Made by a program: the position numbers and the translations under genes. A DNA stretch of 64,000 nucleotides from Saccoglossus kowalevskii (lineage: Eukaryota; Hemichordata; Enteropneusta; Harrimaniidae), in NCBI RefSeq assembly GCF_000003605.2, contig NW_003117245.1, positions 18,388-82,387 on the forward strand, given 5' to 3'. The notes under the pieces were generated by a model. The model made no database searches, was not told where the DNA came from, and was given only the letters and a program-made list of their open reading frames with translations. This document shows, piece after piece, positions 1-64,000 of this stretch; within the stretch, counting starts at the first letter, position 1, and each line of letters starts with the position of its first letter.

Positions 1-664
1 TACAGCCCAGTTGGGCTACAAACTGGCCTTACCTAACTGTTCGACATATTTGGTACATTCAAGTTGGGCTATAAACCATTCTTACTGCATGGGATACTCT
101 GCACAGCCCAGTAGGGCTTACAAACCAGTCTTACTGCATTGCATACATTGTATAACCCCGTAGGACTACAAACCAGTCTTACTGCATGGCATACACTGTA
201 CAGCCCAGTAGGGCTACATACCTGTCTTACTGCATGGCATACACTGTACAGCCTAGTAGGACTACAAAACAGTCTTACTGCATGGCATACACTGTACAGC
301 CCAGCAGGGCTACATACCAGTCTCGCTGCATGGCATACACTGTACAGCCCAGTAGGACTAAACCAGTTTTACTGCATGGCATACACTGTACAGCCCAGTA
401 GGGCTACAAACCAGTCTTACTGCATGGCATGCTCTGTACAGCCCAGTAGGGCTACATACCAGTCATTACTTCATGGCAAACGCTGTACAGCCCAGTTGGG
501 CTACAAACTAGTCTCACTGCATGGCATACACTGTACAGCCCAGTAGGGCTACAAACCAGTCTTACTGCATGGCATACACTGTACAGCCCAGTAGGGCTAC
601 ATACCAGTCATTACTTCATGGCAAACGCTGTACAGCCCAGTTGGGCTACAAACTAGTCTCACTG
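1..664 (+). repeat. Gamma block 1: core plus tail
   Basis: The 53-bp core lies at 14-66, followed by a 49-bp unit (GGGCTTACAAACC), a unit with TATAACCCCGTAGGACTAC, several 48-bp units, a 46-bp unit (AGGACTAAACCAG near 352) and a 49-bp unit (GTCATTACTTC at 462). The last motif recurs at 607, three units and one base later, so the tail end is locally duplicated. The core reads ACATTCAAG where most copies have ACATCCAAG, a variant shared only with the copy at 41210. The window starts inside the unit before the core. Confidence 0.88.
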
Positions 665-3600
665 CATGGCATACACTGTACAGCCCAGTTGGGCTACAAA
701 CCTGTCTTACTGCATGGCATACACTGTACAGCCCAGTAGGGCTACATACCAGGCTTACTGCATGGAATACACTGTACAGCCCAGTAGGGCTACAAACTAG
801 TCTTGCTGCATGGTATACACTGTACAGCCCAGTAGGACTACAAACCAGTCTTACTGCATGACATACCCTGTACAGCCCAGTTGGGCTACATACCAATCTT
901 ACTTCATGGCATACGCTGTACATTCCAGTTGGGATACAAACTAGTCTTACTACATGACATACACTGTACAGCCCACTAGGACTACAAACCAGTCTCACAG
1001 CATGACATACACTGTAAAGCCCAGTAGGTCGTACTACATGGCATACACTGTACAGCCCAGAAGGGCTACATACCAGTCTTACTTCATGGCAAACGCTGTA
1101 CAGCCCAGTTGGGCTACAAACTAGTCTCACTGCATGGCATACACTGTACAGCCCAGTAGGGCTACAAACCAGTCTTACTGCATGGCATACTCTGTACAGC
1201 CCAGTAGGGCTACATACCAGTCTTACTTCATGGCAAACGCTGTACTGCCCAGTTGGGCTACAAACTAGTCTTACTGCATGGCATACACTGTACTGCCCAG
1301 TAGAGCTACAAACCAGTCTTACTGCATTGCATACATTGTACAGCCCAGTCGGGCGTCAAACCAGTCTTACTGCATGGCATACACTGTACAGCCCAGTAGG
1401 GCTACAAATCAGTTTTATTGCTTGGCATACACTGTACAGCCTAGTTGGGCTACAAACCTGTCTTACTGCATGGCATACACTGTACAGCCCAGTAGGGCTA
1501 CATACCAGGCTTACTGCATGGAATACACTGTACAGCCCAGTAGGGCTACAAACTAGTCTTACTGCATGGTATACACTGTACAGCCCAGTAGGACTACAAA
1601 CCAGTCTTACTGCATGACATACGCTGTACAGCCCAGTTGGGCTACATACCAATCTTACTGCATGGCATACACTGTACTGCCCAGTAGAGCTGCAAACCAG
1701 TCTTACTGCATTGCATACATTGTACAGCCCAGTCGGGCGTCAAACCAGTCTTACTGCATGGCATACACTGTACTGTCCAGTAGAGCTACAAACAGTCTTA
1801 CTGCATGGGCATACACTGTACAGCCCAGTAGGGCTACAAATCAGTTTACTGCATGGCATACACTGTACAAGCCCAGTTGGGCTACAAAACCAGTCTTACT
1901 GTATGGCATACTCTGTACAGCCCAGTAGGACTACAAAACCAGTCTTACTTTTATGGCATACACTGTACAGCTCAGTTGGGCTACAAATCAGTTTTACTGC
2001 TTGGCATACACTGTACAGCCCAGTTGGGCTACAAACCTGTCTTACTGCATGGTATACACTGTACAGCCCAGTAGGGCTACAAATCAGTTTTACTGCTTGG
2101 CATACACTGTATAGCCCAGTTGGGCTACAAACCTGTCTTACTGCATGGCATACACTGTACAGCCCAGTAGGGCTACATACCAGGCTTACTGCATGGAATA
2201 CACTGTACAGCCCAGTAGGGCTACAAACTTGTCTTACTGCATGGTATACACTGTACTGCCCAGTAGGATAACAAACCAGTCTTACTGCATGACATACGCT
2301 GTACAGCCCAGTTGGGCTACATACCAATCTTACTTCATGGCATACGCTGTACATTCCAGTTGGGATACAAACTAGTCTTACTACATGACATACACTGTAC
2401 AGCCCACTAGGACTACAAACCAGTCTCACAGCATGACATACACTGTAAAGCCCAGTAGGTCGTACTGCATGGCATACACTGTACAGCCCAGAAGGGCTAC
2501 ATACCAGTCTTACTTCATGGCAAACGCTGTACAGCCCAGTTGGGCTACAAACTAGTCTCACTGCATGGCATACACTGTACAGCCCAGAAGGGCTACATAC
2601 CAGTCTTACTGCATGGCGTACACTGTACAGCCCAGTAGGGCTACAAAATCAGTTTTACTGCTTGGCATACAACTGTACAGCCCAGTAAGGGCTACATACC
2701 AGGCTTACTGCATGGAATACACTGTACAGGCCAGTAGGACTACAAAACCAATCTTACTGCATGGCATACACTTTACAGCCCAGTTGGGATACATACCAGT
2801 CTTACTTCATGACATACACTGTACAGCCCAGTTGGGCTACAAACCAGTCTTACTGCATGGCATGCTCTGTACAGCCCAGTAGGGCTACAAACCAGTCTTA
2901 CAGCATGACATACACTGGAAAGCCCAGTTGGGCTACAAACCAGTCTTACTTCATGGCAAACGCTGTACAGCCCAGTTGGGCTACAAACTAGTCTTACTGC
3001 ATGGCATACACTGTACTGCCCAGTAGAGCTACAAACCAGTCTTACTGCATTGCATACATTGTACAGCCCAGTCGGGCGTCAAACCAGTCTTACTGCATGG
3101 CATACACTGTACTGTCCAGTAGAGCTAGAAACCAGTCTTACTGCATGGCATACACTGTACAGCCCAGTAGGGCTACAAATCAGTTTTACTGCTTGGCATA
3201 CACTGTACAGCCCAGTTGGGCTACAAACCTGTCTTACTGCATGGCATACACTGTACAGCCCAGTAGGGCTACATACCAGGCTTACTGCATGGAATACACT
3301 GTACAGCCCAGTAGGGCTACAAACTAGTCTTACTGCATGGTATACACTGTACAGCCCAGTAGGACTACAAACCAGTCTTACTGCATGACATACGCTGTAC
3401 AGCCCAGTTGGGCTACATACCAATCTTACTGCATGGCATACACTGTACTGCCCAGTAGAGCTACAAACCAGTCTTACTGCATTGCATACATTGTACAGCC
3501 CAGTCGGGCGTCAAACCAGTCTTACTGCATGGCATACACTGTACTGTCCAGTAGAGCTACAAACCAGTCTTACTGCATGGCATACACTGTACAGCCCAGT

Positions 3601-3816
3601 AGGGCTACAAATCAGTTTTACTGCTTGGCATACACTGTACAGCCCAGTTGGGCTACAAACCTGTCATACTGCATGGCATACACTGTACAGCCAAGTAGGG
3701 CTACAAACCAGTCTTACTGCATGGCATACTCTGTACAGCCCAGTATGGCTAAAAACCAGTCTTACTGCATGGCATACTCTGTACAGCCCAGTATGGCTAA
3801 AAACCAGTCTTACTGC
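665..3816 (+). repeat. Alpha mosaic region 1
   Basis: Alpha variants appear in HOR order with skips. J units start near 916 and 2337 and 36-bp L units lie near 1010 and 2440. The second half repeats the A-to-I run twice (from about 3001 and 3433). Two stretches, 1786-1960 and 2641-2750, hold an unusual density of single-base insertions and deletions. Near 2905 a unit reads ACTGGAAAGCCC, a form seen again near 8730. Confidence 0.85.
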
Positions 3817-4032
3817 GTGGCATACACTGTATAGCCCAGTTGGGCTACATACCAATATTACTGCAGGGCATACACTGTACAGTCAGTTGGGCTACAAACT
3901 AGTCTTACTGCATGGCATACTCTGTACAGCCCAGTATGGCTACAAACTAGTCTTACTGCATGGCATACTCTGTACAGCCCAGTATGGCTAAAAACCAGTC
4001 TTACTGCATGGCATACACTGTACTGTCCAGTA
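3817..4032 (+). repeat. Partial beta segment
   Basis: It opens with the beta entry unit (GCGTGGCATACACTGTATAG), then the 47-bp unit carrying ACAGTCAGTTGGG, then two CAGTATGGC units. It stops after four units and changes to an alpha C-type unit (CTGTACTGTCCAG) that has one extra A. The preceding 0.3-0.5 kb plus this segment match 62527-63036 at an offset of 59,045 bp. Confidence 0.82.
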
Positions 4033-7000
4033 GAGCTACAAAACCAGTCTTACTGCATGGCATACACTTTACAGCCCAGTTGGGCTACAAACCTGTCTTA
4101 CTGCATGGTATACACTGTACAGCCCAGTAGGACTACAAACCAGTCTTACTGCATGACATACGCTGTACAGCCCAGTTGGGCTACATACCAATCTTACTGC
4201 ATGGCATACACTGTACTGCCCAGTAGAGCTACAAACCAGTCTTACTGCATTGCATACATTGTACAGCCCAGTCGGGCGTCAAACCAGTCTTACTGCATGG
4301 CATACACTGTACTGTCCAGTAGAGCTACAAACCAGTCTTACTGCATGGCATACACTGTACAGCCCAGTAGGGCTACAAATCAGTTTTACTGCTTGGCATA
4401 AACTGTACAGCCCAGTTGGGCTACAAACCTGTCTTACTGCATGGCATACACTGTACAGCCCAGTAGGGCTACATACCAGGCTTACTGCATGGAATTCACT
4501 GTACAGCCCAGTATGGCTACAAACTAGTCTTACTGCATGGTATACACTGTACAGCCCAGTAGGACTACAAACCAGTCTTACTGCATGACATACGCTGTAC
4601 AGCCCAGTTGGGCTACATACCAATCTTACTTCATGGCATACGCTGTACATTCCAGTTGGGATACAAACTAGTCTTACTACATGACATACACTGTACAGCC
4701 CACTAGGACTACAAACCAGTCTCACAGCATGACATACACTGTAGAGCCCAGTAGGTCGTACTGCATGGCATACACTGTACAGCCCAGAAGGGCTATATAC
4801 CAGTCTTACTTCATGGCAAACGCTGTACAGCCCAGTTGGGCTACAAACTAGTCTCACTGCATGGCATACACTGTACAGCCCAGTAGGGCTACAAACCAGT
4901 CTTACTGCATGGCATACTCTGTACAGCCCAGTAGGGCTACATACCAGTCTTACTTCATGGCAAACGCTGTACAGCCCAGTTGGGCTACAAACTAGTCTCA
5001 CTGCATGGCATACACTGTACAGCCCAGTAGGGCTACAAACCAGTCTTACTGCATGACATACACTGTACTGCCCAGTAGAGCTACAAACCAGTCTTACTGC
5101 ATTGCATACATTGTACAGCCCAGTCGGGCGTCAACCAGTCTTACTGCATGGCATACACTGTACTGCCCAGTAGACTACAAACCAGTCTTACTGCATGACA
5201 TACGCTGTACAGCCCAGTTGGGCTACATACCAATCTTACTTCATGGCATACGCTGTACATTCCAGTTGGGATACAAACTAGTCTTACTACATGACATACA
5301 CTGTACAGCCCACTAGGACTACAAACCAGTCTCACAGCATGACATACACTGTAAAGCCCAGTAGGTCGTACTGCATGGCATACACTGTACAGCCCAGAAG
5401 GGCTACATACCAGTCTTACTTCATGGCAAACGCTGTACAGCCCAGTTGGGCTACAAACTAGTCTCACTGCATGGCATACACTGTACAGCCCAGTAGGGCT
5501 ACAAACCAGTCTTACTACATGGCATACTCTGTACAGCCCAGTAGGGCTACATACCAGTCTTACTTCATGGCAAACGCTGTACAGCCCAGTTGGGCTACAA
5601 ACTAGTCTTACTGCATGGCATACACTGTACTGCCCAGTAGAGCTACAAACCAGTCTTACTGCATTGCATACATTGTACAGCCCAGTCGGGCGTCAAACCA
5701 GTCTTACTGCATGGCATATACTGTACTGTCCAGTAGAGCTACAAACCAGTCTTACTGCATGGCATACACTGTACAGCCCAGTAGGGCTACAAATCAGTTT
5801 TACTGCTTGGCATACACTGTACAGCCCAGTTGGGCTACAAACCTGTCTTACTGCATGGCATACACTGTACAGCCCAGTAGGGCTACATACCAGGCTTACA
5901 GCATGGAATACACTGTACAGCCCAGTAGGGCTACAAACTAGTCTTACTGCATGGTATACACTGTACAGCCCAGTAGGACTACAAACCAGTCTTACTGCAT
6001 GACATACGCTGTACAGCCCAGTTGGGCTACATACCAATCTTACTGCATGGCATACACTGTACTGCCCAGTAGAGCTACAAACCAGTCTTACTGCTTGGCA
6101 TACACTGTACAGCCCATTTTGGGCTACAAACCTGTCTTACTGCATGGCATACACTGTACAGCCCAGTAGGGCTACATACCAGGCTTACTGCATGGAATAC
6201 ACTGTACAGCCCAGTAGGGCTACAAATCAGTTTTACTGCTTGGCATACACTGTACAGCCCAGTTGGGCTACAAACCTGTCTTACTGCATGGCATACACTG
6301 TACAGCCCAGTAGGGCTACATACCAGGCTTACTGCATGGAATACACTGTACAGCCCAGTAGGGCTACAAACTAGTCTTACTGCATGGTATACACTGTACA
6401 GCCAAGTAGGACTACAAACCAGTCTTACTGCATGACATACGCTGTACAGCCCAGTTGGGCTACATACCAATCTTACTGCATGGCATACACTGTACTGCCC
6501 AGTAGAGCTACAAACCAGTCTTACTGCATTGCATACATTGTACAGCCCAGTCGGGCGTCAAACCAGTCTTACTGCATGGCATACACTGTACTGTCCAGTA
6601 GAGCTACAAACCAGTCTTACTGCATGACATACACTGTACAGCCCAGTAGGGCTACAAACCGGTCTTACTGCATGGCATACACTGTACAGCCCAGTAGGGC
6701 TACAAACCGGTCTTACTGCATGGCATACACCGTACTGCCCAGTAGAGCTACAAACCAGTCTTACTGCTTGGCATACACTGTACAGCCCAGTTGGGCTACA
6801 AACCGGTCTTACTGCATGGCATACACTGTACAGCCCAGTTGGGCTACAAACCAGTCTTACTGCATGGCATACACTGTACAGCCCAGTAGGGCTACATACC
6901 AGGCTTACTGCATGGAATACACTGTACAGCCCAGTAGGGCTACAAACTAGTCTTACTGCATGGTATACACTGTACAGCCAAGTAGGACTACAAACCAGTC

Positions 7001-9875
7001 TTACTGCATGACATACGCTGTACAGCCCAGTTGGGCTACATACCAATCTTACTGCATGGCATACACTGTACTGCCCAGTAGAGCTACAAACCAGTCTTAC
7101 TGCATTGCATACATTGTACAGCCCAGTCGGGCGTCAAACCAGTCTTACTGCATGGCATACACTGTACTGTCCAGTAGAGCTACAAACCAGTCTTACTGCA
7201 TGGCATACACTGTACAGCCCAGTAGGGCTACAAATCAGTTTTACTGCTTGGCATAAACTGTACAGCCCAGTTGGGCTACAAACCTGTCTTACTGCATGGC
7301 ATACACTGTACAGCCCAGTAGGGCTACATACCAGGCTTACTGCATGGAATACACTGTACAGCCCAGTATGGCTACAAACTAGTCTTACTGCATGGTATAC
7401 ACTGTACAGCCCAGTAGGACTACAAACCAGTCTTACTGCATGACATACGCTGTACAGCCCAGTTGGGCTACATACCAATCTTACTTCATGGCATACGCTG
7501 TACATTCCAGTTGGGATACAAACTAGTCTTACTACATGACATACACTGTACAGCCCACTAGGACTACAAACCAGTCTCACAGCATGACATACACTGTAGA
7601 GCCCAGTAGGTCGTACTGCATGGCATACACTGTACAGCCCAGAAGGGCTATATACCAGTCTTACTTCATGGCAAACGCTGTACAGCCCAGTTGGGCTACA
7701 AACTAGTCTCACTGCATGGCATACACTGTACAGCCCAGTAGGGCTACAAACCAGTCTTACTGCATGGCATACTCTGTACACCCCAGTAGGGCTACATACC
7801 AGTCTTACTTCATGGCAAACGCTGTACAGCCCAGTTGGGCTACAAACTCGTCTCACTGCATGGCATACACTGTACAGCCCAGTAGGGCTACAAACCAGTC
7901 TTACTGCATGACATACACTGTACTGCCCAGTAGAGCTACAAACCAGTCTTACTGCATTGCATACATTGTACAGCCCAGTCGGGCGTCAAACTAGTCTTAC
8001 TGCATGGCATACACTGTACTGCCCAGTAGAGCTACAAACCAGTCTTACTGCATGGCATACACTGTACAGCCCAGTAGGGCTACAAATCAGTTTTACTGCT
8101 TGGCATACACTGTACAGCCCAGTTGGGCTACAAACCTGTCTTACTGCATGGCATACACTGTACAGCCCAGTAGGACTACAAACCAGTCTTACTGCATGAC
8201 ATGCGCTGTACAGCCCAGTTGGGCTACATACCAATCTTACTGCATGGCATACACTGTACTGCCCAGTAGAGCTACAAACCAGTCTTACTGCATTGCATAC
8301 ATTGTACAGCCCAGTCGGGCGTCAAACCAGTCTTACTGCATGGCATACACTGTACTGTCCAGTAGAGCTACAAACCAGTCTTACTGCATGGCATACACTG
8401 TACAGCCCAGTAGGGCTACAAATCAGTTTTACTGCTTGGCATAAACTGTACAGCCCAGTTGGGCTACAAACCTATCTTACTGCATGGCATACACTGTACA
8501 GCCCAGTAGGGCTACATACCAGGCGTACTGCATGGAATACACTGTACAGCCCAGTATGGCTACAAACTAGTCTTACTGCATGGTATACACTGTACAGCCC
8601 AGTAGGGCTACAAATCAGTCTTACTGCATGGCATACTCTGTACAGCCCAGTAGGACTACAAACCAGTCTTACTGCATGGCATACTCTGTACAGCCCAGTA
8701 GAGCTACAAACCAGTCTACAGCATGACATACACTGGAAAGCCCAGTTGGGCTACAAACCCAGTCTTACTTCATGGCAAACGCTGTACAGCCCAGTTGGGC
8801 TACAAACTAGTCTTACTGCATGGCATACACTGTACTGCGCAGTAGAGCTACAAACCAGTCTTACTGCATTGCATACATTGTACAGCCCAGTCGGGCGTCA
8901 AACCAGTCTTACTGCATGGCATACACTGTACTGTCCAGTAGAGCTAGAAACCAGTCTTACTGCATGGCATACACTGTACAGCCCAGAAGGGCTACAAATC
9001 AGTTTTACTGCTTGGCATACACTGTACAGCCCAGTTGGGCTACAAACCTGTCTTACTGCATGGCATACACTGTACAGCCCAGTAGGGCTACATACCAGGC
9101 TTACTGCATGGAATACACTGTACAGCCCAGTAGGGCTACAAACTAGTCTTACTGCATGGTATACACTGTACAGCCCAGTAGGACTACAAACCAGTCTTAC
9201 TGCATGACATACGCTGTACAGCCCAGTTGGGCTACATACCAATCTTACTGCATGGCATACACTGTACTGCCCAGTAGAGCTACAAACCAGTCTTACTGCA
9301 TTGCATACATTGTACAGCCCAGTCGGGCGTCAAACCAGTCTTACTGCATGGCATACACTGTACTGTCCAGTAGAGCTACAAACCAGTCTTACTGCATGGC
9401 ATACACTGTACAGCCCAGTAGGGCTACAAATCAGTTTTACTGCTTGGCATACACTGTACAGCCCAGTTGGGCTACAAACCTGTCATACTGCATGGCATAC
9501 ACTGTACAGCCAAGTAGGGCTACAAACCAGTCTTACTGCATGGCATACACTGTACAGCCCAGTAGGGCTACAAATCAGTTTTACTGCTTGGCATACACTG
9601 TACAGCCCAGTTGGGCTACAAACCTGTCATACTGCATGGCATACACTGTACAGCCAAGTAGGGCTACAAACCAGTCTTACTGCATGGCATACACTGTACT
9701 GTCCAGTAGAGCTACAAACCAGTCTTACTGCATGGCATACACTGTACAGCCCAGTAGGGCTACAAATCAGTTTTACTGCTTGGCATACACTGTACAGCCC
9801 AGTTGGGCTACAAACCTGTCATACTGCATGGCATACACTGTACAGCCCAGTAGAGCTACAAACCAGTCTTACTGC
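4033..9875 (+). repeat. Alpha mosaic region 2
   Basis: This is a long alpha region with J units starting at 4633, 5243 and 7488. The 4633-5243 spacing of 610 equals 12 units of 48 plus 36, less two single-base deletions seen near 5133 and 5170. The block at about 4100-5100 recurs at about 6955-7955 (offset 2,855). A run of GGTCTTACTGC units (6658-6850) is a local variant also found at 45085-45290. From 9301 to 9870 a D-E-O trio (ending CATACTGC / CCAAGTAGGG) is repeated in tandem. Confidence 0.85.
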
Positions 9876-10258
9876 GTGGCATACACTGTATAGCCCAGTT
9901 GGGCTACATACCAATATTACTGCAGGGCATACACTGTACAGTCAGTTGGGCTACAAACTAGTCTTACTGCATGGCATACTCTGTACAGCCCAGTATGGCT
10001 ACAAACTAGTCTTACTGCATGGCATACTCTGTACAGCCCAGTATGGCTAAAAACCAGTCTTACTGCATGGCATACACTGTACAGCCCAGTAGAGCTACAA
10101 ACCAGTCTTACTGCATGGCATACACTGTACTGCCCAGTAGAGCTACAAACCAGTCTTACTGCATGGTATACACTGTACAGCCCAGTAGGGCTACACACCA
10201 GTCTTACTGCATGGCATACTCTGTACAGCCCAGTTGGGCTACACACCAGTCTTACCTC
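9876..10258 (+). repeat. Partial beta segment
   Basis: The beta entry unit lies at 9876, the 47-bp unit at 9924-9970, then CAGTATGGC (9971), CAGTATGGCTAAAAACC (10019), two AGTAGAGC units, and the CTACACACC units (10163, 10211), ending with CTTACCTCATGG. The next unit (10259) is a hybrid that leads into an alpha B unit at 10307, so the second half of beta and the gamma core are missing. Confidence 0.83.
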
Positions 10259-11411
10259 ATGGCATACACTGTACAGCCCAGTAGAGCTACAAACCAGTCT
10301 TACTGCATTGCATACATTGTACAGCCCAGTCGGGCGTCAAACCAGTCTTACTGCATGGCATACACTGTACTGTCCAGTAGAGCTAGAAACCAGTCTTACT
10401 GCATGGCATACACTGTACAGCCCAGTAGGGCTACAAATCAGTTTTACTGCTTGGCATACACTGTACAGCCCAGTTGGGCTACAAACCTGTCTTACTGCAT
10501 GGCATACACTGTACAGCCCAGTAGGGCTACATACCAGGCTTACTGCATGGAATACACTGTACAGCCCAGTAGGGCTACAAACTAGTCTTACTGCATGGTA
10601 TACACTGTACAGCCCAGTAGGACTACAAACCAGTCTTACTGCATGACATACGCTGTACAGCCCAGTTGGGCTACATACCAATCTTACTGCATGGCATACA
10701 CTGTACTGCCCAGTAGAGCTACAAACCAGTCTTACTGCATTGCATACATTGTACAGCCCAGTCGGGCGTCAAACCAGTCTTACTGCATGGCATACACTGT
10801 ACTGTCCAGTAGAGCTACAAACCAGTCTTACTGCATGGCATACACTGTACAGCCCAGTAGGGCTACAAATCAGTTTTACTGCTTGGCATACACTGTACAG
10901 CCCAGTTGGGCTACAAACCTGTCATACTGCATGGCATACACTGTACAGCCAAGTAGGGCTACAAACCAGTCTTACTGCATGGCATACACTGTACAGCCCA
11001 GTAGGGCTACAAATCAGTCTTACTGCTTGGCATACACTGTACAGCTCAGTTGGGCTACAAAACCAGTCTTACTGCATGGCATACACTGTACAGCCCAGTT
11101 GGGCTACAAACCTGTCTTACTGCATGGTATACACTGTACAGCCCAGTAGGGCTACAAATCAGTTTTACTGCTTGGCATACACTGTACAGCCCAGTTGGGC
11201 TACAAACCTGTCTTACTGCATGGCATACACTGTACAGCCCAGTAGGACTACATACCAGGCTTACTGCATGGAATACACTGTACAGCCCAGTAGGGCTACA
11301 AACTAGTCTTACTGCATGGTATACACTGTACAGCCCAGTAGGACTACAAACCAGTCTTACTGCATGACATACGCTGTACAGCCCAGTTGGGCTACATACC
11401 AATCTTACTTC
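10259..11411 (+). repeat. Alpha mosaic region 3a
   Basis: The A-to-I series is present twice, with a D-E-O interruption at about 10860-11030. From 11050 a CAGCTCAGTTGGGC unit and an H/D hybrid (GGTATACAC with AATCAGTTTT) appear, both typical of the regular HOR tract that follows. Confidence 0.83.
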
Positions 11412-12215
11412 ATGGCATACGCTGTACATTCCAGTTGGGATACAAACTAGTCTTACTACATGACATACACTGTACAGCCCACTAGGACTACAAACCAGTC
11501 TCACAGCATGACATACACTGTAAAGCCCAGTAGGTCGTACTGCATGGCATACACTGTACAGCCCAGAAGGGCTACATACCAGTCTTACTTCATGGCAAAC
11601 GCTGTACAGCCCAGTTGGGCTACAAACTAGTCTTACTGCATGGCATACACTGTACAGCTCAGTTGGGCTACAAACCAGTCTTACTGTATGGCATACTCTG
11701 TACAGCCCAGTAGGACTACAAACCAGTCTTACTGCATGACATACACTGTACAGCTCAGTTGGGCTACAAACCAGTCTTACTGTATGACATACTCTGTACA
11801 GCCCAGTAGGACTACAAACCAGTCTTACTTTATGGCATACACTGTACAGCTCAGTTGGGCTACAAATCAGTTTTACTGCTTGGCATACACTGTACAGCCC
11901 AGTTGGGCTACAAACCTGTCTTACTGCATGGTATACACTGTACAGCCCAGTAGGGCTACAAATCAGTTTTACTGCTTGGCATACACTGTACAGCCCAGTT
12001 GGGCTACAAACCTGTCTTACTGCATGGCATACACTGTACAGCCCAGTAGGGCTACATACCAGGCTTACTGCATGGAATACACTGTACAGCCCAGTAGGGC
12101 TACAAACTAGTCTTACTGCATGGTATACACTGTACAGCCCAGTAGGACTACAAACCAGTCTTACTGCATGACATACGCTGTACAGCCCAGTTGGGCTACA
12201 TACCAATCTTACTTC
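11412..12215 (+). repeat. Alpha-type HOR copy, exactly 804 bp
   Basis: It runs from one J unit to the next (GTACATTCCAG at 11427 and 12231). The order is J, K, L (36 bp), M, N, then five units alternating CAGCTCAGTTGGGC and CTCTGTACAGCCC...AGGACTAC, then E, H/D, E, F, G, H, I. The length matches the 804 bp of the A-Q form although the internal units differ, because ten units replace ten. Confidence 0.9.
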
Positions 12216-13019
12216 ATGGCATACGCTGTACATTCCAGTTGGGATACAAACTAGTCTTACTACATGACATACACTGTACAGCCCACTAGGACTACAAACC
12301 AGTCTCACAGCATGACATACACTGTAAAGCCCAGTAGGTCGTACTGCATGGCATACACTGTACAGCCCAGAAGGGCTACATACCAGTCTTACTTCATGGC
12401 AAACGCTGTACAGCCCAGTTGGGCTACAAACTAGTCTCACTGCATGGCATACACTGTACAGCCCAGTAGGGCTACAAACCAGTCTTACTGCATGGCATAC
12501 TCTGTACAGCCCAGTAGGACTACAAACCAGTCTTACTGCATGGCATAAACTGTACAGCTCAGTTGGGCTACAAACCAGTCTTACTGTATGGCATACTCTG
12601 TACAGCCCAGTAGGACTACAAACCAGTCTTACTTTATGGCATACACTGTACAGCTCAGTTGGGCTACAAACCAGTTTTACTGCTTGGCATACACTGTACA
12701 GCCCAGTTGGGCTACAAACCTGTCTTACTGCATGGTATACACTGTACAGCCCAGTAGGGCTACAAATCAGTTTTACTGCTTGGCATACACTGTACAGCCC
12801 AGTTGGGCTACAAACCTGTCTTACTGCATGGCATACACTGTACAGCCCAGTAGGGCTACATACCAGGCTTACTGCATGGAATACACTGTACAGCCCAGTA
12901 GGGCTACAAACTAGTCTTACTGCATGGTATACACTGTACAGCCCAGTAGGACTACAAACCAGTCTTACTGCATGACATACGCTGTACAGCCCAGTTGGGC
13001 TACATACCAATCTTACTTC
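12216..13019 (+). repeat. Second consecutive 804-bp HOR copy
   Basis: The next GTACATTCCAG is at 13035, again 804 bp on. Compared with the previous copy it has an O unit at about 12444 and one fewer alternating unit. One CAGCTCAGTTGGGC unit here has GGCATAAAC (12543), which puts a stop in one plus frame. Two consecutive copies of exact length are the most regular stretch in the window. Confidence 0.9.
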
Positions 13020-13775
13020 ATGGCATACGCTGTACATTCCAGTTGGGATACAAACTAGTCTTACTACATGACATACACTGTACAGCCCACTAGGACTACA
13101 AACCAGTCTCACAGCATGACATACACTGTAAAGCCCAGTAGGTCGTACTGCATAGCATACACTGTACAGCCCAGAAGGGCTACATACCAGTCTTACTTCA
13201 TGGCAAACGCTGTACAGCCCAGTCGGGCTACAAACTAGTCTCACTGCATGGCATACACTGTACAGCCCAGTAGGGCTACAAACCAGTCTTACTGCATGGC
13301 ATACTCTGTACAGCCCAGTAGGGCTACATACCAGTCTTACTGCTTGGCATACACTGTACAGCCCAGTTGGGCTACAAACTAGTCTTACTGCATGGCATAC
13401 TCTGTACAGCCCAGTTGGGCTACAAACTAGTCTTACTGCATGGTATACACTGTACAGCCCAGTAGGGCTACAAATCAGTTTTACTGCTTGGCATACACTG
13501 TACAGCCCAGTTGGGCTACAAACCTGTCTTACTGCATGGCATACACTGTACAGCCCAGTAGGGCTACATACCAGGCTTACTGCATGGAATACACTGTACA
13601 GCCCAGTAGGGCTACAAACTAGTCTTACTGCATGGTATACACTGTACAGCCCAGTAGGACTACAAACCAGTCTTACTGCATGACATACGCTGTACAGCCC
13701 AGTTGGGCTACATACCAATCTTACTGCATGGCATACACTGTACTGCCCAGTAGAGCTACAAACCAGTCTTACTGC
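13020..13775 (+). repeat. Third HOR copy, diverging into a junction
   Basis: J, K, L, M, N, O and a P/C-type unit follow the HOR order. Then three TTGGGC/H-type units (13344, 13392, 13440) lead to D-I, then A at 13728. Near 13150 the unit reads CATAGCATAC, and near 13220 CAGTCGGGC; both marks are shared with 39297-39370. Confidence 0.85.
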
Positions 13776-14302
13776 ATTGCATACATTGTACAGCCCAGTC
13801 GGGCGTCAAACCAGTCTTACTGCATGGCATACACTGTACAGCCCAGTAGGGCTACATACCAGTCTTACTGCATGGCATACACTGTACAGCCTAGTAGGAC
13901 TACAAAACAGTCTTACTGCATGGCATACACTGTACAGCCTAGCAGGGCTACATACCAGTCTCACTGCATGGCATACACTGTACAGCCCAGTAGGACTAAA
14001 CCAGTTTTACTGCATGGCATACACTGTACAGCCCAGTAGGGCTGCAAACCAGTCTTACTGCATGGCATGCTCTGTACAGCCCAGTAGGGCTATATACCAG
14101 TCATTACTTCATGGCAAACGCTGTACAGCCCAGTTGGGCTACAAACTAGTCTCACTGCATGGCATACACTGTACAGCCCAGTAGGGCTACAAACCAGTCT
14201 TACTGCATGGCATACACTGTACAGCCCAGTAGGACTACAAAACAGTCTTACTGCATGGCATACAATGTACAGCCCAGTAGGGCTACAAACTAGTCTTACT
14301 GC
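13776..14302 (+). repeat. Gamma tail without core, fused to an alpha B unit
   Basis: The unit at 13776 is an alpha B unit (CAGTCGGGCGTC), but the next ones are gamma-tail units: CCTAGTAGGACTACAAAAC (about 13890), CCTAGCAGGGC (about 13937), the 46-bp AGGACTAAACCAG unit (about 13990), GTCATTACTTC (about 14100) and ACAATGTACAG (about 14262). The 53-bp core and the CCCCGTAGG unit are absent. B and the gamma unit share TGCATTGCATACATTGTA, a plausible crossover point. Confidence 0.85.
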
Positions 14303-17200
14303 ATGGCATACTCTGTACAGCCCAGTTGGGCTACAAACTAGTCTTACTGCATGGTATACACTGTACAGCCCAGTAGGGCTACAAATCAGTTTTACTGCTT
14401 GGCATACACTGTACAGCCCAGTTGGGCTACAAACCTGTCTTACTGCATGGCATACACTGTACAGCCCAGTAGGGCTACATACCAGGCTTACTGCATGGAA
14501 TACACTGTACAGCCCAGTAGGGCTACAAACTAGTCTTACTGCATGGTATACACTGTACAGCCCAGTAGGACTACAAACCAGTCTTACTGCATGACATACG
14601 CTGTACAGCCCAGTTGGGCTACATACCAATCTTACTTCATGGCATACGCTGTACATTCCAGTTGGGATACAAACTAGTCTTACTACATGACATACACTGT
14701 ACAGCCCACTAGGACTACAAACCAGTCTCACAGCATGACATACACTGTAAAGCCCAGTAGGTCGTACTGCATGGCATACACTGTACAGCCCAGAAGGGCT
14801 ACATACCAGTCTTACTTCATGGCAAACGCTGTACAGCCCAGTTGGGCTACAAACTAGTCTCACTGCATGGCATACACTGTACAGCCCAGTAGGGCTACAA
14901 ACCAGTCTTACTGCATGGCATACTCTGTACAGCCCAGTAGGGCTACATACCAGTCTTACTGCTTGGCATACACTGTACAGCCCAGTTGGGCTACAAACTA
15001 GTCTTACTGCATGGCATACTCTGTACAGCCCAGTTGGGCTACAAACTAGTCTTACTGCATGGTATACACTGTACAGCCCAGTAGTGCTACAAATCAGTTT
15101 TACTGCTTGGCATACACTGTACAGCCCAGTTGGGCTACAAACCTGTCTTACTGCATGGCATACACTGTACAGCCCAGTAGGGCTACATACCAGGCTTACT
15201 GCATGTAATACACTGTACAGCCCAGTAGGGCTACAAACTTGTCTTACTGCATGGTATACACTGTACAGCCCAGTAGGACTACAAACCAGTCTTACTGCAT
15301 GACATACGCTGTACAGCCCAGTTGGGCTACATACCAATCTTACTTCATGGCATACGCTGTACATTCCAGTTGGGATACAAACTAGTCTTACTACATGACA
15401 TACACTGTACTGCCCAGTAGAGCTACAAACCAGTCTTACTGCTTGGCATACACTGTACAGCCCAGTTGGGCTACAAACCTGTCTTACTGCATGGAATACA
15501 CTGTACAGCCCAGTAGGGCTACAAATCAGTTTTACTGCTTGGCATACACTGTACAGCCCAGTTGGGCTACAAACCTGTCTTACTGCATGGCATACACTGT
15601 ACAGCCCAGTAGGGCTACATACCAGGCTTACTGCATGGAATGCACTGTACAGCCCAGTAGGGCTACAAACTAGTCTTACTGCATGGTATACACTGTACAG
15701 CCCAGTAGGACTACAAACCAGTCTTACTGCATGACATACGCTGTACAGCCCAGTTGGGCTACATACCAATCTTACTTCATGGCATACGCTGTACATTCCA
15801 GTTGGGATACAAACTAGTCTTACTACATGACATACACTGTACAGCCCACTAGGACTACAAACCAGTCTCACAGCATGACATACACTGTAAAGCCCAGTAG
15901 GTCGTACTGCATGGCATACACTGTACAGCCCAGAAGGGCTACATACCAGTCTTACTTCATGGCAAACGCTGTACAGCCCAGTTGGGCTACAAACTAGTCT
16001 CACTGCATGGCATACACTGTACAGCCCAGTAGGGCTACAAACCAGTCTTACTGCATGGCATACTCTGTACAGCCCAGTAGGGCTACATACCAGTCTTACT
16101 GCTTGGCATACACTGTACAGCCCAGTTGGGCTACAAACTAGTCTTACTGCATGGCATACTCTGTACAGCCCAGTTGGGCTACAAACTAGTCTTACTGCAT
16201 GGTATACACTGTACAGCCCAGAAGGGCTACAAATCAGTTTTACTGCTTGGCATACACTGTACAGCCCAGTTGGGCTACAAACCTGTCTTACTGCATGGCA
16301 TACACTGTACAGCCCAGTAGGACTACAAACCAGTCTTACTGCATGACATACGCTGTACAGCCCAGTTGGGCTACATAGCAATCTTACTGCATGGCATACA
16401 CTGTACTGCCCAGTAGAGCTACAAACCAGTCTTACTGCATTGCATACACTGTACAGCCCAGTAGGGCTACAAATCAGTTTTACTGCTTGGCATACACTGT
16501 ACAGCCCAGTAGGGCTACAAATCAGTTTTACTGCTTGGCATACACTGTACAGCCCAGTTGGGCTACAAACCTGTCTTACTGCATGGGATACACTGTACAG
16601 CCCAGTAGGGCTACATACCAGGCTTACTGCATGGAATACACTGTACAGCCCAGTAGGGCTACAAACTAGTCTTACTGCATGGTATACACTGTACAGCCCA
16701 GTAGGACTACAAACCAGTCTTACTGCATGACATACGCTGTACAGCCCAGTTGGGCTACATACCAATCTTACTTCATGGCATACGCTGTACATTCCAGTTG
16801 GGATACAAACTAGTCTTACTACATGACATACACTGTACAGCCCACTAGGACTACAAACCAGTCTCACAGCATGACATACACTGTAGAGCCCAGTAGGTCG
16901 TACTGCATGGCATACACTGTACAGCCCAGAAGGGCTATATACCAGTCTTACTTCATGGCAAACGCTGTACAGCCCAGTTGGGCTACAAACTAGTCTCACT
17001 GCATGGCATACACTGTACAGCCCAGTAGGGCTACAAACCAGTCTTACTGCATGGCATACTCTGTACAGCCCATTAGGGCTACAAACCAGTCTTACTGCAT
17101 GGCATACTCTGTACAGCCCAGTATGGCTAAAAACCAGTCTTACTGCATGGCATACACTGTACAGCCCAGTAGAGCTACAAACCAGTCTTACTGTCGGCAT
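14090..17200 (-). other. Longest stop-free stretch (1,036 codons), probably not a gene
   Basis: Read on the minus strand, the 48-bp unit gives a 16-residue repeat of the form RLVCSPTGLYSVCHAV with two cysteines, and the 36-bp unit gives a 12-residue version. The stretch starts at the one-base-short unit near 17193 and ends at the inserted base in the gamma tail (GTCATTAC). There is no signal peptide, no non-repeat domain, no recognisable promoter and no conserved start. An open frame is the default outcome for a 16-codon repeat. A real cysteine-rich repeat protein cannot be excluded from sequence alone. Confidence 0.12.
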
Positions 17201-20200
17201 ACACTGTACTGCCCAGTAGAGCTACAAACCAGTCTTACTGCATGGTATACACTGTACAGCCCAGTAGGACTACAAACCAGTCTTACTGCATGACATACGC
17301 TGTACAGCCCAGTTGGGCTACATACCAATCTTACTGCATGGCATACCACTGTACTGCCCAGTAGAGCTACAAACCAGTCTTACTGCATGGCATATACTGT
17401 ACTGTCCAGTAGAGCTACAACCAGTCTTACTGCATGGCATACCACTGTACAGTCCAGTAGGGCTACATACCAGGCTTACTGCATGGAATACACTGTACAG
17501 CCCAGTAGGGCTACAAATCAGTTTTACTGCTTGGCATACACTGTACAGCCCAGTTGGGCTATAAACCTGTCTTACTGCATGGCATACACTGTACAGCCCA
17601 GTAGGGCTACATACCAGGCTTACTGCATGGGATACACTGTACAGCCCAGTAGGGCTACAAACTAGTCTTACTGCATGGTATACACTGTACAGCCAAGTAG
17701 GACTACAAACCAGTCTTTCTGCATGACATACGCTGTACAGCCCAGTTGGGCTACATACCAATCTTACTGCATGGCATACACTCTACTGCCCAGTAGAGCT
17801 ACAAACCAGTCTTACTTCATTGCATACATTGTACAGCCCAGTCGGGCGTCAAACCAGTCTTACTGCACGGCATACACTGTACTGTCCAGTAGAGCTACAA
17901 ACCAGTCTTACTGCATGGCATACACTGTACAGCCCAGTAGGGCTACAAATCAGTTTTACTGCTTGGCATAAACTGTACAGCCCAGTTGGGCTACAAACCT
18001 GTCTTACTGCATGGCATACACTGTACAGCCCAGTAGGGCTACATACCAGGCTTACTGCATGGAATACACTGTACAGCCCAGTATGGCTACAAACTAGTCT
18101 TACTGCATGGTATACACTGTACAGCCCAGTAGGACTACAAACCAGTCTTACTGCATGACATACGCTGTACAGCCCAGTTGGGCTACATACCAATCTTACT
18201 TCATGGCATACGCTGTACATTCCAGTTGGGATACAAACTAGTCTTACTACATGACATACACTGTACAGCCCACTAGGACTACAAACCAGTCTCACAGCAT
18301 GACATACACTGTAGAGCCCAGTAGGTCGTACTGCATGGCATACACTGTACAGCCCAGAAGGGCTATATACCAGTCTTACTTCATGGTAAACGCTGTACAG
18401 CCCAGTTGGGCTACAAACTAGTCTCACTGCATGGCATACACTGTACAGCCCAGTAGGGCTACAAACCAGTCTTACTGCATGGCATACTCTGTACAGCCCA
18501 GTAGGGCTACATACCAGTCTTACTTCATGGCAAACGCTGTACAGCCCAGTTGGGCTACAAACTAGTCTCACTGCATGGCATACACTGTACAGCCCAGTAG
18601 GGCTACAAACCAGTCTTACTGCATGACATACACTGTACTGCCCAGTAGAGCTACAAACCAGTCTTACTGCATTGCAAACGCTGTACAGCCCAGTCGGGCG
18701 TCAAACCAGTCTTACTGCATGGCATACACTGTACAGCCAAGTAGGACTACAAACCAGTCTTACTGCATGACATACGCTGTACAGCCCAGTTGGGCTACAT
18801 ACCAATCTTACTGCATGGCATACACTGTACTGCCCAGTAGAGCTACAAACCAGTCTTACTGCATTGCATACATTGTACAGCCCAGTCGGGCGTCAAACCA
18901 GTCTTACTGCACGGCATACACTGTACTGTCCAGTAGAGCTACAAACCAGTCTTACTGCATGGCATACACTGTACAGCCCAGTAGGGCTACAAATCAGTTT
19001 TACTGCTTGGCATAAACTGTACAGCCCAGCTGGGCTACAAACCTGTCTTACTGCATGGCATACACTGTACAGCCCAGTAGGGCTACATACCAGGCTTACT
19101 GCATGGAATACACTGTACAGCCCAGTATGGCTACAAACTAGTCTTACTGCATGGTATACACTGTACAGCCCAGTAGGACTACAAACCAGTCTTACTGCAT
19201 GACATACGCTGTACAGCCCAGTTGGGCTACATACCAATCTTACTTCATGGCATACGCTGTACATTCCAGTTGGGATACAAACTAGTCTTACTACATGACA
19301 TACACTGTACAGCCCACTAGGACTACAAACCAGTCTCACAGCATGACATACACTGTAGAGCCCAGTAGGTCGTACTGCATGGCATACACTGTACAGCCCA
19401 GAAGGGCTATATACCAGTCTTACTTCATGGTAAACGCTGTACAGCCCAGTTGGGCTACAAACTAGTCTCACTGCATGGCATACACTGTACAGCCCAGTAG
19501 GGCTACAAACCAGTCTTACTGCATGGCATACTCTGTACAGCCCAGTAGGGATACATACCAGTCTTACTTCATGGCAAACGCTGTACAGCCCAGTTGGGCT
19601 ACAAACTAGTCTTACTGCATGGCATACACTGTACTGCCCAGTAGAGCTACAAACCAGTCTTACTGCATTGCATACATTGTACAGCCCAGTCGGGCGTCAA
19701 ACCAGTCTTACTGCATGGCATACACTGTACTGTCCAGTAGAGCTAGAAACCAGTCTTACTGCATGGCATACACTGTACAGCCCAGTAGGGCTACAAATCA
19801 GTTTTACTGCTTGGCATACACTGTACAGCCCAGTTGGGCTACAAACCTGTCTTACTGCATGGCATACACTGTACAGCCCAGTAGGGCTACATACCAGGCT
19901 TACTGCATGGAATACACTGTACAGCCCAGTAGGGCTACAAACTAGTCTTACTGCATGGTATACACTGTACAGCCCAGTAGGACTACAAACCAGTCTTACT
20001 GCATGACATACGCTGTACAGCCCAGTTGGGCTACATACCAATCTTACTGCATGGCATACACTGTACTGCCCAGTAGAGCTACAAACCAGTCTTACTGCAT
20101 TGCATACATTGTACAGCCCAGTCGGGCGTCAAACCAGTCTTACTGCATGGCATACACTGTACTGTCCAGTAGAGATACAAACCAGTCTTACTGCATGGCA

Positions 20201-20338
20201 TACACTGTACAGCCCAGTAGGGCTACAAATCAGTTTTACTGCTTGGCATACACTGTACAGCCCAGTTGGGCTACAAACCTGTCATACTGCATGGCATACA
20301 CTGTACAGCCAAGTAGGGCTACAAACCAGTCTTACTGC
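14303..20338 (+). repeat. Alpha mosaic region 4
   Basis: J units start at 14639, 15347, 15779, 16775, 18203 and 19247. Spacings 708 and 996 equal 48n+36. The 432-bp interval is 48n because L is skipped by a K/A hybrid (15395). The block at about 17675-18670 matches 4100-5100 (offset 13,570). At 17193 the unit start reads CTGTCGGCATAC (one base short), identical to 33834. From 17340 to 17455 four further single-base indels occur. Confidence 0.85.
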
Positions 20339-20673
20339 GTGGCATACACTGTATAGCCCAGTTGGGCTACATACCAATATTACTGCAGGGCATACACTGT
20401 ACAGTCAGTTGGGCTACAAACTAGTCTTACTGCATGGCATACACTGTACAGCCAAGTATGGCTACAAACTAGTCTTACTGCATGGCATACTCTGTACAGC
20501 CCAGTATGGCTAAAAACCAGTCTTACTGCATGGCATACACTGTACAGCCCAGTAGAGCTACAAACCAGTCTTACTGCATGGCATACACTGTACTGCCCAG
20601 TAGAGCTACAAACCAGTCTTACTGCATGGTATACACTGTACAGCCCAGTAGGGCTACACACCAGTCTTACTGC
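20339..20673 (+). repeat. Partial beta segment
   Basis: The entry unit lies at 20339, the 47-bp unit at 20387-20433, a unit with CCAAGTATGGC (20434), CAGTATGGCTAAAAACC (20482), two AGTAGAGC units and a CTACACACC unit (20626). It then switches to an F-like unit with AGGTCTACATACCAGG (20674), so the distal part of beta is absent. Confidence 0.82.
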
Positions 20674-22341
20674 ATGGCATACACTGTACAGCCCAGTAGG
20701 TCTACATACCAGGCTTACTGCATGTAATACACTGTACAGCCCAGTAGGGCTACAAACTAGTCTTACTGCATGGTATACACTGTACAGCCCAGTAGGACTA
20801 CAAACCAGTCTTACTGCATGACATACGCTGTACAGCCCAGTTGGGCTACATACCAATCTTACTTCATGGCATACGCTGTACATTCCAGTTGGGATACAAA
20901 CTAGTCTTACTACATGACATACACTGTACTGCCCAGTAGAGCTACAAACCAGTCTTACTGCTTGGCATACACTGTACAGCCCAGTTGGGCTACAAACCTG
21001 TCTTACTGCATGGCATACACTGTACAGCCCAGTAGGGCTACATACCAGGCTTACTGCATGGAATACACTGTACAGCCCAGTAGGGCTACAAATCAGTTTT
21101 ACTGCTTGGCATACACTGTACAGCCCAGTTGGGCTACAAACCTGTCTTACTGCATGGCATACACTGTACAGCCCAGTAGGGCTACATACCAGGCTTACTG
21201 CATGGAATACACTGTACAGCCCAGTTGGGCTACAAACTAGTCTCACTGCATGGCATACACTGTACAGCCCAGTAGGGCTACATACCAGGCTTACTGCATG
21301 GAATACACTGTACAGCCCAGTAGGGCTACAAACTAGTCTTACTGCATGGTATACACTGTACAGCCCAGTAGGACTACAAACCAGTCTTACTGCATGACAT
21401 ACGCTGTACAGCCCAGTTGGGCTACATACCAATCTTACTTCATGGCATACGCTGTACATTCCAGTTGGGATACAAACTAGTCTTACTACATGACATACAC
21501 TGTACAGCCCACTAGGACTACAAACCAGTCTCACAGCATGACATACACTGTAAAGCCCAGTAGGTCGTACTGCATGGCATACACTGTACAGCCCAGAAGG
21601 GCTACATACCAGTCTTACTTCATGGCAAACGCTGTACAGCCCAGTTGGGCTACAAACTAGTCTCACTGCATGGCATACACTGTACAGCCCAGTAGGGCTA
21701 CAAACCAGTCTTACTGCATGGCATACTCTGTACAGCCCAGTAGGGCTACATACCAGTCTTACTTCAATGCAAACGCTGTACAGCCCAGTTGGGCTACAAA
21801 CTAGTCTTACTGCATGGCATACACTGTACTGCCCAGTAGAGCTACAAACCAGTCTTACTGCATTGCATACATTGTACAGCCCAGTCGGGCGTCAAACCAG
21901 TCTTACTGCATGGCATATACTGTACTGTCCAGTAGAGATACAAACCAGTCTTACGGCATGGCATACACTGTACAGCCCAGTAGGGCTACAAATCAGTTTT
22001 ACTGCTTGGCATACACTGTACAGCCCAGTTGGGCTACAAACCTGTCTTACTGCATGGCATACACTGTACAGCCCAGTAGGGCTACATACCAGGCTTACTG
22101 CATGGAATACACTGTACAGCCCAGTAGGGCTACAAACTAGTCTTACTGCATGGTATACACTGTACAGCCCAGTAGGACTACAAACCAGTCTTACTGCATG
22201 ACATACGCTGTACAGCCCAGTTGGGCTACATACCAATCTTACTGCATGGCATACACTGTACTGCCCAGTAGAGCTACAAACCAGTCTTACTGCTTGGCAT
22301 ACACTGTACAGCCCAGTTGGGCTACAAACCTGTCTTACTGC
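20674..22341 (+). repeat. Alpha mosaic region 5
   Basis: J units lie at 20866 and 21442. Their 576-bp spacing is a multiple of 48 because a K/A hybrid (20914) bypasses L. A second passage (21442 on) does contain K, L, M and N. The part 20914-21240 matches 44476-44802 (offset 23,562). Confidence 0.83.
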
Positions 22342-23135
22342 ATGGCATACTCTGTACAGCCCAGTATGGCTAAAAACCAGTCTTACTGCATGGCATACAC
22401 TGTACAGCCCAGTAGAGCTACAAACCAGTCTTACTGCATGGCATACACTGTACTGCCCAGTAGAGCTACAAACCAGTCTTACTGCATGGTATACACTGTA
22501 CAGCCCAGTAGGGCTACACACCAGTCTTACTGCATGGCATACTCTGTACAGCCCAGTTGGGCTACACACCAGTCTTACCTCATGGCATACACTGTACAGC
22601 CCAGTTGGGCTACAAACTAGTCGTACTGCATGGCATACACTGTACAGCCCAGTAGGACTACAAACCAGTTTTACTGCATGGTATACACTGTACAGCCCAG
22701 TATGGCTACAAAACAGTCTTATTGCATGGCATACTCAGTACAGCCCAGTTCGGCTACAAACTAGTCTTACTGCATGGCATACTCTGTACAGCCCAGTAGG
22801 GCTAAAAACCAGTCTCACTGCATGGCATACACTGTACAGCCCAGTAGAGCTACAAATCAGTCTTACTGCATGGTATACACTGTACTGCCCAGTAGAGCTA
22901 CAAACCAGTCTAACTGCATGGCATACACTGTACAGCCCAGTAGGGCTACAAACCAGTCTTACTGCATGGAATACACTGTACAGCCCAGTTGGGCTACACA
23001 CCAGTCTTACTGCATGGCATACTCTGTACAGCCCAGTTGTGCGACACACCAGTCCTACCTCATGGCATACACTGTACAGCCCAGTTGGGCTACAAACTAG
23101 TCTTACTGCTTGGTATACACTGTACAGCCCAGTTG
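22342..23135 (+). repeat. Beta segment lacking its entry units
   Basis: It starts at CAGTATGGCTAAAAACC (22342) and runs through AGTAGAGC, CTACACACC, CTTACCTCATGG, ACTAGTCGTAC, CTTATTGC, the CTCAGTACAGCCCAGTTCGG unit (near 22735), CAGTCTAACTGC and TTGTGCGACACACC (near 23037). It ends with CTTGGTATAC directly before a gamma core. This is one of the clearest beta-to-gamma joins. Confidence 0.85.
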
Positions 23136-23188
23136 GGCTACAAACTGGCCTTACCTAACTGTTCGACATATTTGGTACATCCAAGTTG
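23136..23188 (+). repeat. Gamma core 2 (53 bp, type A)
   Basis: The divergent unit carries CTGTTCGACATATTTGG. Its tail (to about 23690) is short: the two units with CCTAGTAGG and CAGCAGGG are missing, making it 96 bp shorter than the commonest tail, but the 46-bp and GTCATTAC units are kept. The nearest core to the left is 23.1 kb away. Confidence 0.9.
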
Positions 23189-23689
23189 GGCTATAAACCA
23201 TTCTTACTGCATGGGATACTCTGTACAGCCCAGTAGGGCTTACAAACCAGTCTTACTGCATTGCATACATTGTATAACCCCGTAGGACTACAAACCAGTC
23301 TTACTGCATGGCATACACTGTACAGCCCAGTAGGGCTACATACCAGTCTTACTGCATGGCATACACTGTACAGCCCAGTAGGACTAAACCAGTTTTACTG
23401 CATGGCATACACTGTACAGCCCAGTAGGGCTACAAACCAGTCTTACTGCATGGCATGCTCTGTACAGCCCAGTAGGGCTACATACCAGTCATTACTTCAT
23501 GGCAAACGCTGTACAGCCCAGTTGGGCTACAAACTAGTCTCACTGCATGGCATACACTGTACAGCCCAGTAGGGCTACAAACCAGTCTTACTGCATGGCA
23601 TACACTGTACAGCCCAGTAGGACTACAAAACAGTCTTACTGCATGGCATACAATGTACAGCCCAGTTGGGCTACAAACTAGTCTTACTG

Positions 23690-26600
23690 CATGGCATACT
23701 CTGTACAGCCCAGTAGGGCTACAAACTAGTCTTACTGCATGGTATACACTGTACAGCCCAGTAGGGCTACAAATCAGTTTTACTGCTTGGCATACACTGT
23801 ACAGCCCAGTTGGGCTACAAACCTGTCTTACTGCATGGCATACACTGTACAGCCCAGTAAGGCTACATACCAGGCTTACTGCATGGAATACACTGTACAG
23901 CCCAGTAGGGCTACAAACTAGTCTTACTGCATGGTATACACTGTACAGCCCAGTAGGACTACAAACCAGTCTTACTGCATGACATACGCTGTACAGCCCC
24001 GTTGGGCTACATACCAATCTTACTTCATGGCATACACTGTACATTCCAGTTGGGATACAAACTAGTCTTACTACATGACATACACTGTACAGCCCACTAG
24101 GACTACAAACCAGTCTCACAGCATGACATACACTGTAAAGCCCAGTAGGTCGTACTGCATGGCATACACTGTACAGCCCAGAAGGGCTACATACCAGTCT
24201 TACTTCATGGCAAACGCTGTACAGCACAGTTGGGCTACAAACTAGTCTCACTGCATGGCATACACTGTACAGCCCAGTAGGGCTACAAACCAGTCTTACT
24301 GCATGGCATATTCTGTACAGCCCAGTAGGGCTACATACCAGTCTTACTTCATGGCAAACGCTGTACAGCCCAGTTGGGCTACAAACTAGTCTTACTGCAT
24401 GGCATACACTGTACTGCCCAGTAGAGCTACAAACCAGTCTTACTGCATTGCATACATTGTATAGCCCAGTCGGGCGTCAAACCAGTCTTACTGCATGGCA
24501 TACACTGTACAGCCCAGTAGGGCTACAAATCAGTTTTACTGCTTGGCATACACTGTACAGCCCAGTTGGGCTACAAACCTGTCTTACTGCATGGCATACA
24601 CTGTACAGCCCAGTAGGGCTACATACCAGGCTTACTGCATGGAATACACTGTACAGCCCAGTAGGGCTACAAACTAGTCTTACTGCATGGTATACACTGT
24701 ACAGCCCAGTAGGACTACAAACCAGTCTTACTGCATGACATACGCTGTACAGCCCAGTTGGGCTACATACCAATCTTACTGCATGGCATACACTGTACTG
24801 CCCAGTAGAGCTACAAACCAGTCTTACTGCTTGGCATACACTGTACAGCCCAGTTGGGCTACAAACCTGTCTTACTGCATGGCATACACTGTACAGCCCA
24901 GTAGGGCTACATACCAGGCTTACTGCATGGAATACACTGTACAGCCCAGAAGGGCTACAAATCAGTTTTACTGCTTGGCATACACTGTACAGCCCAGTTG
25001 GGCTACAAACCTGCCTTACTGCATGGCATACACTGTACAGCCCAGTAGGGCTACATACCAGGCTTACTGCATGGAATACACTGTACAGCCCAGTAGGGCT
25101 ACAAACTAGTCTTACTGCATGGTATACACTGTACAGCCAAGTAGGACTACAAACCAGTCTTACTGCATGACATGCGCTGTACAGCCCAGTTGGGCTACAT
25201 ACCAATCTTACTGCATGGCATACACTGTACTGCCCAGTCGAGCTACAAACCAGTCTTACTGCATTGCATACATTGTACAGCCCAGTCGGGCGTCAAACCA
25301 GTCTTACTGCATGGCATACACTGTACTGTCCAGTAGAGCTACAAACCAGTCTTACTGCATGGCATACACTGTACAGCCCAGTAGGGCTACAAATCAGTTT
25401 TACTGCTTGGCATAAACTGTACAGCCCAGTTGGGCTACAAACCTATCTTACTGCATGGCATACACTGTACAGCCCAGTAGGGCTACATACCAGGCTTACT
25501 GCATGGAATACACTGTACAGCCCAGTATGGCTACAAACTAGTCTTACTGCATGGTATACACTGTACAGCCCAGTAGGACTACAAACCAGTCTTACTGCAT
25601 GACATACGCTGTACAGCCCAGTTGGGCTACATACCAATCTTACTTCATGGCATACGCTGTACATTCCAGTTGGGATACAAACTAGTCTTACTACATGACA
25701 TACACTGTACAGCCCACTAGGACTACAAACCAGTTCCACAGCATGACATACACTGTAGAGCCCAGTAGGTCGTACTGCATGGCATACACTGTACAGCCCA
25801 GAAGGGCTATATACCAGTCTTTACTTCATGGCAAACGCTGTACAGCCCAGTTGGGCTACAAACTAGTCTCACTGCATGGCATACACTGTACAGCCCAGTA
25901 GGGCTACAAACCAGTCTTACTGCATGGCATACTCTGTACAGCCCAGTAGGGCTACATACCAGTCTTACTTCATGGCAAACGCTGTACAGCCCAGTTCGGC
26001 TACAAACTAGTCTCACTGCATGGCATACACTGTACAGCCCAGTAGGGCTACAAACCAGTCTTACTGCATGACATACACTGTACTGCCCAGTAGAGCTACA
26101 AACCAGTCTTACTGCATTGCATACATTGTACAGCCCAGTCGGGCGTCAAACCAGTCTTACTGCATGGCATACACTGTACAGCACAGTTGGGCTACAAACT
26201 AGTCTTACTGCATGGCATACACTGTACTGCCCAGTAGAGCTACAAACCAGTCTTACTGCATGGCATACACTGTACAGCCCAGTAGGGCTACAAATCAGTT
26301 TTACTGCTTGGCATACACTGTACAGCCCAGTTGGGCTACAAACCAGTCTTACTGCATGGCATACACTGTACAGCCCAGTAGGGCTACATACCAGGCGTAC
26401 TGCATGGAATACACTGTACAGCCCAGTATGGCTACAAACTAGTCTTACTGTATGGTATACACTGTACAGCCCAGTAGGACTACAAACCAGTCTTACTGCA
26501 TGACATACGCTGTACAGCCCAGTTGGGCTACATACCAATCTTACTTCATGGCATACGCTGTACATTCCAGTTGGGATACAAACTAGTCTTACTACATGAC

Positions 26601-28535
26601 ATACACTGTACAGCCCACTAGACTACAAACCAGTCTCACAGCATGACATACACTGTAGAGCCCAGTAGTCGTACTGCATGGCATACACTGTACAGCCCAG
26701 AAGGCTATATACCAGTCTTACTTCATGGCAAACGCTGTACAGCCCAGTTGGGCTACAAACTAGTCTCACTGCATGGCATACACTGTACAGCCCAGTAGGG
26801 CTACAAACCAGTCTTACTGCATGGCATACTCTGTACAGCCCAGTTGAGCTACAAACTAGTCTTACTGCATGGCATACTCTGTACAGCCCAGTTGAGCTAC
26901 AAACTAGTCTTACTGCATGGTATACACTGTACAGCCCAGTAGGGCTACAAATCAGTTTTACTGCTTGGCATACACTGTACAGCCCAGTTGGGCTACAAAC
27001 CTGTCTTACTGCATGGCATACACTGTACAGCCCAGTAGGGCTACATACCAGGCTTACTGCATGGAATACACTGTACAGCCCAGTAGGGCTACAAACTAGT
27101 CTTACTGCATGGTATACACTGTACAGCCCAGTAGGACTACAAACCAGTCTTACTGCATGACATACGCTGTACAGCCCAGTTGGGCTACATACCAATCTTA
27201 CTTCATGGCATACGCTGTACATTCCAGTTGGGATACAAACTAGTCTTACTACATGACATACACTGTACAGCCCACTAGGACTACAAACCAGTCTCACAGC
27301 ATGACATACACTGTAAAGCCCAGTAGGTCGTACTGCATGGCATACACTGTACAGCCCAGAAGGGCTACATACCAGTCTTACTTCATGGCAAACGCTGTAC
27401 AGCCCAGTTGGGCTACAAACTAGTCTCACTGCATGGCATACACTGTACAGCCCAGTAGGGCTACAAACCAGTCTTACTGCATGGCATACTCTGTACAGCC
27501 CAGTAGGGCTACATACCAGTCTTACTTCATGGCAAACGCTGTACAGCCCAGTTGGGCTACAAACTAGTCTACTGCATGGCATACACTGTACTGCCCAGTA
27601 GAGCTACAAACCAGTCTTACTGCATTGCATACATTGTACAGCCCAGTCGGGCGTCAAACCAGTCTTACTGCATGGCATATACTGTACTGTCCAGTAGAGC
27701 TACAAACCAGTCTTACTGCATGGCATACACTGTACAGCCCAGTAGGGCTACAAATCAGTTTTACTGCTTGGCATACACTGTACAGCCCAGTTGGGCTACA
27801 AACCTGTCTTACTGCATGGCATACACTGTACAGCCCAGTAGGGCTACATACCAGGCTTACTGCATGGAATACACTGTGCAGCCCAGTAGGGCTACAAACT
27901 AGTCTTACTGCATGGTATACACTGTACAGCCCAGTAGGACTACAAACCAGTCTTACTGCATGACATACGCTGTACAGCCCAGTTGGGCTACATACCAATC
28001 TTACTGCATGGCATACACTGTATTGCCCAGTAGAGCTACAAACCAGTCTTACTGCTTGGCATACACTGTACAGCCCAGTTGGGCTACAAACCTGTCTTAC
28101 TGCATGGCATACACTGTACAGCCCAGTAGGGCTACATACCAGGCTTACTGCATGGAATACACTGTACAGCCCAGTAGGGCTACAAATCAGTTTTACTGCT
28201 TGGCATACACTGTACAGCCCAGTTGGTCTACAAACCTGTCTTACTGCATGGCATACACTGTACAGCCCAGTAGGGCTACATACCAGGCTTACTGCATGGA
28301 ATACACTGTACAGCCCAGTAGGGCTACAAACTAGTCTTACTGCATGGTATACACTGTACAGCCAAGTAGGACTACAAACCAGTCTTACTGCGTGACATAC
28401 GTTGTACAGCCCAGTTGGGCTACATACCAATCTTACTGCATGGCATACACTGTACTGCCCAGTAGAGCTACAAACCAGTCTTACTGCATTGCATACATTG
28501 TACAGCCCAGTCGGGCGTCAAACCAGTCTTACTGC
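23690..28535 (+). repeat. Alpha mosaic region 6a
   Basis: J units start near 24027, 25647, 26548 and 27205. Around 24000 the I and J units carry gamma-associated changes (GCCCCGTTGGGC, CATACACTGTACATTCC), as at 48960, 54450 and 60560. D-E-F and E-F-G runs are tandemly repeated at 24500-25100 and 27700-28340. A cluster of single-base deletions lies at 26617-26705. Confidence 0.84.
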
Positions 28536-28967
28536 ATGGCATACTCTGTACAGCCCAGTAGGACTACAAACCAGTTTTACTGCATGGCATACACTGTACA
28601 GCGCAGTAGAACTACAAACCAGTCTTACTGCATGGCATACACTGTACAGCTCAGTTGGGCTACAAACCAGTCTTACTGTATGGCATACTCTGTACAGCCC
28701 AGTAGGACTACAAACCAGTCTTACTGCATGACATACACTGTACAGCTCAGTTGGGCTACAAACCAGTCTTACTGTATGGCATACTCTGTACAGCCCAGTA
28801 GGACTACAAACCAGTCTTACTTTATGGCATACACTGTACAGCTCAGTTGGGCTACAAACCAGTCTTACTGTATGGCATACTCTGTACAGCCCAGTAGGAC
28901 TACAAACCAGTCTTACTTTATGGCATACACTGTACAGCTCAGTTGGGTTACAAATCAGTTTTACTGC
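28536..28967 (+). repeat. Delta expansion: 96-bp dimer sub-array
   Basis: From 28632 a unit with CAGCTCAGTTGGGC alternates with a CTCTGTACAGCCC...AGGACTAC unit for about three and a half dimers. The same alternation appears at 11640-11879 and 12492-12683. It is a local 96-bp higher-order repeat within the 804-bp scheme. Confidence 0.82.
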
Positions 28968-30250
28968 TTGGCATACACTGTACAGCCCAGTTGGGCTACA
29001 AACCTGTCTTACTGCATGGTATACACTGTACAGCCCAGTAGGGCTACAAACCTGTCTTACTGCATGGCATACACTGTACAGCCCAGTAGGACTATAAACC
29101 TGTCTTACTGCATGACATACGCTGTACAGCCCAGTTGGGCTACATACCAATCTTACTTCATGGCATACGCTGTACATTCCAGTTGGGATACAAACTAGTC
29201 TTACTACATGACATACACTGTACAGCCCACTAGGACTACAAACCAGTCTCACAGCATGACATACACTGTAAAGCCCAGTAGGTCGTACTGCATGGCATAC
29301 ACTGTACAGCCCAGAAGGGCTACATACCAGTCTTACTTCATGGCAAACGCTGTACAGCCCAGTTGGGCTACAAACTAGTCTCACTGCATGGCATACACTG
29401 TACAGCCCAGTAGGGCTACAAACCAGTCTTACTACATGGCATACTCTGTACAGCCCAGTAGGGCTACATACCAGTCTTACTTCATGGCAAACGCTGTACA
29501 GCCCAGTTGGGCTACAAACTAGTCTTACTGCATGGCATACACTGTACTGCCCAGTAGAGCTACAAACCAGTCTTACTGCATTGCATACAGTGTACAGCCC
29601 AGTCGGGCGTCAAACCAGTCTTACTGCATGGCATATACTGTACTGTCCAGTAGAGCTACAAACCAGTCTTACTGCATGGCATACACTGTACAGCCCAGTA
29701 GGGCTACAAATCAGTTTTACTGCTTGGCATACACTGTACAGCCCAGTTGGGCTACAAACCTGTCTTACTGCATGGCATACACTGTACAGCCCAGTAGGGC
29801 TACATACCAGGCTTACTGCATGGAATACACTGTACAGCCCAGTAGGGCTACAAACTAGTCTTACTGCATGGTATACACTGTACAGCCCAGTAGGACTACA
29901 AACCAGTCTTACTGCATGACATACGCTGTACAGCCCAGTTGGGCTACATACCATTCTTACTGCATGGCATACACTGTACTGCCCAGTAGAGCTACAAACC
30001 AGTCTTACTGCTTGGCATACACTGTACAGCCCAGTTGGGCTACAAACCTGTCTTACTGCATGGCATACACTGTACAGCTCAGTAGGGCTACATACCAGCT
30101 TACTGCATGGCATACACTGTACAGCCCAGTAGGGCTACAAATCAGTTTTACTGCTTGGCATACACTGTACAGCCCAGTTGGGCTACAAACCTGTCATACT
30201 GCATGGCATACACTGTACAGCCCAGTAGAGCTACAAACCAGTCTTACTGC
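28968..30250 (+). repeat. Alpha mosaic region 6b
   Basis: E and H units lead to I, J (29160), K, L, M, N, O, P, N, then A-I again from 29532. Near 30100 a single-base deletion (ACCAGCTTACTGC) breaks the plus frame. It ends in D, E and an AGTAGAGC unit before the beta entry unit at 30251. Confidence 0.82.
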
Positions 30251-32098
30251 GTGGCATACACTGTATAGCCCAGTTGGGCTACAAACCAGTCTTACTGCAT
30301 GGCATACACTGTACAGCCCATTAGGACTACAAACCATTCTTACTGCATGGCATACTCTGTACAGCTCAGTTGGGCTACAAACCATTCTTACTGTATGGCA
30401 TACTCTGTACAGCCCATTAGGACTACAAACCAGTCTTACTGCATGGCATACTCTGTACAGCCCAGTAAGACTACAAACCAGTTTTACTGCATGGCATACA
30501 CTGTACGGCCCAGTAAAACTACAAACCAGTCTTACTGCATGGCATACACTGTACAGCTCATATGGGCTACAAACCAGTCTTACTGTATGGCATACTCTGT
30601 ACAGCCCAGTAGGACTACAAACCAGTCTTAATGCATGGCATACTCTGTACAGCCCAGTAGGACTACAAACCAGTCTTACTGCGTGGCATACTCTGTACAG
30701 CCCAGTGGGCTACAAACTAGTCGTACTGCATGGCATACACTGTACAGCCCAGTAGGACTACAAACCAGTTTTACTGCATGGTATACACTGTACAGCCCAG
30801 TATGGCTACAAAACAGTCTTATTGCATGGCATACTCAGTACAGCCCAGTTCGGCTACAAACTAGTCTTACTGCATGGCATACTCTGTACAGCCCAGTAGA
30901 GCTAAAAACCAGTCTCACTGCATGGCATACACTGTACAGCCCAGTAGAGCTACAAATCAGTCTTACTGCATGGTATACACTGTACTGCCCAGTAGAGCTA
31001 CAAACCAGTCTAACTGCATGGCATACACTGTACAGCCCAGTAGGGCTACAAACCAGTCTTACTGCATGGAATACACTGTACAGCCCAGTTGGGCTACACA
31101 CCAGTCTTACTGCATGGCATACTCTGTACAGCCCAGTAGGACTACAAACCAGTTTTACTGCATGGCATACTCTGTACAGCCCAGTAGGACTACAAACCAG
31201 TCTTACTGCATGGCATACTCTGTACAGCCCAGTAGTAATACAAACCAGTCTTACTGCATGGCATACTCTGTACAGCCCAGTAGGACTACAAACCAGTTTT
31301 ACTGCATGGCATACTCTGTACAGCCCAGTAGGACTACAAACCAGTTTTACTGCATGGCATACTCTGTACAGCCCAGTAGTACTACAAACCAGTTTTACTG
31401 CATGGCATACTCTGTACAGCCCAGTAGGACTACAAACCAGTCTACTGCATGGCATACACTGTACTGCCCAGTAGAGCTACAAACCAGTCTTACTGCATGG
31501 CATACACTGTACAGCCCAGTAGGGCTACATACCAGTCTTACTGCATGGCATACACTGTACTGCCCAGTAGAGCTACAAACTAGTCTCACTGCATGGCATA
31601 CACTGTACAGCCCAGTAGGGCTACAAACTAGTCTTACTGCATGGCATACACTGTACAGCCCAGTAGGACTACAAACCAGTCTTACTGCATGGCATACACT
31701 GTACAGCCCAGTAGGGCTACATACCAGTCTTACTGCATGGCATACACTGTACTGCCCAGTAGAGCTACAAACCAGTCTTACTGCATTGCATACATTGTAC
31801 AGCCCAGTCGGGCGTCAAACCAGTCTTACTGCATGGCATACACTGTACAGCCCAGTAGAGCTACAAACCAGTCTTACTGCATGACATACGCTGTACAGCC
31901 CAGTAGGACTACAAACCAGTCTTACTGCATGGTATACACTGTACAGCCCAGTAGAGCTACAAACCAGTCTTACTGCATGGCATACACTGTACAGCCCAGT
32001 AGGGCTACATACCAGTCTTACTTCATGGCAAACGCTGTACAGCCCAGTTGGGCTACAAACTAGTCTTACTGCTTGGTATACACTGTACAGCCCAGTTG
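30251..32098 (+). repeat. Beta segment with delta expansions
   Basis: The beta entry unit (30251) is followed not by the 47-bp unit but by eight or nine units of AGGACTAC / CTCAGTTGGGC type, several with CCCATTAGGAC or AGTAAGAC changes. At 30730-31113 the middle of beta returns (ACTAGTCGTAC, CTCAGTACAG, CAGTCTAACTGC). At 31114-31448 one unit is repeated seven times. Mixed O, A and P-type units then lead through CTTGGTATAC to the gamma core at 32099. Confidence 0.8.
31114..31448 (+). repeat. Delta run: seven near-identical monomers
   Basis: Seven consecutive units carry CATACTCTGTACAGCCC with AGGACTAC or AGTACTAC/AGTAATAC. The order of the last four full units matches 54991-55182 at an offset of 23,733 bp. 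The final unit is one base short (CAGTCTACTGC). Single-monomer homogenisation like this contrasts with the ordered HOR elsewhere. Confidence 0.85.
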
Positions 32099-32151
32099 GG
32101 CTACAAACTGGCCTTACCTAACTGTTCGACATATTTGGTACATCCAAGTTG
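32099..32151 (+). repeat. Gamma core 3 (53 bp, type A)
   Basis: It is preceded by an N-type unit and CTTGGTATAC. The tail (to about 32740) has the CAGCAGGG unit but lacks the CCTAGTAGGAC unit, so it is 48 bp shorter than the common form. One tail unit reads CAGTTAGGC (near 32535). Confidence 0.9.
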
Positions 32152-32739
32152 GGCTATAAACCATTCTTACTGCATGGGATACTCTGTACAGCCCAGTAGG
32201 GCTTACAAACCAGTCTTACTGCATTGCATACATTGTATAACCCCGTAGGACTACAAACCAGTCTTACTGCATGGCATACACTGTACAGCCCAGTAGGGCT
32301 ACATACCAGTCTTACTGCATGGCATACACTGTACAGCCCAGCAGGGCTACATACCAGTCTCACTGCATGGCATACACTGTACAGCCCAGTAGGACTAAAC
32401 CAGTTTTACTGCATGGCATACACTGTACAGCCCAGTAGGGCTACAAACCAGTCTTACTGCATGGCATGCTCTGTACAGCCCAGTAGGGCTACATACCAGT
32501 CATTACTTCATGGCAAACGCTGTACAGCCCAGTTAGGCTACAAACTAGTCTCACTGCATGGCATACACTGTACAGCCCAGTAGGGCTACAAACCAGTCTT
32601 ACTGCATGGCATACACTGTACAGCCCAGTAGGACTACAAAACAGTCTTACTGCATGGCATACAATGTACAGCCCAGTTGGGCTACAAACTAGTCTTACTT
32701 CATGGCATACTCTGTACAGCCCAGTTGGGCTACAAACTA

Positions 32740-33600
32740 GTCTCACTGCATGGCATACACTGTACAGCCAGTAGAGCTACAAACCAGTCTTACTGCATGG
32801 CATACACTGTACTGCCCAGTAGAGCTACAAACCAGTCTTACTGCATTGCATACACTGTACAGCCCAGTAGAGCTACAAATCAGTTTTACTGCTTGGCATA
32901 CACTGTACAGCCCAGTAGGGCTACAAATCAGTTTTACTGCTTGGCATACACTGTACAGCCCAGTTGGGCTACAAACCTGTCTTACTGCATGGGATACACT
33001 GTACAGCCCAGTAGGACTACATACCAGGCTTACTGCATGGAATACACTGTACAGCCCAGTAGGGCTACAAACTAGTCTTACTGCATGGTATACACTGTAC
33101 AGCCCAGTAGGACTACAAACCAGTTTTACTGCATGACATACGCTGTACAGCCCAGTTGGGCTACATACCAATCTTACTTCATGGCATACGCTGTACATTC
33201 CAGTTGGGATACAAACTAGTCTTACTACATGACATACACTGTACAGCCCACTAGGACTACAAACCAGTCTCACAGCATGACATACACTGTAGAGCCCAGT
33301 AGGTCGTACTGCATGGCATACACTGTACAGCCCAGAAGGGCTATATACCAGTCTTACTTCATGGCAAACGCTGTACAGCCCAGTTGGGCTACAAACTAGT
33401 CTCACTGCATGGCATACACTGTACAGCCCAGTAGGGCTACAAACCAGTCTTACTGCATGGCATACTCTGTACAGCCCAGTAGGGCTACATACCAGTCTTA
33501 CTTCATGGCAAACGCTGTACAGCCCAGTTGGGCTACAAACTAGTCTCACTGCATGGCATACACTGTACAGTCAAGTGGGGCTACAAACCAGTCTTACTGC
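32740..33600 (+). repeat. Alpha mosaic region 7
   Basis: It closely follows the layout of 16391-17030: A, a B/D hybrid (TTGCATACACTG), D, E, F, G, H, I, J (33181), K, L with GTAGAGCCC, M, N, O, P, N. A one-base-short unit (ACAGCCAGTAGAGC, near 32766) lies at the start and an unusual AGTCAAGTGGGGC unit near 33570 just before beta. Confidence 0.83.
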
Positions 33601-33837
33601 GTGGCATACACTGTATAGCCCAGTTGGGCTACATACCAATATTACTGCAGGGCATACACTGTACAGTCAGTTGGGCTACAAACTAGTCTTACTGCATGGC
33701 ATACTCTGTACAGCCCAGTATGGCTACAAACTAGTCTTACTGCATGGCATACTCTGTACAGCCCAGTATGGCTAAAAACCAGTCTTACTGCATGGCATAC
33801 ACTGTACAGCCCAGTAGAGCTACAAACCAGTCTTACT
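33601..33837 (+). repeat. Partial beta segment ending in CTGTCGGC
   Basis: The entry unit lies at 33601, the 47-bp unit at 33649-33695, CAGTATGGC at 33696, CAGTATGGCTAAAAACC at 33744 and AGTAGAGC at 33792. The next unit begins CTGTCGGCATAC, the same one-base-short start as at 17193, and continues as alpha A. Confidence 0.84.
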
Positions 33838-35362
33838 GTCGGCATACACTGTACTGCCCAGTAGAGCTACAAACCAGTCTTACTGCATGGTATACACTGT
33901 ACAGCCCAGTAGGACTACAAACCAGTCTTACTGCATGACATACGCTGTACAGCCCAGTTGGGCTACATACCAATCTTACTGCATGGCATACACTGTACTG
34001 CCCAGTAGAGCTACAAACCAGTCTTACTGCATGGCATATACTGTACTGTCCAGTAGAGCTACAAACCAGTCTTACTGCATGGCATACACTGTACAGCCCA
34101 GTAGGGCTACAAATCAGTTTTACTGCTTGGCATACACTGTACAGCCCAGTTGGGCTACAAACCTGTCTTACTGCATGGCATACACTGTACAGCCCAGTAG
34201 GGCTACATACCAGGCTTACTGCATGGAATACACTGTACAGCCCAGAAGGGCTACAAATCAGTTTTACTGCTTGGCATACACTGTACCGCCCAGTTGGGCT
34301 ACAAACCTGCCTTACTGCATGGCATACACTGTACAGCCCAGTAGGGCTACATACCAGGCTTACTGCATGGAATACACTGTACAGCCCAGTAGGGCTACAA
34401 ACTAGTCTTACTGCATGGTATACACTGTACAGCCAAGTAGGACTACAAACCAGTCTTACTGCATGACATGCGCTGTACAGCCCAGTTGGGCTACATACCA
34501 ATCTTACTGCATGGCATACACTGTACTGCCCAGTAGAGCTACAAACCAGTCTTACTGCATTGCATACATTGTACAGCCCAGTAGGGCTACAAATCAGTTT
34601 TACTGCTTGGCATAAACTGTACAGCCCAGTTGGGCTACAAACCTATCTTACTGCATGGCATACACTGTACAGCCCAGTAGGGCTACATACCAGGCTTACT
34701 GCATGGAATACACTGTACAGCCCAGTATGGCTACAAACTAGTCTTACTGCATGGTATACACTGTACAGCCCAGTAGGACTACAAACCAGTCTTACTGCAT
34801 GACATACGCTGTACAGCCCAGTTGGGCTACATACCAATCTTACTTCATGGCATACGCTGTACATTCCAGTTGGGATACAAACTAGTCTTACTACATGACA
34901 TACACTGTACAGCCCACTAGGACTACAAACCAGTCTCACAGCATGACATACACTGTAGAGCCCAGTAGGTCGTACTGCATGGCATACACTGTACAGCCCA
35001 GAAGGGCTATATACCAGTCTTACTTCATGGCAAACGCTGTACAGCCCAGTTGGGCTACAAACTAGTCTCACTGCATGGCATACACTGTACAGCCCAGTAG
35101 GGCTACAAACCAGTCTTACTGCATGGCATACACTGTACAGCCCAGTAGGGCTACATACCAGGCTTACTGCATGGAATACACTTTACAGGCCAGTAGGACT
35201 ACAAACCAATCTTACTGCATGGCATACACTTTACAGCCCAGTTGGGATACATACCAGTCTTACTTCATGGCATACACTGTACAGCCCAGTTGGTCTACAA
35301 ACCAGTCATACTGCATGGCATACACTGTACAGCCAAGTAGGGCTACAAACCAGTCTTACTGC
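33838..35362 (+). repeat. Alpha mosaic region 8
   Basis: A, H, I, A, C, D, E, F, D, E, F, G, H, I and so on, with J at 34847 and L near 34942. One E unit reads GTACCGCCC (34285). Near 35180-35280 a rare pair of CTTTACAG units occurs, seen otherwise near 2770 and 4070. Confidence 0.82.
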
Positions 35363-36259
35363 GTGGCATACACTGTATAGCCCAGTTGGGCTACATACCA
35401 GTCTTACTGCAGGGCATACACTGTACAGTCAGTTGGGCTACAAACTAGTCTTACTGCATGGCATACTCTGTACAGCCCAGTATGACTACAAACTAGTCTT
35501 ACTGCATGGCATACTCTGTACAGCCCAGTATGTCTAAAAACCAGTCTTACTGCATGGCATACACTGTACAGCCCAGTAGAGCTACAAACCAGTCTTACTG
35601 CATGGCATACACTGTACTGCCCAGTAGAGCTACAAACCAGTCTTACTGCATGGTATACACTGTACAGCCCAGTAGGGCTACACACCAGTCTTACTGCATG
35701 GCATACTCTGTACAGCCCAGTTGGGCTACACACCAGTCTTACCTCATGGCATACACTGTACAGCCCAGTTGGGCTACAAACTAGTCGTACTGCATGGCAT
35801 ACACTGTACAGCCCAGTAGGACTACAAACCAGTTTTACTGCATGGCATACACTGTACAGCCCAGTATGGCTACAAAACAGTCTTATTGCATGGCATACTC
35901 AGTACAGCCCAGTTCGGCTACAAACTAGTCTTACTGCATGGCATACTCTGTACAGCCCAGTAGGGCTAAAAACCAGTCTCACTGCATGGCATACACTGTA
36001 CAGCCCAGTAGAGCTACAAATCAGTCTTACTGCATGGTATACACTGTACTGCCCAGTAGAGCTACAAACCAGTCTAACTGCATGGCATACACTGTACAGC
36101 CCAGTAGGGCTACAAACCAGTCTTACTGCATGGAATACACTGTACAGCCCAGTTGGGCTACACACCAGTCTTACTGCATGGCATACTCTGTACAGCCCAG
36201 TTGTGCGACACACCAGTCCTACCTCATGGCATACACTGTACAGCCCAGTTGGACTACAC
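35363..36259 (+). repeat. Beta segment, nearly complete
   Basis: The entry unit (35363), a 47-bp unit (35411-35457), CAGTATGAC, CAGTATGTCTAAAAACC, AGTAGAGC, CTACACACC, CTTACCTCATGG, ACTAGTCGTAC, CTTATTGC, CTCAGTACAG, CAGTCTAACTGC and TTGTGCGACACACC are all present. It does not run into a gamma core but into the mixed region after 36259. Confidence 0.86.
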
Positions 36260-37090
36260 ACCAGTCTTACTGCATGGTATACACTGTACAGCCCAGTAGT
36301 ACTACAAACCTGTCATACTGCTTGGCATACACTGTACAGCCTAGTAGGACTACATACCAGTCTTACTGCATGGCATACACTTGTACAGCCCCGTAGTACT
36401 ACAAACCAGTCTTACTGCATGGCATACTCTGTACAGCCCAGTAGACTACAAACCAGTTTTACTGCATGGGCATACTCTGTACAGCCCAGTAGGACTACAA
36501 ACCAGTCTTACTGCATGGCATACTCTGTACAGCGCAGTAGGACTACAAACCAGTCTTACTGCATGGCATACACTGTACAGCCCAGTAGGGCTACAAACCA
36601 GTCTTACTGCATGGCATACTCTGTACAGCCCAGTAGGACTACAAACCAGTCTTACTGCATGGCATACTCTGTACAGCCCAGTAGGACTACAAACCAGTCT
36701 TACTGCGTGGCATACTCTGTTCAGCCCAGTAGGACTACAAACCAGTTTTACTGCATGTCATACACTGTACAGCGCAGTAGAACTACAAACCAGTCTTACT
36801 GCATGACATACGCTGTACAGCCCAGTTGGGCTACAAACCAGTCTTACTGCATTGCATACATTGTACAGCCCAGTCGGGCGTCAAACCAGTCTTACTGCAT
36901 GGCATACACTGTACTGTCCAGTAGAGCTACAAACCAGTCTTACTGCATGGCATACACTGTACAGCCCAGTAGGGCTACAAATCAGTTTTACTGCTTGGCA
37001 TACACTGTACAGCCCAGTTGGGCTACAAACCTGTCATACTGCATGGCATACACTGTACAGCCAAGTAGGGCTACAAACCAGTCTTACTGC
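36260..37090 (+). repeat. Mixed delta/alpha stretch
   Basis: Units with AGTACTAC and CTTGGCATAC (36290-36360) are followed by about nine AGGACTAC units, including CAGCGCAGTAGGAC/GAAC types, then by I, B, C, D, E and a CCAAGTAGGG unit. Single-base indels lie near 36371 (CACTTGTAC), 36440 (AGTAGACTAC) and 36468 (ATGGGCATAC). Confidence 0.8.
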
Positions 37091-37931
37091 GTGGCATACA
37101 CTGTACAGCCAAGTAGGGCTACAAACCAATATTACTGCAGGGCATACACTGCACAGTCAGTTGGGCTACAAACCAGTCTTACTGCATGGCATACTCTGTA
37201 CAGCCCAGTATGGCTACAAACTAGTCTTACTGCATGGCATACTCTGTACAGCCCAGTATGGCTAAAAACCAGTCTTACTGCATGGCATACACTGTACAGC
37301 CCAGTAGAGCTACAAACCAGTCTTACTGCATGGCATACACTGTACTGCCCAGTAGAGCTACAAACCAGTCTTACTGCATGGTATACACTGTACAGCCCAG
37401 TAGGGCTACACACCAGTCTTACTGCATGGCATACTCTGTACAGCCCAGTTGGGCTACACACCAGTCTTACCTCATGGCATACACTGTACAGCCCAGTTGG
37501 GCTACAAACTAGTCTTACTGCATGGCATAATCTGTACAGCCCAGTAGGGCTAAAAACCAGTCTCACTGCATGGCATACACTGTACAGCCCAGTAGAGCTA
37601 CAAATCAGTCTTACTGCATGGTATACACTGTACTGCCCAGTAGAGCTACAAACCAGTCTAACTGCATAGCATACACTGTACAGCCCAGTAGGGCTACAAA
37701 CCAGTCTTTCTGCATGGAATACACTGTACAGCCCAGTTGGGCTACACACCAGTCTTACTGCATGGCATACTCTGTACAGCCCAGTTGTGCGACACACCAG
37801 TCCTACCTCATGGCATACACTGTACAGCCCAGTTGGGCTACACACCAGTCTTACTGCATGGCATACACTGTACAGCCCAGTTGGGCTACAAACTAGTCGT
37901 ACTGCATGGTATACACTGTACAGCCCAGTTG
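37091..37931 (+). repeat. Beta segment leading to a gamma core
   Basis: The entry unit lies at 37091; the second unit reads CTGCACAGTCAG and is 47 bp. The ACTAGTCGTAC / CTTATTGC / CTCAGTACAG part is missing: after CTTACCTCATGG the order jumps to CATAATCTG and CAGTCTAACTGC. TTGTGCGACACACC lies near 37783. It ends ACTAGTCGTACTGC-ATGGTATAC before core 4. Confidence 0.86.
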
Positions 37932-37984
37932 GGCTACAAAATGGCCTTACCTAACTGTTCGACATATTTGGTACATCCAAGTTG
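37932..37984 (+). repeat. Gamma core 4 (53 bp, type B)
   Basis: Type B is marked by AAAATGGCC (type A has AAACTGGCC) and by the following unit reading GATATTCTGTACTGCCC with AGTGCTTAC. A short type-B tail with TGCATTGCATACATTG twice and ACAATGTACAG (near 38160) leads to core 5 after 342 bp. Confidence 0.9.
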
Positions 37985-38273
37985 GGCTATAAACCATTCT
38001 TACAGCATGAGATATTCTGTACTGCCCAGTAGTGCTTACAAACCAGTCTTACTGCATTGCATACATTGTACAGCCCAGTAGAGCGTCAAACCAGTCTTAC
38101 TGCATTGCATACATTGTATAGCCCCGTAGGGCTACAAACCAGTCTTACTGCATGGCATACAATGTACAGCCCAGTTGGGCTACAAACTAGTCTTACTGCA
38201 TGGCATACTCTGTACAGCCCAGTTGGGCTACAAACTAGTCTTACTGCTTGGTATACACTGTACAGCCCAGTTG

Positions 38274-38326
38274 GGCTACAAACTGGCCTTACCTAACTGT
38301 TCGACATATTTGGTACATCCAAGTTG
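38274..38326 (+). repeat. Gamma core 5 (53 bp, type A)
   Basis: It is the second member of a B-A pair. The tail continues to about 38890, with TACAATTCAG near 38428 and a merged unit (AGGTCTATATACCAGTCATTAC, near 38659) that shortens it by 48 bp. Confidence 0.9.
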
Positions 38327-38889
38327 GGCTATAAACCATTCTTACTGCATGGGATACTCTGTACAGCCCAGTAGGGCTTACAAACCAGTCTTACTGCATT
38401 GCATACATTGTATAACCCCGTAGGACTACAATTCAGTCTTACTGCATGGCATACACTGTACAGCCCAGTAGGGCTACATACCAGTCTTACTGCATGGCAT
38501 ACACTGTACAGCCTAGTAGGACTACAAAACAGTCTTACTGCATGGCATACACTGTACAGCCTAGCAGGGCTACATACCAGTCTCACTGCATGGCATACAC
38601 TGTACAGCCCAGTAGGACTAAACCAGTTTTACTGCATGGCATACACTGTACAGCCCAGTAGGTCTATATACCAGTCATTACTTCATGGCAAACGCTGTAC
38701 AGCCCAGTTGGGCTACAAACTAGTCTCACTGCATGGCATACACTGTACAGCCCAGTAGGGCTACAAACCAGTCTTACTGCATGGCATACACTGTACAGGC
38801 CAGTAGGACTACAAAACAGTCTTACTGCATGGCATACAATGTACAGCCCAGTTGGGCTACAAACTAGTCTTACTGCATGGCATACTCTG

Positions 38890-40157
38890 TACAGCCCAGT
38901 TGGGCTACAAACTAGTCTTACTGCATGGTATACACTGTACAGCCCAGTTGGGCTACAAACCTGTCTTACTGCATGGCATACACTGTACAGCCCAGTAGGG
39001 CTACATACCAGGCTTACTGCATGGAATACACTGTACAGCCCAGTAGGGCTACAAACTAGTCTTACTGCATGGTATACACTGTACAGCCCAGTAGGACTAC
39101 AAACCAGTCTTACTGCATGACATACGCTGTACAGCCCAGTTGGGCTACATACCAATCTTACTTCATGGCATACGCTGTACATTCCAGTTGGGATACAAAC
39201 TAGTCTTACTACATGACATACACTGTACAGCCCACTAGGACTACAAACCAGTCTCACAGCATGACATACACTGTAAAGCCCAGTAGGTCGTACTGCATAG
39301 CATACACTGTACAGCCCAGAAGGGCTACATACCTGTCTTACTTCATGGCAAACGCTGTACAGCCCAGTCGGGCTACAAACTAGTCTCACTGCATGGCATA
39401 CACTGTACAGCCCAGTAGGGCTACAAACCAGTCTTACTGCATGGCATACTCTGTACAGCCCAGTAGGGCTACATACCAGTCTTACTGCTTGGCATACACT
39501 GTACAGCCCAGTTGGGCTACAAACTAGTCTTACTGCATGGCATACTCTGTACAGCCCAGTTGGGCTACAAACTAGTCTTACTGCATGGTATACACTGTAC
39601 AGCCCAGTAGGGCTACAAATCAGTTTTACTGCTTGGCATACACTGTACAGCCCAGTTGGGCTACAAACCTGTCTTACTGCATGGCATACACTGTACTGCC
39701 CAGTAGAGCTACAAACCAGTCTTACTGCATGGAATACACTGTACAGCCCAGTAGGGCTACAAACCAGTCTTACTGCATGGTATACACTGTACAGCCCAGT
39801 AGGGCTACAAATCAGTTTTACTGCTTGGCATACACTGTACAGCCCAGTTGGGCTACAAACCTGTCTTACTGCATGGCATACACTGTACTGCCCAGTAGAG
39901 CTACATACCAGCTTACTGCATGGATACACTGTACAGCCCAGTAGGGCTACAAACTAGTCTTACTGCATGGTATACACTGTACAGCCCAGTTGGGCTACAA
40001 ACCAGTCTACTGCATGGCATACGCTGTACAGCCCAGTTGGGCTACATACCAGTCTTACTTCATGGCATACGCTGTACATTCCAGTTGGGATACAAACTAG
40101 TCTTACTACATGACATACACTGTACAGCCCACTAGGACTACAAACCAGTCTTACAGC
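38890..40157 (+). repeat. Alpha mosaic region 9
   Basis: J units lie at 39165 and about 40062. The marks CATAGCATAC and CAGTCGGGC near 39297-39370 are shared with 13150-13220, implying copied segments. Between 39895 and 40015 three single-base deletions occur (ACCAGCTTAC, ATGGATACAC, CAGTCTACTGC). Confidence 0.83.
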
Positions 40158-40457
40158 ATGACATACGCTGTACAGCCCAGTAGGTCGTACTGCATGGCAT
40201 ACACTGTACAGCCCAGTAGGACTACAAACCAGTCTTACTGCATGGCATACACTGTACAGCCCAGTAGGTCGTACTGCATGGCATACACTGTACAGCCCAG
40301 TAGGACTACAAACCAGTTTTACTGCATGGCATACACTGTACAGCCCACTAGGACTACAAACCAGTCTTACTGCATGGCATACACTGTACAGCCCAGTAGG
40401 TCGTACTGCATGGCATACACTGTACAGCCCAGTAGGACTACAAACCAGTTTTACTGC
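40158..40457 (+). repeat. Alternating 36/48-bp composite repeat
   Basis: Unit lengths run 36 (40158), 48 (40194), 36 (40242), 48 (40278), 48 (40326), 36 (40374), 48 (40410). The 36-bp units carry the L-type junction CAGTAGGTCGTACTGC and the 48-bp units are AGGACTAC type. The basic composite is 84 bp, the same size as the duplication at 42437. Confidence 0.88.
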
Positions 40458-40915
40458 ATGGCATACACTGTACAGCCCAGTATGGCTACAAAACAGTCTT
40501 ACTGCATGGCATACTCAGTACAGCCCAGTTCGGCTACAAACTAGTCTTACTGCATGGCATACTCTGTACAGCCCAGTAGGGCTAAAAACCAGTCTCACTG
40601 CATGGCATACACTGTACAGCCCAGTAGAGCTACAAATCAGTCTTACTGCATGGTATACACTGTACTGCCCAGTAGAGCTACAAACCAGTCTAACTGCATG
40701 GCATACACTGTACAGCCTAGTTGGGCTACACACCAGTCTTACTGCATGGCATACTCTGTACAGCCCAGTTGTGCGACACACCAGTCCTACCTCATGGCAT
40801 ACACTGTACAGCCCAGTTGGGCTACACACCAGTCTTACTGCATGGCATACACTGTACAGCCCAGTTGGGCTACAAACTAGTCGTACTGCATGGTATACAC
40901 TGTACAGCCCAGTTG
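40458..40915 (+). repeat. Distal half of beta
   Basis: It begins at the CAGTATGGCTACAAAAC unit and includes CTCAGTACAGCCCAGTTCGG (near 40508), AGGGCTAAAAACC, CAGTCTAACTGC and TTGTGCGACACACC (near 40769). It ends ACTAGTCGTAC-TGCATGGTATAC before core 6. Confidence 0.84.
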
Positions 40916-40968
40916 GGCTACAAAATGGCCTTAGCTAACTGTTCGACATATTTGGTACATCGAAGTTG
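40916..40968 (+). repeat. Gamma core 6 (53 bp, type B)
   Basis: It reads CTTAGCTAACTG and ACATCGAAG where other cores read CTTACCTAACTG and ACATCCAAG. The short tail leads to core 7 after 294 bp, one 48-bp unit less than between cores 4 and 5; the missing unit is the one at 38197-38244. Confidence 0.9.
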
Positions 40969-41209
40969 GGCTATAAACCATTCTTACAGCATGGGATATT
41001 CTGTACTGCCCAGTAGTGCTTACAAACCAGTCTTACTGCATTGCATACATTGTACAGCCCAGTAGGGCGTCAAACCAGTCTTACTGCATTGCATACATTG
41101 TATAGCCCCGTAGGGCTACAAACCAGTCTTACTGCATGGCATACAATGTACAGCCCAGTTGGGCTACAAACTAGTCTTACTGCTTGGTATACACTGTACA
41201 GCCCAGTTG

Positions 41210-41262
41210 GGCTACAAACTGGCCTTACCTAACTGTTCGACATATTTGGTACATTCAAGTTG
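41210..41262 (+). repeat. Gamma core 7 (53 bp, type A)
   Basis: It shares ACATTCAAG with core 1. The long tail (to about 42060) contains the ACAATGTACAG section twice (near 41819 and 42013), a 194-bp step. The whole block 41210 to about 42500 matches 50673 to about 51960 at an offset of 9,463 bp. Confidence 0.9.
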
Positions 41263-42059
41263 GGCTATAAACCATTCTTACTGCATGGGATACTCTGTAC
41301 AGCCCAGTAGGGCTTACAAACCAGTCTTACTGCATTGCATACATTGTATAACCCCGTAGGACTACAAACCAGTCTTACTGCATGGCATACACTGTACAGC
41401 CCAGTAGGGCTACATACCAGTCTTACTGCATGGCATACACTGTACAGCCTAGTAGGACTACAAAACAGTCTTACTGCATGGCATACACTGTACAGCCCAG
41501 CAGGGCTACATACCAGTCTCACTGCATGGCATACACTGTACAGCCCAGTAGGACTAAACCAGTTTTACTGCATGGCATACACTGTACAGCCCAGTAGGGC
41601 TACAAACCAGTCTTACTGCATGGCATGCGCTGTACAGCCCAGTAGGGCTACATACCAGTCATTACTTCATGGCAAACGCTGTACAGCCCAGTTGGGCTAC
41701 AAACTAGTCTCACTGCATGGCATACACTGTACAGCCCAGTAGGGCTACAAACCAGTCTTACTGCATGGCATACACTGTACAGCCCAGTAGGACTACAAAA
41801 CAGTCTTACTGCATGGCATACAATGTACAGCCCAGTTGGGCTACAAACTAGTCTTACTGCATGGCATACTCTGTACAGCCCAGTTGGGCTACAAACTAGT
41901 CTTACTGCATGGCATACACTGTACAGCCCAGTAGGGCTACAAACCAGTCTTACTGCATGGCATACACTGTACAGCCCAGTAGGACTACAAAACAGTCTTA
42001 CTGCATGGCATACAATGTACAGCCCAGTTGGGCTACAAACTAGTCTTACTGCATGGCAT

Positions 42060-42870
42060 ACTCTGTACAGCCCAGTTGGGCTACAAACTAGTCTTACTGT
42101 ATGGTATACACTGTACAGCCCAGTATGGCTACAAATCAGTTTTACTGCTTGGCATACACTGTACAGCCCAGTTGGGCTACAAACCTGTCTTACTGCATGG
42201 CATACACTGTACAGCCCAGTAGGGCTACATACCAGGCTTACTGCATGGAATACACTGTACAGCCCAGTAGGGCTACAAACTAGTCTTACTGCATGGTATA
42301 CACTGTACAGCCCAGTAGGACTACAAACCAGTCTTACTGCATGACATACCCTGTACAGCCCAGTTGGGCTACATACCAATCTTACTTCATGGCATACGCT
42401 GTACATTCCAGTTGGGATACAAACTAGTCATACTACATGACATACACTGTACAGCCCACTAGGACTACAAACCAGTCTCACAGCATGACATACACTGTAA
42501 AGCCCAGTAGGTCGTACTGCATGGCATACACTGTACAGCCCACTAGGACTACAAACCAGTCTCACAGCATGACATACACTGTAAAGCCCAGTAGGTCGTA
42601 CTGCATGGCATACATTGTACAGCCCAGAAGGGCTACATACCAGTCTTACTTCATGGCAAACGCTGTACAGCCCAGTTGGGCTACAAACTAGTTTCACTGC
42701 ATGGCATACACTGTACAGCTCAGTAGGGCTACAAACCAGTCTTACTGCATGGCATACTCTGTACAGCCCAGTAGGGCTACATACCAGTCTTACTTCATGG
42801 CAAACGCTGTACAGCCCAGTTGGGCTACAAACTAGTCTTACTGCTTGGTATACACTGTACAGCCCAGTTG
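42060..42870 (+). repeat. Short alpha segment between gamma cores
   Basis: D' (AGTATGGC), E, F, G, H, I (ATACCCTG), J (42389), K, L, then a second K/L copy, M, N, a CAGCTCAGTAGGG unit, P and N. It is a reduced HOR that starts at D and ends at N before CTTGGTATAC and core 8. Confidence 0.86.
42437..42604 (+). repeat. 84-bp tandem duplication of units K+L
   Basis: The K unit (CCCACTAGGACTAC) plus the 36-bp L unit occur twice in a row. This exactly explains why the interval between cores 7 and 8 (1,661 bp) is 84 bp longer than that between cores 10 and 11 (1,577 bp), which is otherwise almost the same sequence. Confidence 0.9.
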
Positions 42871-42923
42871 GGCTACAAACTGGCCTTACCTAACTGTTCG
42901 ACATATTTGGTACATCCAAGTTG
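42871..42923 (+). repeat. Gamma core 8 (53 bp, type A)
   Basis: The common full tail follows to about 43560, with the private marks TCTCGCTGCATGACATAC (near 43176) and ACACGGTACAGCCCAATAGG (near 43433). Confidence 0.9.
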
Positions 42924-43559
42924 GGCTATAAACCATTCTTACTGCATGGGATACTCTGTACAGCCCAGTAGGGCTTACAAACCAGTCTTACTGCATTGCA
43001 TACATTGTATAACCCCGTAGGACTACAAACCAGTCTTACTGCATGGCATACACTGTACAGCCCAGTAGGGCTACATACCAGTCTTACTGCATGGCATACA
43101 CTGTACAGCCTAGTAGGACTACAAAACAGTCTTACTGCATGGCATACACTGTACAGCCCAGCAGGGCTACATACCAGTCTCGCTGCATGACATACACTGT
43201 ACAGCCCAGTAGGACTAAACCAGTTTTACTGCATGGCATACACTGTACAGCCCAGTAGGGCTACAAACCAGTCTTACTGCATGGCATGCTCTGTACAGCC
43301 CAGTAGGGCTACATACCAGTCATTACTTCATGGCAAACGCTGTACAGCCCAGTTGGGCTACAAACTAGTCTCACTGCATGGCATACACTGTACAGCCCAG
43401 TAGGGCTACAAACCAGTCTTACTGCATGGCATACACGGTACAGCCCAATAGGACTACAAAACAGTCTTACTGCATGGCATACAATGTACAGCCCAGTTGG
43501 GCTACAAACTAGTCTTACTGCATGGCATACTCTGTACAGCCCAGTTGGGCTACAAACTA

Positions 43560-46490
43560 GTCTTACTGCATGGTATACACTGTACAGCCCAGTAGGGCTA
43601 CAAATCAGTTTTACTGCTTGGCATACACTGTACAGCCCAGTTGGGCTACAAACCTGTCTTACTGCATGGCATACACTGTACAGCCCAGTAGGGCTACATA
43701 CCATGCTTACTGCATGGAATACACTGTACAGCCCAGTATGGCTACAAACTAGTCTTACTGCATGGTATACACTGTACAGCCCAGTAGACTTACAAACCAG
43801 TCTTACTGCATGACATACACTGTACAAGCCCCGTTGGGCTACATACCAATCTTTACTTCATGACATACGCTGTACATTCCAGTTGGGGATACAAACTATT
43901 CTTACTACATTGAACATACACTGTACAGCCCACTAGGACTACAAACCCAGTCTCACAGCATGACATACACTGTAAAGCCCAGTAGGTCGTACTGCATGGC
44001 ATACACTGTACAGCCCAGAAGGGCTACATACCAGTCTTACTTCATGGCAAACGCTGTACAGCCCAGTTGGGCTACAAACTAGTCTCACTGCATGGCATAC
44101 ACTGTACAGCCCAGTAGGGCTACAAACCAGTCTTACTGCATGGCATACACTGTACTGCCCAGTAGAGCTACAAACCAGTCTTACTGCATTGCATACACTG
44201 TACAGCCCAGTTGGGCTACAAACCTGTCTTACTGCATGGCATACACTGTACAGCCCAGTAGGTCTACATACCAGGCTTACTGCATGTAATACACTGTACA
44301 GCCCAGTAGGGCTACAAACTAGTCTTACTGCATGGTATACACTGTACAGCCCAGTAGGACTACAAACCAGTCTTACTGCATGACATACGCTGTACAGCCC
44401 AGTTGGGCTACATACCAATCTTACTTCATGGCATACGCTGTACATTCCAGTTGGGATACAAACTAGTCTTACTACATGACATACACTGTACTGCCCAGTA
44501 GAGCTACAAACCAGTCTTACTGCTTGGCATACACTGTACAGCCCAGTTGGGCTACAAACCTGTCTTACTGCATGGCATACACTGTACAGCCCAGTAGGGC
44601 TACATACCAGGCTTACTGCATGGAATACACTGTACAGCCCAGTAGGGCTACAAATCAGTTTTACTGCTTGGCATACACTGTACAGCCCAGTTGGGCTACA
44701 AACCTGTCTTACTGCATGGCATACACTGTACAGCCCAGTAGGGCAACATACCAGGCTTACTGCATGGAATACACTGTACAGCCCAGTAGGGCTACAAACT
44801 AGTCTTACTGCATGGTATACACTGTACAGCCAAGTAGGACTACAAACCAGTCTTACTGCATGACATACGCTGTACAGCCCAGTTGGGCTACATACCAATC
44901 TTACTGCATGGCATACACTGTACTGCCCAGTAGAGCTACAAACCAGTCTTACTGCATTGCATACATTGTACAGCCCAGTCGGGCGTCAAACCAGTCTTAC
45001 TGCATGGCATACACTGTACTGTCCAGTAGAGCTACAAACCAGTCTTACTGCATGGCATACACTGTACAGCCCAGTAGGGCTACAAACCGGTCTTACTGCA
45101 TGGCATACACTGTACAGCCCAGTAGGGCTACAAACCGGTCTTACTGCATGGCATACACTGTACTGCCCAGTAGAGCTACAAACCAGTCTTACTGCTTGGC
45201 ATACACTGTACAGCCCAGTTGAGCTACAAACCGGTCTTACTGCATGGCATACACTGTACAGCCCAGTTGGGCTACAAACCAGTCTTACTGCATGGCATAC
45301 ACTGTACAGCCCAGTAGGGCTACATACCAGGCTTACTGCATGGAATACACTGTACAGCCCAGTAGGGCTACAAACTAGTCTTACTGCATGGTATACACTG
45401 TACAGCCAAGTAGGACTACAAACCAGTCTTACTGCATGACATACGCTGTACAGCCCAGTTGGGCTACATACCAATCTTACTGCATGGCATACACTGTACT
45501 GCCCAGTAGAGCTACAAACCAGTCTTACTGCATTGCATACATTGTACAGCCCAGTCGGGCGTCAAACCAGTCTTACTGCATGGCATACACTGTACTGTCC
45601 AGTAGAGCTACAAACCAGTCTTACTGCATGGCATACACTGTACAGCCCAGTAGGGCTACAAACCAGTTTTACTGCTTGGCATACACTGTACAGCCCAGTT
45701 GGGCTACAAACCTGTCTTACTGCATGGCATACACTGTACAGCCCAGTAGGGCTACATACCAGGCTTACTGCATGGAATACACTGTACAGCCCAGTAGGGC
45801 TACAAATCAGTTTTACTGCTTGGCATACACTGTACAGCCCAGTTGGGCTACAAACCTGCCTTACTGCATGGCATACACTGTACAGCCCAGTAGGGCTACA
45901 TACCAGGCTTACTGCATGGAATACACTGTACAGCCCAGTAGGGCTACAAACTAGTCTTACTGCATGGTATACACTGTACAGCCAAGTAGGACTACAAACC
46001 AGTCTTACTGCATGACATGCGCTGTACAGCCCAGTTGGGCTACATACCAATCTTACTGCATGGCATACACTGTACTGCCCAGTAGAGCTACAAACCAGTC
46101 TTACTGCATTGCATACATTGTACAGCCCAGTCGGGCGTCAAACCAGTCTTACTGCATGGCATACACTGTACTGTCCAGTAGAGCTACAAACCAGTCTTAC
46201 TGCATGGCATACACTGTACAGCCCAGTAGGGCTACAAATCAGTTTTACTGCTTGGCATAACTGTACAGCCCAGTTGGGCTACAAACCTGTCTTACTGCAT
46301 GGCATACACTGTACAGCCCAGTAGGGCTACATACCAGGCTTACTGCATGGAATACACTGTACAGCCCAGTAGGGCTACAAACTAGTCTTACTGCATGGTA
46401 TACACTGTACAGCCCAGTAGGACTACAAACCAGTCTTACTGCATGACATACGCTGTACAGCCCAGTTGGGCTACATACCAATCTTACTGC
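43560..46490 (+). repeat. Alpha mosaic region 11
   Basis: J units lie near 43860 and at about 44429. The interval 43790-43950 holds at least six inserted bases (GTACAAGCCCC, AATCTTTAC, GTTGGGGATAC, ACATTGAACATAC, AAACCCAGTC). A K/A hybrid at 44476 bypasses L. GGTCTTACTGC units at 45085-45290 match 6658-6850. From 44812 the A-I series is repeated three times with small changes. Confidence 0.83.
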
Positions 46491-46669
46491 GTGGCATACA
46501 CTGTAAAGCCCAGTTGGGCTACATACCAATATTACTGCAGGGCATACACTGTACAGTCAGTTGGGCTACAAACTAGTCTTACTGCATGGCATACTCTGTA
46601 CAGCCCAGTATGGCTACAAACTAGTCTTACTGCATGGCATACTCTGTACAGCCCAGTAGGTCGTACTGC
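46491..46669 (+). repeat. Beta entry fused to an L-type unit
   Basis: The entry unit (GTAAAGCCC variant, 46491), the 47-bp unit (46539-46585) and CAGTATGGC (46586) are followed by a unit starting as beta (CATACTCTG) and ending as L (AGTAGGTCGTACTGC), 36 bp at 46634-46669. It is a clear chimeric monomer. Confidence 0.85.
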
Positions 46670-46957
46670 ATGGCATACACTGTACAGCCCAGAAGGGCTA
46701 TATACCAGTCTTACTTCATGGCAAACGCTGTACAGCCCAGTTGGGCTACAAACTAGTCTCACTGCATGGCATACACTGTACAGCCCAGTAGGGCTACAAA
46801 CCAGTCTTACTGCATGGCATACTCTGTACAGCCCAGTAGGGCTACATACCAGTCTTACTTCATGGCAAACGCTGTACAGCCCAGTTGGGCTACAAACTAG
46901 TCTCACTGCATGGCATACACTGTACAGCCAAGTAGGGCTACAAACCAGTCTTACTGC
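46670..46957 (+). repeat. Short alpha piece M-N-O-P-N
   Basis: Units M (with CTATATACC), N, O, P, N and a CCAAGTAGGG unit lie between two beta entries. The same M-N-O-P-N-CCAAGTAGGG order precedes the beta at 57319. Confidence 0.83.
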
Positions 46958-47990
46958 GTGGCATACACTGTAAAGCCCAGTTGGGCTACATACCAATATT
47001 ACTGCAGGGCATACACTGTACAGTCAGTTGGGCTACAAACTAGTCTTACTGCATGGCATACTCTGTACAGCCCAGTATGGCTACAAACTAGTCTTACTGC
47101 ATGGCATACTCTGTACAGCCCAGTATGGCTACAAACTAGTCTTACTGCATGGCATACTCTGTACAGCCCAGTATGGCTAAAAACCAGTCTTACTGCATGG
47201 CATACACTGTACAGCCCAGTAGAGCTACAAACCAGTCTTACTGCATGGCATACACTGTACTGCCCAGTAGAGCTACAAACCAGTCTTACTGCATGGTATA
47301 CACTGTACAGCCCAGTAGGGTTACACACCAGTCTTACTGCATGGCATACTCTGTACAGCCCAGTTGGGCTACACACCAGTCTTACCTCATGGCATACACT
47401 GTACAGCCCAGTTGGGCTACAAACTAGTCGTACTGCATGGCATACACTGTACAGCCCAGTAGAACTACAAACCAGTTTTACTGCATGGCATACACTGTAC
47501 AGCCCAGTATGGCTACAAAACAGTCTTATTGCATGGCATACTCAGTACAGCCCAGTTCGGCTACAAACTAGTCTTACTGCATGGCATAATCTGTACAGCC
47601 CAGTAGGGCTAAAAACCAGTCTCACTGCATGGCATACACTGTACAGCCCAGTAGAGCTACAAATCAGTCTTACTGCATGGTATACACTGTACTGCCCAGT
47701 AGAGCTACAAACCAGTCTAACTGCATGGCATACACTGTACAGCCCAGTAGGGCTACAAATCAGTCTTACTGCATGGCATACACTGTACAGCCCAGTAGGA
47801 CTACAAACCAGTCTTACTGCATGGAATACACTGTACAGCCCAGTTGGGCTACACACCAGTCTTACTGCATGGCATACTCTGTACATCCCAGTTGTGCGAC
47901 ACACCAGTCCTACCTCATGGCATACACTGTACAGCCCAGTTGGGCTACACACCAGTCTTACTGCATGGCATACACTGTACAGCCCAGTTG
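46958..47990 (+). repeat. Complete beta segment
   Basis: The entry unit has GTAAAGCCC. There are three CAGTATGGC units before CAGTATGGCTAAAAACC (47149). All later beta marks are present, including AGGGTTACACACC (near 47320), CATAATCTG and GTACATCCCAGTTGTGCG (near 47882). It matches 57319-58303 at an offset of 10,313 bp, changing to 10,265 after about 47760 because of one extra unit here. Confidence 0.88.
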
Positions 47991-48043
47991 GGCTACAAAC
48001 TGGCCTTACCTAACTGTTCGACATATTTGGTACATCCAAGTTG
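47991..48043 (+). repeat. Gamma core 9 (53 bp, type A)
   Basis: It follows beta directly without the CTTGGTATAC unit. The full tail runs to about 48690 and carries AGTAGAACTACAAAAC near 48232. Confidence 0.9.
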
Positions 48044-48689
48044 GGCTATAAACCATTCTTACTGCATGGGATACTCTGTACAGCCCAGTAGGGCTTACAA
48101 ACCAGTCTTACTGCATTGCATACATTGTATAACCCCGTAGGACTACAAACCAGTCTTACTGCATGGCATACACTGTACAGCCCAGTAGGGCTACATACCA
48201 GTCTTACTGCATGGCATACACTGTACAGCCTAGTAGAACTACAAAACAGTCTTACTGCATGGCATACACTGTACAGCCCAGCAGGGCTACATACCAGTCT
48301 CACTGCATGGCATACACTGTACAGCCCAGTAGGACTAAACCAGTTTTACTGCATGGCATACACTGTACAGCCCAGTAGGGCTACAAACCAGTCTTACTGC
48401 ATGGCATGCTCTGTACAGCCCAGTAGGGCTACATACCAGTCATTACTTCATGGCAAACGCTGTACAGCCCAGTTGGGCTACAAACTAGTCTCACTGCATG
48501 GCATACACTGTACAGCCCAGTAGGGCTACAAACCAGTCTTACTGCATGGCATACACTGTACAGCCCAGTAGGACTACAAAACAGTCTTACTGCATGGCAT
48601 ACAATGTACAGCCCAGTTGGGCTACAAACTAGTCTTACTGCATGGCATACTCTGTACAGCCCAGTTGGGCTACAAACTAGTCTTACTGC

Positions 48690-49775
48690 ATGGTATACAC
48701 TGTACAGCCCAGTAGGGCTACAAATCAGTTTTACTGCTTGGCATACACTGTACAGCCCAGTTGGGCTACAAACCTGTCTTACTGCATGGCATACACTGTA
48801 CAGCCCAGTAGGGCTACATACCAGGCTTACTGCATGGAATACACTGTACAGCCCAGTAGGGCTACAAACTAGTCTTACTGCATGGTATACACTGTACAGC
48901 CCAGTAGGACTACAAACCAGTCTTACTGCATGACATACGCTGTACAGCCCCGTTGGGCTACATACCAATCTTACTTCATGGCATACACTGTACATTCCAG
49001 TTGGGATACAAACTAGTCTTACTACATGACATACACTGTACAGCCCACTAGGACTACAAACCAGTCTCACAGCATGACATACACTGTACAGCCCAGTCGG
49101 GCGTCAAACCAGTCTTACTGCATGGCATACACTGTACTGTCCAGTAGAGCTAGAAACCAGTCTTACTGCATGGCATACACTGTACAGCCCAGTAGGGCTA
49201 CAAATCAGTTTTACTGCTTGGCATACACTGTACAGCCCAGTTGGGCTACAAACCTGTCTTACTGCATGGCATACACTGTACAGCCCAGTAGGGCTACATA
49301 CCAGGCTTACTGCATGGAATACACTGTACAGCCCAGTAGGGCTACAAACTAGTCTTACTGCATGGTATACACTGTACAGCCCAGTAGGACTACAAACCAG
49401 TCTTACTGCATGACATACGCTGTACAGCCCAGTTGGGCTACATACCAATCTTACTGCATGGCATACACTGTACTGCCCAGTAGAGCTACAAACCAGTCTT
49501 ACTGCATTGCATACATTGTACAGCCCAGTCGGGCGTCAAACCAGTCTTACTGCATGGCATACACTGTACTGTCCAGTAGAGCTACAAACCAGTCTTACTG
49601 CATGGCATACACTGTACAGCCCAGTAGGGCTACAAATCAGTTTTACTGCTTGGCATACACTGTATAGCCCAGTTGGGCTACATACCAATATTACTGCTTG
49701 GCATACACTGTACAGCCCAGTTGGGCTACAAACCTGTCATACTGCATGGCATACACTGTACAGCCAAGTAGGGCT
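48690..49775 (+). repeat. Alpha segment with a K/L-to-B junction
   Basis: H/D, E, F, G, H, I (GCCCCGTTGGGC), J and K are followed at 49074 by a unit that starts as L (ATGACATACACTG) and continues as B (CAGTCGGGCGTC). C, D, E, F, G, H, I, A, B, C and D then follow, ending with AATATTACTGCTTGG, a beta-entry/E hybrid. Confidence 0.84.
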
Positions 49776-50034
49776 ACATACCAGTCATTACTTCATGGCA
49801 AACGCTGTACAGCCCAGTTGGGCTACAAACTAGTCTCACTGCATGGCATACACTGTACAGCCCAGTAGGGCTACAAACCAGTCTTACTGCATGGCATACA
49901 CTGTACAGCCCAGTAGGACTACAAAACAGTCTTACTGCATGGCATACAATGTACAGCCCAGTTGGGCTACAAACTAGTCTTACTGCATGGCATACTCTGT
50001 ACAGCCCAGTTGGGCTACAAACTAGTCTTACTGT
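49776..50034 (+). repeat. Gamma tail end without core
   Basis: GTCATTACTTC (near 49790), N, O, AGGACTACAAAAC and ACAATGTACAG (near 49947) are present, entered from a CCAAGTAGGG unit. Core and proximal tail are missing. Confidence 0.84.
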
Positions 50035-50672
50035 ATGGTATACACTGTACAGCCCAGTATGGCTACAAATCAGTTTTACTGCTTGGCATACACTGTACAG
50101 CCCAGTTGGGCTACAAACCTGTCTTACTGCATGGCATACACTGTACAGCCCAGTAGGGCTACATACCAGGCTTACTGCATGGAATACACTGTACAGCCCA
50201 GTAGGGCTACAAACTAGTCTTACTGCATGGTATACACTGTACAGCCCAGTAGGACTACAAACCAGTCTTAGTGCATGGCATACTCTGTACAGCCCAGTAG
50301 GGCTACATACCAATCTTACTACATGACATACACTGTACAGCCCACTAGGACTACAAACCAGTCTCACAGCATGACATACACTGTAAAGCCCAGTAGGTCG
50401 TACTGCATGGCATACACTGTACAGCCCAGAAGGGCTACATACCAGTCTTACTTCATGGCAAACGCTGTACAGCCCAGTTGGGCTACAAACTAGTTTCACT
50501 GCATGGCATACACTGTACAGCTCAGTAGGGCTACAAACCAGTCTTACTGCATGGCATACTCTGTACAGCCCAGTAGGGCTACATACCAGTCTTACTTCAT
50601 GGCAAACGCTGTACAGCCCAGTTGGGCTACAAACTAGTCTTACTGCTTGGTATACACTGTACAGCCCAGTTG
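50035..50672 (+). repeat. Short alpha segment
   Basis: D' (AGTATGGC), E, F, G, an H unit ending CAGTCTTAGTGC, a P unit (CATACTCTG...ATACCAATC), K, L (near 50370), M, N, CAGCTCAGTAGGG, P and N. The I and J units are replaced by the single P-type unit. Confidence 0.84.
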
Positions 50673-50725
50673 GGCTACAAACTGGCCTTACCTAACTGTT
50701 CGACATATTTGGTACATCCAAGTTG
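50673..50725 (+). repeat. Gamma core 10 (53 bp, type A)
   Basis: Core and long tail duplicate core 7 and its tail, including the doubled ACAATGTACAG section (near 51283 and 51477). Confidence 0.9.
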
Positions 50726-51559
50726 GGCTATAAACCATTCTTACTGCATGGGATACTCTGTACAGCCCAGTAGGGCTTACAAACCAGTCTTACTGCATTG
50801 CATACATTGTATAACCCCGTAGGACTACAAACCAGTCTTACTGCATGGCATACACTGTACAGCCCAGTAGGGCTACATACCAGTCTTACTGCATGGCATA
50901 CACTGTACAGCCTAGTAGGACTACAAAACAGTCTTACTGCATGGCATACACTGTACAGCCCAGCAGGGCTACATACCAGTCTCACTGCATGGCATACACT
51001 GTACAGCCCAGTAGGACTAAACCAGTTTTACTGCATGGCATACACTGTACAGCCCAGTAGGGCTACAAACCAGTCTTACTGCATGGCATGCTCTGTACAG
51101 CCCAGTAGGGCTACATACCAGTCATTACTTCATGGCAAACGCTGTACAGCCCAGTTGGGCTACAAACTAGTCTCACTGCATGGCATACACTGTACAGCCC
51201 AGTAGGGCTACAAACCAGTCTTACTGCATGGCATACACTGTACAGCCCAGTAGGACTACAAAACAGTCTTACTGCATGGCATACAATGTACAGCCCAGTT
51301 GGGCTACAAACTAGTCTTACTGCATGGCATACTCTGTACAGCCCAGTTGGGCTACAAACTAGTCTTACTGCATGGCATACACTGTACAGCCCAGTAGGGC
51401 TACAAACCAGTCTTACTGCATGGCATACACTGTACAGCCCAGTAGGACTACAAAACAGTCTTACTGCATGGCATACAATGTACAGCCCAGTTGGGCTACA
51501 AACTAGTCTTACTGCATGGCATACTCTGTACAGCCCAGTTGGGCTACAAACTAGTCTTA

Positions 51560-52249
51560 CTGTATGGTATACACTGTACAGCCCAGTATGGCTACAAATC
51601 AGTTTTACTGCTTGGCATACACTGTACAGCTCAGTTGGGCTACAAACCTGTCTTACTGCATGGCATACACTGTACAGCCCAGTAGGGCTACATACCAGGC
51701 TTATTGCATGGAATACACTGTACAGCCCAGTAGGGCTACAAACTAGTCTTACTGCATGGTATACACTGTACAGCCCAGTAGGACTACAAACCAGTCTTAC
51801 TGCATGACATACCCTGTACAGCCCAGTTGGGCTACATACCAATCTTACTTCATGGCATACGCTGTACATTCCAGTTGGGATACAAACTAGTCATACTACA
51901 TGACATACACTGTACAGCCCACTAGGACTACAAACCAGTCTCACAGCATGACATACACTGTAAAGCCCAGTAGGTCGTACTGCATGGCATACACTGTACA
52001 GCCCAGAAGGGCTACATACCAGTCTTACTTCATGCCAAACGCTGTACAGCCCAGTTGGGCTACAAACTAGTTTCACTGCATGGCATACACTGTACAGCTC
52101 AGTAGGGCTACAAACCAGTCTTACTGCATGGCATACTCTGTACAGCCCAGTAGGGCTACATACCAGTCTTACTTCATGGCAAACGCTGTACAGCCCAGTT
52201 GGGCTACAAACTAGTCTTACTGCTTGGTATACACTGTACAGCCCAGTTG
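51560..52249 (+). repeat. Short alpha segment
   Basis: It has the same unit order as 42060-42870 but with a single K-L. Private marks are CAGCTCAGTTGGGC in E, CTTATTGC in F, and CATGCCAAACG in N (near 52033). Confidence 0.85.
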
Positions 52250-52302
52250 GGCTACAAACTGGCCTTACCTAACTGTTCGACATATTTGGTACATCCAAGT
52301 TG
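52250..52302 (+). repeat. Gamma core 11 (53 bp, type A)
   Basis: The tail is truncated: after the 46-bp AGGACTAAACCAG unit it passes through CATGAGCATAC (near 52612) to O and then to D-like units. GTCATTAC and ACAATGTACAG are missing. Four single-base indels lie between 52612 and 52710. Confidence 0.9.
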
Positions 52303-52689
52303 GGCTATAAACCATTCTTACTGCATGGGATACTCTGTACAGCCCAGTAGGGCTTACAAACCAGTCTTACTGCATTGCATACATTGTATAACCCCGTAGG
52401 ACTACAAACCAGTCTTACTGCATGGCATACACTGTACAGCCCAGTAGGGCTACATACCAGTCTTACTGCATGGCATACACTGTACAGCCTAGTAGGACTA
52501 CAAAACAGTCTTACTGCATGGCATACACTGTACAGCCCAGCAGGGCTACATACCAGTCTCACTGCATGGCATACACTGTACAGCCCAGTAGGACTAAACC
52601 AGTTTTACTGCATGAGCATACACTGTACAGCCCAGTAGGGCTACAAACCAGTCTTACTGCATGGCATACAGTGTACAGCCAGTTGGGCT

Positions 52690-53391
52690 ACAAACCTGTC
52701 TACTGCATGCATACACTGTACAGCCCAGTAGAGCTACAAATCAGTTTTACTGCCTGGCATACACTGTACAGCCCAGTTGGGCTACAAACCGGTCTTACTG
52801 CATGGCATACACTGTACAGCCCAGTAGGGCTACATACCAGTCTTACTGCATGGAATACACTGTACAGCCCAGTAGGGCTACAAACTAGTCTTACTGCATG
52901 GTATACACTGTACAGCCCAGTAGGACTACAAACCAGTCTTACTGCATGGCATACTCTGTACAGCCCAGTAGGGCTACATACCAATCTTACTTCATGGCAT
53001 ACGCTGTACATTCCAGTTGGGATACAAACTAGTCATACTACATGACATACACTGTACAGCCCACTAGGACTACAAACCAGTCTCACAGCATGACATACAC
53101 TGTAAAGCCCAGTAGGTCGTACTGCATGGCATACACTGTACAGCCCAGAAGGGCTACATACCAGTCTTACTTCATGGCAAACGCTGTACAGCCCAGTTGG
53201 GCTACAAACTAGTTTCACTGCATGGCATACACTGTACAGCTCAGTAGGGCTACAAACCAGTCTTACTGCATGGCATACTCTGTACAACCCAGTAGGGCTA
53301 CATACCAGTCTTACTTCATGGCAAACGCTGTACAGCCCAGTTGGGCTACAAACTAGTCTTACTGCTTGGTATACACTGTACAGCCCAGTTG
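52690..53391 (+). repeat. Short alpha segment
   Basis: D with AGTAGAGC, an E variant (CTGCCTGGC, AACCGGTC), F with CAGTCTTAC, G, H, a P unit, J, K, L (near 53100), M, N, CAGCTCAGTAGGG, P with GTACAACCC, N, then CTTGGTATAC. Confidence 0.84.
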
Positions 53392-53444
53392 GGCTACAAA
53401 CTGGCCTTACCTAACTGTTCGACATATTTGGTACATCCAAGTTG
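53392..53444 (+). repeat. Gamma core 12 (53 bp, type A)
   Basis: This core has the longest proximal tail of all: the AGGACTACAAAAC / AGGGCTACATACC pair occurs once more than usual (about 53710-53805), adding 96 bp. One unit reads CTGTTCAGCCC (near 53862). The tail ends near 54186. Confidence 0.9.
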
Positions 53445-54186
53445 GGCTATAAACCATTCTTACTGCATGGGATACTCTGTACAGCCCAGTAGGGCTTACA
53501 AACCAGTCTTACTGCATTGCATACATTGTATAACCCCGTAGGACTACAAACCAGTCTTACTGCATGGCATACACTGTACAGCCCAGTAGGGCTACATACC
53601 AGTCTTACTGCATGGCATACACTGTACAGCCTAGTAGGACTACAAAACAGTCTTACTGCATGGCATACACTGTACAGCCCAGCAGGGCTACATACCAGTC
53701 TCACTGCATGGCATACACTGTACAGCCCAGTAGGACTACAAAACAGTCTTACTGCATGGCATACACTGTACAGCCCAGAAGGGCTACATACCAGTCTCAC
53801 TGCATGGCATACACTGTACAGCCCAGTAGGACTAAACCAGTTTTACTGCATGGCATACACTGTTCAGCCCAGTAGGGCTACAAACCAGTCTTACTGCATG
53901 GCATGCTCTGTACAGCCCAGTAGGGCTACATACCAGTCATTACTTCATGGCAAACGCTGTACAGCCCAGTTGGGCTACAAACTAGTCTCACTGCATGGCA
54001 TACACTGTACAGCCCAGTAGGGCTACAAACCAGTCTTACTGCATGGCATACACTGTACAGCCCAGTAGGACTACAAAACAGTCTTACTGCATGGCATACA
54101 ATGTACAGCCCAGTTGGGCTACAAACTAGTCTTACTGCATGGCATACTCTGTACAGCCCAGTTGGGCTACAAACTAGTCTTACTGC

Positions 54187-54750
54187 ATGGTATACACTGT
54201 ACAGCCCAGTAGGGCTACAAATCAGTTTTACTGCTTGGCATACACTGTACAGCCCAGTTGGGCTACAAACCTGTCTTACTGCATGGCATACACTGTACAG
54301 CCCAGTAGGGCTACATACCAGGCTTACTGCATGGAATACACTGTACAGCCCAGTAGGGCTACAAACTAGTCTTACTGCATGATATACACTGTACAGCCCA
54401 GTAGGACTACAAACCAGTCTTACTGCATGACATACGCTGTACAGCCCCGTTGGGCTACATACCAATCTTACTTCATGGCATACACTGTACATTCCAGTTG
54501 GGATACAAACTAGTCTTACTACATGACATACACTGTACAGCCCACTAGGACTACAAACCAGTCTCACAGCATGACATACACTGTAAAGCCCAGTAGGTCG
54601 TACTGCATGGCATACACTGTACAGCCCAGAAGGGCTACATACCAGTCTTACTTCATGGCAAACGCTGTACAGCCCAGTTGGGCTACAAACTAGTCTCACT
54701 GCATGGCATACACTGTACAGCCCAGTAGGGCTACAAATCAGTCTTACTGC
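54187..54750 (+). repeat. Short alpha segment
   Basis: H/D, E, F, G, an H variant (CATGATATAC), I with GCCCCGTTGGGC, J (CATACACTGTACATTCC), K, L (near 54570), M, N and O with AATCAG, after which the order changes to beta. Confidence 0.84.
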
Positions 54751-54990
54751 ATGGTATACACTGTACTGCCCAGTAGAGCTACAAACCAGTCTAACTGCAT
54801 GGCATACACTGTACAGCCCAGTTGGGCTACACACCAGTCTTACTGCATGGCATACTCTGTACAGCCCAGTTGTGCGACACACCAGTCCTACCTCATGGCA
54901 TACACTGTACAGCCCAGTTGGGCTACACACCAGTCTTACTGCATGGCATACACTGTACAGCCCAGTTGGGCTACAAACCAGTCTTACTGC
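54751..54990 (+). repeat. Distal beta piece
   Basis: The unit with CTGCCCAGTAGAGC and CAGTCTAACTGC, two CTACACACC units, TTGTGCGACACACC (near 54868) and CTACCTCATGG are present. It ends in an ordinary TTGGGC unit instead of a gamma core. Confidence 0.83.
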
Positions 54991-55275
54991 ATGGCATACT
55001 CTGTACAGCCCAGTAGGACTACAAACCAGTTTTACTGCATGGCATACTCTGTACAGCCCAGTAGGACTACAAACCAGTTTTACTGCATGGCATACTCTGT
55101 ACAGCCCAGTAGTACTACAAACCAGTTTTACTGCATGGCATACTCTGTACAGCCCAGTAGGACTACAAACCAGTTTTACTGCATGGCATACTCTGTACAG
55201 CTCAGTAGACTACAAACCAGTTTTACTGCATGGCATATTCTGTACTGCCCAGTAGGGCTTACAAACCAGTTCTAC
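54991..55275 (+). repeat. Delta run of five near-identical monomers
   Basis: Units carry CATACTCTG with AGGACTAC, one with AGTACTAC, matching the run at 31258-31448. The fifth is one base short (CTCAGTAGACTAC) and the next reads CATATTCTGTACTGCCC with GGGCTTAC, the type-B gamma form. Confidence 0.83.
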
Positions 55276-56466
55276 TGCATTGCATACATTGTACAGCCCA
55301 GTCGGGCGTCAAACCAGTCTTACTGCATGGCATACACTGTACTGCCCAGTAGAGCTACAAACCAGTCTTACTGCATGGCATACACTGTACAGCCCAGTAG
55401 GGCTACAAATCAGTTTTACTGCTTGGCATACACTGTACAGCCCAGTTGGGCTACAAACCTGTCTTACTGCATGGCATACACTGTACAGCCCAGTAGGACT
55501 ACAAACCAGTCTTACTGCATGACATGCGCTGTACAGCCCAGTTGGGCTACATACCAATCTTACTGCATGGCATACACTGTACTGCCCAGTAGAGCTACAA
55601 ACCAGTCTTACTGCATTGCATACATTGTACAGCCCAGTCGGGCGTCAAACCAGTCTTACTGCATGGCATACACTGTACTGTCCAGTAGAGCTACAAACCA
55701 GTCTTACTGCATGGCATACACTGTACAGCCCAGTAGGGCTACAAATCAGTTTTACTGCTTGGCATAAACTGTACAGCCCAGTTGGGCTACAAACCTATCT
55801 TACTGCATGGCATACACTGTACAGCCCAGTAGGGCTACATACCAGGCGTACTGCATGGAATACACTGTACAGCCCAGTATGGCTACAAACTAGTCTTACT
55901 GCATGGTATACACTGTACAGCCCAGTAGGGCTACAAATCAGTCTTACTGCATGGCATACTCTGTACAGCCCAGTAGGACTACAAACCAGTCTTACTGCAT
56001 GGCATACTCTGTACAGCCCAGTAGGACTACAAACCAGTCTTACTGCATGACATACGCTGTACAGCCCAGTTGGGCTACATACCAATCTTACTTCATGGCA
56101 TACGCTGTACATTCCAGTTGGGATACAAACTAGTCTTACTACATGACATACACTGTACAGCCCACTAGGACTACAAACAAGTCTCACAGCATGACATACA
56201 CTGTAGAGCCCAGTAGGTCGTACTGCATGGCATACACTGTACAGCCCAGAAGGGCTATATACCAGTCTTACTTCATGGCAAACGCTGTACAGCCCAGTTG
56301 GGCTACAAACTAGTCTCACTGCATGGCATACACTGTACAGCCCAGTAGGGCTACATACCAGTCTTACTTCATGGCAAACGCTGTACAGCCCAGTTGGGCT
56401 ACAAACTAGTCTCACTGCATGGCATACACTGTACAGCCCAGTAGGGCTACAAACCAGTCTTACTGC
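55276..56466 (+). repeat. Alpha mosaic region
   Basis: B, A, D, E, O/H, I (CATGCGCTG), A, B, C, D, E with GGCATAAAC, F ending GGCGTACTGC, G with AGTATGGC, then two CATACTCTG...AGGACTAC units, I, J (56095), K, L, M, N, an O/P hybrid, N and O. The part 55280 to about 56020 matches 7957 to about 8697 at an offset of 47,323 bp. J here is 804 bp before the next J. Confidence 0.86.
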
Positions 56467-56994
56467 ATGACATACACTGTACTGCCCAGTAGAGCTACAA
56501 ACCAGTCTTACTGCATTGCATACATTGTACAGCCCAGTCGGGCGTCAAACCAGTCTTACTGCATGGCATACACTGTACTGCCCAGTAGAGCTACAAACCA
56601 GTCTTACGGCATGGCATACACTGTACAGCCCAGTAGGGCTACAAATCAGTTTTACTGCTTGGCATACACTGTACAGCCCAGTTGGGCTACAAACCTGTCT
56701 TACTGCATGGCATACACTGTACAGCCCAGTAGGGCTACATACCAGGCTTACTGCATGGAATACACTGTACAGCCCAGTAGGGCTACAAACTAGTCTTACT
56801 GCATGGTATACACTGTACAGCCCAGTAGGACTACAAACCAGTCTTACTGCATGACATACGCTGTACAGCCCAGTTGGGATACATACCAATCTTACTTCAT
56901 GGCATACGCTGTACATTCCAGTTGGGATTCAAACTAGTCTTACTACATGACATACACTGTACAGCCCACTAGGACTACAAACCAGTCTCACAGC

Positions 56995-57030
56995 ATGACA
57001 TACACTGTAGAGCCCAGTAGGTCGTACTGC
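56995..57030 (+). repeat. Exemplar 36-bp deletion monomer (unit L)
   Basis: A 12-bp deletion joins CAGTAGG to TCGTACTGC, removing the GCTACAAACCAG part of the unit. It follows the K unit (CCCACTAGGACTAC) in almost all alpha copies. I count roughly 38 copies in the window. Because 12 bp are lost, reading frame is kept. The right half of the inverted repeat AGCCC/GGGCT is destroyed in this unit. Confidence 0.9.
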
Positions 57031-57126
57031 ATGGCATACACTGTACAGCCCAGAAGGGCTATATACCAGTCTTACTTCATGGCAAACGCTGTACAGCCCA
57101 GTTGGGCTACAAACTAGTCTCACTGC

Positions 57127-57174
57127 ATGGCATACACTGTACAGCCCAGTAGGGCTACAAACCAGTCTTACTGC
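57127..57174 (+). repeat. Exemplar consensus 48-bp monomer
   Basis: This copy matches the by-eye consensus at every position. It has 24 G+C of 48 and no CpG. It carries the 8-bp palindrome CTGTACAG (with the hexamer TGTACA inside) followed directly by an inverted repeat AGCCC-AGTA-GGGCT. In the common variant with TTGGGCT the dyad grows to AGCCCA-GT-TGGGCT. Because 48 is 16 codons, reading frame is preserved from unit to unit. Confidence 0.95.
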
Positions 57175-57318
57175 ATGGCATACTCTGTACAGCCCAGTAG
57201 GGCTACATACCAGTCTTACTTCATGGCAAACGCTGTACAGCCCAGTTGGGCTACAAACTAGTCTCACTGCATGGCATACACTGTACAGCCAAGTAGGGCT
57301 ACAAACCAGTCTTACTGC

Positions 57319-58303
57319 GTGGCATACACTGTATAGCCCAGTTGGGCTACATACCAATATTACTGCAGGGCATACACTGTACAGTCAGTTGGGCTACAAA
57401 CTAGTCTTACTGCATGGCATACTCTGTACAGCCCAGTATGGCTACAAACTAGTCTTACTGCATGGCATACTCTGTACAGCCCAGTATGGCTAAAAACCAG
57501 TCTTACTGCATGGCATACACTGTACAGCCCAGTAGAGCTACAAACCAGTCTTACTGCATGGCATACACTGTACTGCCCAGTAGAGCTACAAACCAGTCTT
57601 ACTGCATGGTATACACTGTACAGCCCAGTAGGGTTACACACCAGTCATACTGCATGGCATACTCTGTACAGCCCAGTTGGGCTACACACCAGTCTTACCT
57701 CATGGCATACACTGTACAGCCCAGTTGGGCTACAAACTAGTCGTACTGCATGGCATACACTGTACAGCCCAGTAGAACTACAAACCAGTTTTACTGCATG
57801 GCATACACTGTACAGCCCAGTATGGCTACAAAACAGTCTTATTGCATGGCATACTCAGTACAGCCCAGTTCGGCTACAAACTAGTTTTACTGCATGGCAT
57901 AATCTGTACAGCCCAGTAGGGCTAAAAACCAGTCTCACTGCATGGCATACACTGTACAGCCCAGTAGAGCTACAAATCAGTCTTACTGCATGGTATACAC
58001 TGTACTGCCCAGTAGAGCTACAAACCAGTCTAACTGCATGGCATACACTGTACAGCCCAGTAGGGCTACAAACCAGTCTTACTGCATGGAATACACTGTA
58101 CAGCCCAGTTGGGCTACACACCAGTCTTACTGCATGGCATACTCTGTACATCCCAGTTGTGCGACACACCAGTCCTACCTCATGGCATACACTGTACAGC
58201 CCAGTTGGGCTACACACCAGTCTTACTGCATGGCATACACTGTACAGCCCAGTTGGGCTACAAACTAGTCGTACTGCATGGTATACACTGTACAGCACAG
58301 TTG
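57319..58303 (+). repeat. Complete beta segment
   Basis: The entry unit is at 57319 and the last unit before the core (ATGGTATAC, GTACAGCACAG) at 58278, a span of 959 bp: 20 units, one of them 47 bp. All beta marks occur in order. It shares AGGGTTACACACC and GTACATCCCAG with the copy at 46958. Confidence 0.88.
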
Positions 58304-58356
58304 GGCTACAAACTGGCCTTACCTAACTGTTCGACATATTTGGTACATCCAAGTTG
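58304..58356 (+). repeat. Gamma core 13 (53 bp, type A)
   Basis: The tail lacks the 46-bp AGGACTAAACCAG unit and the GTCATTAC unit: after CAGCAGGG (about 58595) it goes directly to AACTAGTCTCACTGC. As a result the frame is kept and a 316-codon minus-strand stop-free stretch crosses it. The ACAATGTACAG section is present twice (near 58771 and 58965). Confidence 0.9.
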
Positions 58357-59059
58357 GGCTATAAACCATTCTTACTGCATGGGATACTCTGTACAGCCCA
58401 GTAGGGCTTACAAACCAGTCTTACTGCATTGCATACATTGTATAACCCCGTAGGACTACAAACCAGTCTTACTGCATGGCATACACTGTACAGCCCAGTA
58501 GGGCTACATACCAGTCTTACTGCATGGCATACACTGTACAGCCTAGTAGGACTACAAAACAGTCTTACTGCATGGCATACACTGTACAGCCTAGCAGGGC
58601 TACATACCAGTCTCACTGCATGGCATACACTGTACAGCCCAGTAGGGCTACAAACTAGTCTCACTGCATGGCATACACTGTACAGCCCAGTAGGGCTACA
58701 AACCAGTCTTACTGCATGGCATACACTGTACAGCCCAGTAGGACTACAAAACAGTCTTACTGCATGGCATACAATGTACAGCCCAGTTGGGCTACAAACT
58801 AGTCTTACTGCATGGCATACTCTGTACAGCCCAGTTGGGCTACAAACTAGTCTTACTGCATGGCATACACTGTACAGCCCAGTAGGGCTACAAACCAGTC
58901 TTACTGCATGGCATACACTGTACAGCCCAGTAGGACTACAAAACAGTCTTACTGCATGGCATACAATGTACAGCCCAGTTGGGCTACAAACTAGTCTTAC
59001 TGCATGGCATACTCTGTACAGCCCAGTTGGGCTACAAACTAGTCTTACTGTATGGTATA

Positions 59060-59689
59060 CACTGTACAGCCCAGTATGGCTACAAATCAGTTTTACTGCT
59101 TGGCATACACTGTACAGCCCAGTTGGGCTACAAACCTGTCTTACTGCATGGCATACACTGTACAGCCCAGTAGGGCTACAAACTAGTCTTACTGCATGGT
59201 ATACACTGTACAGCCCAGTAGGAATACAAACCAGTCTTACTGCATGACATACCCTGTACAGCCCAGTTGGGCTACATACCAATCTTACTTCATGGCATAC
59301 GCTGTACATTCCAGTTGGGATACAAACTAGTCATACTACATGACATACACTGTACAGCCCACTAGGACTACAAACCAGTCTCACAGCATGACATACACTG
59401 TAAAGCCCAGTAGGTCGTACTGCATGGCATACACTGTACAGCCCAGAAGGGCTACATACCAGTCTTACTTCATGGCAAACGCTGTACAGCCCAGTTGGGC
59501 TACAAACTAGTTTCACTGCATGGCATACACTGTACAGCTCAGTAGGGCTACAAACCAGTCTTACTGCATGGCATACTCTGTACAGCCCAGTAGGGCTACA
59601 CACCAGTCTTACTTCATGGCAAACGCTGTACAGCCCAGTTGGGCTACACACTAGTCTTACTGCTTGGTATACACTGTACAGCCCAGTTG
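59060..59689 (+). repeat. Short alpha segment
   Basis: D' (AGTATGGC), E, G-like, H with AGGAATAC (near 59220), I (ATACCCTG), J, K, L, M, N, CAGCTCAGTAGGG, P with CTACACACC, N with ACACTAGTC, CTTGGTATAC. Confidence 0.84.
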
Positions 59690-59742
59690 GGCTACAAACT
59701 GGCCTTACCTAACTGTTCGACATATTTGGTACATCCAAGTTG
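59690..59742 (+). repeat. Gamma core 14 (53 bp, type A)
   Basis: It has the short tail form like core 2 (96 bp shorter), with CAGGCTTAC and CCAAGTAGGACTAAACC replacing the usual units. The tail ends near 60290. Confidence 0.9.
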
Positions 59743-60289
59743 GGCTATAAACCATTCTTACTGCATGGGATACTCTGTACAGCCCAGTAGGGCTTACAAA
59801 CCAGTCTTACTGCATTGCATACATTGTATAACCCCGTAGGACTACAAACCAGTCTTACTGCATGGCATACACTGTACAGCCCAGTAGGGCTACATACCAG
59901 GCTTACTGCATGGCATACACTGTACAGCCAAGTAGGACTAAACCAGTTTTACTGCATGGCATACACTGTACAGCCCAGTAGGGCTACAAACCAGTCTTAC
60001 TGCATGGCATGCTCTGTACAGCCCAGTAGGGCTACATACCAGTCATTACTTCATGGCAAACGCTGTACAGCCCAGTTGGGCTACAAACTAGTCTCACTGC
60101 ATGGCATACACTGTACAGCCCAGTAGGGCTACAAACCAGTCTTACTGCATGGCATACACTGTACAGCCCAGTAGGACTACAAAACAGTCTTACTGCATGG
60201 CATACAATGTACAGCCCAGTTGGGCTACAAACTAGTCTTACTGCATGGCATACTCTGTACAGCCCAGTTGGGCTACAAACTAGTCTTAC

Positions 60290-62861
60290 TTCATGGTATA
60301 CACTGTACAGCCCAGTAGGGCTACAAATCAGTTTTACTGCTTGGCATACACTGTACAGCCCAGTTGGGCTACAAACCTGTCTTACTGCATGGCATACACT
60401 GTACAGCCCAGTAGGGCTACATACCAGGCTTACTGCATGGAATACACTGTACAGCCCAGTAGGGCTACAAACTAGTCTTACTGCATGGTATACACTGTAC
60501 AGCCCAGTAGTGACTACAAACCAGTCTTACTGCATGACATACGCTGTACAGCCCCGTTGGGCTACATACCAATCTTACTTCATGGCATACACTGTACATT
60601 CCAGTTGGGATACAAACTAGTCTTACTACATGACATACACTGTACAGCCCACTAGGACTACAAACCAGTCTCACAGCATGACATACACTGTAAAGCCCAG
60701 TAGGTCGTACTGCATGGCATACACTGTACAGCCCAGAAGGGCTACATACCAGTCTTACTTCATGGCAAACGCTGTACAGCACAGTTGGGCTACAAACTAG
60801 TCTCACTGCATGGCATACACTGTACAGCCCAGTAGGGCTACAAACCAGTCTTACTGCATGGCATACTCTGTACAGCCCAGTAGGGCTACATACCAGTCTT
60901 ACTTCATGGCAAACGCTGTACAGCCCAGTTGGGCTACAAACTAGTCTTACTGCATGGCATACACTGTACTGCCCAGTAGAGCTACAAACCAGTCTTACTG
61001 CATTGCATACATTGTACAGCCCAGTCGGGCGTCAAACCAGTCTTACTGCATGGCATACACTGTACTGTCCAGTAGAGCTAGAAACCAGTCTTACTGCATG
61101 GCATACACTGTACAGCCCAGTAGGGCTACAAATCAGTTTTACTGCTTGGCATACACTGTACAGCCCAGTTGGGCTACAAACCTGTCTTACTGCATGGCAT
61201 ACACTGTACAGCCCAGTAGGGCTACATACCAGGCTTACTGCATGGAATACACTGTACAGCCCAGTAGGGCTACAAACTAGTCTTACTGCATGGTATACAC
61301 TGTACAGCCCAGTAGGACTACAAACCAGTCTTACTGCATGACATACGCTGTACAGCCCAGTTGGGCTACATACCAATCTTACTGCATGGCATACACTGTA
61401 CTGCCCAGTAGAGCTACAAACCAGTCTTACTGCATTGCATACATTGTACAGCCCAGTCGGGCGTCAAACCAGTCTTACTGCATGGCATACACTGTACTGT
61501 CCAGTTGGGCTACAAACCAGTCTTACTGCATGGTATACACTGTACAGCCCAGTAGGGCTACAAATCAGTTTTACTGCTTGGCATACACTGTACAGCCCAG
61601 TTGGGCTACAAACCAGTCTTACTGCATTGCATACACTGTACAGCCCAGTAGGGCTACAAATCAGTTTTACTGCTTGGCATACACTGTACAGCCCAGTTGG
61701 GCTACAAACCAGTCTTACTGCATGGTATACACTGTACAGCCCAGTAGGGCTACAAACCTGTCTTACTGCATGGTATACACTGTACAGCCCAGTAGGGCTA
61801 CAAATCAGTTTTACTGCATGACATACACTGTACAGCCCAGTAGGGCTACATACCAATCTTACTGCATGGCATACACTGTACTGCCCAGTAGAGCTACAAA
61901 CCAGTCTTACTGCTTGGCATACACTGTACAGCCCAGTTGGGCTACAAACCTGTCTTACTGCATGGCATACACTGTACAGCCCAGTAGGGCTACATACCAG
62001 GCTTACTGCATGGAATACACTGTACAGCCCAGTAGGGCTACAAATCAGTTTTACTGCTTGGCATACACTGTACAGCCCAGTTGGGCTACAAACCTGTCTT
62101 ACTGCATGGCATACACTGTACAGCCCAGTAGGGCTACATACCAGGCTTACTGCATGGAATACACTGTACAGCCCAGTAGGGCTACAAACTAGTCTTACTG
62201 CATGGTATACACTGTACAGCCAAGTAGGACTACAAACCAGTCTTACTGCATGGCATACACTGTACAGCCCAGTAGGGCTACATACCAGGCTTACTGCATG
62301 GAATACACTGTACAGCCCAGTAGGGCTACAAACTAGTCTCACAGCATGACATACACTGTAGAGCCCAGTAGGTCGTACTGCATGGCATACACTGTACAGC
62401 CCAGTAGGGCTACATACCAGTCTTACTTCATGGCAAACGCTGTACAGCCCAGTTGGGCTACAAACTAGTCTTACTGCATGGCATACACTGTACTGCCCAG
62501 TAGAGCTACAAACCAGTCTTACTGCATTGCATACATTGTACAGCCCAGTCGGGCGTCAAACCAGTCTTACTGCATGGCATACACTGTACTGTCCAGTAGA
62601 GCTACAAACCAGTCTTACTGCATGGCATACACTGTACAGCCCAGTAGGGCTACAAATCAGTTTTACTGCTTGGCATACACTGTACAGCCCAGTTGGGCTA
62701 CAAACCTGTCATACTGCATGGCATACACTGTACAGCCAAGTAGGGCTACAAACCAGTCTTACTGCATGGCATACTCTGTACAGCCCAGTATGGCTAAAAA
62801 CCAGTCTTACTGCATGGCATACTCTGTACAGCCCAGTATGGCTAAAAACCAGTCTTACTGC
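60290..62861 (+). repeat. Alpha mosaic region 20
   Basis: H/D to I, with an extra T (AGTAGTGACTAC, near 60508), J (CATACACTGTACATTCC), K, L, M and N with GTACAGCACAG, then repeated A-I series. Between 61500 and 61850 D, E and H units are shuffled in pairs. Near 62335-62375 a G unit passes directly into an L-type unit. The final A-B-C-D-E-O run is the copy of 3433-3816. Confidence 0.83.
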
Positions 62862-63798
62862 GTGGCATACACTGTATAGCCCAGTTGGGCTACATACCAA
62901 TATTACTGCAGGGCATACACTGTACAGTCAGTTGGGCTACAAACTAGTCTTACTGCATGGCATACTCTGTACAGCCCAGTATGGCTACAAACTAGTCTTA
63001 CTGCATGGCATACTCTGTACAGCCCAGTATGGCTAAAAACCAGTCTTACTGCATGGCATACACTGTACAGCCCAGTAGAGCTACAAACCAGTCTTACTGC
63101 ATGGCATACACTGTACTGCCCAGTAGAGCTACAAACCAGTCTTACTGCATGGTATACACTGTACAGCCCAGTAGGGCTACACACCAGTCTTACTGCATGG
63201 CATACTCTGTACAGCCCAGTTGGGCTACACACCAGTCTTACCTCATGGCATACACTGTACAGCCCAGTTGGGCTACAAACTAGTCGTACTGCATCGCATA
63301 CACTGTACAGCCCAGTAGGACTACAAACCAGTTTTATTGCATGGCATACTCAGTACAGCCCAGTTCGGCTACAAACTAGTCTTACTGCATGGCATAATCT
63401 GTACAGCCCAGTAGGGCTAAAAACCAGTCTCACTGCATGGCATACACTGTACAGCCCAGTAGAGCTACAAATCAGTCTTACTGCATGGTATACACTGTAC
63501 TGCCCAGTAGAGCTACAAACCAGTCTAACTGCATGGCATACACTGTTCAGCCCAGTAGGGCTACAAACCAGTCTTACTGCATGGAATACACTGTACAGCC
63601 CAGTTGGGCTACACACCAGTCTTACTGCATGGCATACTCTGTACAGCCCAGTTGTGCGACACACCAGTCCTACCTCATGGCATACACTGTACAGCCCAGT
63701 TGGGCTACACACCAGTCTTAATGCATGGCATACACTGTACAGCCCAGTTGGGCTACAAACTAGTCGTACTGCATGGTATACACTGTACAGCCCAGTTG
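62862..63798 (+). repeat. Beta segment before the last gamma core
   Basis: The entry unit lies at 62862 and the 47-bp unit at 62910-62956. From the entry unit to the last unit before the core (63773) is 911 bp, one 48-bp unit less than the 57319 copy because the CAGTATGGCTACAAAAC unit is merged with its neighbour at 63293-63340. One unit has CTGTTCAGCCC (near 63544). Confidence 0.88.
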
Positions 63799-63851
63799 GG
63801 CTACAAAATGGCCTTACCTAACTGTTCGACATATTTGGTACATCCAAGTTG
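63799..63851 (+). repeat. Gamma core 15 (53 bp, type B)
   Basis: AAAATGGCC and the following GATATTCTGTACTGCCC mark it as type B, like cores 4 and 6. Those two are each followed by a type-A core within 350 bp, so one is expected just beyond the window end. The last 40 bases contain two inserted T residues (GTCTTTACTTGC). Confidence 0.88.
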
Positions 63852-64000
63852 GGCTATAAACCATTCTTACAGCATGGGATATTCTGTACTGCCCAGTAGT
63901 GCTTACAAACCAGTCTTACTGCATTGCATACATTGTACAGCCCAGTAGGGCGTCAAACCAGTCTTTACTTGCATTGCATACATTGTATAGCCCCGTATGA

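Follow-up and report, generated by a model that had tools for sequence, protein, structure and literature searches.

A 48-bp hemichordate satellite organized as a mosaic of dispersed, ordered cassettes

We found that a 64,000-bp stretch of hemichordate DNA (the window; positions 18388–82387 of contig C1078, which is 82,387 bp long) is a mosaic of cassettes, composed of variants of a 48-bp monomer, with several loop lengths (432, 576, 708 and 804 bp). An 804-bp block within it, which a sequence-only reading had described as a repeating 17-monomer higher-order repeat (HOR), is one of these cassettes, and its copies are scattered through the array instead of lying in tandem. The contig contains cassettes of fixed order, dispersed copies of them and recombinant monomers at their junctions, and we consider it likely that the window is a mosaic HOR satellite shaped by in-register unequal exchange or by the copying of segments. 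The satellite is ordinary in kind; its exchange junctions are unusually easy to read, and the genome seems to contain many sister families.

The 48-bp array and the order of its variants

TRF assigned the window to one head-to-tail array of 1339 copies (62–63997), and the autocorrelation at a lag of 48 was 0.808, in agreement with the unit length given by the sequence-only reading. GC content and skew were flat throughout. Decomposition of the window yielded 1340 monomers, of which 1165 were exactly 48 bp long, with 353 distinct sequences. Base agreement of these monomers with the consensus was 92.8%, random pairs of monomers were on average 86% identical (0.861), and copies of a single variant differed by 0.6–2.9% among the 14 variants tabulated. 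The remaining 18.4 kb of C1078 consists of the 48-bp repeat all through, as judged from k-mer counts per kb, and the whole contig gave 1725 monomers (418 distinct). Clustering at up to 2 edits sorted these into 111 groups, of which many were small, and lumped near-consensus monomers in variant A, which has 252 members. An array of this kind, with one unit repeated head to tail for tens of kb, is a satellite or minisatellite.

Two observations concern the unit itself. It may be composed of three diverged 16-mers, as 21 of its 48 positions match at a shift of 16; the agreement had P = 0.0036 for this shift and P = 0.063 once any shift was allowed, so that a 16-bp origin is only suggestive. To the left of the window, at window coordinate −4001, C1078 also contains a lone 57-bp monomer in which two variants meet, with a register shift of 9 bp, at a short stretch common to both, possibly an illegitimate junction.

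Named variants had been said to recur in a fixed order, and this was borne out: the next variant could be predicted from one neighbour with a leave-one-out accuracy of 63%, compared with 12% after permutation. The window contained 1,733 runs of at least five monomers matched within 2 edits, the longest of 29 monomers, whereas three permutations of the order gave longest matched runs of 3–5 monomers and at most one run of 5. The variants most like the rest were the main branch points of the order (Spearman −0.61, P = 1.8e-4, 33 variants), a correlation that may arise partly from the clustering, which lumps near-consensus monomers.

We asked whether selection acts on the order or on the half-palindromic stretch GCCCAGTAGGGC, for example in a centromere or a binding-site array. 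The monomer has a short hairpin, the array is long and of a single orientation, and CpG is depleted (o/e 0.114), all of which would suit selection; such depletion would be expected if the array is methylated. When five stretches were folded, however, they did no better than their shuffles (z −0.2 to −1.35), and on these values we rejected selection for a hairpin or dyad. Selection of this kind is thus unlikely in our view. The order of the variants appears to be free of it, and our guess is that the array serves as structural heterochromatin.

The 804-bp block and its copies

In monomer phase (56448–57251) and with contig-wide labels, the reported block reads K-H-N-A-B-A-E-C-F-L-O-M-J-D-G-A-D. 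The 10-monomer part AECFLOMJDG of its core (Table 1) occurs in 26 exact-label copies in the contig, with a mean pairwise divergence of 1.16%. The length of 804 bp is not a multiple of 48 but 15 × 48 + 46 + 38, and 17 monomers amount to 804 and not 816 bp because one pair of units has lost 12 bp. Three pairs of J units had been placed exactly 804 bp apart, and the pairs exist: the unit given earlier is identical at 11427, 12231, 13035 and 56110, with one mismatch at 56914. The pair at 56110 and 56914 is 62.6% identical over 804 bp, and the block and the 804 bp after it showed 30.0% identity. The 804-bp loops at about 11–13 kb and at about 55–57 kb have the 12-monomer core in common, but their 5-monomer linkers are different; thus, two different loops have reached the same length.

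Table 1. Positions of the array, the reported block, its copies and two recombinant monomers in the window.
Feature	Position	Strand	Basis or remark
48-bp tandem array	1..64000	+	TRF, monomer decomposition; consensus (one phase) TACAAACCAGTCTTACTGCATGGCATACACTGTACAGCCCAGTAGGGC
Reported 804-bp block	56467..57270	+	Variant labels
12-monomer core cassette A-B-A-E-C-F-L-O-M-J-D-G	56592..57155	+	Contig labels
Short units M (46 bp) and J (38 bp), together 84 bp, 12 bp less than two monomers	56976..57059	+	
804 bp preceding the reported block	55663..56466	+	93.2% identical to the block, linker monomers differ
Sole tandem 17-monomer run with at least 2 copies at up to 3 edits per monomer	11105..13324	+	2.76 copies, 804-bp lag
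Dispersed copy of the reported block	4201..5004	+	99.0%
Dispersed copy of the reported block	7056..7859	+	98.9%
Dispersed copy of the reported block	17771..18574	+	98.6%
Dispersed copy of the reported block	18815..19618	+	98.5%
Dispersed copy of the reported block	25215..26019	+	98.4%
Dispersed copy of the reported block	26773..27575	+	97.3%
Dispersed copy of the reported block	32750..33552	+	97.4%
Example recombinant monomer at a unique junction	49055..49102	+	Left and right parts from neighbour-predicted variants
Second recombinant monomer at a unique junction	62327..62372	+	

An autocorrelation peak at 804 had been expected to accompany the HOR. A local peak was indeed present (0.390, compared with 0.386 at 756 and 0.385 at 852), with an excess of about 0.005 over its neighbours, but it rose only slightly above the nearest multiples of 48 (0.388 at 768 and 0.374 at 816). 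Permuting the monomer order 100 times lowered the value at 804 to a mean of 0.271 (maximum 0.303), which shows that the order is real; the peak itself rests mainly on the one local run in Table 1. We also took exact lags and counted, contig-wide, how many monomers matched within 2 edits at each. Above 400 bp, the count was highest for 432 bp (112 of 722), followed by 804 bp (68 of 392), 576 bp (64 of 532) and 708 bp (56 of 383). The share at 804 (17.3%) was slightly above that at 432 (15.5%); some long lags with fewer comparisons scored higher, for example 901 bp (33/98).

Tandem copies were rare. At an identity of at least 97%, adjacent 17-monomer windows numbered 23 in the contig and formed one uninterrupted run (starts 10912 to 11957). 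At up to 3 edits per monomer, units of 5–120 monomers gave only two further runs of at least 2 copies, a 14-mer at 26193–27509 and a 19-mer that lies to the left of the window. At the threshold of 97%, the 12-, 14-, 19- and 24-mers gave few, single runs, and no tandem run was found in the contig for 5-, 9- or 30-mers.

Dispersed copies were abundant. The seven best copies of the reported block in the window were 97.3–99.0% identical to it, and the monomer-phased block (start 56448) had 9 copies in the contig by edit distance (97–99%), spaced 1044 to 23,717 bp apart. Across the contig, 849 of 1709 17-monomer windows had a non-overlapping copy at at least 97%; the lag to the best copy had a median of 423 monomers, compared with 502 for random placement, and 132 best copies lay within 50 monomers, compared with 48 expected, which indicates a local component. 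Matching pairs of 9-monomer windows made up 0.4–0.7% at all distances, up to the full contig. The divergence of core copies averaged 0.8% when they were less than 30 monomers apart and 1.3% when they were more than 960 apart.

These data bear on whether 17 monomers form a true HOR array of the alpha-satellite type, of which the contig would be a decayed edge and the regular core would lie elsewhere. The local peak at 804 and the 2.76 tandem copies are what such an array would provide, and so is a 17-mer-like loop of 806 bp in a second contig, C2103 (12,036 bases). However, the 38-bp short units of the window were spaced 804 bp apart in just 3 of 36 cases (range 84–4318, median 1529), one tandem run at at least 97% was found in 82 kb, and the linkers of the two 804-bp loops differ. 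Furthermore, in the assembly of 572,110,611 bases and 4830 contigs, the short-unit junction (M+J) matched exactly at only 46 places, of which C1078 has 40 and C2103 the other 6, so that no regular 17-mer core has been assembled. In C2103, the junctions were spaced 708, 806, 4649, 4029 and 1524 bp apart; in its first 2600 bp, 44 of 54 monomers were exact C1078 sequences and 51 of 54 were within one edit of one, and the C1078 cassettes stood in a different order. The spacings and the single tandem run led us to reject a regular 17-mer HOR, and a core elsewhere is improbable. The earlier description therefore does not hold for the array: its 804-bp unit is tandem in one local run, and 804 bp is not the array period. 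The array shares the fixed order of diverged monomers with alpha-satellite-type HORs; it does not repeat one unit many times in tandem at 95–100% identity. The duplication and scattering of its ordered blocks, with no one period, are those of an irregular or mosaic HOR.

Recombinant monomers and the origin of the mosaic

If segments had been joined inside monomers, recombinant monomers would lie at the joins. We defined the junction set as the monomers with a neighbour pair unique in the contig (149/1723): 51 equalled the variant expected from one neighbour, 42 were without candidates and 56 were testable. A monomer was scored as recombinant when its left part was that of the variant following its left neighbour elsewhere and its right part that of the variant preceding its right neighbour elsewhere. 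Exact in-register recombinants accounted for 21 of the 56. Random variants gave 3.3 and swapping the left and right roles gave 4. When the contexts of the 56 were shuffled, the mean was 1.2 and the maximum 6, and none of 300 shuffles reached 21. For some of the 21, the call depends on a single base close to one end, and point mutation could explain these. Together with the branch points described above, the recombinants favour homology-dependent, in-register exchange inside monomers. The variants are sufficiently distinct (86% mean identity) and the copies sufficiently young (about 1% divergence) for individual exchange junctions to be legible within 48-bp monomers.

The mosaic order might instead be an artefact of assembly, produced by a path traced through a collapsed repeat graph. 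Satellite makes up the whole contig, and 66.6% of its 100-mers and 4.2% of its 500-mers recur within it, so that short reads could be misjoined. Exact repeats of 800 bp or more are absent from it, however, and reads of a few kb would thus resolve it; in the sampled stretches, N runs started only at base 1 of contigs and none was internal; and joins at identical overlaps would not make new recombinant monomers inside single units. We therefore give the artefact little credence. Least of all do we believe in a repetitive protein-coding gene, which we rejected. The open frames on the minus strand (up to 1043 amino acids) follow from a consensus that alone has three stop-free frames out of six; 216 of the 1725 monomers break the frame, their lengths not being multiples of 3; and the variation does not dip where the codons of one clear frame would demand it. 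The satellite is presumably non-coding.

Given exchange inside monomers as the preferred explanation, the array would have started with the amplification of one ordered set of variants of a minisatellite-class, 48-bp unit in a hemichordate. Later exchanges would have linked separate sites of the array, with each join lying within monomers that resemble each other, and would have cut the order into cassettes of about 5–30 monomers scattered over the contig. Where two exchanges left a loop, a short tandem HOR would result, such as the 9-mer of 432 bp, the 17-mer of 804 bp and others; none of these loops would have taken over the array, and 804 bp would be one loop length among several. The local tandem 17-mer run and the modest local excess of copies indicate that local amplification also acts. 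Unequal crossing-over in meiosis or mitosis, gene conversion or break-induced copying would be the molecular route.

Arabidopsis CEN178 arrays, for which centromere function has been demonstrated, contain irregular HORs, in which ordered blocks of monomers are duplicated and dispersed and no single HOR prevails. The present array resembles them in these respects but differs in unit length and kingdom. Human VNTRs such as MS32, studied through minisatellite variant repeat maps, combine a short unit and interspersed variants with evidence of unequal exchange and complex conversion, and are typically under 20 kb. Our array likewise has a short unit, interspersed variants and evidence of unequal exchange, but it extends over 82 kb and has many more variants. 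Primate alpha-satellite HORs, including cascade HORs (PMC11276891), also consist of head-to-tail monomers whose diverged variants follow a fixed order with several loop lengths. They differ in having a 171-bp unit and in running in long tandem arrays of the HOR, whereas here the cassettes are dispersed and recombined. Reading junctions inside monomers is seldom possible in young HOR arrays, and, given long reads from several animals, the array could serve to measure the distance and frequency of satellite exchange in hemichordates.

Related arrays and other loci in the assembly

A 26-base pattern of the 48-bp family had 797 exact matches in the assembly, 578 in C1078 and 219 outside it, and none in reverse. 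We also sampled 20 other contig stretches non-randomly; six came from contigs numbered near 1078 and three were all N. The 48-bp family was absent, by three k-mers, from the 17 readable stretches. Other arrays took up the whole of seven of them (L018, L020, L021, L022, L023, L027 and L029), their units measuring 54, 33, 45, 30, 43, 44 and 47 bp, and five of these seven belong to the six contigs numbered near 1078. Ordered runs were well above permutation in six of the seven; L022 (30 bp, 97.6% mean identity, nearly uniform) was not clearly above its null. Like the 48-bp array, the six fill their sampled 10 kb and contain ordered runs, but their unit sequences are unlike the 48-bp unit. It is conceivable, if doubtful, that the genome keeps many unrelated 30–54-bp satellite families as well-mixed mosaics, with in-register exchange across whole arrays and no HOR becoming fixed. 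If it does, such a genome-wide regime would be a distinct long-term mode of satellite evolution, opposite to the local homogenization of primate alpha satellite, and recombinant monomers would record single exchanges at base resolution.

The sequence-only reading could not match the 48-bp unit to a described family, and neither could we in the collections and literature searched. Neither viral_contigs nor genome_contigs contained an exact copy of the pattern GCATRSMATACWCTGTACAGCCCAGT, and the 804-bp block had no match in plasmids or phages; these collections are mostly prokaryotic or viral, so that the negatives say little. Six 14–15-mers of the monomer were not found in the texts of the papers searched, and no satellite study in hemichordates was found among the entries that a literature search listed. 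Long-read assemblies of two hemichordates are reported in PMC11175523, the main text of which contains neither ‘tandem’ nor ‘satellite’. No RNA family reached its Rfam gathering score in the part of the window scanned (50000–64000).

Other loci were noted in the sampled stretches. L015 (C500:1–10000) contains a tandem array of tRNA-Ser (AGA) genes, with 36 ARAGORN hits in 10 kb, 33 of them tRNA-Ser and the others Phe or undetermined; its unit is about 261 bp, with a longer period of 1314 bp. L028 (C4000) has a 978-amino-acid open frame on the minus strand (3848–6781), which, judging from its translation by eye, resembles a leucine-rich-repeat receptor.

C4830 (17,037 bp; L031 is its first 10 kb) is mitochondrial, with a hemichordate-like gene order and code. 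With gene names that we assigned by reading the translations, the order is ATP6, CO3, Gly, ND3, Arg, ND4L, ND4, His, Ser, ND5, CYTB and Glu, followed by the minus-strand genes Pro and ND6 and then by Thr, Trp and other tRNAs; ND5 thus adjoins CYTB. ATA occurs where we would expect conserved isoleucines and AAA where we would expect lysines. According to PMC2697986, the nd5–cob adjacency is found in the two hemichordates and Xenoturbella; ATA encodes isoleucine in both echinoderms and hemichordates, but not in Xenoturbella; and AAA encodes lysine in Saccoglossus, is absent in Balanoglossus and encodes asparagine in echinoderms. The combination of gene order and code in C4830 fits a Saccoglossus-like hemichordate. 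The first bases of this contig form a 141-bp tandem repeat of 4.8 copies.
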